Source: Laccaria trichodermophora
Lineage: Eukaryota; Basidiomycota; Agaricomycetes; Agaricales; Hydnangiaceae
Direction: 5' to 3'
NCBI GenBank assembly: GCA_018417955.1
Contig: JACTVC010000043.1
Location: 164,845-228,844 of the forward strand
Length of the DNA: 64,000 nt
Under the pieces are notes generated by a model that did not search any database, was not told where the DNA came from, and saw only the letters and a list, made by a program, of their open reading frames with translations. The position numbers and the translations under genes were made by a program. Position 1 is the first letter of the stretch. Each line of letters opens with the position of its first letter. Positions 1 through 64,000 of this stretch are shown piece after piece.

Positions 1-1167
1 CTCGGTGCAAGTAAAACCTTGGACTACCTCCAGGACCACGTCTGGTGGAAGGATTTAGTCACCGACACAAAGGCATTTTGCGGAACATGCACGACATGTA
101 AGTGGAGTAAACCCAGCAACCAAAAGCTGTATGGCCTACTAAATCCCCTCCCAGTGCCAAGTCAACCATGGGAGTCTATTGGCATAGATTTTGTGGGACC
201 TTTACCAGAGTCTAAGAACCGTGATGGGTTCTTTGATTCGATCACTGTTATTATTTGTTTGTTAACAGCCATGGTGCACTTGGTCCCGAGCAGAATTAAC
301 TACAATGCTCGTCAAATAGCAGAACTCATGTTTGAGGAAGTTTATAAATTACATGGACTACCCAAGCATATCATAAGTGATCGGGATGTTTTGTTCACCA
401 GTATATTCTGGGGACATCTTCACAAATTGATTGGAACTAAGCTAAAAATGTCGAGCTCCTATCATCCCGAAACGGATGGCTCTACTGAACGTGCTAATCA
501 AATGGTAACTCAGATGCTTCGACAATGCATCAATGACAGGCAAACCGATTGGGTTTCCAAATTGCCAGCCATGGAGTTTGCCATAAATTCAGCAAGATCA
601 GAAAGCACAGGATTTGCTCCATTCTTCTTGAATACTGGAAGAATGCCAAGATCAATGATTTGGACTTCGTCAAAATCAAATGAATACCCCACTGTCCAGA
701 CTTTCGCGATTCAAAGAAAGTTGGCACTGATATCAGCACATGATAGCATTCTTGCGGCGTGAGTAAAGCAAACTAGGAATGCCAACCGAAAGCGGCAACT
801 TGCACCCTTTAAGGAAAATGAACTGGTCTACATTTCTACTAAAAACATCTCATTTCCAAAAGGCCTCGCGCGAAAGTTGATCCCCAAATATATTGGACCA
901 TACAAGGTCACTAAAGACTTTAAGAATCAATCCTTTCAAATTGATTTGCCTTCGCAGTTGAAACAAAGAGGCGTACACAACGTATTTCACGCCTCGCTGT
1001 TGAGAATTCACATCCCAAACAATGACCAACTCTTTCCCAGCCGCCTGGACACTCAAATCCCACTCGATGATAGCTTGGAGGGTGAGTGGGCAGTAGATAA
1101 GATCCTATCCCACTCAGGATCTAAGGAGAACTCCCTCTTTGAGGTACTCTGGCAGGCTGGCGACGTC
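1..1167 (+). pseudogene. Ty3/gypsy pol fragment (integrase core and C-terminal part), 5' end outside window
   Basis: The translation from about position 19 is a retroviral-type integrase that would insert element cDNA. It shows the end of the HHCC zinc finger (CGTCTTC), then catalytic Asp in GIDFVGP, Asp in ISDRDVLF and Glu in STERANQ, followed by the basic C-terminal region and an SH3-like stretch (IGPYKVTKDF, HNVFHASLLR). One in-frame TGA at 760-762 breaks the frame, which otherwise continues to 1167. At WQAGDV the frame is cut by element A and resumes at 3184 with TWLPYHQ, so the integrase tail and a chromodomain-like stretch continue across the insertion. Upstream protease, RT and RNase H lie left of the window. 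The single early stop and two large insertions make it inactive. Family assignment is firm; the lineage is not determined. Confidence 0.9.
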
Positions 1168-1490
1168 GAACTCTTTACTCTCCCCCACCTATTCCTACCG
1201 GACTCCTACTGGATTCCCGGAATCCTACCGGACTGGACTAGGACTGGGACACATTTTATGTTGGCTGATCACCATACAAATTTTGTATCCTAGTCCTAGT
1301 GGAGTCCTAGTAAATTCCTACCGGACTGAACCGAAATCACCAGGAATTGTGGAATTCTACTGGATTTTTAAGGAATGAGTCCAGTAGGAGTCCAGTACAA
1401 GGAGTCCAGTAGGAGTCCAGTAGGAATTTCCGGGGACAGGGAGCCCAGTAGGACCAGCAGTTTGTCACTGTTGTTGTTATTATATAATAT

Positions 1491-1588
1491 AAAAAAAAGC
1501 GCAACCTGACAGAATTGAACTCTCAACCTTATGGACATAGGGACAATATTATAGAGACGAGCACTTTACCAGTTACACTAGGAAGGCA
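1491..1588 (-). ncRNA. tRNA-like Pol III cassette of element A
   Basis: On the minus strand an A-box-like TAGTGTAACTGG (1580-1569) is followed 59 nt later by a B-box-like AGTTCAATTCT (1521-1511) and then by eight T (1498-1491), a typical Pol III terminator. After the T-run comes an AT stretch and ATAATAACAACAACA, also found after the cassettes of elements B and C. The acceptor stem does not close, so it is tRNA-derived rather than a working tRNA. It lies about 0.3 kb from the GAGGTC-type end and points toward it. Confidence 0.7.
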
Positions 1589-2317
1589 TTACTATAGGTA
1601 ATTATTATATGCTCTACATACCAACGTACTGACCTCCTTCCTAGAAAGGACGTCGGCGAATTCCGCAAGTGGGAATTTTGCCCAAACCCAACAACACTCG
1701 ACAACACCACCATCACCACCCTCTTGCTCACCCACCACGAACACGTTGCCCACCATGACCACAACGGACGACGACAACACACGACCACGACAACAACGAC
1801 GGCCACGACAGACGACGACAACAAACGACCATGGCACGCAACGACGACCCCACTCACGGACACGACAACCACCCACGAACCACGAGCGCCCGCCGACACG
1901 ACAAACAAGACGAGGGACAGCAGCGACCTGCTCCCACCCACCAACGACGACCGTAACACCCACCACCACAAACGATGCCTGCCACCCACGAAAACGACAA
2001 CCGCCGCCCACGAAAAATGCCCAGCGCCCATGAACGACAGCCGCTGCCCATGCAAACGACAACCGCCGCCCACGAAAAGCACCCAGCACACCCAAACGAC
2101 ATCCGCCGCCCACGAAAAACGCCTAGCACCCACAAATAACATCCACCGCCCATGCAAACGACGACCGCCACCCACGAAAAATACCCACCAAACCCAAACG
2201 ACGACTGCCGCCCACGAAAAACACCCACCGCCCACAAACGACATCCGCCGCCCTCGAAAAACGATGACCGCCGCCCACGAAAAACACCCAGCAAACCCAA
2301 ACGACGACTAAGTGTAT

Positions 2318-2770
2318 CTCTTCTCCCTGTCTCCTTCTCTCTGTTCCCCTCTCTCCCTCCCTCCCTCTCTTCCACCCTCCCACCCTCTCTTCCTCCCTCC
2401 CTCCCTCTCTTCCTCCCTCCCTCTCTTCCTCCCTCCCTCCCTCTCTTCCTCCCTCCCTCTCTTCCTCCCTCCCTCTCTTCCTCCCTCCCTCCCTCTCTTC
2501 CTCCCTCCCTCTCTTCCTCCCTCCCTCTCTTCCTCCCTCCCTCCCTCTCTTCCTCCCTCCCTCCCTCTCTTCCTCCCTCCCTCTCTTCCTCCCTCCCTTC
2601 CTCTCTTCCTCCCTCTCTTCCTCCCTCCCTCCCTCTCTTCCTCTCTCCACCTCTCTCACCCCCTCCCCCCTCCATCATTTCACTTGACTCACTTCCCCTC
2701 CTTCCATAGCTCTCTCCCTCCACCACTCCCTCCATCACTCCATCACTCCCTCCCCCTCCCTCATTACATC
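2318..2770. repeat. CCCTCCCTCTCTTCCT polypyrimidine block in element A
   Basis: About 450 bp of almost pure C/T on the plus strand built from CCCTCCCTCTCTTCCT-like units. Equivalent polypyrimidine blocks sit at the same place in elements B, C, D and F. All open frames here (Pro/Leu/Ser on one strand, Arg/Glu/Gly on the other) are composition artefacts. Confidence 0.9.
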
Positions 2771-2944
2771 AGTAAAATATCTTTCTGTATTTAGTTGTCA
2801 TTTCACAATACAACATTTCTTTAAATGTGAATTTTGAATAGAAATTTGAAGTTCTGACTTGGTAATATGTTGAAGTTGATATTCCAGTGGGAATCCAGTA
2901 GGAATCCAGTAGGACTTCAATGTGTGGAGCATTTCATCTAATTT

Positions 2945-3052
2945 GTTTAAGTCCAGTTGGAGTCCAGTAGAAGTCCAGTAGGAGTCCAGTAGGAGTCCAG
3001 TAGGAGTCCAGTAGGAGTCCAGTAGGAGTCCAGTAGGAGTCCAGTAGGAGGG
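2945..3052. repeat. Subterminal GGAGTCCAGTA array of element A
   Basis: The unit GGAGTCCAGTA is repeated about nine times head to tail, and the same motif recurs in inverted form near the other terminus (1200-1440). Each unit is partly palindromic with its neighbour. A tandem array of short sites just inside both ends resembles transposase-binding subterminal repeats, but this role is inferred. Confidence 0.85.
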
Positions 3053-3175
3053 GGAATGGAGAAATATGTGAAAATGCCTTTTTGGAAATTTTGTCAAAAT
3101 CCGGTAGGAATCCAGTAGGAATCCTACTGGAGTCCCGGAGTCCAGTAGGAATAGGTGGGGGAGTGATAAGTATTG

Positions 3176-4199
3176 GCGATGTCACCTGGCTGCCTTACCA
3201 TCAAATTTCACATCTCAATGCCCTACCTGTGTACCTCAACTTACTTGGCGTTCCCGGCATTTCAGAGTTGCCACAGGGGCATGGAAAGCCGCCAATTGAA
3301 GACCCTCAGATCTTCAGTGGTATGCTGGAAGTTTCCCCGTTCTGGGAGCTCCATAAAACCCCCCTCCGGATTCCTCTCCAACCCAGACCTTCCACTTCCC
3401 TAACTTTCCCCCCAACTTGCGTGCCCTCACATTCCTTATCACTTTGCACCATCATGCCAGACAACGACATCATTCTTCCAGACGCACCCCCGATCATGAC
3501 CATTGATCAGGACAACCCTGTTCCCGTCATCCCCGCCGAGAAAAAGTTACCCCAAATTCTCCCTCACACCATCGCACACGCTCAAATCAAGTGTCTCAGC
3601 CACACGAACTTTCTTGCCACCGACCCAATCAAACAGGAGAAGTATTTCTTCCATGTGGGTCAGATCGCCAGCTTCTGTTCCACCAACGCAGAACTTCGAC
3701 AAGGCCAGGTACCTGACGCCTTTCCTGCTGGCTACCGCGACTTCGCTGAGGTCTTCAACACCCACATTGAAGACAATCCCATTCGCTTTGCCACTTACGA
3801 TGCCAAATCAAAGGAATTCGATTTAAACGGCGACCCGTCACCCCATTACTATAGCGGATTTCTACATCACCAAGGACGACACTGGTACTAAACCCCGCGC
3901 TAGCAAATCCACGTGTGGACTTGAAACTAAACCCAGAGGCAAAAAGCGCCCTGCTCCCGAGACCAATGAACCAGCTGCTTCCTCCTCCTCCAACACTGCC
4001 CTCACTCCCCTCGTCGTTGAACCCGAACCCGAGCGCCTCATGCCAAAGTCGTCGAGAGCCTGCTATGGCACGCTGCGGAAGCACTTCATAAGCAGCACCA
4101 GCGCTTCGAAAGTGCTAAAGCCACCTGCCTTCAGAAGAAGAACAACGCCATCATTTTAGCAGCCGCTCGCGCTCGCTCCTCCACCTCCTAAATCATCCA
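3176..4199 (+). pseudogene. Gypsy continuation: integrase/chromo tail and downstream ORF, disrupted
   Basis: The frame cut by element A resumes here (GDVTWLPYHQ, then GISELPQGHGKPP), giving the end of the integrase/chromodomain-like region. An ATG at about 3453 (MPDNDIILPDAPP) could begin a second ORF of the same retroelement; it includes the stretch YRDFAEVFN and runs to a stop at 3889-3891. A different frame then stays open (YITKDDTGTKPR onward) to about 4158, so one frameshift is likely. I do not recognise this downstream product. The hAT transposon is inserted right after, at the ATCATCCA copy 4192-4199. Confidence 0.65.
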
Positions 4200-4451
4200 T
4201 AGTGTTGCCGCGGCTTGGCTAGCCGCAAGCCAGCTCACTGAACCAGCAGCTTTTGCCGGTTCTGGTTTGTGGATCACTCGAAAGCTGATAAGTCTGGTTC
4301 GGCTCGGCTTAGTCAGTGGCTTTGAATCGGTTATAGCCGGTAAATGGTTGCCGCATTTGATCACTCACACGTTAAGTAGAATGAGGGTAAATTTGTAATA
4401 GAATTTGAGACAAACACATTTTGTAATAAGTAAAATATATTGAACAAGCTA

Positions 4452-7387
4452 TCAATCCTCGTCATCCTGTCCAACAACATGAATCACCTCATCAATATCT
4501 ATACCGTCCTCCCTAATGTCTGAAGTTAGCTTCCCTAACAAATCCACTGAATCTTCATTGTCATCTGCATAGTACTTGAGCTTGTCTTCTGTGACAGCCC
4601 ATCCCTCTGTAAAGTTTAGCCGTTGCTGCTTGAGCAAAAACTTTAACATTTGAAGTGCTTCCATTAGAACAGGGTGGATTCAATTTCGCCGCTTTGTATC
4701 AGTTTCAGCACTGGATGAAAAAACACGCTCGGAAGGAACCGAGGATGCTTGAATGGGCAAATAATCTAATGCCATCACGTACAATATTGGATGAGTTTGA
4801 TTGCTTATCTACAAACAAATCAGTGGGGCAAATTAAAAAATAGTGAGAGACTATACTTACTGCCCAAAACCCTATAATATCTGTGCCACGCAGTGAGAGC
4901 GGCCCATTTTCGTATGACTCAAATTGTTCTTCAACACCTTGGACCTGCTGCGAAGAAGCACCTGTAACGTCCATCATATCTTCAAGTCCGTACTGTCCAG
5001 CTAAATCATGCCAGCTTCGCCTCTGTTGCTGTGAGGCTGCTGTACCAGGTGTAGGTTGTTCTTGTCCATGAAGACGGTCATGGTATTTTCGCATCTGCAA
5101 CAAGTATATTAGGTTACTGTCACCATAACAAACTGCGACACTTACAGTATTTTTTATAATTACGGTGGCCCTGGCAACGTAATTAGGCTCCCAGTGTCGT
5201 CGAATCCATGACAATCGTATTGAGGGATTTAGAACTGATGATGTCAAGTTTTTAGATGATTGATGAATTTGAACCTTAACTCACACATCGCAATAACATA
5301 GGCAGGCGAATCATCCATTTTCTTGTAGTAGGTTGTCGCCCAGTCGATACCAATATCCATCCATCGAGACAAGCGGGGGTGGTCTCTCCCAAGTTGCTCC
5401 CACGCCGTCATGAACATTTCGAAGGCGGGAATTGCACCTGATAAAACGGGAGTGCGCTCTTTTGACATGATTTTTTGCACTTGATGGGGTACCTAAGAAA
5501 AAGACTTAGCTTTGAACAGGTATCAATATTAGAGACATACACCGAGTACGATCTCAAAATCCTGGAGTACAGTCCACTCCATATCAGTAAGTCTAAGTTT
5601 TGCAAGCTCTTTGTTGATGGGCAAAGAAAGAAAATACTCGACGGCCTATTTTTATAAGTATACATTGATAGAGTGATGAATTTCAAACATACCGGGCGTA
5701 GATTACGAAACCGATTGATCATGAAATAAAGAGAATCCCACCGAACCTTCATGTCACATATAAGTTGCACTTGCTTAACCTGTATAGTTACCGTCGGATC
5801 CCCGGTTGACTTGAACCACCCTTTCTTGTTTCCATCCTCTATTACTTCTGCCAGGTGGTCACGTCGTTGACCTGAGGCATGTACTGCTTGCACGGTACTC
5901 CAGCACAACGCAATTGGGTCACGAGCAACCGCTTCTTCATAAGTCTGATTATCAGGATCACTTGGAGGGCCTGATGCGGATGCGACAAATCCCCCTGTAT
6001 CATCTACCAGGCTGATATCAGTAAATGCATCAATGACGTGATTCGAACATATGTTGGTAATGTGGGGGAAGCATCTTATATGGTTCTCCTTGTGATTAAA
6101 CTCAACATCGCGAGGGCGTAGAAGTATCTCGAGTTCTCTGAGGAATGCATCGTTGAGCGAGCAGTTATCGAGAGTCCAATGGCCTCCCTGTGCACATAAG
6201 CATAAAGTAGAAAAGGGAAAGGATATGAAACTTAGACGTGCCTTGACTGTGATCCCAACTCGATCCAAGAGATGGAGGACAATCCTTGCTAGCCTGTTTC
6301 CATTGTGGCTTCCTCGAAGACGGTGAAATGTGATGAGTGAAGAGCGCAGCTGGAGACCCTTTGGTTGACTTGTCTCTATGGATCCAATGTGTGGTAATGG
6401 CCAAGTATGGGTACCGTGCTTTTGTTGACCAAATATCCACTGTGTAGGAAATTTGTCCTGGCACATCCTAGAGTGATCAGTGAATACAAGGAAACAAAGC
6501 GGTCACTCAAAACAACATACCGCTAATTCCTGTTTCAGAGCCTTGAAATACGCATGCCATGCCTTGATAATGGATTCGCGCATCTTCGTTCGGCGGGGAA
6601 TGTCTTTATCCTCGAGGTCCTCATGTAAAAGCAAGAGGAGCTGTCAAAATTCTGGGCATTCAACAACATCAATAGACTACGAAGAAGGTTAGAGTAATAC
6701 CAAACATTAAAAGTCCTTTACCAACTTGATTGTCTGCAACGATGAAATTCAAAAGATGCTGTATCAATGCCTCCTGCAAAAATGGTGGATGTTGCGCTCC
6801 ATGTCCAGGGGGCGCGGAGGCTGTTCCAGATTCGCTCATGAGTGCAGGGACTTTCCATTTCATTTCATGACACTTCTGGAGATAGGAATCCTTGTGGCAG
6901 CTTAGCAGGTGGTTGCGCAATGGACTATTTGCGGTGTTCGCTGAGAAGCTGCCTGCACCCAGGCGCAAGTCTATCCCATTCATCCTAAATAACAATCCTT
7001 GTCAGTACAATGTCTAAAATTATGGAGGACCACGTACTTGCATAGCTTACATAGAGTTCTGCTTATTGGAGGCACCTTAGATCCACGTTCAAAGAAAAAA
7101 TCAATATCTGGGGCTGTTCGACTCTGTGAGGATTCTGAGGCTCGCTCAGAGGGTGTGACAGGTCTGGTGGAGGCAGCAGAGCCATCTACAGGCTCGACAC
7201 TCACAGGAGAGATCGGTCGTTGTATGTGCTGTACATCTTCATCGCCAGAATGTACGTCCAAGGGAGTGAAGTCGAATTCTTCTCCAGAACCGGATTCTTC
7301 ATGAAGGTTGACTGGCGCTGCTCTGCAGCCAGCTGTACGAGGAGGTGCTGGTTGCTGTGTTGTTTTTCTGCCTCTACCTTGGGCCAT
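4452..7387 (-). pseudogene. hAT transposase with BED finger, degenerate
   Basis: The reading runs from ATG at 7387 downward through several short introns. The N-terminal exon has an acidic/Ser-rich leader and a split BED-type finger (CKLCK, later HLLSCHKDSYLQKC). The central part includes ISYTVDIWSTKARYPYLAIT, HWTLDN and RCFPHITNICSNHVID, motifs of the hAT RNase H-like fold. Near the C-terminus the dimerisation region reads YLPIQASSVPSERVFSSSA followed by TDTKRRN. A TGA at 4680-4682 follows that motif where the family usually has Arg (CGA), so the frame is broken just before the last exon (EALQMLKFLLKQQ, acidic tail, stop at 4452). It lies inside hAT termini, so it was probably the mobilising enzyme of this element. 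Exon borders are approximate. Confidence 0.85.
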
Positions 7388-8029
7388 TAAGGAAGCTGGG
7401 TGGTTTACAGGGTTAGAGATGTTGTTCGGTACTTTATACAGAAGTATGGCTTAAACGTAGCACTTCGCATGCTGTTAGAGCGTGTTTCTATCAGAATTAA
7501 TGTAACAGTTAATTCAATCGGTATCTAATTGAATGTCTCATCCACTAAGGCATTACAGATAACTAACTTGAGGCTGTACAGCCAAAAATGTCGAACGTGA
7601 TTGGATTAAGCCAAGTACACCCTCAATCGGGGAGCTGTTGAGTAGCTTCATCTAGTTCAGCAGGGTTCTTGTTATTGATGAAATCGTTTACAAGCATGTT
7701 AGTACTACGAAAATAATGTGAGGCATGATCAACATACTGAATCTATTATCCTCCGATCCTCCATCCACATTGTCGTCGCATTGTCCACACCAGCCTCAGT
7801 TGAAAAACTTGCAAAGGGCATGAGGAATCTGCCTAGAAAGCAAGATGAACATGCGTTTGATAGCGATGAAGTAAGGCTGACCTTTATCCATACGAAGGGA
7901 CACAAGAAGGCTTCTTCGGTGTGATCGATAGACCCATGGCGATCATAGAGTATTCTAATCCCATACCAAGGCTTGGGGTCCACGGATCAATGCGCATTAT
8001 CCACCAGGTGCATCACTGATCGCATATCT

Positions 8030-8190
8030 GGGTGTGTCACCCATTGTGTGCCCGGGCATGTCACCCATCGCATGCCCGGGCGCATTATCCATCGCATGCC
8101 CAGGCGCATTATCCATCATGCATTCCAGACGCAATAACGATCATGTGTTCCAAATGCATTAACAATTGCGTGTTCAGGCACATTAACCAA
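8030..8190. repeat. Minisatellite with CATGCCCGGGCGCATTATCC units
   Basis: About five degenerate copies of a roughly 30-bp unit (consensus fragments CATGCCCGGGC and GCATTATCCATC) lie head to tail, increasingly diverged rightward. No function is visible. Confidence 0.7.
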
Positions 8191-8805
8191 CTCAGCGTGT
8201 ATCTAATCATGTTGTCTATCCATCATGTATGTACTGTTGAACTGTTTGAGCATCTCCGTCATCGGCCATTTCTTTCAGTTATGAGACATAGATGGCGGTG
8301 TTAGACGCAAAAGATTCTTGAGGAAAATGCTCATGTATTGACAAGATCTGTGTTAGATGATCAGCTGAGCTCCTTAAGAGGTTGAAGAGAGGATCCGCGG
8401 CGCCGAGGAAACGAGATTCTCACCGTGCAAAATAACAGTCTTCGTTGTTGAAGAGAAAACGGCGGCGCCTGGAAGACTGCTATTCGAAGAGAGGTGAGAA
8501 TTCGTCCTACAAAGGGGAAGCACAGTGCGCTTACCTGGGATGTCTCACGAGAGCTGACTCAAGTGTCGCGAAGAGTATTATTCAATGTACGGCGGTGCCG
8601 CTAATCAATTCGGCGAGGCCGAATTCAAACGAGCTGGGCCCACAGGCCTCCGAAAATATTACGGCTTTTTCATAGCTCATTCAACTATTTTAATGGTAGT
8701 AAATGGGTATCATTACTGCGTATCTATCTATAGTAATTTAACTACTACGCATAAGGTTAAGGGAGGGATGGGGGAAGGAAAAGAAAAGCGAAAAACGTTC
8801 CAGCG

Positions 8806-8955
8806 CTATATATCCAGGGCACTTTAGGGCCGCTTTTGATTTAGGGCAGGCATGGAATGTTGAGGGCAGGCGTAGAAGAATGTTTCTACGCCTGCCCTCA
8901 ACATTCCATGCCTGCCCTAAATCAAAAGCGGCCCTAAAGTGCCCTGGATATATAG
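8806..8955. mobile_element. 150-bp near-perfect hairpin MITE
   Basis: The left arm from CTATATATCCAGGGCACTTT is matched by the right arm ending AAAGTGCCCTGGATATATAG. The arms are about 70 bp, essentially identical, with a loop of a few bases around 8877-8882. Flanks GTTCCAGCG and CTTCAGCG suggest an imperfect TSD. It carries no ORF and sits about 600 bp upstream of the SPT5-like start. Confidence 0.75.
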
Positions 8956-10163
8956 TGCTTCAGCGTTTTGCGTGTTTCTTTTCCTTTCCTCCCCACTCAT
9001 TGTTTCCCCTCTGTGGTTGCTCCCCCCCCCTCTTGTATATAGATGTATATAGATGTATATAGACCTCACAAGACCCGTATATAGACTTTACATACAATTA
9101 TATACGCTGATTGTATGCAATATATATTTTAAATGCATCGTCACAAATACAGAGCACGCTAAGTTCCCCCTCCCATAATCCATTCATTACACGTAGTATC
9201 ATTGATGAGGGTAAAACACACCAAGGATAACAGGTAAGCCTTCAACACCTACATATCTCATTGTAACTAATCTAATAACAATCGACTCCTTTTATTCAGC
9301 CCACAACGAAATGAGTACGGAATGCCGCCATGGCTGTCCTTTTCGGCGAAAAGCGGTACTCACGTGATGGAAAGCAACTAGCCCTAAAGTCAACAAAAGA
9401 CAAAACAGCGCGCAAACAATCTCGAGCTTCTTTCCCATCTTCGTGCAGTGTCCGTGTAGTTTGTAGAGTCTATAGCTTTTAGAAACATTTGTGCGTGCTA
9501 GTAACTGAATTCCAGATGACTGTAATGTAATAGAAATGCAAGGAAATCCTCATGGAAGTGGAATACCCTGAGAGACCAACGAAACGCATAAAGCTCGAGG
9601 CAAGTCCCCCTTATTCTTGTGAGATTGATTAGCAAGCTAATCACACAACAGAACCCAGAAGTTCTTCAATTTTTGGATCTCGAAGCTGAAGTGTCAGAGG
9701 CAGAAACCGATGATGAGAATAACGGCAACGAAGGTGTGTATCATATGTTGTAACGATAGCTACTACACTTCTAATCATTTTCAAGGTGATCTTATCGACG
9801 ACGATGAAGACATCGATGATTTGATCTCAGGAGATGAGGTCTTTACCATCCCCCATGAGTTCTGGCGGAATCCGGCAGATTCCAAGCGGAATGTCGGAAT
9901 TCCATGGAATTCCGACGGAAACTAGTTGGCTGGAGCCTCAGCCATTCTGGTTTCCAATTCCATGGAAATTCCAATGGAATCCGACGGAATCCGGTGGAAA
10001 TGGTCGGAATCCGGGAGCCTCCCGGAACAGTTTCCATTGGAATCCATTGGAATTCCAACCAGATTCCATGGAATTCCAATGGAAAGTATATTCCAGTCAA
10101 ATTCCAACAGATTCCGAGAGATTCCAATGGATTCCAATATTTGTTGTTGTTATTATAATATAT

Positions 10164-10257
10164 AAAAAAATAAGTGGATGCATAAGGATTGAACTCTAGC
10201 CTCGGGGAAGGTCACGTGAAGTCCAAGCAGCAATATTTCCACTACACCATACGGCCG
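10164..10257 (-). ncRNA. tRNA-like Pol III cassette of element B
   Basis: Minus-strand A box TGGTGTAGTGG (10249-10239) and B box AGTTCAATCCT (10195-10185) are 54 nt apart and followed by seven T (10170-10164). The A box matches the Pol III consensus well. The 5' (GGCCGTA) and 3' (TGCATCC) ends pair only in part, so it is a tRNA-derived unit, not a tRNA gene. Past the terminator comes ATAATAACAACAACA as in elements A and C. Confidence 0.75.
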
Positions 10258-10329
10258 TTAAAATTGTACAAACATTTATTCTATACAACCCACCCTCACG
10301 GCCACCTTCCTAAACGAGTCGCGGCGTTT

Positions 10330-11395
10330 GCCGGCGTCACCATCAGCATTTCCGTTTTGCTGTCAACCACAACCACAACCTCAACCACAACCACCACCAC
10401 CACCACCGTCACCGCGACCAGCTCGGTCCCGCCAACCACGCCCACGCCAGCGGACAACGACGACGACACGACGACGACACGTCAGCGACGACGAGGCCGG
10501 CCACACGACGACGGACGACGACACGTCAACGCACGACGAGGACGACGACACGTCAACGCACGACAACGACGGACGACACGTCAACGCACGACGACGACGA
10601 CGGACGACGACGACGGGTCGCGTCAACACACGACGACCACGCACGACACGTCAGCAACAACAAGGACGACACGTCAACGGACGACGACAACTCGTCAACG
10701 GACAACGACGACGACGGACGACAACGACTCGTCAACGGACGACAAAGACGACGACGGACGACGACGACGACACGTCACGTCGACGGACGACACGTCAGCG
10801 ACGACGAGACGGCGCACGTCAACGGACGACGACGAGGACGACGGCGACACGTCAACGGACGACGACAAGCCCCCTCCCTTTTCCCTCCCCCCTTCCTATT
10901 CCCTCCTCCTTCCTATTCCCTCCTCCTTCCTATTCCCTCCTTCCTATTCCCTCCCCTTTCCTTTTCCCTCCCCCTTCCTTTGTCCTCCCCCTTCCCTGTC
11001 CCTCCCCTCCCTCTTCCCTGTCCCTTCCCTTTTCCCTCCCCCTTCCCTTTTCCATCCCCCTTCCCTTTTCCCTCCCCCTTCCCTTGTCAATCCTCTATTT
11101 CTTGTGCCCCCCCCCTTCCTTTTCCCTTTTCCCTTCCCCCTTCCTTTTCCCTTTTCCCTTCCCCCCTTCCTTTACCCTTTTACCTTCCCCCCTTCCTTTT
11201 CCCTTTTCCCTTCCCCCCTTCCTTTTCTCTTTTCCCTTCCCCCCTTCTTTTTCCCTTTTCCCTTCCCCCTTCTTTTTCCCTTTTCTCTTCCCCCCCCTTC
11301 CTTTTCCCTTCCCCCCTCTTCCTTTTCCCTTTTCCCTTCCCCCTTCCCTCCTCATTTCCTGCCCCTTCCTTGCCCATCCCCTCCCTCTCTAGTAT
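10330..11395. repeat. GACGACGACACGTCAACG-rich block plus CCCTTTTCCC polypyrimidine tract
   Basis: From about 10440 to 10870 the DNA is built from GACGAC, ACGTCAACG and similar short units. From 10870 to 11390 it is CCCTTTTCCCTTCCCCCTTCC-like. All three frames stay open through much of it (Thr/Arg/Asp, then Pro/Phe/Ser), which is a composition effect. The GAC-rich part resembles the Asp/Asn-rich coding region of the first gene in element E, so it may be an expanded relic of that gene. Confidence 0.8.
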
Positions 11396-11559
11396 ACACT
11401 GTATGTAGTTAAATATATTCTGTATTGTAATTGAAATACATCATTATTTGATCTAAATCACTTGTGAATTTGTGAATTTTATAAGGAGGTTTGAATTTCT
11501 GACTTGAATAAATACAGCTCAAGTCACCTGACCTCTACCTCAGTTCTGATCAGCACTAA

Positions 11560-11905
11560 TCAGTCTTCTGGAATTCCATTCAGAATCCAGCGGAATCCAT
11601 TGGAACTCCATTCAGAATCCAGCGGAATCCATTGGAACTCCATTCAGAATCCAGTGGAATCCATTGGAATTCCATTCAGAATCCGGTGGAATCCATTGGA
11701 ATTCCATTCAGAATCCGGTGGAATCCATTGGAATTCCATTCAGAATCCGGTGGAATCCATTGGAATTCCATTCAGAATCCGGTGGAATCCATTGGAATTC
11801 CATTCAGAATCCGGTGGAATCCATTGGAATTCCATTCAGAATCCGGTGGAATCCATTGGAATTCCATTCAGAATCCGGCGGAATCCACTGGAATTTGAGA
11901 TTCCT
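11560..11905. repeat. 32-bp subterminal tandem array of element B
   Basis: About nine copies of a 32-bp unit containing GGTGGAATCCATTGGAATTC lie head to tail, each with internal inverted symmetry (GGAATCC against GGAATTCC). The same array is present in element C at 45370-45655 on the other strand. There is no variable spacer, so it is not a CRISPR array. Confidence 0.9.
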
Positions 11906-13568
11906 ACCATTCCAGCGGACTCCGGATGGAATTCTGACATTCTATGGGAGTCCGTCGGAGTCCGCCGGAACTCATGGGGGAGGGTAAAGTACTGCAGGAG
12001 ATGTGCACCGCAACCTTCTCCATGAAGCGTTGATGCCGTCCGATGACGATGTGTTTTGGGAAAGCTTTCTCGAGCGCGTTACAGCTCATCGACACATTGC
12101 GGAAGAAGACATTCAAGATATCGGAAAAGTGTCTTTACAGGCGGTGCTTGTCAAGGTAATGCTAATCCAATCTTTGAAGCTCATATTTATAAGGACTTTT
12201 CTACTTAGCCTGGGTATGAGGAGGGGATAGTCTTTCGAGTCCATTGGCGGCTCATGGACCCTAGGTTTCCTGCACAGTTTCAACCCCCAGCGGTCTTTGG
12301 TTGGAAGGCTCTACCTGGTAGAGTGTTTTTTGAAGGTGGTTCAGAGGAAATGATTCGACAAGTCTGTAATGGCCTACCAAACGTGATGGTCTCGAAGACT
12401 TTCCACATACCCGATCCCAACCCCTCCATTTTCAATGTTCCAGATACCTTTCGGCCACAGCCTCATTCATGGGTTCGACTGCACCATGGGATCTACAAAG
12501 GAGATCTCGCCTACGTTTGGGAGGTTACTACTTATTCAACATTGCTCATCAACCTCCTTGTGGTACCACGCGTTGATTATGACCCACCTGCCACCAAATT
12601 CAAAGGAAGCCAGCTTATCGCATATGAGGACAGAAATAATGAGAGGGACGACGAGTTTGCAGCGACCTACAAGCCTGACTGCGAGCTATATAGAAGAGCT
12701 TCAGCACCAGGGCGGCCTCGCCAAGCCCTCTTCAATCTGACACTGGCGAAGCAACGGTATCGACAGGCCTTTCAACAGCGCAACAACCTGTTTTTATTCC
12801 GCGGAGTGTTGTACGATGCCGACGGATACGCCTATTTCTCAGAAGTCGACACGGATTGGTACATGGCAGAAGATGTAGTACCAACATTGAGTGAATTGGA
12901 ACTTTTCAACGCCTGCTCGGACATTCCTCTCGACGTCCGACAGCACACGATGGCGAGAATGTCAGCCAGGATCCTTCGGACAGGCAATGAGGTAAAAATC
13001 ACACATGGAGATTCAAGGAGGCTTCTTGGAACAATTATTGATGTAACGGAAGGCGAAGTCGTCATCTTTTTGACAATGAAGGATGTAACAACTACCTTAC
13101 CTTTTTCGTCACTTCGAAAAGATCTCAAAGTAGGGGATGAAGTCCGCATTCTTTCGGGAGACCACGAAGGTGTTACAGGTTGGGTAGTGAATCAAAATGA
13201 TGACTGTGTGTGCATCTTTGATGACAGGACCCTTACTGAGGTGAATATCTTGCTTTATAATATATATAGCTCTTCTAACATTCCATCATCTTGTAGATAG
13301 AGGCATCCCCTGGGATTGTTCAGTTCTTCACCTCCCCCTTCATCTTTGGAATGGGGTCCTCGGACTTGAAAGCTTCCTTCACAGATGCGCAAAAGCGTGT
13401 CATGAAGGGGGACTCCAATAGTCACCTGGTAGGAAGACATGTGATGGTCACCCATGGGAATTTTAGAGGTTACCGAGGCAGAGTAAAAAGCACAATTGGT
13501 GAGAAAAGGGTCTTCGTCGAGCTTGAGGCGCTCCTCCAATGCCCACAAATTTTGGACATCAGTTCTCT

Positions 13569-16500
13569 GAGTGGTAGCTACCACTTTAATCATAAACCAT
13601 AGGCAAGTGCCTGCACAGGCATTTATTTGCAGCCAAGTAAAAGTATGAAATGAAATTCTAACCATTTCATTTCTGCCTAGGCCTATACTTCATTGCCTGC
13701 CCAGTCTCATGTTTTGGCCATTTCATTTCTACCTAAGCACATATTTCATTGCTTGCCTAATGCGATATTTTACTCATTTCATTGCTGCCCAGGCCTGTAT
13801 TTCATTGCTTGCCTAGTGCAATATTTTGCCCATTTCATTGGTACCCAGGCCTATATTTCATTGCTTGCCTACTTTGATGTTTTAGCCATTTCATTGCTAC
13901 CCAGCCAATATTTCATTGCTACCCAGGCCTATATTTCATTGCTGCCCAGGCCTATATTTCATTGCTTGCCTAGTGTGATATTTTACCCATTTCATTGGTA
14001 CCCAGGCCTATATTTCATTGCTTGCCTACTTTGATGATTTAGCTATTTCATTGCTACCCAGGCCTATATTTCATTGTTTGCCTAGTGCAGTATTTTACTT
14101 ATTTCATTGCTGCCCAGGCTTGCTTGCCTAGTGCAATATTTTACCCATTTCATTGTTACCCAGGCCTATATTTCATTGCTTGCCCAGGGTCCATCTAATG
14201 TGTCATCAGAAGGGTGGTCACATGACCAGTTGCCAAAAATGGAAATAAAATAAAAATGTAGCTCTGCACTGTAGCTTCTAGATTCTGTTTAAATTATATC
14301 CTAAAGTGCTCCTGTTGTTGAGATATGAGTTGAAAGATTTGTCTCACCACTAGCTTTTTCGACCTGTTTGTGTTTTTCTCCATGAAAATGACACCAATCA
14401 AGATGATTTCAACAGATTTAGAAAGTTAAGAAAAGAGGCTACAATTATGATATCGTGGGAAATTTGACCCAAAAAGGAAGGTGCTTACCTTAAAAGGGAC
14501 ATGGACACTAATAGACTATGAAAGTAGGACATAGGCTACAAAGTTATACTACAAAAGGCTACAAAAATTGGACATAAACTACAAAGTTTAACTAATAGAT
14601 TACAAAAGACTACAAAATTCAGACATAGACTACAAAGTTTACTGATACCATTGCTTATTCATTGAAGTGTCTGCTTTTTTCATTACAGTCTGCTTTTCTG
14701 GCATTTAGTATGTAGTATGTTTGGGTTCATGGAGAGATGATTGAATGATCAAGATGAGTTGACTTTTTGCCAGTCATGCCCAACTTCAACTTGTTCAGTT
14801 CTGTTTGCTTATTCATTGAAGTGTCTGCTTTTTTCATTACAAAAGTTTGTAGTGTCTGCTTTGTGAGACTACTAGAGTTTGTAGTGTCCACTTTTTGAGA
14901 CTACAAAATGTTGTAGTGTCCCCTCCTTTTTGACTACAACACTTTGTAGCATCTGCTTTTTAGACTAGAAAAGTTGTAGTCTTCTTTTTTGACACCTAGT
15001 ATGTCATATGTTTAGGTTCATGGAGGCATGGTTGAATCATTAAGATAAGTTGACTCTTTACGAGTTATGCACAAGTTCTTGTTCTTCACATCAGTGGAGC
15101 CTGTTTGTGTTTACAAATGGAAAGCCATTGTGCTATCTGAGACCTTAGTCAAACTTTTACTCAGATCAGGAGCCACTGTCATAGGTCTGACCAGGGTAAA
15201 AATGTGTCTATCATCAATCTTTTTTGCCTTGTCAAAGTCAAATGATGATTAGGCTATTCTCTCCAACCATTAACACAGCCCATGTTCACTGAAAGTCATT
15301 CAAGGGTACTACCAGTAGGATCCTCTCTCTTCCTCAATCTTCACTCAAGACTCAGATGAGTAGAACGAATGTGGTGAACCTTCTCCAGGTGAAGTATGAT
15401 AGACATACATGACTACTGTTCTGGAAAGAAATTACAGGTGCCACTGATGTGAAACACAACAAGTTGAAGTTGGGCATGACTGGCAAAAAGTCAACTCATC
15501 TTGATCATTCAATCATCTCTCCATGAACCCAAACATACTACATACTAAATGCCAGAAAAGCAGACTGTAATGAAAAAAGCAGACACTTCAATGAATAAGC
15601 AATGGTATCAGTAAACTTTGTAGTCTATGTCTGAATTTTGTAGTCTTTTGTAATCTATTAGTTAAACTTTGTAGTTTATGTCCAATTTTTGTAGCCTTTT
15701 GTAGTATAACTTTGTAGCCTATGTCCTACTTTCATAGTCTATTAGTGTCCATGTCCCTTTTAAGGTAAGCACCTTCCTTTTTGGGTCAAATTTCCCACGA
15801 TATCATAATTGTAGCCTCTTTTCTTAACTTTCTAAATCTGTTGAAATCATCTTGATTGGTGTCATTTTCATGGAGAAAAACACAAACAGGTCGAAAAAGC
15901 TAGTGGTGAGACAAATCTTTCAACTCATATCTCAACAACAGGAGCACTTTAGGATATAATTTAAACAGAATCTAGAAGCTACAGTGCAGAGCTACATTTT
16001 TATTTTATTTCCATTTTTGGCAACTGGTCATGTGACCACCCTTCTGATGACACATTAGATGGACCCTGGGCAAGCAATGAAATATAGGCCTGGGTAACAA
16101 TGAAATGGGTAAAATATTGCACTAGGCAAGCAAGCCTGGGCAGCAATGAAATAAGTAAAATACTGCACTAGGCAAACAATGAAATATAGGCCTGGGTAGC
16201 AATGAAATAGCTAAAACATCAAAGTAGGCAAACAATGAAATATAGGCCTGGGTAGCAATGAAATAGCTAAAACATCAAAGTAGGCAAGCAATGAAATATA
16301 GGCCTGGGTACCAATGAAATGGGTAAAATATCACACTAGGCAAGCAATGAAATATAGGCCTGGGCAGCAATGAAATATAGGCCTGGGTAGCAATGAAATA
16401 TTGGCTGGGTAGCAATGAAATGGCTAAAACATCAAAGTAGGCAAGCAATGAAATATAGGCCTGGGTACCAATGAAATGGGCAAAATATTGCACTAGGCAA

Positions 16501-16795
16501 GCAATGAAATACAGGCCTGGGCAGCAATGAAATGAGTAAAATATCGCATTAGGCAAGCAATGAAATATGTGCTTAGGTAGAAATGAAATGGCCAAAACAT
16601 GAGACTGGGCAGGCAATGAAATATAGGCCAGAATGAAATGAAATGGCTAAAACATCGCACTAGGAAAGCAATGAAATATAGGCCTAGGCAGAAATGAAAT
16701 GGCTAGAATTTCATTTCATACTTTTACTTGGCTGCAAATAAATGCCTGTGCAGGCACTTGCCTATGGTTTATGATAAGGAGTGGTAGCTACTGGT
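13569..16795. mobile_element. 3.2 kb hairpin (foldback) element with TTTCATTG-repeat arms
   Basis: The two halves are long inverted repeats. Left-arm sequence from CATAAACCATAGGCAAGTGC to about 14790 is mirrored from about 15455 to CTTGCCTATGGTTTATG. Arms are about 1.2-1.3 kb, with identical 113-codon frames in both (13693-14034 and 16275-16616), and enclose a 0.65 kb centre. Outer parts are CCCAGGCCTATATTTCATTGC repeats, then a conserved core with GGTCACATGACC, then ACTACAAA repeats. Direct repeats AGTTCTCT (13561-13568) and GGTTCTCT (16796-16803) match at 7 of 8 bases, and excision there keeps the SPT5-like frame. A 12-bp repeat AGTGGTAGCTAC (13570-13581, 16780-16791) is an alternative, but it would shift the frame. 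No protein is encoded. Confidence 0.85.
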
Positions 16796-17996
16796 GGTTC
16801 TCTACGCATCATGTAAGCCCATTCTCTTATTTTTCTGAATCGAAACTAATTAGCTTCCAGTGCCGATGAAAGCCTTCAGCACCCCAGGCCTCGAGAGCTT
16901 CTTACTGACTTTACTTACCTGCTCGAACCAGCACCTCTGCCTGGTACTCTGGCAGGCTTTTTGTTCCCTGGTTACCCTTTGCCAGATTCGCAACCCTCAG
17001 TCCCATATCCCGCTCCTTTCTGTGCACAGACTCCGGCCCTTGCAGGGCCATCTACTCCGCTTCCTAACTTGGAAGATATCCCGATGACCCCAGCTTGGAA
17101 CCCAAGCTCACAAACCCCGCGCCGTGGTAATGATGGTAATTATGTTTCTGTTAGAAAGTCAATAGATACTGACAATTGTGGCAGCCTCTTCTCCATATTG
17201 GCTCAGAGATGGCTGCTTCGCCAACATGAGACTCAGCCTTCGTCTCATCAACACCAAACCTAATTTTCACAAGGGCGAGCACAAAGATAAGTGTGGGGAG
17301 TTCAAGGGAGTGGTCGGAGATGCGGTCAAGGTCCAGCTAGGCTTCAAAGTGTTGGAAGTGCCATTTCCATACCTTATACCTGAAAGGCCAGAGTGCAAAT
17401 CCCAGGTCGTTACCGTATTTACCGGTCCACATAAGGGGTCGCAGTTTAGAATTAAGGAGTTTGGCGAAGAATTTTGTGGCTGCTCAATTTTGAGATCAAC
17501 AACGCTTTTGAGAAAGGTTGATGTCAAAATCGCCACCAATGAACTGGTAGTCACCCGAGACAGTCAGCGATAACCTACATATACCGTAGATATATTACAA
17601 CTGCCTTAGACAGATTTTTTTGTATGTTTTACACATATCTTGATGGCAAGGTATATATATTCTAGATCTTATTGCAAGACTTTGAGGCTTGAGATGACTG
17701 AACGAACGAACTTGAACACTCACTTATGACCGGCTTAGTCAGCTCCAGCTGGCTTCTTAGCTGGAGCTGGAACTAGCCGAGCTGTGGGAGCCATCACTCG
17801 GCGGTTCTGGCTGGGCTTCAGCTAAACTCAGCTCGGCTCCTGACTTGAGCTGGCTCCAAGCCGGAGCCGCGGCAACACTAATCATCCATCCCCATGCTAA
17901 TGCTTTTCCATGATTACCATCCCAAACACTCCCTTTCGACACTCTTTATTTTGAAACTTCAAGTTAGGAATTCTTTCTGAATCCCTGGAGGGCGTA

Positions 17997-18311
17997 TGTA
18001 ACAGACGTGACCTCCTCGTCACTCATTTCATCAACTCAGTACCTCTCGCCATTCATTGGCATTCACGCGTCCTCTTCCTCATCAATGCTCAGGCATCCCA
18101 TACCCTTAAGGACACCTTCTGTCTTTTACCGACCTTAACATTCATGTGCTTAACCTTCCCATTAGCCTTAGCATTTATCCTATAGCCCTTGGCCCTGTTA
18201 TCTACAGTATATAAGACCTATGACTGTCAAGTAAATATGCCAGTGAATACCAGAGTCTTAAACAGTCTTTTGTGTTCGCTAACCCTCAGTGTGCCTGACT
18301 TTTGTGCTACA
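17997..18311 (+). mobile_element. 3' LTR of the old Ty3/gypsy element
   Basis: TGTAACAGACGTGACC begins the repeat and GTGCTACA probably ends it (TGTA..TACA). It contains a TATA-like TATATAAG near 18213 and follows the disrupted gypsy downstream region. The other LTR is outside the window, so the right border (18311, or up to about 18355) and the TSD cannot be confirmed. Confidence 0.6.
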
Positions 18312-18354
18312 GTTACCTTTCAGTCACCATAGTCACACAACGGTCACAACTGGT

Positions 18355-18608
18355 CACCCAAAGGGAAAAACCTGACACAGTAGAACATGGCCTTGTTGCT
18401 GCTGGGGCGTTCGAGAGCCACGGTGGGGTGGATGTTGTCTGGGTCCACAACCTAGACATAGATCAGGACCATTGGACGTACTCGACACGAGGAGGCTCAC
18501 CATGCCAGGCCATGGTGGAAAGCCGTGCACTTTGCCTAGGACTGTGTCATTGATGTTGTAGGTCGTGGCCACTTTGGCCTGCTGCGCTTTGCTACTTTTC
18601 TTGCTCAT
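18355..18608 (-). pseudogene. PWWP-domain gene, N-terminal exons only
   Basis: The minus-strand ATG at 18608 starts MSKKSSKAQQAKVATTYNI, followed by the PWWP hallmark VLGKVHGFPPWPGMV. An intron (18500-18451, GTGAGC..TCTAG) follows, and exon 2 reads VVDPDNIHPTVALERPSSNK then AMFYCVRFFP. PWWP domains bind methylated histone tails and DNA; fungal proteins of this type act in chromatin. The coding frame is lost about 18355, where the gypsy LTR region begins, so the gene is truncated inside its PWWP domain by that insertion. An upstream in-frame ATG at 18629 is an alternative start. Confidence 0.8.
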
Positions 18609-18629
18609 CGTGGTTGGCGACATGTGCAA

Positions 18630-19586
18630 TGTGGCAGACGGTGAGGAGGGATGTTAGGAAACCGAAAAGGATGATGATTGGGGAGCTTGCTCCCCTTTGT
18701 ACTGCTAACCGGCTCTGAAATGTAGATGATGACCAAATCCACAAGTAGTTGGTTGTGTTTACACATTGCACAGCATGGACACCCTGTGCGAACTTGCTGA
18801 GATGTACACCACTCACATGACATCGACACAAATAGAAACTTTCTAGCTCTTCAGTCTGATCTCAAGTTACTCTGTGTTCCTTTCTTACCTCATTTGATCT
18901 ATTCCTGTAGTCCTGACATCCATGTATGCATTGAACTCTTTCTCATTAATTTGCACCTCAAGTAAATGTGAATTTTTTTTGAGCTATGCCTTCTGCCTGG
19001 CAGCAAAAAAAGATAGAAGCTGTGCTGACAATGTTCAGAAATACCAATCACAAAATTATGGTAAGTTCTATAAATCTTTCTTATTTTGTTTGACAAGATG
19101 ACTGTTAGCTTCTGACTTCTATTCTCATTCTGATGGGGCAGGGCCTTCAAGGGTAATACAGCACACTGGCATGTATTTATTTTTCTATAAAACACAAAAA
19201 CATGGATTATTCAATATTTTAATTTGCCCATGCAGATTTCTGGAGCTGGGCCTTCTTGTATTCTTTTACCTGATCCTACTTAGCCTCAAAGCTTGACTCA
19301 GGTTCTCACCCTCTCAAATACTTGTGCCAACCCTTGGGCTGGAGTTCAGGCTGTTGGAAAAACCAGTCATTAAATGTAAAGCAAAAAATAACTGCTCTGC
19401 AGCTAAAAATGCATTAGATGAGGATGCAGATGGGTGGGAGCCAGATATTCTTTTGGTCAAAGGTGGACATATAAGTAAATAGACCCAAATTTCATTTTAG
19501 TGTAACCCTAGCATGTGCTTTGTGGCTCCCCAGCCATTTCTGAGCCTTTGAATATATGTGTAGTGCACACTCCTTGTCCTCTCACC
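18630..19586. other. Intergenic region between PWWP and transposase genes
   Basis: No convincing gene. It presumably includes the PWWP promoter (minus) and the 5' flank of the transposase. Short open frames at 18592-18831 and 18899-19195 lack recognisable motifs. Confidence 0.4.
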
Positions 19587-19741
19587 ATGCCGTACTGCAA
19601 GATATCTAGGGACCTCAAGCTTGCTGCCATCAGACTCTATGAAGGTGACATTCTTGAGCTTCCTGACATCTTGGATTGCTTGAGGATTTATCACAGGACT
19701 TTCTTCAGAATCTGGAAGCTTTGGAACGATACTGGTGACAT

Positions 19742-20291
19742 TAGTGTTTAGAAGTCCAGTCTCATGACTGGAAAAAAACTGTAACCAGACCGGACCAAGA
19801 CCACAAAAGACCAGACCTGCAGTTATGGTCTTTTATTTTTGAGATGTTAAGACCACAAAAAAACTGGTTAACATGAACCGGTTTGGACTGGTCTTTTGTA
19901 GCCCCTTAAATACCCTTCAAAATGCACCCAAGAACATACAATTTGGTAAAGAATTGAGAGAGATATGAATTGAATTGTAAAATATTTTTGGAAATAGTAG
20001 ATGTATCAGATTTATTTTATAGAAACACCAATTCCTAACCAAATTTAACGTTCTTGGGCTCGTTTTAAAGCCAGTATACATGTTAATAAATTTACCGATT
20101 CATAATTTTAAAATATTAGCCTAGACCGGTTAAAACTGGTGCAGACCGAAACTGGTCTAAAGACCACAAAAAGACTGCAGACTGCAGTCTTTTGTGGTCC
20201 AGTCTGGTCTTTTTGACTTCTGGGAAAAGATTAGACCAGTTAAAGCCCCTGGGTGTCAAAAGACCAGACCAGACCAGACTTTCAAACACTA
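19742..20291. mobile_element. 550-bp hAT-type MITE with ACCGGTCT repeats
   Basis: The left end is TAGTGTTTAGAAGTCCAGTC and the right end GACTTTCAAACACTA. Flanking GGTGACAT (19734-19741) and GGCGACAT (20292-20299) match at 7 of 8 bases. Excision restores the transposase frame (TGD-IVNKNIGACG). The interior is dense in inverted GGTCTGGTCTTTT / AAAAGACCAGACC motifs and has no ORF. A relative lies at 36965-37617. Confidence 0.9.
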
Positions 20292-21074
20292 GGCGACATT
20301 GTCAACAAAAATATTGGTGCATGTGGATGCCCTTGGATTTTGGTGTATGAAGACATTGAATACCTTTGTCAGGTCATCCGCCACTGACCAGATTGGTTCC
20401 TCAATGAGCTGGACTTTCTTTTATGCACCAACCACTTTATTGCTGCTCACTACACAATGATCCATCATGAGCTTCTCAGGGCAGGAATCACTGGGAAGAA
20501 ACTCAAAAAGGTTGCTTCAGAATGCAATGAAAATGTTTGCACAGTCCATATCTGGCGCATGGCTCAAGATGACCCTGAACAGCTTGGTTTTCTGGATGAG
20601 ATGTCAAAGGATGAGTGCACTGCAGGAAGACATCGTGGCTGATCAAGAAAGGGGACTCATGCTGTTCAGAAGGGGGTTTTTGTGAGAGGAAGAAGGTTTT
20701 CTGCAGAGGGGTTACTAATGGTGGATGGAATGATTTCAAACACAGTTGTTGAGGAGTCCATGACAAAGGCGATGTTCCTGGCATACTTGGAGCACTCTGT
20801 TGTATGCTCTGCACCTATTTCACTGGATTCTGACCTTCATTCCCATCAGCTACCACTCTGTTCCCCTTTCCCTGGCAAGCTCAGTGTCTTATGCTTCGAC
20901 AACGCACACATTCGCCATGGAGAAGAAATACTCAAGCTCACCACACAATTTGGTAAATTTCAATGATCATTTTGAATTGCTCATCATTGTATTTGACTCC
21001 TAGGTGTCTGTGTAGAATACATCCCCCCCTATTCCCCTGACCTCAATCCCATTGAAGAGGCTTTCTCAAAGATC

Positions 21075-22615
21075 CAATACTTTACACTCCCCGGGATATT
21101 CCACATGGACTGGTATGGAATGAGGATGGAATGGATAAATTCCATGGATTCCCACCATGGAATGAAGATGGAATGGTATGGAATGAAGATGGAATCCTAT
21201 GGACCATTCCATGACTATTTCTTTGGATTCCATGGACTATTCCATCTGAATATCTGGATTCCATGGGTTATTCCATCTGGATTCCATATGGAAGAGTTCA
21301 GGTCATGTGACTTCATGCCTGTCATATTTATTCTAAGTCCAATGTTGCCAATTGATTATTGTATTTTGTTCTATAATAACCTCACAACTTTCTGCTTAGA
21401 ACAGTTATATAGATTAAAATTCTAATATATTGAAGTGCTACACAAATATTATCCTACTATATTCTAAGTTAAAGGAAGGGGGGGGAGCAGAGAGAAATGG
21501 GGGTGGAGGAAGGAAGGGATGGACAGGGAAGAGGGGAGGAGGAAGGGTGTAGGGACAGGGAAAAGGGAAGGGGAAGGGTGTAGGGACAGGGAAAAGGAAG
21601 GGGGAAGGGTGTAGGGACATGGAAAAGGAAGGGGGAAGGGTGTAGGGACAGGGAAAAGGAAGGGGGTAGGGACAGAGAAATGAGGAGGGACAGAGGAGGG
21701 AGGGAAATGGAAGGGGTATATGGAAATGGGGGGGAACAGGGGAAAGGGAAGGAGGAAGGGGGAGGGACAACACTCATCGCCATGGCCGTCCATTAGTGTC
21801 ATCGTCATCATTGGGTGTTGGTGTCATTGTCATGTGTTGGCATTGTTGTTGTGCATTGGTGTTGTTGTCATGTGTTGGCGTTGTTGTTGTGCATTGGTGT
21901 TGTTGTTGTGCATTGGCATCGTCATCGTCGTGTGTTGGCATCATTGTTGTCATTGTGCGTTGGTGGTGGCATCATCCTCATCTGTTGGCATTGTCATCCA
22001 GCGGTGTCGTCTTCATCTGTTGGCGTCGTTGTCATCCATTGGCATCATTGTCGTCCATTGGTGTTGTCGTCCATTGATGTGGTGGCCGTTGATGTGGCAG
22101 TGGTTGGTCATGCATGTCGTCGTTGGTGTGGCTGTGGCCGTTGATGGGGTGGGGACGGATGGGATGGTGCTATGGGCAGTCGTGCCGTTTCATCGTTGTG
22201 GGCAGTCATCGCCATGTGCCATTGTTGTGTGCTGGTGGTGGTGGTTTGGAGAAAGGAGGCCATGTCACACATTGTGACAATGGCATCATGTTTGTACTCC
22301 CATGTGAGATCACATGTATATCTCACATGTTTATGATCTCACGTGACTGCCAGATTTGGCAAAATTTTCATGGAATTGAGTGGTCTGGATTAATTATTTG
22401 GAATCCAATGGAATCCACCTGGAATGATCCATGGAATCCATGTGGAATGTACCATTCCATCACCATTCCATGTGGAATCCATAGTGAATATGGAATAAAA
22501 AAATAGCTGGGGACTCAGCCAAAAATATTCCATATGGAATCCATGGAAGGGATGGTGGAATCCAGCCATTCCACATGGATTCCATATGGAAAACCCCAGG
22601 GAGTGTAAAGACCTC
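21075..22615. mobile_element. Element D: non-autonomous KDZ-type element in the Tc1-like transposase
   Basis: The left end is CAATACTTTACACTCCCCGG and the right end CCCAGGGAGTGTAAAGACCTC. Perfect TSDs CAAAGATC lie at 21067-21074 and 22616-22623. Removing it turns the host sequence into AFSKI-KAFLRHH, a typical continuation after the catalytic Glu. Subterminal ATGGAATCC and CCATATGGAATCC repeats flank a GGGAAGGGGGAAGGG polypurine block (21470-21770) and a GTTGTTGTGCATTGG-rich block (21790-22250). Unlike A, B, C, E and F I cannot recognise a tRNA-like cassette. Confidence 0.92.
21470..22250. repeat. Polypurine and GTTGTTG-rich low-complexity core of element D
   Basis: The first 300 bp are almost pure purine on the plus strand and the next 450 bp are built of CATTGTTGTTGTGCATTGG-like units. 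These are the mirror counterpart of the polypyrimidine and CAC/GAC-rich parts of elements A and B. The Val/Cys/His-rich open frames here are artefacts. Confidence 0.8.
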
Positions 22616-22878
22616 CAAAGATCAAGGCCTTCCTTCGTCATCATCAAGGACTCCTCACATGTGAAGGACACAGAATGATTTTTGACCTCATGCAAACTAT
22701 GGAGATCATTACGGCATCTGACATGATGGGATATTTTATGCACAGTGGTTATTTCTAAAGTAGCACAATGGTGTCTATTGTAGTTCTATGTACAGTTTTG
22801 TTACAGCAGTTGTTGAGTCAATGATCAGTGCAATTCGTGTTACAAGTTATAATGATTGAATGAGTCCAAAAAAAAAAA

Positions 22879-23375
22879 CTATACAGCAGGGATCACCCAG
22901 GCTTTGATCACATCCTTCAAATCGGCAATCTCCCCTGGCTTGAATCCCATGTCTTTCAAATCCTTTGTCTTGATGAAGTGGAAGGCCTGAGTACCTGTGA
23001 AACCATTTTCTTTCAGTTGTTGTACAATATTTTCTCCAAGGTGGTGTAAGTTGCAAAATTCATTGATTTGAATGCAGGGACTGGGATGAAGGTGGGATAG
23101 GATGAGGTTAGATGTAGTTGGTGGGGGGGATGGATTGGGGCAACAGCGGGGCGAACAGCAGGGTTGGGAATGGAAGCAGCTGCACAATACATACCAAACA
23201 TATCATTTGGGAGAACAACATTCACGATTGGGGCTGGAGGGCCATTCTCCCTTGCCTTAGCATTGATGTGTGCCTGCAGAAGCAGTGATTTCTTGGCAAG
23301 ATTTTCAGCATTGACTGTGTCGAACAAGGCAATATTGGGTGGCATCTCCAACATTGCGTAAACCTCACCTTTCAA
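22879..23375 (-). pseudogene. SAM-like domain gene fragment
   Basis: The minus-strand translation has ENGPPAPIVNVVLPNDMFGM, then a SAM-like helical region (INEFCNLHHLGENIVQQL, FHFIKTKDLKDMGF, GEIADLKDVI) ending at a stop near 22879. The first part (ORF from 23375) and the SAM-like part are in different frames, joined by an intron or a frameshift around 23050-23210. SAM domains mediate protein-protein or RNA contacts; no specific role can be given. The 5' end is not clear and may be missing. Confidence 0.5.
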
Positions 23376-23429
23376 CTAGCAAAGGATGAGCAGGCAGATA
23401 GGGGACAGGAGGACAGGCTCACCAAGGCT

Positions 23430-24480
23430 GCTGAAGGGGTGTCGATTAACGTCAAGGATTATGAGGGAGGTGGTTGCGAGGTTGCTCAAGGACATGGGGT
23501 CTGGGGGCAGAGTGTAGGGCGGATGAAAAGGCTAACTAAACCAAGACCATGGACGACACTGATGCAGACGAAGTTTTCACAGAGGATGGTGATGTCCTCA
23601 CTCACCCCGTCAAACAATCAACTTGACACTGCTTGAAACCAGTCGCTCAAGTGCACGAATACGGGCTCCTATCCAAACCAGATACCCTACCCTCTCTGAC
23701 GAAGAGATGCTCGGCCTGACGGCGGACAAGCCTCTGAACCCACCACCCATTCACACACTCTCCCCCACTCCCAAACGTCCTGCTGGGCTCTGCATGAACA
23801 CCCCGCCCTGCTCACCCTCCTCACACACCAAATACACACTATTCATGCAGACCCCGTGTAGGCGGACAAATTCTTCCCACAGGGTGTGCTAACTCTCATA
23901 CCATACCTCACCAGACAGAGCTCATCATTGTGCCCTGGGAATGCAGATGAAGTCAGGAAGAAATGATGCCTATCGCTGTGCAATGCGCGTGGAAGGGGTT
24001 GTGTGTTATTCATGTATGTTCTTTCTCTCTCTGAGTAGTTGTTTTGTTGCAAACTCACTCGCACTGTGAAGGTAAAACAAGGTGATCCGCTCTATCTACA
24101 ACTGCCCCCCTCTCGAAGAGGCACTTTTCTTTCGTGCATGAGGGCTCAAGCCCCTCCTCGTTTCAGGTACCTTCTCCGCCTCCTTGGCAGGGCGAACGTT
24201 CAATTGCATCCCGCTCATGCGCCACGGTGTAGCCAAGAGCGTTTTGTCCACTGGTGTGGAGAGGGAGGCACGACGCTTTATGAAAGGGGCAAGACGTTGG
24301 CTATTTTGATGGGTGTCGCGATGTTGCAGAGGGTTGTTCATGATGCGTTTATTGGGTGCTTCTTCGTTGACTGGGCCTCTCCTGCTTTCGCGTCCAAAAC
24401 ATCTACCACCACCACCACAGCAGCAGCAGCCCCATACACCCCAACTTGCTATCCCAATCACTATCATCAAATGCGCATCA
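23430..24480. pseudogene. Gene remnant, copy 1 of a dispersed duplication
   Basis: This stretch is similar over about 1 kb to 27300-28190. Shared blocks are AACGTCAAGGATTATGAGGG / GACGTCGAGGATTACGAGGG, CGAGGTTGCTCAAGGACATG, CCCACAGGGTGTGCTA / CCCGCAGGGTGTGCTA, and a plus-strand stretch reading FRYLLR..(A/L)LGRA..ALILMD-like, ending in SKTSTTTTT. Both copies are full of stops and frameshifts. I do not recognise the protein. Confidence 0.5.
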
Positions 24481-25060
24481 ACGCACGATCAACACATCAC
24501 AAGCAGCACTTCGTCAACCATTCTACAAACCCTCAACGCAGGGAATCAGAGCGCCCCCCAAGGGTGATCGTTGTGTGGTGGGGCCTCTTGGGGTTATGGG
24601 GTCACGGTGCAGCTGGGGAAGGGGTGTTGGATGAGGGAGAGGGAGATGAAGGGTCAGAGTTAGATGCACCCAACGTGATGAGGCTCACCATTTCCATGGT
24701 GCGCACCTCTGGTATGCTCAGGAGTGTCCTGACTGACCCAGCTCTCCCCTCCGCCACTTGTTCTGCAATTGTTGCTATTACTTGTCTTCTGGCAACCATA
24801 GTCATTGTAACATTTGGATGTCTACTCGGCGATTCGCAAATCCTATAAAAGTTTGATAAAAGTGACACAAAGGCAATACATAGTTCGAGATGCAGCTACC
24901 AGTGCTTGAGGGGTGCGAAACTGTTCATCAAAGCCAATCACTCGTAAAATACACCTTCCTTTGAAAACACTGTAGACTTTGAGAACATACTTAGTATGAT
25001 GAACCAAAGCCTTTTGTAGATGAAGTTTCAAATGTCTACCTGCTAATCATCCCTACGGGC
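24481..25060. other. Unassigned stretch, possible minus-strand gene remnant
   Basis: A minus-strand frame around 24602-24868 (TMTMVARRQVIATIAEQVAE, then GRAGSVRTLL) looks protein-like but has no recognised domain and no clear start or splice pattern. Nothing else is supported. Confidence 0.3.
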
Positions 25061-25079
25061 CAAAAGTCACGATAGCCAC

Positions 25080-26560
25080 CCATCTTTCAGTAGCTCTTGG
25101 GCACTCGGTCAAAGTTTCGGATCTAACATCAAGCATCTGCGCAAGAATGGAGTGGTGCCTAGAATCTTGCTCTCGTCAACGACTTTAAGTTCTCACAAAG
25201 GGACTTCGAGGGTGGATGTTTAGAATTCGCTGGTTGTGTGAAGAAGCGTGCCTAAGTCAAGAAAGTGATGAATCGTCGAGGAGAGTATGATTAGATGAGG
25301 TTACACTCACCTTTCTCATCAAAGTATTTCTTCCGATCCTTGCAATCTTTGAGAAATTCATATGGGAATGGCCCTAAAACCTCTACCATATACTGCAAAT
25401 GGAGTTCATGCGAGTGATTACGAGCGTCCTGGCCGAAAAGGTGCAAATTGGTGAGAATTTCAAACACCTATGTAGGATGCATTCAGTCTCAGCGGAAGCG
25501 ATAGGTAGCCAACGTACAAGGCAACCGACAGTCCAGATGTCGATAGCGGACGTCCAAGGATATTTGAGGGTCACTTCGGGGGCGCGGATTAGAGATGGTT
25601 GACGAAGAAACTCTCTCCTGGGCGCGTCGACGGGAGTGGCTGTTTATGTATCGTCGGTAAGAGTGAGTGAAAGTAGAAGGCAAGATGTGCTCACCTTCGC
25701 TGTAATCCATCAGTCGCACCGATATGTCCTCAATAGATTCACAAAGGCTAAAATACGGTAGAGACTGAACGTGAAAAGACAAGGTGTGAATTCAGTGGGT
25801 TTAGGTTTAGGGGAGGGCCGTATGAGTGCAGACTCCGACTGGATTGATTCGCTTATTCGAGAAGTCCTTGGTTCAGGTATTGAAAGAAGGACGTTCTTGG
25901 ATTTGAGATCTTCACATATGATCATCAGCATGGATAAGAATGTGTGCAGGGTCAGACCCACCAGTGTGAATATACCCGCATTCACGATGAAGGTAGTCCA
26001 GAGCGAGAAGAGCCTGTTTTATGATGCGCTTCACAATGGGCAGGGCGAGCCATCCTGCCCAGGCACTCTAAAGTTTGCTATGCTCGAGCTCAACGGCTCC
26101 ATCACGAAGCATATGTGACCGCCGGCCCCGCTGTTGGCAATAAAACAACGTCGGAGGGTCAAGCAGTGATTGAATCCGGGGCTGTTGGGATTGGCAGATT
26201 CGATCTTCCGGAATACCTCTCTCTCTCTGGTAAATGACCCCCGACGATTGTTGCAGAGGCTTGTGACGTCAAGATTTACAAGGCAACGACGGTTCTTGTG
26301 TCCGCCGAGTGGTCGCTGTAGTGATGTTTAGAAGACTAGTAAAAGAATTTGCCAGCAACTCACAGCGCGAGCCACACGGAGGAGTTGGCGGCCCAACCCA
26401 ACTAACTTTATGATCGAAAAACGGTTGACGGAGGGAAGCTCAAATAAACGCACTTTGCGGACGAGCTGATACCCATCTAGCGAACGTCCAACTGCAGCAG
26501 AGGTGATGTATCCAAAGCCCTCCTCGAAAGTCGAGAGCAGAGGTTCCTCCGGGGGCACGG
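25080..26560 (-). pseudogene. SRPK-like protein kinase pseudogene
   Basis: Read on the minus strand, exons give an N-terminal stretch (PEEPLLSTFEEGFGYITSAA, GRSLDGYQLVRKV, then GWAANSSVWLAR), a beta-strand with Lys (VVALKILTSQAS after one stop), HICFVMEPL, DLKSKNVLLSIPEP and ISVRLMDYSEGE. The substrate-binding region follows (TLKYPWTSAIDIWTVGCL), then VFEILTNLHLFGQDA and YMVEVLGPFPYEFLKDCKDR. This order and spacing match fungal SRPK-type kinases, which phosphorylate Ser/Arg proteins. The final exon has several stops, and at least one stop falls in the ATP-binding lobe. No inserted element explains the damage; it seems to have decayed by point mutation. Confidence 0.75.
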
Positions 26561-26599
26561 CCCTTCCTCCCATCGCGGCGGCGAGGAGCTTGGGATCGA

Positions 26600-27290
26600 T
26601 TACGCTGCCTTGTTTAATCCCGGGACTAGTATTGATATTGTACGCATTTAGGCACCTCCAAAGTTCCTAACCGGGTGTCAATCCGAGGAAGGCGATTTGG
26701 TAGGTAGTAAGCTAGCAAACTTGTTAGCGGAAATGATGGTGGTCGAAGACGATTGTTGACGTTGATCAAACTCGGGTTGCTCGACGTTTGTTTTGGTCGT
26801 TGTCCCTTTCCACTACCACGAAGAGTCGCCAAATTTCACTCTTTGCACATATAACGACCTCCAATGCTCCCCACGCTGCCTGCCTTCTTCCTGCAAAAAT
26901 TTGGGACCACTGTCACTGTACGCATATAGCCACATCCGAGCCCACATACGAGCGCCTCCCTCATTCTTTCCTTTCGTCGTGCAACTTCGAGGGAATCCTT
27001 ATCATAGGATCGGTACTCAGTACTCATTAATCATTAGCTGCATCGCGGGCATTCGCGGCTCTCGAAACTGACGCTTCACGTACACATTCTCGCAAAAGGT
27101 GGCCTGCGTTCAATATGCGAGAAAGTTCAATGGTACGTCAGAAAATGCCAACTGCATGCTTGGCTTACGGGACGTACAGACATCGCATTGGTACCTATCA
27201 CGAACACTCTCTTGGGCTCTCCCCTCATGCGCAAAAGAACTCGACACACCGTCATCCACTTCCTCTCATCGGTTCTTGGACAGGACGGCG
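26600..27290. other. Unassigned stretch with no convincing gene
   Basis: Several short open frames on both strands (such as 26626-26832 minus and 26836-27027 minus) overlap one another and lack recognised motifs. It may be the 5' flank of the kinase pseudogene. Confidence 0.35.
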
Positions 27291-27299
27291 TAGCCACTA

Positions 27300-28190
27300 A
27301 TGGGGAGGGGTGTTGCTTGACGTCGAGGATTACGAGGGAGTCGCGAGGTTGCTCAAGGACATGGGGAGTGCGGTGGATATGGCGGTTCGCTCAATCCAAG
27401 GCCATGGATCACACCGATGCAGACGTGCCCGCAAAGGACAGTGGTGCACTCACTCCCAACCCCACTGTTGACAAATTAATCCGAACCTGATGGGTCGCCC
27501 AACTGAGCGAATACTCTCCAAACTATCTACCCTCTCGGACAAAGCGAGCTGAAGCCTCTGATGGGCTCTGGGCGGACACTCCTTCTTCCCCCTCCTCACA
27601 CACCACAACCTCACTATCCACGCGGACCTCGCATTGGAAGAGAAACTCGTCCCGCAGGGTGTGCTAGATCTCATGCCCAGCAAGACAGAATTTATCATCG
27701 CGAAGAAGTTCCTTGGGAATGCAGATGAAAGCCATGAAGAAATGGTGCGTTTCGCTGTGGAAGGCGCGCGGAAGGGGTTCGCGTATGTTCTTTCTCTCTG
27801 AGCATTTGTCCTTTTACAAACTTACTCCCACTATATAGTCACAACAAGCCGATCTCGATATATACGACCACTCCTCTGACGAGACACTTTTCTTCCGTAC
27901 GCGAGGGTTCGAGCCCCTCATTTCAAGTATCTCCTCCGCGTTGGCCAGGCCGACGTTCGTTGGTATCCCACTCACGCACGGGAGCGTGGTTGTGGGAGCA
28001 GGGTACAGATGCCGGAGTATGCGTTGGTTATTTTGATGGATGCTACGAGGTTGCAAAGTGTTCTTGATGCACTCCTGGGCGTTTCTTCGTTAACTGGGCC
28101 CACTCCTACTTGTACGTCTAAGACATCCACCACCAAAACGACAACGACAGCAATCCCATACACCCAAGTCGCTATGTACCAGACGTATTG
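27300..28190. pseudogene. Gene remnant, copy 2 of a dispersed duplication
   Basis: Partner of 23430-24480. Plus-strand reading gives LVPQGVLDLMPSKTEFIIAK, FLGNADESHEEMVRFAVEGA, and after a possible intron FRYLLRVGQADVRWYPTHAR, YALVILMDATRLQSVLDALL, LTGPTPTCTSKTSTT. This copy is less decayed than copy 1. Function unknown. Confidence 0.5.
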
Positions 28191-29850
28191 TATCTAGCCT
28201 CCAAAACGACATCCCCTTTTTGAGGAGACAACGACTTCCTGGTGATCACATGCTCGAGCACCCTAGTTAAACGGTAACTCTTTCGAGGAGTGGTCGTCCA
28301 GAGAGAGATCCCGGATCCAAGAAATGTGGCTTGATTGGCGCATGTCGGGCAGCAAATCCTACGTTCTTCCACTACATCCGTCTACCCCAGAATCCGCGTT
28401 TCTACCCCCTTGGGTTCCGACCTGCGCGGGTCTCCCAATTCGAACATCTTCACGTCCAGAGTGCTGTGTCAGCGTTCCACTTGCCCATGTGCAACGTGCC
28501 ACCTGAGCAGCTCTTGTTAACTTCGACGTTTTGTTCACGGCAACGGACGAAAGCCCAAACCACTCCTTCATCCTCTTGGTTCCCTCGCGGCTCCACGTTA
28601 CGATAATGCATCTGCCTCGGCCTTTTCCATCCATTGAGATCTCACTCGAGTCGCAGGGTCTTCGTATCGCAATGCTGCATCCCAATCTCCGCAATTGCTG
28701 CCGTATACGGTAACGGACGGGAGCTCTTGAAGCCATACATCTTCCCGTAAAGCACTCGCAGTCTCCTCCACCATTCCCCTTGGCCTTCTCGTTGTGCCTC
28801 TTTTTTGAACCTGCCGTGGTACCCTATCTCGACGATTGATCAGATATGGCGTTTGGCCGCTGGCATTACTCCCCGGACCTACATGAGCCCAAACCACACC
28901 CCGCCTTTTCTCTCTTTGCATTCTAGTTTTGTCCTGGACGAGAAGTAAGAACTCAAACCACCCATCTTCCGTCGTTAAGAGTGATGCAGTCACAGCTTCC
29001 TCCTCCATCCTTTGCCTTCTCCTCATGGCGCATTTCTTGCGCTTGACAACTCACTCCGTCCGACGATCTATGTTTGCCGGGACTTCCTAGATTTGTCCGA
29101 ACCTGATTCTTCCTGCGTCTCGACATTTACCCAATCGCTCCATGTGTCTCAAGCTGAAGCTCCAAGTTCCACCCCCCTTTTCGCATCCAAACAGATGCTG
29201 CAGTGTGGTGTACTGCGCAGCCTACTTCGCGAGTTGACAGCAGCCCTCTCTCGTCCTCTTGGAGTGGTTTGCTGGACAAAGGCAACTTTTCCCATGTTTA
29301 CCCTCACTACTTCACGACTGTAACAAGGCAGTATCCCAACAAGAAACTTTTCTCTCTCTTATAAACGCGCTCCATGGGCCTGTTATACACCATCTCCGCC
29401 ATGTGATCGTCCACTGCTAGTACTACTACTACAGTACTAGCATGGCGTGCCCGAGGTCCCCTTCAAGCCACCGAGCCCATGATCAATCAAAGCAACTGTA
29501 CTGAGGTGCAGCCTGAGGTGGATTGCAATTTGCGCCTCGACTGGATTGTACATTCACCGCACACCGTCCTGTCGAGCTCCCTCCCTTCCCAACTCTTAGT
29601 GACAAGTCTTGGCGCTTCCGAACCGGACCCCGACTCAGGTTCTTGGGCTCCCAAGTTCCAAGGGTCCAACCCTTCTTTCAAGTTCGGAAGTTCCTGGCTA
29701 AATTTCTTCCGATTCGGACTCGCGCTTACCTCCGTCCGTGTCCGTGCCCTTCTGATTCATAGCCTTGAACGAATTGGGCATACTTTGTGTGGGAGTTGAC
29801 TGTGTAGTTTCGTGCTTGCGGTTCAATGTACATACATTGCAATGCGTCGT
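28191..29850. other. Unassigned stretch, overlapping short frames only
   Basis: Open frames exist on both strands (28598-29026 minus, 28331-28606 plus, 29479-29799 plus) but they overlap, lack domain signatures and show no consistent splice pattern. I see no supportable gene. GC content is higher than in the hairpin elements to the right. Confidence 0.35.
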
Positions 29851-30103
29851 GTTTTGAGGTATAAAACAAAACGGATATTTAAGGAACTGTAAGCCAAGCG
29901 AGCGAGTCTCAGGTCTGGAGTGTGGGATGGGAGAAGCATATATATAAAGAGAGAGAGAGGGCGGCCAATTGCAAAATTAGAAGAAAGGAAGCGGAAGCTG
30001 CGGAAGAAGGTTGGTGTAGGGTGGAGACCAACACTGACTACGTATCTCAACCCACGAAAAAATAATAACAAAACAAAGAAAAGAGAGGGGAAAGGGTGGT
30101 GTA

Positions 30104-30513
30104 CAGTCGTCCACCCCTTAATGATACACCACCCCCATTTGATATACTTTTGACTAGCAGATATCTCGCTCAATACTAGACCGATTTTTACGAAACAAGT
30201 TGTAATAAGTAGAACAAACTCATATCTACCACTGTACATAATTTGGATGCAATTGAGGCAAAATTGGCAAAGCTGTGGAGCATACAAAATGGACAGTTTT
30301 TCAGAAATAGCCAAATACAGTCAAACCACTCAATGATACACCCATAATCTTAGTTTTTCTCTGTGAAATGTGGGTCAAACACTCTGAAATTTGGTATGGT
30401 TGTAGAAGGGCATTTATCTGAGTTTTTATGTAGTTTTTGTAGAGAAAGGTTGTGCTCAAATCTGTTGAAGCTAATTTCTCATTTTGGGTGTATCATTAGC
30501 AGGTGGATGACTG
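30104..30513. mobile_element. 410-bp TA-flanked MITE (Tc1/mariner-type)
   Basis: The left end CAGTCGTCCACCCCTTAATG and right end CATTAGCAGGTGGATGACTG are inverted repeats of about 28 bp with a few mismatches, continuing through ATACACC. TA lies on both sides (30102-30103 and 30514-30515). There is no ORF. TA target and length fit a non-autonomous Tc1/mariner element. Confidence 0.85.
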
Positions 30514-30911
30514 TAGGCTGTCAAAAACTCAAAAAACCATTGAACATTGAAAAGAGAAAAAAGATATGGTTCAAAGATGAAAGATGGGGGGGTAAGAGTG
30601 ATGAGGGACACAACAAGTTCGGTGGGTGGTGTTCATCTTTGATACAAAGAAGACACGGGGGGGTAGGTATCATTATAGCAGGGGATGTCGATTGGGATTG
30701 TGGATCAAAGCAATGGCCATGAAGCAGAAAAAAGGAAGGGGTGGGAGTTGGGTGGGAGCACAAGAAGGCGGAGAAAAAAAGTCGAGGTTACAGCAGTCCA
30801 CATTCCCTTGAATGGAGCTGAAGTAATATATCTTGAATTGCACTCAACACAACTATCATCCAATTCACCCGCATCAGCCATCATCTCAAAAAAGAAGGGG
30901 GACTGGTGGCT
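30514..30911. other. Spacer with no gene seen
   Basis: AG-rich sequence without a convincing ORF. Its last bases (ACTGGTGGC) look like the outer terminus of a hairpin-family element whose continuation begins at 31651, so the element at 30912-31650 seems inserted into that terminus. Confidence 0.4.
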
Positions 30912-31650
30912 CATCAGGAAAATGATTTTTTCCTGTAGTTTGGCCATATTTACATAGCCTCTGTAGGCTCTATAGGTCAACATAGGTTTATCATTACCTC
31001 TGTAGACTGTGGTAGGTACAAAAGCTAATTTAAGCCTACAGTAGACTATCAAAATAAATCTTGCCTCATCAAGAATCTGGGCTGATAATGACATGATATT
31101 ACAGTAAACAGAGATGTGAAGAAAGTTATGATCATAATGCAGTATATATCATACAAGCTGCCCTGGGCCCCAATATTTTAGACATATTCCTCATTGTGGT
31201 GTTAATGTGCAGTGGGTGTTAATGATTTTTCTAAAAGGTTGCTTTCAGCACTGGTGATATGTATGGTATAAACAGATGTCTGTTTCAAATGCTTGAGTAG
31301 ACTAGCTGTTAAGTTGCATACCAAATAATCACTAATGTAAGCCTTTCCATGAGACTGTGAGTTCAACTCTTGTAGGATGCAATATTTATTTAGTAAGTTC
31401 CCAGCCTAAGTATGACTTGAATTTCTGAAATTTGTACAAGTAAGTATTTGGCACAGTGAGCACCTCAGCAAGAGGTGAATTATATTTTTGGTAGAAGGGG
31501 GTTGAGATACAGTACCTATGGCAACCTACCACCAGCCTACATAGGGTACTCAGTGACCTATGAGACCTATATATCAGGGGTCAACCTAAAAAGCTATAGT
31601 TCCTATATAGGCTACATAGACCTACGTAGGTTTCAAATGTTTTCCTGATG
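30912..31650. mobile_element. 739-bp palindrome-rich element with CCTACxTAGG repeats
   Basis: CATCAGGAAAA begins it and TTTTCCTGATG ends it. Subterminal CCTATATAGG / CTACGTAGG palindromes occur at both ends and a tRNA-like unit lies inside. The layout copies that of the KDZ-type elements with different termini and repeat motif. Joining the flanks gives ACTGGTGGC-TGCCACTTTTATC, close to the end of the 50.97-54.95 kb hairpin element, so it probably sits in a hairpin-family terminus. The TSD is not clear. Confidence 0.65.
31303..31385 (+). ncRNA. tRNA-like unit in the CCTACxTAGG element
   Basis: An A-box-like TAGCTGTTAAG (31303) and a B-box-like TGAGTTCAACT (31358) are spaced as in tRNAs. GAGACTGTGAGTTCAAC resembles the T-arm of the element E cassette. 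No T-run terminator is evident. Degenerate. Confidence 0.5.
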
Positions 31651-32667
31651 CTGCCACTTTTATCATAAAACCAAGGCACTTGCCTGTAGAGCTGTGTGTA
31701 TAAGTCCACAAGTTTTATGAAAGGCCTTTCATAGGTGTGTCCCATGTCTTTTTTTCTCACAAAGGCTATGTTCTTTTCATAAAATGTAGGCAAAGACCAC
31801 AGGACCCTTTCATAACATTTCTTAGGAGCTTTCATAAAAGCTTTCATAATTATTACTATGTACTTTCTATGAATATTTCATTGAAGCTGTTCAGTTCTTT
31901 CATTGTACTTTTCATAATTAAACCTGTGCACTTTCATTGAATATTTCATTGACTATGTTAGGTATATTCATTGCCTCTATCATATTTGATGGTGTGCGCT
32001 TTCATTGAATATTTCATTAGGAATATTGGATGCTTTCATTGTACTTTTCATAATTAATGTTGTGTGATTTCAATAAATATTTCATTCCCTAGGTCAGGTG
32101 TATTCATTGCCTCTTTCATAATTAATGCTGTGTGCTTTCATTGTATATTTCATTAGGAACTTCAACCATTTTCATTCCCCTTTCATTAATTAATGCTGTG
32201 CGCTTTCACTGAATATTTCATTTTCAATTCTGGGTGCTTTCATTGTACATTTCAATAAATATTTCATTGGCTAGGTTATATGTATTCATTGCTTCTTTCA
32301 TAATTAATGATGTGCACTTTCATTGAATATTCCACAGCTTTCATTGGGATTTTTCATTGAGTATCTCTCAATATTTCATTCCAATTTCATATCTACCCCC
32401 AGGGCTATCATTATGTTTTTTCATTATATTCCATGATAGCAATAAAATAGCTATTATGGTCTGCATTGGGTGGGTGTTCACATGACCAATTTCCAAAAAT
32501 GGTAAAAAAAACAAAAGTTGTAGCTCTTCACCATAGTTTCCTGAATCAGTTGGAATTATGTCCTAAAGTGCTTCCATTGTGGAGATATGAGGTAAAATGT
32601 TTTCAAAAGTGCTATTTTTTTTTTTTTTTTTTTTGCATTTTTCTACATGAAAAGAACACTAAACAAC
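31651..32667. mobile_element. Hairpin-family element, left part only
   Basis: It starts CTGCCACTTTTATCATAAAA, matching the terminus of the 13.57-16.80 kb hairpin (CTACCACTTTAATCATAAAC). TTTCATTGAATATTTCATT repeats follow. From 32450 the conserved core appears (GTTCACATGACCAATTTCCA, CCTAAAGTGCTTCCATTG, CATGAAAAGAACACTAAACAAC). At 32668 it is cut by a decayed LTR retroelement; the second arm is not found. Confidence 0.7.
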
Positions 32668-32907
32668 TGTAATCCCATTGATTACTACTGATGACTATTG
32701 TTTGGCAACAGCTTTGCATTACACTACTTCTGCATCTACATATGCACTTCCTCTTTCCTCAGAAACGACCATCCTCTTCATATCCCTTACTTGATCCTGT
32801 ATTCCCCTTGCTTAGATACTCTCAGAATCATACACCTGGTTAACTTCTGTGAGTATCTCTGAGTCTTCTAGTGTTTTCTATCCCTCCTCTTGAGGGATAG
32901 GTTTCCA
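32668..32907 (+). mobile_element. Decayed gypsy LTR related to the intact element
   Basis: TGTAATCCCATTGATTAC through GGGATAGGTTTCCA aligns base by base with the 55372-55595 LTR (TGTAATCCTGGATTAC..GGGATAGTTTTCCA) with many transitions. Similarity continues past the LTR into the leader (CTTTTTTTGAAGTTACACCT) to roughly 33050. It is inserted in the hairpin-family core. No coding region or second LTR follows. Confidence 0.75.
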
Positions 32908-33379
32908 CTTTTTTTGAAGTTACACCTCAGTCATAGTTTCTGATGTCCTTGGTGGCTACTAGCCATTTTATCGAAAGAACACACCGATTTCTGCTTGCTG
33001 GCATGTCCAACATGCACATATATCCACCTCCTTGGGCACTGCCCTAGCCAGCACATACATGTGCCTAACCACCAATACTGTTGGAATGGGCAGAGGTGCT
33101 TCCCCAGCATATAGCTAGCTGGGTAGATGGTGGTATTGCGGTCAGTAGCTACTACATGTGATGCATGTATGTATGTGCACATGACCATGCTCTGGAGCAG
33201 GGAATCCCTATTACATCTGCCCCCTTCCCATAAGGCAATGTCCCTGTTGCCAGCTGCTGAAAAGGAAGAAAAAATCTAAGAGGACTAAAAAAGATGTAAA
33301 GTAGAAATCCAAAAGTAAGCAAAGCAATGAAAGAAAAAGATGTGATGGACACAATAGAAATGTAAAGAAATATCACTGA

Positions 33380-34124
33380 TGCCTTCAAAGCTTGACTCAA
33401 ATCTGAGAGGCATGGATCAGATTCCCAATCAAGAGCCATAGGAATCTTCAATGGGGTTGATGGCAATGGCAGTGCAGTGAGGTTTGAGACTGGAATGAAG
33501 TGTTGACAAGGAACAGCTTGAAAGACAGGGAAGAATGGTGGGGTTCAACATGGTCGGAATGGTGGCTGGGGCCAGAAAGGTCACGGCAAGGTTGGTTTTT
33601 AGGGAATAGGGGGACAATAGGTGTGGAGGCAGCGTTGTCAGACCAATCAAAGGCTGGGGGATCCAAGGTAGGAGCAGTGGTGGCAGCAGGGGGCAAATCC
33701 ATAAGCTGGGCTTGAGCTTCGGCATTGACAAGAAGAGGTGGAGTGGTCTGGGATGAGGAAGTGTGATGTGAGGGGGAAACCTGAATAGCAGCATCAAGAG
33801 AAGGTGGGCGAGCCTCAATGGAATCAACCTGAATCATAGCGTTGAGCTCATTGGCAGTGCAGGTGTGTCCCTCAGGAAGTCCTACGCCACAAGAGAAGCA
33901 ATCTGTTTTTGTGTCAAAACACCAGAAGCCATGGCCTGCTGCCTCCCATTCCTTCCTCTCATTCAGTATTCCCATTATCTGTCCTTCATCTGCACCATCA
34001 TGAAATGCCTGCTTCACATCCTTGTCCTTGAAAAGCTCTGTTCCCCTTCGAAATCCATCCCTTGACCCTTCCTGAAAGGTGTGCGCCCAAATGAGGCCTA
34101 ATGGCAAGTCTGGCGATGACTGGT
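33380..34124 (-). pseudogene. Gene fragment of unknown function, frameshifted
   Basis: The minus-strand frame reads LIWAHTFQEGSRDGFRRGTE, DVKQAFHDGADEGQIMGILN, FWCFDTKTDCFSCGVGLPEG, then a Pro/Ser/Thr-rich tail. The end seems to continue in another frame as LKIPMALDWESDPCLSDLS before a possible donor near 33390. The CxxC and CxH residues might bind metal. The apparent ATG start at 34185 lies inside the terminal repeat of the next element, so the true 5' part is missing. I do not recognise the family. Confidence 0.5.
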
Positions 34125-34857
34125 AGCTACCATTTACATCATGAAAATGTGGCAGTTGCCATGGGCCATCTTGATTAGCTATCACGTTGGAATGAAACAG
34201 TTTTTCATTCCTGTTTCATTCCTGTCCATGGTGATGAAATAGAACTGCTTGTGATGAACTGGAATTTCTTTCATTTTGGCTTCATCCATGTCATTGAGCT
34301 GCCTCATTTTTGTTTCATTCATTTTGGTGCATGTGTTTCATTCCATTGTGAGATGGGAGGTGATTATGTAATTGATGGGAACAAAATGTAAGTGCCCTAT
34401 TTGGCAACACCACTGCTAGCTCTTTGCATATATCTGCCTCAAATCCAAAAATACCCCCATATGGCCCCTCAATCCACTGCAGAAGGGCACAACCCATATC
34501 AGGCATCATTTGTATATTATTTCCTTATTTGTACAGGTACACATCATTGAAATAACTGTCCAGAAAGAATGAAATAATTGTCAGGAATGAATGAAGCAGA
34601 ATCAAACTTATTCTTTCTGGCAGGAATGAAGCAGAAGTGAGAATGAAACAGAATGAGGCAAAAGGTGTTTCATTGAAACAAAAAATGAAAAAAAAAAAAA
34701 AACATCACAAATGAATGAAACACACCTTTTCTGAAGAAATGAAATAAGTGCTGTGAAATGAAATGAAATCATTTCATTTCATTCACAGTAGCTGACCAAG
34801 ATGCCTCATGGCAACTGCCACATTTTCATGATGTAAATGGTACCTACTAATGGATTA
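34125..34857. mobile_element. 730-bp hairpin-family element
   Basis: The left end GGTAGCTACCATTTACATCA..TGGCAGTTGCCATG is matched in inverted form by CATGGCAACTGCCA..TGATGTAAATGGTACCTAC at 34813-34857. Between them are TTTCATTCC repeats and their complement. The terminus resembles GTGGTAGCTACCACTT of the large hairpin. A TSD could not be fixed. Confidence 0.65.
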
Positions 34858-35019
34858 TGACACCACATTCCACCACAAGAGAATCCCCTAGATGACGAAG
34901 TTAATCCCTTAAAGTTAAAAGTCGCAGAGGACCCACTGCGCAACATGTTCAAAGAACTTGGATCAGAATTTGAAGGAAAATTATTGGAGGTAGCACTTCA
35001 GTCACCCATTTTTGGGTAC
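34858..35019. other. Short spacer, possible coding trace
   Basis: The plus strand can be read as KVAEDPLRNMFKELGSEFEG, which looks protein-like, but it is too short and isolated to assign. Confidence 0.3.
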
Positions 35020-36800
35020 CTATGAGGTACATCAATTCCTTGATTTAGGGTACCTTGAGGGTACCCATTCCAGGGTGGTATATGAGCTCAATACCAATAC
35101 CATGGTACCATGGAATGGAAAATCCATACCATATCCCACTCATACCAATACCATGTTACCATACCATACCATGTCATCTCATACCATACCAAATGATCTC
35201 ATACCATACCATACCATCATACCAAAACTGTCACGGGGTGTCTGGGGTCCTTTTCCAAAATATATAAATTATTTCTGCAGGCTGCAATACTGGTCCATTG
35301 GGTGCCATTTTTTGTGGGGTGGTTCTCCAGGTTTTTCCTGAGATATTAGGCTCAGATAGTCCAAACCATCTATTGAAAATGAGTTTAAATAGGCTTTATC
35401 CCAGCTTTCCCATGCATCCAAAGCCATTTAATGATACATATCTTTCCCTGTGAAGCGTTCACTCTGAACTTCTCGCATAGCTGAAGCCAAGAGGGAAGGA
35501 GGAGGCAAGAATGGGTGGATCTGGGATCAACACCCATGAGTGAGCAATGAGCAGTTACAAGATACTCAGCTGGCCCAACATGATTATGCATACTGTAGGA
35601 AGTACAGTTATACAAAGCACTACATGTAGTGCAAGAGGATGGCAAGACTGCTGACAAGGTGGTGGTTCAAGACAAAAGATCAATATATTATGTAAGATAT
35701 CCAAATCTAGCTATATACCACTGTTTGACTATGGCCTCTGGGCATTCCCTTCCAATCCTATATCACATTCCCAGTCCTTTCAATTAGAACAATATTCTTC
35801 ACAGATAACTCAACACTGCATCCATTGTGATGATGTGGTATTTGAGAAGGAAAGAAAAGAAGGCATTTTCTGTATTGGCTATCAGTCCTGAAGCATGCAT
35901 GATACCAAGTCAAGTTATGGATTAGAAGTGGGGTAAGGTTGAGTGGGGAACATGGTAAAGAAAAGTGGGGTGTTGGCAAAAAAGGTAAGCAGAGGATTTT
36001 CAGCTGATATAGATAAGCCAAGTTATGGATTAGAAGTTGGATAAGTTTGAATGGGGAAAATTGTAAAGAGAGGCAGGGTGTTGGTGATAAATTAAGGGAA
36101 TTTCAGGCTGATATAGATGTGTCAAGTTATGGGTTAGAAGTGGGGTAAGGTTGAGTGGGGAACATGTGGTAAAGGACCAAGGGGGTGTTAGTGAATTCAA
36201 TGGTGGAAAGCTGCTGTGCCAAACTACATCCCATCTGCATGCTATTAAGGGTATTTGCAAGCTGGACATGTGTATACCAATAAGTGCTGGAGGTATTGTC
36301 AATGAACTGAATCAAAGTCATACCTCCAGACCAACTCCAGACAATCATATCATATGGTATGGTACCTTCCCAAATCATACCACTGGTATGGTATCTGCCT
36401 TTCAGAATAATACCATATGGTATGGTATGTGGATTCCAAAGCCATACCATTCCATACCATCATACCACATGGTATGGTATCTGTCTTTCAGAATAATACC
36501 ATATGGTATGGTATGTGGATTCCAAAGCCATACCATTCTATACCATCATACCATATGGTATGGTAACCATTCCAGACAATCATACCATATGGTATGATAT
36601 GTGGATTCCAAAGCCATACCATTCTATACCATCATACCATATGGTATGGTATGTGGATTCCAAAGCCATACCATTCTATACCATCATACCACATGGTATG
36701 GTATGGTATGTGATCTCTGGTATAGCCTCATACCATATCTTTGGTACCAAACCCCATTCCAATCTGTCTACCAAATAACAGTAATACCATCAGTATGGTG
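35020..36800. mobile_element. Palindrome-rich element with ATACCATATGGTAT repeats
   Basis: Dense CCATACCATATGGTATGG palindromes lie at 35070-35225 and 36340-36800, with direct repeats of a 65-bp unit (GTGGATTCCAAAGCCATACC) at 36430-36700. The centre holds a tRNA-like unit and three repeats of AAGTTATGGATTAGAAGTGG (about 35910-36150). Exact termini were not resolved. The design of subterminal palindromes plus a tRNA-like unit is the same as in elements A-F. Confidence 0.6.
35620..35685 (+). ncRNA. tRNA-like unit in the ATACCATATGGTAT element
   Basis: TAGTGCAAGAGG (35627-35638) fits the A-box consensus exactly and GGTTCAAGACA (35664-35674) fits the B box except for the last base. The boxes are 37 nt apart. 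No T-run terminator follows closely. Confidence 0.5.
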
Positions 36801-36964
36801 CATCTTGAATTTTCCCAAGTCCAAGCAGCATAGCACAAGTATTCCAATGGCACATTGATAATTCAACCAGTGAAATGACAAGGTCTACATGATCTTAACT
36901 ACCAATATATCTGGTGACCAGCACTGAAGAGTACTAAGTACCACAAAACCCTATGTACTAGATA

Positions 36965-37617
36965 TAGTGTTCGCAAGTTCAGTTCAGTCCAGTTTTTTGC
37001 CCCCAAAACACGCAACCGTGGACCGCAACCGGTCTAGGACCGACCCAGATATTGAGGGAACCGAACCGAACCACCTAGGACCGGTCTATTTCGGTCTATG
37101 GAGCCGGTTCAGACCGATCTAGACCGGTTTTTTTGCATATAATTTATTATACCAATATAAACCATTTTTATCTTGACTATTATTACTCTGAAAGATAAAC
37201 GGGTTATATGAAATAGTAAAGCATGTAAATACCCGTCATTCTACCAATTTTGAAGAGATTTAATGAAGATTTGACATAGCTATGACTGAAACCGAATTAC
37301 ATCTCATAGAGACTCGGGTAAAATATGGATTTGGTTATATCTTTTTCAATTCTTAACCGTTTTTGATGAAACAAAAACCCAATAAAAGGTAATAAACGTG
37401 GTTACAAGGGTATGTAACGCACGCGACCGTTTAACCGGTTGCAACCGATCAAAACCGGTCTTTGAACGGTTTTAATATATTTTCGAAATGAGGCAACCAG
37501 CAACCGGACCAACCCCAAATTGGGGCAACTGCAACCGAAAAAAAGACCGGACCATGGTCCGGTTCAGTTCAGTCCACCGGTTTTTTGCGGTCCTATGGAC
37601 TGAACCTTTAAACACTA
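36965..37617. mobile_element. 653-bp hAT-type MITE
   Basis: The left end is TAGTGTTCGCAAGTTCAGTT and the right end GGTTCAGTCC-complement ending TTTAAACACTA. Perfect TSDs ACTAGATA lie at 36957-36964 and 37618-37625. The interior is rich in AACCGGTCT / AGACCGGTT and has no ORF. Related in design to 19742-20291. Confidence 0.93.
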
Positions 37618-40263
37618 ACTAGATAGTGTAGTAATTCTAAGTCCCCCAAACGAACCTGCATGACACAAACATCCACATGGATGTGCACCAACTCCCAAAC
37701 TCTGCCTGACCATCAATTCTCCTCCTCCATTGAAGACGTTTCAGAAACCCCAGCCCTCACTAGGAAATCGTTGACGTAGCACACCACCCTCTGTGAGTCG
37801 CTCTCCATCGCCAGCCTCTGAATGCCCCTGTCCAACCCCATGAGTGCCAAACCCAGCAAATCCTTTGTTTCCTTGGCCATAGTAGCCATGAGAGTCATAT
37901 GGACGACCATGTCCTTGATATTGGGGGCGGACGCCATGGCCTCTTCCACCAAAGTCAGATGGTGCATACTGTCGTGGATGGTGACCATAATATTGGAAAT
38001 TTGAGAACTGGGGTGGAGGTCGGTGATGGTGATCCTGCATGGAAAAAGAGGGTTTGAACCTAGTCACCTGATACTCATCCATGAAAGCATCGTGCCCATC
38101 TTCATCATACATGTTAACATCCGCATCGTAGTCATTGTGATTGCAAACATCAGTGTCATTCCATGGAATGACACCTCTCGGACAAGAGCCACTTGGACGG
38201 TTTGACCCAGCATCATCATGAGTATGGCGCTGCTGGGACATCCCATGGGAATTGAGTCCTTCGTCCAACCTGCACTCATTTCCTAGCCCTGGGTCGTGCT
38301 ACGGGGATGCTGCCCTTCTTGACTCTCCCAACCACTGTCTCTGGGTCCACCTCGGTTATTGCGCACTAGCTGTGAACCCAAATCAGCCCCTTGGCCTGGC
38401 ATCTCCTGGCAACAGACATGTTTGGCTGGAGGAGAGTGAATGGGGGAGATAACAGGAGCACGAGAGTTGCCGGCCTGAGTATCCTCATCAGAAGTCGGTG
38501 ATTTTTCGACCTGGACACCAGCTCCTGAAGGCTTGGAGTCCTCATGTAACTTGCGCTTCTGCCTGCCAACTTGTGTGGAGGTTGTCGCCATCTTCTTCTT
38601 TTTGACTACCTTCAAGGTGTTGACCTCGATCATCTGGCTACGAGCTCTGGCATGGAGTAGTGGAGGGCAGTCAGCACCTCCATCGTTTTGTCAAGCCACA
38701 TTCTCAACCTCCAGCAAGCAGTTTCTGACACGGGCAAGGACAATGAGTGCCCCTGATTCGGATTCACCAGTAACGATGGGTATGTCCAGCCAATCCTCAC
38801 TCCCCTCTGCCAAGTCCATGTAATCTAAAGCCCAATCAATTAGAACATGCATCATGAACATCACCAGTCAAACTTACCATCAGACCAGGAGACAATTTGA
38901 GGAGCTAGCTCCTTCGTCTCGCCCTTGCTAATCATGTACATGAATATCATATTAATCCCATTTGAACTGATGTCGGTTATTGACCATCCCTTTGCTCCAG
39001 GGATGGGTTCATTGCAAGGCCAACGTTCAAGAATCATTTGAGCGTCACAGCAGTGGGTGAAGAAGTTGGCCCACAAAGCCGATGATGAAGCTATCGCAGG
39101 ACCTGCACAATCCACTGCAAACCGATCAGCAGGTAGCTCACCCCAACAAGACAAATGGAACGTACCAATCTGAAATTTCATTAGGTAAGGTACACATCTC
39201 CATGAACGATCTCGAGAAGATTCCATGGGTCAAGACCCTTCCCTGGTTTGGCAATTCCAATAAGATGCAGGAACAGCACTCATTGGCTGAGTTAAATCAG
39301 GGTCGGAAGAGCTTGCCACACCTTTCGAAGACTTGGATTTTTTGGCCAGACTTTTTGTAACCTTCGTGTGCTCCCTGGGTTCCATGGGGGGCAGTTGCAG
39401 CACTGTGCTTGAGCCTTCTACGTTTGCATCCAAGTTCACCACATCAACTCCAAGCAATTGTGAGATGTCCATGGTTTCTGGTACAATAAAATTAGAGGCC
39501 ATCCCCCTGCATAGTTAAAGGTCAATATACCTTCTCAATTGAGAATACTTATATCACTAACCGAAGAAGCATTGTCAAATGATGAAGTAACTTCTTGATG
39601 TCCGCTTGACTGTGCTCGATGACATGTTGCAGCAAAGGATTGCCTGTGACAATGGTAGCAGCCTGGTTGGCCACAGGATCACAAGGAATGATTACCCCGA
39701 TCATGTCCAAGTCCACCCTTCCCAACGCCGTTGCCTATGAAATCAGAATATTAGACAAAGTCACTGCAGATAAACTGTCCAAGCTCACCAAGTCTTGAAC
39801 TTGCTTCAGAGCCGACTTCGGAGGTCTTTACCCTGCCCGGGTTAATCCATATGGAATCCATCAGCAATTCCATGTGGAATCCATGGAATGAATGTTGGCT
39901 GGGACCACAGCCAATTTATCGTTCCATGGACATCATGGATTCCATATGGAATGATCGTGGAATGGTCATGGAATGGTCAATTCCACATGGAATCCATCAC
40001 TATTCCACATGGATTCCACTGAATTCCATATGGAATTTATGCATATCCACCATGGAATCCATGGACAAGTCCATATGGAATCCATGGATAAGTCCACATG
40101 GATTCCATGGAACAAGTCAACATGGATTCCATGAACAAGTCAACATGGATTCCATGAACAAGTCCATATGGATTCCATGGAAACCATTAGAATACATACA
40201 AGCAGTACTAGAAACTATTGAATAGAAACTCAGTAGCATTTGTAGTGTCCTTACTATATTAAA

Positions 40264-40355
40264 AATAAAAATTTTAAAGTTGCATTCTCGAAGGATTGAA
40301 CTCGAGACCACAGGGATGCAAACAGCACTAAAGCCCACTGGACCAAACCAGCTTT
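40264..40355 (-). ncRNA. tRNA-like Pol III cassette of element E
   Basis: Minus-strand A box TGGTCCAGTGG (40345-40335) and B box AGTTCAATCCT (40302-40292), followed by TTTTTATTTTT about 20 nt downstream. It is in the same place and orientation as in A, B, C and F, about 0.45 kb from the GAGGTC end. Confidence 0.7.
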
Positions 40356-40515
40356 GTTAGATATAGAACCATGGGAAAATATATCACACCCTCATGGCCC
40401 GTTGTGTCCCAAACGTGGTAACTGTGACTGAAGCGTTGCCACGTCACTTCTTTCTTACCACAACCACGACCATCAACGACCACGACCATCAACCAACCGC
40501 TACCACCTCGACTCC

Positions 40516-43455
40516 ATGCCACCCTGTACCCGTGCCGACGACAAGGCCTCGCGCAGCGGCCACATATGCGTCCATTCACCCGTCCGAAAGCGAGGACCGT
40601 CCAACGTGGGCGACCAGGCCAGCAAGCACCAGAAGAAACATCAGGAGGACCCCGACGACATGCCCACACAGCCCGAAGCAATGCAGGAGGAGGCGAGAGG
40701 AGCAAAAACGGGGAAGAAGAGAGGGGGGAAGACGAAGAAGGGGAAGAAAACGAGGTGCGTACCCCATCCATGTCGATCACCCCCCATTGATAACGCCGAT
40801 GGGCCCCGATTACAGGAAAACGAGCGCCGACAAGGCTGCTGAGGATGCCAGCCAGCCATCTCCCACCAAACTCACCCCGTAAGCAGCCTCCCCCCCCTTT
40901 TTTATATTTTTTTCTAATACTACTAACATCTGCAGGGCCGAGCGAAAGCTTGTCGCCAGCGGCATCACCATTGCCCCCCCAGAATGAATCCAGGATCCCA
41001 AAGCATCCCACATGCTGCCCCTGCCAACCATCATTAGCACCTGGGAGCGTTGTCACGACGACGATGCCCCCATGAAGGACCCACGCATGGACGACAAGGA
41101 CCACAGTGGCAACAGCTTGGAAACGAGCAGCGAGGACCACGGTGGTGCCCACGACGACGCCAGCAGTACCAGCCAGGAGGATGACATCGAGGACGACAAT
41201 GGGGACGACGATAACGGAGACGACGACAACAGGGACGACGATAACAGGGACGACGACAGTGATGGGGACAACAACGAAGACGACGCCCCCGCCAACGCTC
41301 ACAGCAGCAACGACAGCAACGGAGACAGTGGGGACGACCGCGCCAGCAAGAAAGAAGACAAAGGTGATGCCAACGCCAGCGACAACGACACCAACGACAA
41401 CGATGCCAATGCCAACGACAACGACGCCAGCGACGATGACACCAATGCCAACGCCAATACCAACACCCTGCGCGATGACACCAGCCACCTCAATGCCAAC
41501 GAAGACGACGCCAACACGAACCGCACCAACGCCAACATCAATGCAGGCGACGCCAACACCAACCCCGACACCTGCGCCAATGCCGACAACGACAACGATG
41601 TCAGCACCAACACTGACACCCACCACACTAGGGCCGTGGGCAACGACAAGGCCCCCAGCCCAGCTTCTGGTTCTGAACATGCCCGAGGCAGTGAACAGCT
41701 CACCACTGACCTCGAGATGTTGGAACCAGGCCCAGGTATATACATTCCCTTAATTTTGTACTTTAATTTATACATATGTATAATAGTTACCTCTCTCCCT
41801 GCCCCTGCTGCTGATCAGGGTAATATAAATTATTCAATTTTCTATCTTCTAATTTCTGACTTGCTTATATTTTAGATGTTGATATGGAATTAGAAGGGAG
41901 CCCACCAGCGCTTGGGTCTTCACACACAACAGGGGGTTTTTTACATGGAAGGGCATTGGGAAACACCTTAAACCATGCCGATTTTCCTAAGGTTCATTCT
42001 GGTGAACATTTTTTTACAGGCAGTTCTCAAGTGGACTACAAGATTTTTGCTTATCTGGTCTACAAAGACCCTGTTGAACTTAATGTAATTCCTGATCCTT
42101 TACTTCCTGCCAACACCATCTTTTGTATCTCTACTGTTCCTCCTTTGGAATCTGGGGTCGTTTTAAAGAAAGTAGCTAATCGGCTTGAGAGTGTCAAAGG
42201 TGGGTGAAGCCAAATATTCAACACTTTCAATTTACTGATGATTTTAAAGCTGCTCATGTTTTTTTGCAATCTAACTTGTCTGGTACTTGGCAGTGGAATC
42301 TCATGGGTCACTATGACAATGCTTTGTTGGATAATGAAAGCCTTGAAGTCAATAACAACAATGAATGTCATATTTTATTTGTGAGTTTTATTATTGGTAT
42401 TTATTGTTTTCATTTTCTTATTTTACATTTAAAGTGCCTTCCAAACAACTCTTTATTCTCTCTGGGATCTTCTTACCCCCCTTCCACTCACATCTCTAGT
42501 TCAATGTCTTGCTCTGCAGTATCTGAGTCTCGTTCTGGGTCCATGTCTCGCTATGCATTCTCTGAATCTCATTCCCATCCTGATACTTCTCATTCTCGTC
42601 CTCATACTCCCATAGACGTTTCTGTGCCATCTGGTGCTAAACGCACTATTGATGAGAATCTGCTCCATAGACTTAAAACAGCTGGGTTGCAGATCAATGA
42701 ATCTCTGTGCTATGATACAAGCCCTGGTCTTCAGGTTATGTATCAACGTTACATACACATCCATAAGATTCAGGCTCAGGTTGCTGACATGATTGCTGAG
42801 TGCAAGTGGCCAGCAGATGTTGGCAAGTATCCAAATAAGACTGAAATCATTGGTCTTTTTGTGGCCAAAACTACCTGGCACAATTCTTATGCCAAACTCT
42901 TTCCCACTGCTGAGGGCTATGAAGATATGCTGGCTTGGCTGGAGGGTGATCCCAACTCTAAATCAGACCTTGAGCTTTGGGGTGTCACAAAGTTGAAGTA
43001 CACTCTGGTAGACTTGGAGGAATGGCTTAAAAAGCAGAAAGGCAAGAAAGTAGTCAAGTCCATGATGAAATCTGCTGCCAAGCCTGCTAAGGGTGCAAAG
43101 GAGAAGGAAAAGAAGCAAGGGTCAGGGTCAGGTGTTGGGAAGGGAGACCAAACAGAGTTGAAGCAGAAAGAAGTGGCCACAGAGCAGGTTGATAATAAGA
43201 AAAGGAGCCACAAGAAGAAAAAGGTTGCTGCTAGTGGGTAGGTAGATTTTGGACTCATCTCAATGTTTTTTTTTGTATTTGTATAAGTGTGTTCACAAGT
43301 GTTCTCTTTTTTTTCTTTAGTGGTCATTACTGGATACTTCTAGTTCACTGTCTGACTTTGGCAATTCTGCACTTGTTTATGGTTCTAAAAATGCTTGGTC
43401 CTTCTTTGATGGTTCTGATGTTTCTGTGCCCTGGTGCCAATGCTATGCAAAATGA
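40516..43455 (+). CDS. Element E gene 1: acidic and Ser/Lys-rich protein of unknown function
   Basis: A likely first exon starts at ATG 40516 (MPPCTRADDKASRSGHICVH) with a basic end (KKGKK) before a GTGCGT donor. Further parts include GPDYRKTSADKAAEDASQPS with a GTAAGC donor, and an Asp/Asn-rich stretch from about 41012 (DDNGDDDNRDDD type). After an intron with GTATAT donor come VDYKIFAYLVYKDPVELNVI and GTWQWNLMGHYDNALLDNES. A Ser-rich linker, DMIAECKWPADVGKYPNKTE, WLEGDPNSKSDLELWG, a Lys-rich region and SLSDFGNSALVYGSKN complete it. It ends with TGA at 43453-43455, overlapping the putative start of gene 2 by 11 nt. It could be an accessory protein for transposition or cargo; I do not recognise a known domain. 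Exon borders in the first kilobase are tentative. Confidence 0.55.
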
Positions 43456-45369
43456 ACAAGCATTTCCAGATATCTCATTCAAAGTGTTCAATGAGATTAT
43501 CACACAGAATTTCAGTTCAAAAATCACACTTGCAACTGTGTTGATGCTGTTGTTTAGCACAGTTGAAAACACAGATTTATTGAATCTCCATCGACGTCAG
43601 CAAAATCCCCAGCTTTCAGATGAAAAACGAGTAAATCTGAGCTCATGGATCAAATCACTGGCTTGTGAAGTTGAAAAGCAGACTCCAAAACCAAAATTTA
43701 AAACTTTGTTTAAACAATCAGAAAATTTGAAATCACTTCCTGACAACCAAATTATAACCAGCATTGGAACAAAGCTCAATAACTTTGCTGATTTATTGGG
43801 TCTTAATTCCTTTGGAAGTGATGGAAGGCCAATTCAAAGACTTCAACCAATTTCAAAAAAGGAAATTCAAGCAATCATGATAATTTGCCCACCATCAAAT
43901 GTTTGTTCTGATGTTAAATGTTGAGGACGTGCCATTTTGCAACACTCAGATCCTAATGAAATTGCCACAACAACTCTTATTAAAGGTTCTGAAATCTTTA
44001 AAGATGTTGCTATTCTGAGTGGAAAATGTTCTAGTTGCAAAACTCACTATTTTGCTGATCATGAAAATTACCCTCAAGTTGGAGGCTCTCAGAGATGGGT
44101 ATATCTTAATAATGCAAAATATTTGAAAGTTGGAAAATCTCTACATGTTGACCGAACATTTTCAAATGCCGTTGTTGATGGAACATACAGCTTTCATGCA
44201 TCAGTGGCTGCTTATGCTGAGTTCTGGACCAACAGCTATGGAAAACAAGGCTCACTCAAACTTGAAAGACATCAAATTTGGCAGGCATTTGTTCATGAAA
44301 CAGTTTGTACCATTGCTCAAGCTTCTGGGGTCACATTTGAAACCAATGATAATCCATCAATTGATGACTTCACTCATGATGCATTTGCTATTCTTGGTGA
44401 AGGTGGTGCTATGAGGCTGTCTGACAAACACACCTGCTCTGAGTGTACTCAAGAACGCAAGGCAGTTGCAGATTTTCTACCTGCTGCCAATGATGCAGCA
44501 GCTGTCCTTGGTGTTGATGAAAATCAAGCTGTACCTCAATTAGATGCTGCAGCTGCTGAAGAACTGCAAAATTTGGCAGAATCAGATGACCCAATGGATG
44601 TTGATACTGTAAATCAACCAGCTATGGTGAACATGGTTGTAATAGATGGCATTGTTATGGGACCAACCCATTGTGCATTTGATAATTGTACAAGACCTCT
44701 TACAAATGCTCGTGGAAAGGGAGAATCATTTTGTCAGACCCATGAAAGAGAATTTCATAATCGTTGTCATGTTAAAGATTGTCAAAATAACAAGATTAAC
44801 GGAACTCAAGCTTGTCATGAACATCGCAATGACTGGCATCGATATATACAGTCTCAATCAAAGTCAAGCTTGGCTGGTGTACGACGAATGCTAAATCGAC
44901 CAAATGAAAATCTTGCCTGGAATCCAGAAGTTCCCAGGGATGTTCAACCTCATGATGAGGATGCTCCTGAAGTAGAAAATAAAAACTATTTCAGTCCAAA
45001 GCGTTATTATTGTGTGGAAACAATTGTTGCACCTTGTGGTGTTGTCATTGCATGGGTCAAATTTGCAAAAGCTGAATCACCAACAAACATTCTAAAGTTT
45101 ATGGAAGATACATTTCCAGATGAAAGTACAAGACAATGGAAGCTGGGATGAATGGTGCAAGACTACCCGACTTATGGTTGATGCATATCATTACATCAAT
45201 CATCGCACTACAGATATGATCTGCCAAAAATATTGCAACCCTGCTCCTCTTGATGGATCAGCACCTAATTTGGTTATTGAAGCAGCAGTACTTTACCCTC
45301 CCCCATGAGTTCCGGCGGACTCCGACGGACTCCCATAGAATGTCGGAATTCCATCTGGAGTCCGCTGGA

Positions 45370-46920
45370 ATGGTAGGAATCTCAAATTCCAGTGGATTCT
45401 GCCGGATTCTGAATGGAATTCCAATGGATTCCACCGGATTCTGAATGGAATTCCAATGGATTCCACTGGATTCTGAATGGAATTCCAATGGATTCTGCTG
45501 GATTCTGAATGGAGTTCCAATGGATTCTGCTGGATTCTGAATGGAATTCCAATGGATTCTGCTGGATTCTGAATGGAGTTCCAATGGATTCCGCTGGATT
45601 CTGAATGGAATTCCAATGGATTCCACCGGAATCTGAATGGAATTCCAGAAGACTGATTAGTGTTGATCAGAACTGAGGTAGAGGTCAGGTGACTTGAGCT
45701 GTATTTATTCAAGTCAGAAATTCAAACCTCCTTATAAAATTCACAAATTCACAAGTGATTTAGATCAAATAATGATGTATTTCAATTACAATACAGAATA
45801 TATTTAACTACATACAGTGTATACTAGAGAGGGAGGGGATGGGCAAGGAAGGGGCAGGAAATGAGGAGGGAAGGGGGAAGGGAAAAGGGAAAAGGAAGAG
45901 GGGGGAAGGGAAAAGGAAGGGGGGGAAGAGAAAAGGGAAAAAGAAGGGGGGAAGGGAAAAGGGAAAAAGAAGGGGGGAAGGGAAAAGAGAAAAGGAAGGG
46001 GGGAAGGGAAAAGGGAAAAGGGAAAGGAAGGGGGGAAGGGAAAAGGGAAAAGAAAGGGGGGAAGGGAAAAGGAAAAAAGAAGGGGGGAAGGGAAAAGGGA
46101 AAAGGAAGGGGGGGGCCACAAGAAATAGAGGATTGACAAGGGAAGGGGGAGGGAAAAGGGAAGGGGGATGGAAAAGGGAAGGGGGAGGGAAAAGGGAAGG
46201 GAGAGGGAAGAGGGAGGGGAGGGACAGGGAAGGGGGAGGACAAAGGAAGGGGGAGGGAATAGGAAAGGGGAGGGAATAGGAAGGAGGGAATAGGAAGGAG
46301 GAGGGAATAGGAAGGAGGAGGGAATAGGAAGGGGGGAGGGAAAAGGGAGGGGGCTCGTCGTCGTCCGTTGACGTGTCGCCGTCGTCCTCGTCGTCGTCCG
46401 TTGACGTGCGCCGTGTCGTCGTCGCTGACGTGTCGTCCGTCGACGTGACGTGTCGTCGTCGTCGTCCGTCGTCGTTGTCCGTTGATGAGTCGTCGTCGTC
46501 GTCCGTCGTCGTTGTCCGTTGACGAGTCGTCGTCGTCCGTTGACGTGTCGTCCTCGTCGTTGCTGACGTGTCGTGCGTGGTCGTCGTGTGTTGACGCGAC
46601 CCGTCGTCGTCGTTGTCGTGCGTTGACGTGTCGTCCGTCATTGTCGTGCGTTGACGTGTCGTCGTCCTCGTCGTGCGTTGACGTGTCGTCGTCCTCGTCG
46701 TGCATTGACGTGTCGTCGTCCGTCGTCGTGTGGCCGGCCTCGTCGTCGCTGACGTGTCGTCGTCGTGTTGTCGTGTTGTCGTCGTTGTCCGCTGGCGTGG
46801 GCGTGGTTGGCGGGACCGAGCTGGTCGCGGTGACGGTGGTGGTGGTGGTGGTGGTTGTGGTTGAGGTTGTGGTTGTGGTTGACAGCAAAACGGAAATGCT
46901 GATGGTGACGCCGGCAAACG
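45370..46920. repeat. Tandem array, polypurine and GTCGTC-rich blocks of element C
   Basis: 45370-45655 is the 32-bp GGAATTCC array, 45830-46350 is GGGAAAAGGG-type polypurine, and 46350-46800 is GTCGTC / GTTGACGTGTCG-rich. It mirrors 10330-11905 in element B. Long open frames here are not genes. Confidence 0.85.
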
Positions 46921-46988
46921 CCGCGACTCATTTAGGAAGGTGGCCGTGAGGGTGGGTTGTATGGAATAAATGTTTGTACAATTTTAAT

Positions 46989-47081
46989 GGCCGTATGGTG
47001 TAGTGGAAATATTGCTGCTTGGACTTCACGTGACCTTTCCCGAGGCTAGAGTTCAATCCTTATGCATCCACTTATTTTTTT
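46989..47081 (+). ncRNA. tRNA-like Pol III cassette of element C
   Basis: A box TGGTGTAGTGG (46996-47006), B box AGTTCAATCCT (47050-47060) and seven T (47075-47081). It is essentially identical to the cassette of element B and points to the GAGGTC end on the right. Confidence 0.75.
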
Positions 47082-50000
47082 ATATATTATAATAACAACA
47101 ACAAATATTGGAATCCATTGGAATCTCTCGGAATCTGTTGGAATTTGACTGGAATATACTTTCCATTGGAATTCCATGGAATCTGGTTGGAATTCCAATG
47201 GATTCCAATGGAAACTGTTCCGGGAGGCTCCCGGATTCCGACCATTTCCACCGGATTCCGTCGGATTCCATTGGAATTTCCATGGAATTGGAAACCAGAA
47301 TGGCTGAGGCTCCAGCCAACTAGTTTCCGTCGGAATTCCATGGAATTCCGACATTCCGCTTGGAATCCGCCGGATTCCGCCGGAACTCATGGGGGATGGT
47401 AAAGACCTCCGAAGCAGAGACAAAAGATGGGGAAAAATATTTGAAACGAGCATTCAATACTCAAGCATGTGAACAATTGAATGGGTGGATTGGGGGATTT
47501 GATTCTATTTTGAAAAGGATGACTGTTGATAATTTCAACTGGTTTTTGCATGCAATGTTGTTTTATCATACCTGATATGTTCTTGAGAAGATAAAAAAGA
47601 GGGAAGAAAAGATGAAAGAAGGGGATAATGGAGATGGTGATGATAGTGATGATGATGGTGGTAGTGATAATGATGTATAATTTTAGTAGATAAAAGCTCA
47701 AATTTTTGTACTATGTCAATCAATACAACAACAGACAATTTTAAGTGTAAGATGTTTATTCCACAAAGTCATTCCATATGGATTCCATATGGAGTCCATG
47801 TGGATTCCACTCTGTAAACAGTGTAAGATAAGTGTGGAATTATGATTCCATGAACTCATTCCATATGGAAAGTCCATGGAATCCACCCACCAAAAGTATG
47901 GAATCCATCAGGAAAGTCCATGGAATCCATCAGGAAAGTCATGGAATCCATGTGGAAAAAGTATGGAATCCATATGGAAAAACCATGGAATCCATCCCCC
48001 ATTCCATGGAATCCACCTGGAATTTCTGCAGTCCACCCCCCATTCCATGCATTCCATATGGAATAACCTGGGCAGGGTAAAGTACTGCGACTTCGTCATC
48101 TTGAACTCCTGCTGGTCAACCTCTGGCTTGAACTCTGCCAACTCTACAAGCATATTCTGCCGATAGTCCTCCAGCTCATCCTCTGAAAGGTTCTCCGTAA
48201 GGATCTTGTACATCTCTGAGGCCTGGGTAGACCACGAGCGACCGGCAGCTAAGACTAATCGATGAAGCCTGATAACCAAGACAAAGAAAAAAAATGTACT
48301 CTGTTTGGGATTGTAACTCTGGTGACGCAGGTACATTTGCCATACATCCCACCAGGACGGCTCACAAGAAAGGGAGACATTGAAGCCCCTTTTGCGTAGG
48401 ACAGACTTGGGTGTACGGCCCATGTTCTTGCAGTATTCCACGATGGTGTCTGCAAGCTCCTTGGCTTGATCCATTTCACGAACTGAGAAAGGCCCACGCT
48501 TAGCCTTTGGCGCAGGATTTGAATGTTTCTTTCCCAGTGCCTTTGTGCTAGCAACAGGGCGCGCATGAGGACTTTGGCTTGCACCCTCCACCTGATCCCT
48601 CATCGTCTCCTGAAGGCGTCCATGGAGGTGGCTTACTCTTCACCAGACGATGTAAAGTCTGTGTGAACTCCTCTCCTTCATCACATGCCTCGTTATTGTC
48701 TCCTGAAGGTCTTGGTGCAGGTCGTTTGCCCTTCACCAAACAACACCGAACGTGACTGTTTGTCTCTGGCGAAAGGTTCTTCAATGGGTTTTTCCCCTTG
48801 CTTTGACGATGCCGATCCTGCTCCTCTACTTCCTGCATTATCATCTCATCATTGGCCTCCTTCTCCTCAGTATCCATTACGTCGTGGCCAAGTCCCCGAT
48901 TCTTTCGAGCATGGTCAAGCTGAAGCTTTTCAGCCTTTCTGGACTGGCTGTAGTCACTTGGTGTCAACGAAGACTCTATATCTGCACCAGGTTCATCGTC
49001 TGGTATGCACTGCAACTGAGGGCATTGTTTGTTGTTTGGCATGGATGATGTGGGCAGGCTGGCCTCTGCATCGGGTTTACTCTGCCTCCTGGCCGCATTC
49101 TGCTTCGTGACCTGCCTCTGCTTCATGCTCTGGCTTAATTTCATTGCCTGACTCTGCTTCCTCTCCATTGCCTGGCTCTGCTCTGATGCCTGAATCTGCA
49201 CTCTCGCTGGACTCTGCTTTGTTGTCTTCGCTACACCCTACACTCCCTTCCGCTAAGCATTTGGCCCGACACCTGGCAACTCTCGTTGCTTCCTCCCACC
49301 ATTCCTCCACTTCACCAAGACGGTTCAATGCAGCGGGGGGATCTGTGGTGTAGCCTTTGGGGAGAGACTCCCATTGTTGAGTCACCTGATTGAACCAGGA
49401 AGTGAACTGGGTATACTGATGGGCAGGGTGAGCACCAGTGGCCTTCCAAATTCTCGAACAATGTCCAATGTAATCCCTTCCCCCCATGACTCTGCCAATA
49501 TGGCAGAAATATACGGTTACTGGATGTGGAAGGGAAGAGGCAAGAGGGAGGGGGAGCCTATCATCCTCTGGCATCATGGAATCGAAATCTTCATCGCTGG
49601 AAGTGGGATCAGGAGTCTTGGGTTTGCGATAGCGCAGTGTAGGATCAATGAAAGTAAGTGAAGGTACGTCTGGCCTGTGGCATAACGTGTAGAGACCATG
49701 CGAACGAGACACAGCCTGAGTGGGGCCAGAGATGGGTGAAGAGGGAAGAACCCCAGACGAATCATTTCTGAAATATTGTCAGAAACCACCCTTACTTAGA
49801 TCAATTTAAGTTACCTACATCGGAATGAAAGTTGATTTGATTGAAAATGTGCCCTCTGCTGGCAGGGAAACTCTGGCAGATGCAGCACTGTGAGTTATGT
49901 TGAACAAGATGGGGAAATTCGATGGAAACACACACTCACATCAATGTGGCCTGGACAGACAATGGCAGGCCAAAGCCAATCGACCCAGACAATCCCCTGT

Positions 50001-50970
50001 GCCAGAATATCAACGTCTTGTTCATCTGAATGCCTGACCAGCACTCACCTTCCCCCCGCACTGTCTGCATGATGTGCAGGTGGGGAGTTCTCGAAGTCTG
50101 AAGGCCGTTTTTTTGGGTCTCTGTTATAAAACAAGTCTTCCGCCGCTACAGCCAAATTATCAATGACTCTGTTGGCATTATGGTCAGTTGTACACCCGTG
50201 TAGTCCCAATGGCAGAGCAACCAACCGATTGCCACGCGATATAAGGTCCTGAGTGGGCGTGGCGTCTGGATCAGCCACATTAAGGACCCTGTATGTATAG
50301 ACGTTAGAGAGAACCATTGAAGAAGATAAATATTACAGATGTGGAAGCAGTGAACAAGGAGTCAACGCTGTACCTGAGTGAAATGACAAGGAGTCAAATT
50401 TCACTTGTGAGGACTCTCTGCAACAAGGAGTCAAACAGAGAGCCCTGACAAAGGGAAAGGAATGCACATTTGCTTGAGGCCGTATGTGCGGTATGACTTT
50501 GTCTGGGTGAGCTTTACCATAGCTGAGTTGGCCTCTGTCTCAGATGCTGCAACCTTCTCACCCATGCCGAGGTTGGAGTTACTGGCCTCCAAGTCCATCA
50601 TTCTAGGATACGATTTGAGTCAAAAAAGATCAGGTGAGAACTAGGAAAGCCATACTGGTTAATGTTGGCCTTTGGCGCTGCCGTTTGTCTGGGGCAATTG
50701 TGCTGAGTAGGTCCTAGTGCCGCATCCCTGGAACGTCCCAGAGACTGACTGGGTTCAGCATTGACAAGGGGCTTGTTGCCAGCCTCCAAGACAATGATCC
50801 TAGAGTTCAGGATGAGACTCACCCCCATCAATCACTATCAATTCCTCACCTGTTGATGTCCACCATTGGTGCGGACAAATTGGGGTCAGATTCACTAGGC
50901 GGAATTTTCTTAATGACCTTGGAATTGTTTCTACAGTTGAGTGCAAAAAGAATGAAGGTTGGTTCATTTT

Positions 50971-53900
50971 CACTAGTGGTAACCACTTCTTTTGATAAAT
51001 CTAAGCCATTGCCACATAAGCCATTGTGTATAATGCCACACCCTTCAATGAAAGGTTTCATTAAGTTCACATATCTTTCATTCATTAAAATGTCTTATGT
51101 TTTCATTTCATTTCAGTCCTCAGCCATTTCATTGACTGATCTCATAATCAATTTCATTACTATCTCCTTTGCCTCTCATTGAATTCTGGAAGCCTTTTTC
51201 ATTCCCATACCTTGGTAGATTTCATTATAGATTTCATATCTATTTCCTGCTGCTTTCAATGAAATTTTCATTCTTATAGCTTGAGGATTTCATTGTGAAT
51301 TTCATAATCATTCTCTGGCTCTTTCAATGAAAATGTCATTCCATACCTCAGTAAATTTCATTCTTTATTTCATATCTATTCACTACTGCTTTCATTGGAT
51401 TTTTCATTCTTTTAGCTTGGGAATTTCATTGTAAATTTCATATTTATTCCCTGGCTCTGTCAATGAAAATTTCATTCCCATACCTTAGAATATTTCATTG
51501 TAAATTTCATATCTATTTCCTGCGACTTTCAATGAAATTTCATTCTTGTAGCTTGGGGATTTTATTGTAAATTTCATATTTGTTCTCTGGCCCTTTCAAT
51601 GAAAATTTCATTGCCATACCTTAGAATATTTCATTGTGAATTTCATATCTATTGCCTGCCACTTTCAATGAATTTTTCATTCCTGTAGCTTATAATGATG
51701 TCGCATGTCAGGGTTCATTGGGTGGTCACATGACTAAATACCAAAAATGGTCAAAAACAGAATTTGTAGCCCTACATTGTAGCTTCCCAAATCTGTTTGA
51801 ATTGTATTATAAAGTGCTCCTGTTGTGGAGATGTGAGATGAAAGATTTTCTCATCGCTGGCTTTTTTCAACCTTTTTGCATTTTTCTCCATGAAAACAAC
51901 ACCAAACAACATAATTTCAACACATTCAGGAAATTTAAAGAGAGGGCTACAATTATTGTATTGTGGGAAAAATGACCAAAAAAGGAAGGTGCATGCCCTA
52001 AAAGGGACATTCACATGGACAGACAGCCACTAGACTATAAAAGTCAGTTATAGACTACAAAGTTTACTGATGGACTACAAGAGTTTGTATTCTCCGCTTT
52101 TTTCAGTAAAAAAGTTTGTAGTGTCCTTAGAAAAGCTTGTAGTGTCCACCATTTCCATTAGAATATTTGTAGTGTCCGCTTTTTCCATCACAAAAACTTG
52201 TTGTGTCTGCTTTTTTCATTTAGAAAAGTTGTAGTATCCGCATTTTAAGACTACAAAGAGTTGTAGTGTCTGCTTTTTTCATTAGAAAAGTTGTAGTGTC
52301 CGCTTTTTAAGACTACAAAGAGTTGTAGTGTCTGCTTTTTTCATTAGAAAAGTTGTAGTGTCCGCTTTTTAAGACTACAAAGAGTTGTAGTGTCTGCTTT
52401 TTTCATGAGAACAGTTTGTAGTGTCCACTTTTTGAGACTACAAAATTTGTAGTGTCCACATTTTTCATTGGAACAGTTTGTAGTGTCTTCTGCTTTCTGA
52501 CATATCATTTGCAGTGTCCACATTGTACAAAGGTTTGTAGTGTCCGCTTTTTGAGACTAAAAAAATTTGTAGTCTGCTTTCTGACATATAGTTTGCAGTG
52601 TCCTTGACTATGAATAGGTTCATGAAGATATAGACAGAGGGTTGATTTGACTTGACATTTTCCATTTCTGCATCATAGGTGTTGACATCCTGCCCAGGGT
52701 TGTCTTTTACATCAGGGAAGGTTTTCATATCACAACCTACTATCCAATCTCTGACAATGTCCTATTTATTCAGTAGCTCCAGTTCTATGTCTGACTACAG
52801 CCATCCCTCACAACATCCAGCTTGGAAGCTATAAATTCTCTGTCACATGTGTGCAGTGGATCATGTCTTTCAATATCATGATGGGTTGTAACTTTCCAGG
52901 CCTTCATCATAGCCAGTCTTGACTTTTGAGAGAATTCATTCAAAGGTACCATGAATGAACAATAAAGGGTACTTAGTTAGGTCTTCTGTCTTTGCCCTGT
53001 TTATCAATGCTCATCCAGAATTGAGGTGAAAGACAACCTGGGAGTCTGTTGTCCTTTTTCACCATGACCTGCATTGCTAAATGTAATAAAGCCTTTGAGG
53101 ACCAATCAGCCCACCTGTGCAGCATTGTACACATCAAAGAATCATTTTAAAGTTGAATTTGCTTGAAAAGAGGACAGTACTTGATAATACCAAAAGAATG
53201 GACAGCTTCTTCTGACATGAAAGCCAACCTTGGGCATGATGTCAAAAGACAATGCAAACTATATGTCAGGAAGAGTTGACTACACACTTTTGTAGTCTCA
53301 AGAAGTGGACACTACAAACTTTGTATTGAAAAAAGCGGACACTACAAACTTTTAGAGTCTCAAAAAGCGGACACTACAAGGTTTCTAATGAAAAAAGCGG
53401 ACACTACAAACCTTTGTACAATGTGGACACTGCAAATGATATGTCAGAAAGCAGAAGACACTACAAACTGTTCCAATGAAAAATGTGGACACTACAAATT
53501 TTGTAGTCTCAAAAAGCGGACACTACAAACTGTTCTCATGAAAAAAGCAGACACTACAACTCTTTGTAGTCTTAAAAAGCGGACACTACAACTTTTCTAA
53601 TGAAAAAAGCAGACACTACAACTCTTTGTAGTCTTAAAAAGCGGACACTACAACTTTTCTAATGAAGAAAGCAGACACTACAACTCTTTGTAGTCTTAAA
53701 AAGCAGATACTACAACTTTTCTAAATGAAAAAAGCGGACACTACAAACTGTTTCTAATGAAAAAAGCAGACACAACAAATTTTTGTGATGGAAAAAGCGG
53801 ACACTACAAATATTCTAATGGAAATGGTGGACACTACAAGCTTTTCTAAGGACACTACAAACTTTTTTACTGAAAAAAGCGGAGAATACAAACTCTTGTA

Positions 53901-54952
53901 GTCCATCAGTAAACTTTGTAGTCTATAACTGACTTTTATAGTCTAGTGGCTGTCTGTCCATGTGAATGTCCCTTTTAGGGCATGCACCTTCCTTTTTTGG
54001 TCATTTTTCCCACAATACAATAATTGTAGCCCTCTCTTTAAATTTCCTGAATGTGTTGAAATTATGTTGTTTGGTGTTGTTTTCATGGAGAAAAATGCAA
54101 AAAGGTTGAAAAAAGCCAGCGATGAGAAAATCTTTCATCTCACATCTCCACAACAGGAGCACTTTATAATACAATTCAAACAGATTTGGGAAGCTACAAT
54201 GTAGGGCTACAAATTCTGTTTTTGACCATTTTTGGTATTTAGTCATGTGACCACCCAATGAACCCTGACATGCGACATCATTATAAGCTACAGGAATGAA
54301 AAATTCATTGAAAGTGGCAGGCAATAGATATGAAATTCACAATGAAATATTCTAAGGTATGGCAATGAAATTTTCATTGAAAGGGCCAGAGAACAAATAT
54401 GAAATTTACAATAAAATCCCCAAGCTACAAGAATGAAATTTCATTGAAAGTCGCAGGAAATAGATATGAAATTTACAATGAAATATTCTAAGGTATGGGA
54501 ATGAAATTTTCATTGACAGAGCCAGGGAATAAATATGAAATTTACAATGAAATTCCCAAGCTAAAAGAATGAAAAATCCAATGAAAGCAGTAGTGAATAG
54601 ATATGAAATAAAGAATGAAATTTACTGAGGTATGGAATGACATTTTCATTGAAAGAGCCAGAGAATGATTATGAAATTCACAATGAAATCCTCAAGCTAT
54701 AAGAATGAAAATTTCATTGAAAGCAGCAGGAAATAGATATGAAATCTATAATGAAATCTACCAAGGTATGGGAATGAAAAAGGCTTCCACAACATAATGA
54801 AAGCCAATTGGAATGGTAATGAAATCCTAAGACACTTTAATGAATGAAAGATGTGTGAACTTAATGAAACCTTTCATTGAAGGGTGTGGCATTATACACA
54901 ATGGCTTATGTGGCAATGGCTTAGATTTATCATAAAAGTGGTTACCACCAGC
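50971..54952. mobile_element. 4 kb hairpin (foldback) element with TTTCATTG and ACTACAAA repeats
   Basis: The left end CACTAGTGGTAACCACTT and right end GTGGTTACCACCAGC are inverted. Flanks TTCATTTT (50963-50970) and CTCATTTT (54953-54960) suggest an 8-bp TSD with one mismatch. Left and right halves are mirror copies: identical 107-codon frames at 51652-51975 (plus) and 54001-54324 (minus) show arms over 1.6 kb with almost no divergence. The layout is TTTCATTG repeats, conserved core with GGTCACATGACTAAATACC, GTAGTGTCCGCTTTTT / AAGACTACAAA repeats, and a 0.65 kb centre. Same family as 13569-16795. Confidence 0.85.
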
Positions 54953-55371
54953 CTCATTTTTCTGGTTCTTTCTAAGAATCTATTGTACCTCAAATGTATT
55001 TGTGTATTCTTTTACATTATGTAGTTGTGTTACACTTCCCTTGGTATGGACTAATTTCAGTGAAAGCTGGAGCCTTGAGAAGGTTTTTATTCTAGAGGCC
55101 ATTTTTGGTATCTGAAAAGAAAAATATGCGCTAACTGGGGAGGTAGCCAGAACATACCTATGGTCAACCTGAATGAGCTTATCAAAGAATTAGTTAAAAA
55201 TACTGAGCGGTTATGCTTGTAGAGCCTCCAGAAAATGGTCATTTTGTGCCATTTTGGTCATTTTTGGGAGGACTTTACTCTCCCCCACAGATTCCATGTG
55301 GACTCCAGATGGACTCCATGGATCCACCTGGAGTCCAGGTGGATTTTAGACAATTTTTTTTTGCTGGTAAC

Positions 55372-55595
55372 TGTAATCCTGGATTACAAATATTTGCGAT
55401 TGTTTGACCCGGCTCGATACTTCTCTTCCATACGCTCTTGCTTCTTTCCTTAGAACCATCATCACCTTTTCCTTCCCTCTTCATACCCTACGTTCTCCTC
55501 TCTTATTCCCTCAGAAATATACACCCGGTTAATTTCTGTGAGTGCCTCTAAGCGATCTTTAGTGTTTTCTATCCCCTTCAGGGGATAGTTTTCCA
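55372..55595 (+). repeat. 5' LTR of the intact gypsy
   Basis: Starts TGTAATCCTGGATTACAAAT and ends GGGGATAGTTTTCCA. It matches the 3' LTR except at about 55410. Confidence 0.95.
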
Positions 55596-56067
55596 CTTTT
55601 TTTGAAATTACACCTCGGTTGTAGGTTCTGACACTTCCCTTGACGGTTAGGTACCATTCTCGAGGGTATCGCTCGAGTTGGACCCTACTGGCGTTCAAAC
55701 GCGTGTCGACTTGCATTTTGCTCGCGCATATACGTGCATATACGTCCCCACCACCCTCCTTGCTGTTACTGGCGCATATACGCGCATTTACTCTGAACGG
55801 TCCTGAACGACTCCCCACGTATCAACAATCTCGACCGCCTGCGTAACAACGCTGGAAATCCCTCGTTTTACACGCGCCTCTGCCCTGACGCAACAACTTC
55901 CAATTCTCGAAGGGCTAGCGCCTACATCGCACCCACGTAACAACCGTCAATCGTCCGTAACCACACATCCGCATTCCGTCCCTCTGCCGTCAAGCCCTCC
56001 CTCATCCTTTATCCTTTCATCAGACTCTTCCGAGGACGATTATCAGACACCTATTACATCCAACGAT

Positions 56068-59000
56068 ATGACCACCCTTGCCACAGTCGAACCTACGAGC
56101 GGCAAAGCCCCAGTTCTTACCGCTGGTGACTTAACTCCAGCCGTAGCAATGGACTTCGAAAACGCCGCTCTGGATTTCTTCGTTGCCAAGTCCGTCCCCG
56201 CTGACAAGCAGGTCTCTCTTATCCTGCCCGGCATCAAGGATATCCGCATTCGTGATTGGATCACAGCAGACCGTGCACGCATTTCCGTCCTACCATTCTC
56301 CGATTTCATCAAAGAGCTCCGTCTGAACTATCTTCAGAGTGACTGGGAAGACCAGATCCGGAACCAGATCCTCACATCGACCCTTGCCAATTCCCGTAAA
56401 TCATTCTGGAATTGGTCCCAACAACTTTTAAGCCTGAACTGTCTCCTTCGTAACACCCCTTCTGCCCTTGACGACAACGCTCTCTGTAACCACCTCGAAG
56501 CACACTTAGACGACGAACTCAAGGAGAAGGTCAAACACAGCGACGCTCGGAACGACAAAGTGTTCAAATCCTGGGTCACCGCCGTCCGTGTTCTCGACGA
56601 GGCTCGTACTACGGAAAACAAATGGCAACTTGAACTCATTGAGGGCGCTCTCCAATGCCAGGCCAAACGTCAAGCAACTGACGCCAACGCCCTTCGTGGT
56701 CCATCCCGCCGCGGGAATACCACATCCTCTTCATCCACAAATACCACAAACACCAACCATCTCGCCCCTCTCACTGAGGGAGAACGCGCCTTGCTCAACG
56801 AGCATGACGGTTGCACGAAATGTCGTCGGTTCTATTGCGGACACCGTTCTCACAACTGCGGGCTGGGATTCCCTTCGCCCAAGGGATACAAGACGCTTAC
56901 GTTGACGGACGCTCTAGCGGCCAAAAAGTCAAAAGCAACCTCTTCTAAACCGACCAAAGCTGTCTCCGCTACCATCGCCGCCGTTGACTCGGATGACGAG
57001 GACACTCCGACTGCCGCCGCTGTCCTTCCAGTTTCACCAGGAGCGTACTCTTCAGACTCTGAGGAGGCCGCTGACGTCTCCCGTCGTGACGTGAGTGCTC
57101 CACTGCGTGCTAAGCACTTATTCTGGAATTGTCAGATCCACGGACTGATTGATGATTTTCCAGTGAAAGTCAAAGCACTCATAGACAACGGCGCACATCT
57201 TGTTCTCATCCGCCCCGAACTTGTTGCTGAACTTGGTTTGAAGAAATATCGTCTCCGTACACCAGAAATCGTCGATGTCGCGTTGAAAAACGATGACGCA
57301 AAACTTAGATGCGAACTTTCAGAATACGTCAAGCTCTCTTTCACTTCCTTAGACTCTCAATGGACTTCGCGTAAAGTTAAAGCTATCATCGCTCCGGGCC
57401 TTTGTGCCGCTGTAATACTTGGACTCCCTTTTCTCGAGCACAACTCCATTGTAACAGATCACAGCAGTCGTACTTGTATCGATAAAAAAACAAATTATGA
57501 TCTTTTGAACACCCCTCCTTGTACTCCACCCCCTCCCCCCAAACCTCGGTTACGTGAACAGATTAAGATAACAAAGGCTGATAAAAAGGTCACTTTAGCC
57601 GAATTGATGTTAACGTGTCACGAACGCAGAAGGGCGGGGAAGGACATACCAGAAACAGTTGAACCTTTCGATGTCGCCGGCGCCGTACGCGATCACGTAG
57701 AAATTCTGGCAGCAGAAGACGCTTTGCGTAAACGTGAAAAACGTATTAAATCTAAGTTTAAAGAAATATTTGAACCAATCCCACACATTGATGAACTACC
57801 CACCGACATTGTAGCGGAAATTCATCTAAAAAATGCAGAGAAAACAATTAAAACACGATCATATCCTTCACCTCGAAAATATAAAGAGGCGTGGCAGATT
57901 CTTATTCAACAACACCTGGATGCAGGCAGAATTCGTCCCTCTTCCTCTCCATGTGCTTCACCGGCCTTCATAGTACCTAAGGCCAACCCAAACGTACTAC
58001 CACGCTGGGTAAATGATTATCGACAACTTAATGAAAATACAGTCACCGATTGTCACCCACTACCTCGGATTGATGATATACTCAGTGATTGCGCCAAAGG
58101 AAAAATTTGGGCAACTATAGATATGACAAATAGTTTTTTCCAAACGCGCATGCACCCCCACCACATACCCCTCACAGCTGTCACGACACCTCTTGGACTC
58201 TATGAATGGCTAGTGATGCCAATGGGATTGAAAAATGCTCCGGCAATACACCAGCGACGAGTGACTCTCGCGTTGCGCCCATACCTCGGCAAAATCTGTC
58301 ACATCTACCTTGACGACATTGTCATCTGGTCTAACACTATTGAAGAACACGAGAAGAATGTGTCTACAATATTACAAGCATTGCGCGACGCGCGCTTGTA
58401 CATCAACCCTGAAAAGACACACCTCTTCTGTCTCGAAATAGTCTTCTTAGGACACCACATCAGCATGCGTGGCATTGAAGCGGATACAAAGAAAGCCGAT
58501 CGTATCGTCGCGTGGCCAATCCCGAAATCAGCAACAGACGTGCGCGCCTTTCTGGGTTTGGTCTGTTACTTATCTGCTTTCCTCCCATCGCTTGCAGAGC
58601 ACACAGGCATTCTAACTGAACTGACAACGAAGGATTCAGAAAAGAATTTCCCGCCCTGGACTGCACACTACCAATCAGCCTTTGACAGCGTGAAATCTAT
58701 TGTAACCAGTCGAGAGTGCCTGACTACGATCGACTTATCGAAACTCCCTGAATACAAGATCTTTGTCACTACAGATGCCAGCAACAAATGCTCCGGCGCC
58801 GTACTTTCTTTCGGCACTGATTGGGAGAGCGCAAGACCTGTCGCCTTTGATTCCATGACCTTTAAAGGTGCGGAATTAAATTACCCCGTTCATGAAAAAG
58901 AACTACTTGCCGTTATTCGTGCCTTGAAAAAATGGTGGGTGGACCTCTTGGGTTCCCCATTTTTCATCTACACAGATCATAAAACCCTAGAGAATTTTAC

Positions 59001-60795
59001 GACACAACGCGACCTCTCACGGCGACAGGCACGATGGATGGAATTTATGTCACAATTTGATTCCAAGATCGTTTACATTAAGGGCGAGGACAACACCGTG
59101 GCCGACGCCTTATCACGACTTCCATACTCCTCCTCTTCACAAGACGCCGAATCTTCTGCACGACATCCTTACAACTTCTGCCCAGACGATGACACGGATG
59201 GCATAATAGCGAGCATTTTCAAATGCACAAATCAGGGTCCCATGGACACTGCTCAATCCCTGGCGAACGCTCCGCTTCCCACCTCCTCTGTCAATGCCAC
59301 ACTACAAATCTCAGCACACGAATCGTTTCTGGACGACATTGTTAAAGGTTATGCAGAAGACGCTTGGTGCAAAACATTACCGTCTGCCGCTTTAAGCTTA
59401 CCGAATTTACAGTGCCGTGACAAACTTTGGTATATTGGGGAACGTCTCATAATACCACGCACTGGCAACTTACGTGAAATGCTATTCACACTGGCACACG
59501 ACTCTCTCGGCCATTTCGGTTTTCACAAGACTTATGGCTCACTGCGCACCGCGTATTACTGGCCGAATATGCGACGCGACCTAGAGCAAGGCTACGTCAA
59601 ATCGTGTCCAGAATGCCAACGCAACAAAAGCACCACCAGTAAACCACTAGGACCTCTACATCCGTTACCTGTACCGGATCAGCGTGGTGACTCGGTTGCC
59701 ATTGATTTTATTGGTCCATTGCCAGAAGATGACGGTAAAAACTGTATAGTAACGTTCACTGATCGTTTGGGTAGTGATATCCGACTGATTCCCACTCGCA
59801 CGGACATCACGGCGGATCAACTGGCCATCATTTTTTTTGATGAGTGGTACTGCGAAAATGGCTTACCGTCTGACATTGTTTCCGACAGAGACAAATTGTT
59901 CATTTCAAGATTCTGGAAAGCGCTACATCGACTGACTGGCGTAAAACTGAAAATGTCCACGGCGTATCACCCAGAAACAGATGGATCTAGTGAACGAACG
60001 AACAAAACCGTCAACCAAGCCCTTCGTTTCCACGTCGAACGCAACCAACTAGGCTGGGCTCGCGCATTACCACACGTTCGCTTTGACATGATGAACACTA
60101 TCAATAAATCAACCGGATTCACACCCTTTCAACTCCGCATGGGTCGAAGCCCACGCGTAATTCCTCCTCTCATTCCAGCCAAATCAAATGCCACGGTCAC
60201 AGATGTCGACGCATGGCACATAATTCGACAACTGGAGACGGACGTGTTCGAGGCGCAAGATAATCTATTACGCGCTAAGATTTCGCAGTCAATTCAGGCC
60301 AATAAGCACCACTCACTCAAATTTCCTTTTGAAATAGGTTCTCGTGTACAGCTTTCGACCTCGCACCGTCGGAACGACTACAAGACGAAGGGTGAAAAAC
60401 GTGTCGCGAAATTCATGCCACGATATGATGGCCCGTACACGATTACCGACGTTGATGAAGAACACTCCACCGTCACTCTCGATTTACCAAATTCCCCCAA
60501 CATCTTCCCTGTTTTCCACACATCAGAAGTTCTACCGTACACCGAATCCGACACTACTCTCTTCCCATCCCGACATCTTGAAGAACCAGCACCAATCCTT
60601 ACTGACGACGGCGACGAAGAATATTTCATTGACAAGATATTGGATGCTCGACGCCGCGGACGTGGTTACCAATACTTAGTTCGATGGAAAGGCTACGGCG
60701 CTGAAGAAGACAGGTGGTTACCTGGTTCCGAACTTCAAAACTGCAAAGCGCTGGACGTCTGGCTCGCATCGCGAGTGAATTCACCTTTACCATAG
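56068..60795 (+). CDS. Gag-pol polyprotein with C-terminal chromodomain
   Basis: This 1575-residue frame carries all functions for retrotransposition in one ORF. Gag occupies about residues 1-245 and a CCHC-like knuckle (CTKCRRFYCGHRSHNC) about 249-264. The protease motif near 372 is LIDNGAHLV, with Asn where Ser or Thr is usual. Reverse transcriptase spans about 590-800 with YLDDIVIWS near 748, and RNase H begins at TTDAS near 900. The integrase zinc finger (HDSLGHFGFH..CPEC) is near 1147-1185, with catalytic Asp in AIDFIG, Asp in SDRDKLF and Glu in SSERTNK. The chromodomain (YFIDKILD..YLVRWKGYG..RWLP) is near 1517-1560 and would direct integration to heterochromatin. No stop or frameshift is seen. 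Confidence 0.96.
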   Translation: MTTLATVEPTSGKAPVLTAGDLTPAVAMDFENAALDFFVAKSVPADKQVSLILPGIKDIRIRDWITADRARISVLPFSDFIKELRLNYLQSDWEDQIRNQILTSTLANSRKSFWNWSQQLLSLNCLLRNTPSALDDNALCNHLEAHLDDELKEKVKHSDARNDKVFKSWVTAVRVLDEARTTENKWQLELIEGALQCQAKRQATDANALRGPSRRGNTTSSSSTNTTNTNHLAPLTEGERALLNEHDGCTKCRRFYCGHRSHNCGLGFPSPKGYKTLTLTDALAAKKSKATSSKPTKAVSATIAAVDSDDEDTPTAAAVLPVSPGAYSSDSEEAADVSRRDVSAPLRAKHLFWNCQIHGLIDDFPVKVKALIDNGAHLVLIRPELVAELGLKKYRLRTPEIVDVALKNDDAKLRCELSEYVKLSFTSLDSQWTSRKVKAIIAPGLCAAVILGLPFLEHNSIVTDHSSRTCIDKKTNYDLLNTPPCTPPPPPKPRLREQIKITKADKKVTLAELMLTCHERRRAGKDIPETVEPFDVAGAVRDHVEILAAEDALRKREKRIKSKFKEIFEPIPHIDELPTDIVAEIHLKNAEKTIKTRSYPSPRKYKEAWQILIQQHLDAGRIRPSSSPCASPAFIVPKANPNVLPRWVNDYRQLNENTVTDCHPLPRIDDILSDCAKGKIWATIDMTNSFFQTRMHPHHIPLTAVTTPLGLYEWLVMPMGLKNAPAIHQRRVTLALRPYLGKICHIYLDDIVIWSNTIEEHEKNVSTILQALRDARLYINPEKTHLFCLEIVFLGHHISMRGIEADTKKADRIVAWPIPKSATDVRAFLGLVCYLSAFLPSLAEHTGILTELTTKDSEKNFPPWTAHYQSAFDSVKSIVTSRECLTTIDLSKLPEYKIFVTTDASNKCSGAVLSFGTDWESARPVAFDSMTFKGAELNYPVHEKELLAVIRALKKWWVDLLGSPFFIYTDHKTLENFTTQRDLSRRQARWMEFMSQFDSKIVYIKGEDNTVADALSRLPYSSSSQDAESSARHPYNFCPDDDTDGIIASIFKCTNQGPMDTAQSLANAPLPTSSVNATLQISAHESFLDDIVKGYAEDAWCKTLPSAALSLPNLQCRDKLWYIGERLIIPRTGNLREMLFTLAHDSLGHFGFHKTYGSLRTAYYWPNMRRDLEQGYVKSCPECQRNKSTTSKPLGPLHPLPVPDQRGDSVAIDFIGPLPEDDGKNCIVTFTDRLGSDIRLIPTRTDITADQLAIIFFDEWYCENGLPSDIVSDRDKLFISRFWKALHRLTGVKLKMSTAYHPETDGSSERTNKTVNQALRFHVERNQLGWARALPHVRFDMMNTINKSTGFTPFQLRMGRSPRVIPPLIPAKSNATVTDVDAWHIIRQLETDVFEAQDNLLRAKISQSIQANKHHSLKFPFEIGSRVQLSTSHRRNDYKTKGEKRVAKFMPRYDGPYTITDVDEEHSTVTLDLPNSPNIFPVFHTSEVLPYTESDTTLFPSRHLEEPAPILTDDGDEEYFIDKILDARRRGRGYQYLVRWKGYGAEEDRWLPGSELQNCKALDVWLASRVNSPLP

Positions 60796-60917
60796 GTAGA
60801 TCTTCACTTTCGACCTTGCCAGCGGTAGCTTTTTCCCACTGGGTTTTGACGCACCCGCGCTCGGATTTTACTTACCTTTCGTTACTAACAGTTTCTTTTT
60901 TTCCCTTTTCCTTTTTT

Positions 60918-60931
60918 AAAGCGGGGGAGAG
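60918..60931 (+). promoter_or_regulatory. Polypurine tract for plus-strand priming
   Basis: AAAGCGGGGGAGAG directly precedes the TG of the 3' LTR, the position of the plus-strand primer in LTR retroelements. Confidence 0.8.
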
Positions 60932-61156
60932 TGTAATCCTGGATTACAAATATTTGCGATTGTTTGACCACAGCTCGATACTTCTCTTCCATACGCTCTT
61001 GCTTCTTTCCTTAGAACCATCATCACCTTTTCCTTCCCTCTTCATACCCTACGTTCTCCTCTCTTATTCCCTCAGAAATATACACCCGGTTAATTTCTGT
61101 GAGTGCCTCTAAGCGATCTTTAGTGTTTTCTATCCCCTTCAGGGGATAGTTTTCCA
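60932..61156 (+). repeat. 3' LTR of the intact gypsy
   Basis: Same sequence as 55372-55595 apart from one small difference cluster. Followed directly by the TSD GTAAC. Confidence 0.95.
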
Positions 61157-61334
61157 GTAACCCAGCCAATTTTTTGTCTAGAATCCATGTGGATTCCAGC
61201 TGGAGTCCAGTTGGAGTCCAGTTGCTCCATGTGGACAACATGGACTCCAACATGGACTCCACCTCAAAACACATATGAATTCATCTGGAATCCATGTGTA
61301 CTCATTGCGTTCAATTTATTTACTTATTATATAC

Positions 61335-61431
61335 AAAAAATGAAATTGCATGAGCAAGAATTGAACTCTCGAGCTCATGAACTGGATGCCCAAGATCACC
61401 ACACAATTAACCATTGAACCACAAGGCCTTA
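61335..61431 (-). ncRNA. tRNA-like Pol III cassette of element F
   Basis: Minus-strand A box TGGTTCAATGG (61421-61411), B box AGTTCAATTCT (61367-61357), six T (61340-61335). Its position next to the GAGG end of F is as in A, B, C and E once the gypsy is discounted. Confidence 0.72.
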
Positions 61432-61449
61432 GATATATAGTCACAACTA

Positions 61450-62530
61450 GTGCTCTATATCACCGCCACGCCCGGCACGTTCCGCACGCTACACGTGCTG
61501 GCTGTTTTGGTTGTTTGTGCCACGCCAACTGTCTTTCTTTCCCCCACCACCATCTCGTTCACGAAACCCACAGCCCGCCGCCCACTACTCGTCCACGCGC
61601 ACCACACTCAAACAACGACAATGCCACCACACGACGACAACGACGACAACGACAACGACAACGACAACGGCAACGTCACCCCCAACAACGTGTCGCCGCC
61701 ACGTCACCACCCCCAGCCGCTGGACGAGCGCCTGCCGTGTCGATGGCGGACGGAAACGACGACGTGGCACATCAACGGATGTGCCACGTCGTCCAGATGG
61801 TGATGATGCACGCCGAGGTAAGTACCCCCCGCCCCCATCCATTTCTTCGTTCACACCCAGTACCCCCACCCCCTAGTGACGACGACGCCCCCACATGATA
61901 CATACCCCGCCAACGACGCATACCGCCCACAAACAACGCCTACCACCCCAACCGGCTACGACACGACGCGAACGCGAACGAGCGCCCACGTACGAAAACG
62001 AGCGCCCGCGTGCGAAGACGAGCGCCGACGCACGTACAACGCCTCCACGTCCACGACACCAACTACCACCCATCCACACGTCCATGTCCACGACGTCCAC
62101 ATCCACGTCCACAACCCCCCCTCTCATCCACGACGCTTCCACGTACACGACCACATCTGCCCACACACGAAAACGGAAAACGAGCGCCCACGTTCAAAAA
62201 CGGGCGCCCACGTATGGTAACGAGACCCGACGTACGAAACCGACCGCCAGCATACGAAGACGAGCCCTTTCGGACACCAGGTAACTACCCATCATTCTTT
62301 CCCCCCTCCCTCACCCCCCCTCCTCTACACTCCTTCCATCAATCTACTCCCTTCCCCTCCATAACTCCCCTCCCCCTCCTACCCCCCCCCATCACTCCCC
62401 TCCCCTTCCTCCCCCCACCATCACTCTCATCCCTCCCTCCCTCCCTCCATCACTCTACCTCTCCCTCTCCCTCTCCCTACCACTTCCTCCCCTCTTCATC
62501 ACTCCCACCACTCCCTCCCCCTCTCTTCAA
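61450..62530. repeat. CAC/GAC-rich and polypyrimidine core of element F
   Basis: ACGACAACGACAAC and similar units, then CCACGTCCACG-type, then CCCTCCCTC-type polypyrimidine from about 62290. It corresponds to 1690-2770 of element A. The Thr/Pro-rich open frames are not genes. Confidence 0.8.
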
Positions 62531-63218
62531 CATGTAAAGTAGTAAAATACATCTATGTACTTCTATACAATAAATATACTTGGATTTTACTTGTTCAGAT
62601 AGAAATATCATAAGTCACTCTTAGGATTGAGTTATCAGCATTCAGAGTTAGCTTGAGCAAAATGACATCTGGCTAAGGTTGGCATTTTCCATAATTTGGA
62701 CAAGGCAAAGTCCATGTTGAAACTGTGATCAACTCCATCTGGAGGCCACTTGGATTCCAGGTGGATTCCAGGTGGAGTCCATGTGGAGTCCACATGGATT
62801 TTCAACAAAATTGTAGGGTGAGGTCTTTTCCAAATGGAGTCCAGATGGAATCCGTGGGGGAGGGTAAAGTACACATTTTTGGCCTGTTTTAGACAAAACA
62901 AGCCATTTTCCAAAGCCTCTACAGACATAATGGCTCAGTATTTTTGCCTGATTCTTTGATAGGTTCATTCAGGTTGACCAGAGGTATGTTCTGGCTACCT
63001 CCCCAGTTAGCGCATATTTTTTTTTTCAGATACCAAATATGGCCTCCAGAATAAAAACCTTCTCAAGGCTCCAGCTTTCACTGAAATTAGTCCATACCAA
63101 GGGAAGTGTAACACAACTACATAATGTAAAAGAATACACAAATACATTTGAGGTACAATAGATTCTTAGAAAGAACCAGAAAAATGAACCAACCTTCATT
63201 CTTTTTGCACTCAACTGT

Positions 63219-63546
63219 ACATGCAAGTATTAGTATGTTTTTTCCCCTTTAGCAGCAAATGTACTTTTTGGCCCGACTGGGGTGGGAAGGAGCCAGAGTA
63301 GGTGGGTCATTGACAGTGGTGTTGACTACAGGAACAGCGATGTTGATGTCCACCATTGGCATGGACAAATTGGGGTCAGATTCACTAGGCAGAATTTTCT
63401 TAACGGCCTTGGAATTGTTTCTACATGCAAATATTAGTAAATTTTTTTCCCTTTAGCAACAAACAAACTTTTTGGCCTGACTGGGGTGGGAAGGAGCTGG
63501 AGTAGGTGGGTTGTTGACGGTGGTGTTGACTACAGGAACAGTGATC
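63219..63546. repeat. Tandem duplication of a host exon-intron unit
   Basis: A unit of about 204 bp starting ACATGCAA (63219 and 63423) is repeated, containing CTTTAGCAGCAAA, TTTTTGGCCCGACTGGGGTG and GGTGTTGACTACAGGAACAG. Both copies carry an exon of the minus-strand host gene, so the protein has an internal repeat (PVVNTTVN..PPT.APSHPS). The TA foldback sits at the edge of one copy. Confidence 0.8.
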
Positions 63547-63863
63547 TTCCTGGCCTGGCTACAGGTAGGATGACCTGTCACCTGAGTGGGTGTGGACTTG
63601 CCAATGACATTACCACCGGTATCAGCATCTGTCGCGCTAGATATACTTTGAGGTGAAAGGCCTCAACAGAAAGGGTGAGGAATCACCTCTCGTTGTCTGT
63701 ACTCTGGGCCGCCTTCCCCACTCCCTTCTGCATTTTTTTTCAACGTCGTGGCTAACAGTGACAGAGGAGTCTCTCACCTTGGTGGAAGCATTACCTCTGC
63801 CCACTGGGGGTAGAAGAATGACAGGCTGCAACTTACGAGGGCGAAGTTGTCGAGGTTCAGACA

Positions 63864-64000
63864 TTTTGGTTGGGAACTTTAGTATTTGGTTTTGTTGCAA
63901 AAATCTTGAAGGCTTTTTGAGTGGGTTGGGGCAGAAAGGTGTTCCGTCCCACTGTGTATATGTACTCTTACTTACACGCAAGCCCAGGGACACTGACACG
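63864..64000. other. Upstream flank of the host gene start
   Basis: The minus-strand frame stays open upstream of the chosen ATG (to 63999), so an earlier start is possible. MSEPRQLRPRK at 63863 was preferred as a basic start typical of a protein N-terminus. No promoter motif is clear. Confidence 0.35.

Follow-up and report, generated by a model that had tools for sequence, protein, structure and literature searches.

Among mobile DNA, retroelements and viruses are known to contain Pol III promoters as fixed parts. The A and B boxes of tRNA-derived SINEs are of tRNA origin, and adenovirus VA, EBV EBER and the tRNA-like genes of MHV68 are A/B-box genes in parasite genomes, making defined functional RNAs. 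In tDNA insulators and TFIIIC-bound boundary sites, a Pol III promoter lies between a Pol II gene and the flanking chromatin. The Cassandra TRIM retrotransposons have a terminal region with a host-derived Pol III promoter (5S), as described in PMC10853983. Among DNA transposons, two Dada families are listed for Laccaria bicolor in PMC3706591, which also describes some Dada families (Perkinsus) that insert into tRNA genes, and 8-bp target-site duplications are given for Zisupton and Zisupton-1_PGr of the Kyakuja-Dileera-Zisupton (KDZ) transposons in PMC12730594.

A fixed tRNA-type promoter of constant direction is unexpected for cut-and-paste transposons. The present analysis of 64,000 nucleotides of Laccaria trichodermophora DNA (the window) and of further copies in the genome shows that KDZ-type transposons of this fungus carry what its motifs predict to be a Pol III type-2 promoter unit, directed at the end upstream of the transposase.

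KDZ elements and their cassettes in the window

The cassette-bearing elements are assigned to the KDZ DNA transposons because of their CxC5/CxC6 protein and 8-bp target duplications. The duplications are exact in elements A, D and F and 7/8 identical in B, and inverted terminal repeats, GAGGTC-TTTACC... and CAGTAC-TTTACC..., are present at the two ends of A, B and D. The KDZ protein of element A is matched by 602 proteins at E<=0.001; the part with the CxC5 and CxC6 domains is transcribed away from the GAGGTC end, and element B is inserted directly 3' of this part. The elements and cassettes lie as follows.

39821..48087, + strand: KDZ DNA transposon A; GAGGTC-TTTACC end left, CAGTAC-TTTACC end right; encloses nested element B
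39813-39820 and 48088-48095: exact 8-bp target duplication of element A, CGACTTCG
43925..45151, + strand: KDZ protein part of element A with CxC5 and CxC6 domains (Pfam PF18718 E=2e-19, PF18721 E=8.9e-18)
40264..40355, - strand: cassette of element A, in the coordinates of the sequence-only reading; A box 40345-40335, B box 40303-40293, T5 40271-40267
40378..40383, - strand: TATA-like TATATT of cassette A, 38 bp 5' of the A box
45286..47409, - strand: element B, nested in A; CAGTAC end left, GAGGTC end right; target duplication TGAAGCAG/CGAAGCAG
46989..47081, + strand: cassette of element B; A box 46996-47006, B box 47049-47059, T7 47075-47081
46960-46965: weak TATA match TATGGA of cassette B (TATATA in some genomic sister copies)
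9836..11994, + strand: element D, sister copy of B; exact 8-bp target duplication CAGGAGAT
10164..10257, - strand: cassette of element D; A box 10249-10239, B box 10196-10186, T7 10170-10164, TATAGA 10285-10280
1491..1588, - strand: cassette of element 1; A box 1580-1570, B box 1522-1512, T8 1498-1491, weak TATA (TATGTA) 1620-1615
61335..61431, - strand: cassette of element E; A box 61421-61411, B box 61368-61358, T6 61340-61335, TATAGA 61459-61454
21075..22615, no strand assigned: element F, sixth family member, without cassette; exact target duplication CAAAGATC at 21067-21074 and 22616-22623

A strict scan of both strands (B box GRGTTCRANYC exact; A box TRGYNNARNGG with at most one mismatch, starting 31-72 nt upstream; T-run >=4) returned these five cassettes of A box, B box and T-run, with no sixth, as compared to a chance expectation of 0.025 matches (mean of 40 first-order Markov sequences of window length). 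All five had been proposed by the sequence-only reading at these coordinates. Their A-to-B start distance is 42-58 nt, rather than the 43-59 nt given in that reading, and a TATA-like element lies 36-40 bp 5' of the A boxes, being weak in elements 1 and B. The proximity to a GAGGTC end, which had been claimed for all five, holds for A (where the cassette is directed at this end at position 39821), B and D. The outer end of element 1, at 1168, is GAACTCTTTACTC and not GAGGTC, four genomic sisters (L069, L075, L080 and L086) having the end GAGCTCTTTACTC. The outer end of element E is lost in the window, while its other end, ..GGTAAAGTAC, lies at about 62869; in its sisters L067 and L073 the end reads GAGGACTTTACTCT and lies at 268 and 285 bp, respectively, from the B box. 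Because ARAGORN detected no tRNA gene in the window, and no tRNA is among the Rfam matches in the window at E<=10, the window cassettes are regarded as tRNA-like promoters, not as recognisable tRNA genes.

Placement, direction and distribution of the cassette

In the genome, 66 pairs of end and B box (contigs 1-16 and C17 below 947 kb; underlying matches listed, 99 of 199 and 99 of 186) have the B box <=600 bp inside a GAG..C-TTTAC end and directed at that end, as compared to none in the opposite direction inside such ends and two outside but directed at the end. The shift control for the 66 inside-toward pairs gave a mean of 0.65 and a maximum of 7 (1000 shifts), so the direction toward the end, first read from the window, is upheld. 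Among the matches listed, at least 100 distinct B boxes are placed inside an end, at <=600 bp, and directed at it, and none is directed away within 1.5 kb; most of these genome-wide figures count B-box strings at ends, A boxes having been checked in a subset, and in L089, which was among the copies counted, the A box is lost. The unit mostly lies 200-470 bp inside the transposase-upstream end, and end types and cassette types go together. No listed end occurs within 1.5 kb of 123 of the 191 B-box places; among those inspected at the sequence level, some are unrelated sequence, and some have end variants absent from the list.

The cassette is a position-fixed part of several KDZ families. The boxes are short and degenerate, which favours chance matches, but such matches are ruled out as vanishingly improbable by the Markov control (0.025 vs five in the window) and by the direction (66 vs 0). 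A CxC5 match reads inward at 34 of the 40 listed ends that have such a match 0.6-7 kb inside (279 listed ends; 130 of 152 matches used, second pieces of split matches and unlisted matches being omitted). The same is seen at 8 of the 11 cassette-bearing ends with a CxC5 match, and these orientations indicate that the cassette end is the end upstream of the transposase gene.

The cassette is common among KDZ families but not universal. It is not universally required, because a large same-end family, the sixth window member and some deletion copies are without it. The CRTAATCC-end family had no own cassette in 29 of 29 loci scanned, nor at the five sampled CAT ends described below; some ends of this family have a CxC5 match reading inward, whose membership of one element with the end is an assumption. 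Alignment of two loci of this family with four cassettes, in search of a decayed relic, gave a best score that 9 of 300 shuffles equalled, and two of the eight comparisons fell below the shuffle mean. The CTT ends L002, L013 and L134 have no cassette. There are 74 CTT/CAT ends without a GAGTTCAAT-type box, and among 11 sampled (all plus-strand, picked by place) variant cassettes were present in five of six CTT ends and absent in five of five CAT ends. For two CAT ends, a B-type box occurs at a greater distance (832 and 1441 bp). The survey of same-end copies thus bears out the non-random place and direction expected by the sequence-only reading, but not a universal presence, as an exact-match B box occupies the expected place at 66 of the 183 listed ends, which is a lower bound, and one large family lacks the cassette.

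Two placement exceptions were considered and rejected: the B box of L021, at 1285 bp from a first end, has a further end belonging to it, GTTTAAAGACCTC, at 241 bp, and the cassette of L025, although outside a CCT end, belongs to another end at 320 bp. Among the 30 CCT loci scanned, L009 gave one weak match toward and one away from the end, the A box having two mismatches, and these were taken as chance. Viral contigs yielded no relatives by protein and none by one T-type string.

The position of the unit at the transposase-side end, always directed at the end, would also suit Pol III machinery that serves transposition, whereby transcription toward the end or bound TFIIIC aids end pairing, excision or target choice. 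Such a role is very unlikely, as cassette-free copies have good target duplications, exact in element F, which had been correctly read as a sixth member without the cassette, and 7/8 in L010.

Conserved promoter parts and divergent body

Eight divergent sequence types have in common an A box preceded at about 36-40 bp by a TATA-like box, a B box and a T-run. The mean pairwise identity, calculated from one chosen representative of each type (that of type B, L059, has a better TATA than most B copies, and L070, L090 and L102 are A-box/B-box types of one locus each), is 0.73 for the TATA segment, 0.69 for the A box and 0.95 for the B box, as compared to 0.32-0.51 for the other segments; the B-box value is in part a product of the genome search, which used B-box strings. 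The earlier observation that the boxes are kept while the bodies diverge is supported, and it extends to the TATA box and the T-run. A T-run >=4 follows the B box in 48 of 48 distinct cassettes (all end-linked except that of window element E; 23 of the B family) and one of >=5 in 41, as compared to 22 and 7 of 1530 control stretches, respectively. The motif TATA[TAC][AT] occurs in a 20-bp interval starting at -45 in 19 of 26 cassettes outside the main B group (including two B copies, L033 and L058) and in 6 of 21 B copies, and in 0-1 of 11-17 for control intervals starting at -300 to -75. Many B copies have a weak TATA, and L067 has lost it; in the two host tRNA-Thr genes examined, a TATA stands at the same -38/-40 spacing as in the cassettes. 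The A-to-B start distance across genomic cassettes is 38 to 58 nt, and the layout is that of a type-2 Pol III gene, with TATA, A box, B box and T-run at tRNA-like spacing.

Within the B family (all 30 B loci, of 40 genomic matches to the element B cassette; sites treated as independent), the boxes show a modest reduction in variability relative to the body (p=0.027 for A+B, 0.044 for B and 0.14 for A), and the stretch after the B box has a pi of 0.032. The tail 3' of the terminator is more conserved than the boxes, with a pi of 0.015.

The tRNA cloverleaf is not maintained in 12 T/A sequences (of 15 with 38-42 nt spacing, L131 and L132 being omitted for length and L089 as a non-cassette): 68% of cells are paired, two-sided changes are fewer than in shuffles (2 cells vs 4.3), and two anticodon-stem pairs are broken in 12 of 12. 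A conserved RNA fold has no support in these 12 sequences, and none of the five single folds tested clearly beats its shuffles (z -1.4 to 0.55). Along with the ARAGORN and Rfam results, the loss of the stems rules out a real tRNA gene. A functional short RNA of about 100 nt, acting in cis or in trans (e.g. by titrating host factors or guiding the transposase) and being what the unit is kept for, is unlikely in view of these folds, of the low identity of the body between types and of the varying A-to-B distance, although the T-run, superfluous for mere TFIIIC binding, is kept too and the B-family stretch after the B box is conserved.

To gauge resemblance to tRNA, cassettes were scored against 30 distinct host tRNAs, and the best score was set against 200 shuffles with the boxes fixed. 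In one T-type cassette the likeness to host tRNA-Thr extends outside the boxes (z=6.5, 0/200), and no shuffle was as good for T_L098, T_L091, T_L096, T_L133, A, B and L070; 2, 5 and 8 shuffles were as good for E_L067, L102 and 1_w1491, respectively. E_w61335 (109), L090 (90) and T_L132 (163) display no resemblance beyond shuffles. This pattern suggests descent from a tRNA for some cassette types only. The tRNA-Thr likeness, the match of cassette types to end types, as simple descent predicts, and the occurrence of cassette-free families are all consistent with a tRNA gene or tRNA-derived SINE that landed once close to the end of an ancestral KDZ element and was passively carried, place and direction reflecting common descent. 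The probability of such carriage is low, since decay would hardly spare TATA, A box, B box and T-run while their neighbours fall to 0.32-0.51, and a T-run in every one of the 48 cassettes hardly fits decay; the within-family constraint on the boxes is present but modest.

Proposed boundary role and comparison with known systems

The common promoter parts, and a cloverleaf that is not maintained, argue for a Pol III promoter, not a tRNA, being kept between the element end and the transposase gene. That this promoter unit is really there and kept by selection is highly probable from the sequence comparisons. A tRNA or tRNA-like gene, Thr/Ala-like in the types with 42-nt spacing, would have entered an ancestral element and then lost its tRNA role, while selection would have preserved the binding of TFIIIC/TFIIIB/Pol III. 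Once bound, the Pol III complex may keep the transposase-side end nucleosome-poor and may form a boundary between the divergent transposase promoter and the flanking chromatin, and the T-run would halt Pol III before the terminal repeat and host DNA. It is an even call whether this boundary or open-chromatin role is the main one, and the best explanation as a whole, comprising an ancestral tRNA-like gene, a kept promoter and a boundary role, has about an equal chance of being right or wrong. Slightly more tentatively, a group of eukaryotic cut-and-paste transposons may have a functional Pol III promoter complex of its own, which would travel with the element as a tDNA-type boundary and keep the transposase promoter open at each landing site, with the promoter conserved and the RNA free to drift. 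With at least 100 B boxes in place in one genome, and related copies without the unit, a transposon-carried chromatin boundary becomes directly testable; the same copies allow a test of whether selection can act on a Pol III promoter irrespective of the RNA made from it.

The elements resemble the described KDZ transposons in the CxC5/CxC6 protein, 8-bp target duplications and inverted ends, and differ in the cassette, the main text of PMC12730594 making no mention of a tRNA or Pol III module. Cassandra is likewise a mobile element with a host-derived Pol III promoter in its terminal region, but it is an LTR retroelement with the 5S promoter inside the LTRs, whereas the Laccaria elements are DNA transposons with a tRNA-type promoter at one end; a Cassandra-like Pol III TRIM was rejected on the inverted ends and the tRNA-type A/B boxes. 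Dada elements share the link of a DNA transposon to a tRNA gene, but some of their families (Perkinsus) insert into tRNA genes, whereas here the tRNA-like unit is inside the element. The tRNA-derived SINEs likewise have A and B boxes of tRNA type, while the cassette is fixed in place inside DNA transposons and ends in a T-run. The viral Pol III genes make defined RNAs, whereas the body of the transposon cassette is not conserved. The tDNA insulators are host chromosomal genes, whereas the cassette is part of a mobile element, for which a boundary role is proposed.

Cassettes of the window and their host transposons

A strict scan for an A box, a B box and a T-run on both strands recovered all five tRNA-like Pol III cassettes pointed out by the sequence-only reading (here those of elements 1, A, B, D and E), and no sixth; its chance rate in Markov sequences is 0.025 per 64 kb. 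The same scan found no cassette in the sixth family member, element F (21075-22615). The proposed direction, toward the element end, holds in 4/4 elements that keep their outer end (1, A, B and D). No tRNA was called in the window by ARAGORN, nor by Rfam at E<=10.

Several DNA transposons of the window possess two dissimilar ends, GAGGTC-TTTACC and CAGTAC-TTTACC on opposite sides, with GGAATCC-rich repeats next to them, and target duplications of 8 bp, which are exact in A, D and F and 7/8 in B. Element A is assigned to KDZ because its protein has CxC5 and CxC6 domains; among the 120 KDZ protein matches listed, those with organism names belong to Laccaria amethystina, Galerina marginata and Hebeloma cylindrosporum, which makes a mushroom-type fungus the likely host. 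A 32-bp GGAATCC-type unit is arrayed at the CAGTAC end of B (45355-45706) and D (11505-11952) in 8 and 10 overlapping register copies, respectively, with sub-threshold matches to the Rfam tsr1 model; these arrays are possibly transposase-binding repeats, differing between the two ends.

The window also holds a palindrome (8845-8916), which would form a long hairpin on both strands and has sub-threshold miRNA model matches, and a coding-like stretch (1-1167), interrupted by element 1, which by eye resembles a retrotransposon integrase region. Tandem repeats of two kinds, one of ~68 bp (ATTTCATTGAATATTTCATT-like) and one of ~62 bp (GTAGTGTCCGC-like), occur at 31795-32334, 51129-51673, 52068-52478, 53217-53848 and 54285-54779. 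Those at 51.1-52.5 kb seem to run opposite to those at 53.2-54.8 kb, which suggests a further transposon whose inverted ends are rich in repeats. The ends of yet another element are perhaps marked by two 56-bp repeat arrays (13608-14175 and 16080-16685), ~2 kb apart.

Genome-wide placement and direction

In the 59-Mb genome surveyed (77 contigs; the window lies on contig C38, 164845-228844), the B-box strings GAGTTCAATTCC, GAGTTCAATTCT, GAGTTCAATCC and GGGTTCAATTC occur 78, 37, 69 and 186 times vs 5, 3, 21 and 7 for the reversed patterns, and the B-type cassette has 40 matches. The first placement survey covered the whole genome with GAGTTCAAT-type boxes only, up to 1.5 kb from an end. An inside box directed outward was recorded at 29/66 GAGGTCTTTACCTT, 34/71 GAGGTCTTTACCAT and 2/43 GAGGTCTTTACCCT ends, and none was directed away from the end; two boxes lay outside an end yet aimed at it. 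Box-to-end distances were 238-472 bp, with exceptions of 832, 1441 and 1273 bp, the last being a locus (L021) with an end of its own.

The second survey (contigs 1-16 plus the part of C17 below 947 kb; more end and box variants, 183 ends and 183 boxes) gave, within 600 bp, 66 box-end pairs with the box inside and toward the end, 2 outside and toward it, and 0 directed away, either inside or outside, at distances of 203-399 bp; 1000 shifted placements gave a mean of 0.65 and a maximum of 7. By class of end sequence, a B box accompanied 24/33 CTT, 17/36 GAGCTC, 12/33 CAT, 9/33 GAGGAC, 4/30 GAGGTC-ACT/TCT and 0/18 CCT ends. When all compiled ends (279) and boxes (290) are taken together, the distinct B boxes in place number 100 within 600 bp and 104 within 1.5 kb, with no inside box directed away. 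These are counts of B boxes, A boxes having been verified only at loci with retrieved sequence, and one counted copy (L089) has lost its A box. Exact matching of the boxes also makes them minimum figures; 5/6 sampled CTT ends lacking an exact match hold cassettes with other B boxes. A dispersed repeat with CTGAGTTCAATTCCCC and no obvious A box (L092, L097, L099, L107, L108) produces false B-box matches.

The sequence-only reading had held that random places and orientations, or a majority of members without the cassette, would indicate a chance insertion. Place and direction are indeed fixed (66 vs 0), but a family with GAGGTCTTTACCMTCCCCCACRTAATCC-type ends is without the cassette. Such ends or near variants (L006, L008, L026) account for 29/30 loci of the initial end search, the remaining one (L029) being element A, and for 5/5 sampled CAT misses; scans of these 29 end loci and five misses found no own cassette. 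One member (L010), complete with a length of 1421 bp, has a 7/8 target duplication, indicating that a cassette-free element has moved. A T-run and an AT-rich tail, retained at a similar place in the sampled members, may be a cassette relic.

Promoter signals and the RNA body

The anatomy set comprised 48 distinct cassettes (47 tied to an end, and E of the window) with at most two A-box mismatches required; 26 have none, 21 have one and 1 has two. The B box is followed by at least 4 T in 48/48 and at least 5 T in 41/48, as compared to 22/1530 and 7/1530 control stretches of the same loci. Counting by type is fairer, because 23/48 cassettes are B-family copies, and gives at least 4 T in 8/8 types.

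The cassettes were found without using TATA. TATA[TAC][AT] occurs in a 20-bp window from -45 in 19/26 cassettes outside the main B group, which include two B copies (L033, L058) missed by the sorting rule, and in 6/21 B copies; the respective values are 12/27 and 0/21 from -30, and windows starting farther upstream, at -300 to -75, yield 0-1 of 11-17 and 0-1 of 21. The match starts at -40 in 11/13 and at -36 in 2/13 T-type copies and, by inspection, at about -40 in types L070 and L102; TATA is lost in L067 and weak in elements 1 and B of the window. The upstream regions of four host tRNA genes were inspected as well; TATA stands at -38/-40 relative to the A box in both tRNA-Thr genes and in neither tRNA-Ile gene.

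Across the eight types, with one chosen representative each, pairwise identity averages 0.73 for the TATA segment, 0.69 and 0.95 for the A and B boxes, and 0.32-0.51 elsewhere. The B-box value partly reflects how the cassettes were chosen, namely by B-box strings, and the B representative (L059) has a better TATA match than is usual in B copies. The earlier impression of strongly differing bodies with kept boxes (0.69-0.95) is thereby borne out. Within 30 B copies, the A and B boxes show diversities of 0.057 and 0.029, vs 0.120 for the body and 0.123 for the subterminal region (tests against the body, sites treated as independent: p=0.027 for both boxes together, 0.044 for the B box alone and 0.14 for the A box alone). 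The tail TATATTATAATAACAACAACA after the terminator (47082-47108 and sister copies) is the most conserved part of the B copies (pi 0.015); AT-rich tails resembling it come after the terminator in other types, and likewise occur in the cassette-free family.

Comparison with 30 distinct sequences from 32 host tRNA genes, against 200 shuffles with boxes fixed, supports tRNA descent for some cassette types only. The cassettes of A, B and L070, together with four of the five T cassettes compared, were better than 200/200 shuffles; E_L067, L102 and 1 were marginal (2, 5 and 8 shuffles as good), and E of the window, L090 and T_L132 did not stand out from the shuffles (109, 90 and 163). In 12 aligned T/A sequences, 68% of cloverleaf cells are paired (31-51% when slid), but two-sided changes are rarer than in shuffles, and two pairs of the anticodon stem are disrupted in all 12.

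Relation to the transposase gene and probable role

A CxC5 match lies 0.6-7 kb inside 40/279 listed ends, reading inward in 34 (mostly 3-6 kb from the end) and outward in 6, one of which is element B, inserted within A's KDZ gene. At cassette-bearing ends with a match, it reads inward in 8/11 (classes CAT, CCT (A), CTT and GAGGAC), which puts the unit between the end and a divergent transposase gene. Pol III signals fixed in place and direction, together with a freely drifting body, fit selection acting on Pol III machinery putatively bound there. The role with the best support, and probably the unit's way of working, would be to serve the transposase promoter as a boundary or open-chromatin module. 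Fungal KDZ elements are linked to TET/JBP genes acting on 5-methylcytosine (PMC12730594), and oxidised methylcytosines are reported as enriched in TIR elements of L. bicolor (PMC8889193), which makes chromatin pressure on elements of this kind plausible.

Among the titles listed in searches of open-licence literature (at most 20 per search), and in passages of PMC12730594, PMC3706591, PMC3411680 and PMC8889193, none described a DNA transposon that carries a tRNA-type Pol III unit. The nearest parallel there is the LTR element Cassandra, which has a 5S promoter (PMC10853983).
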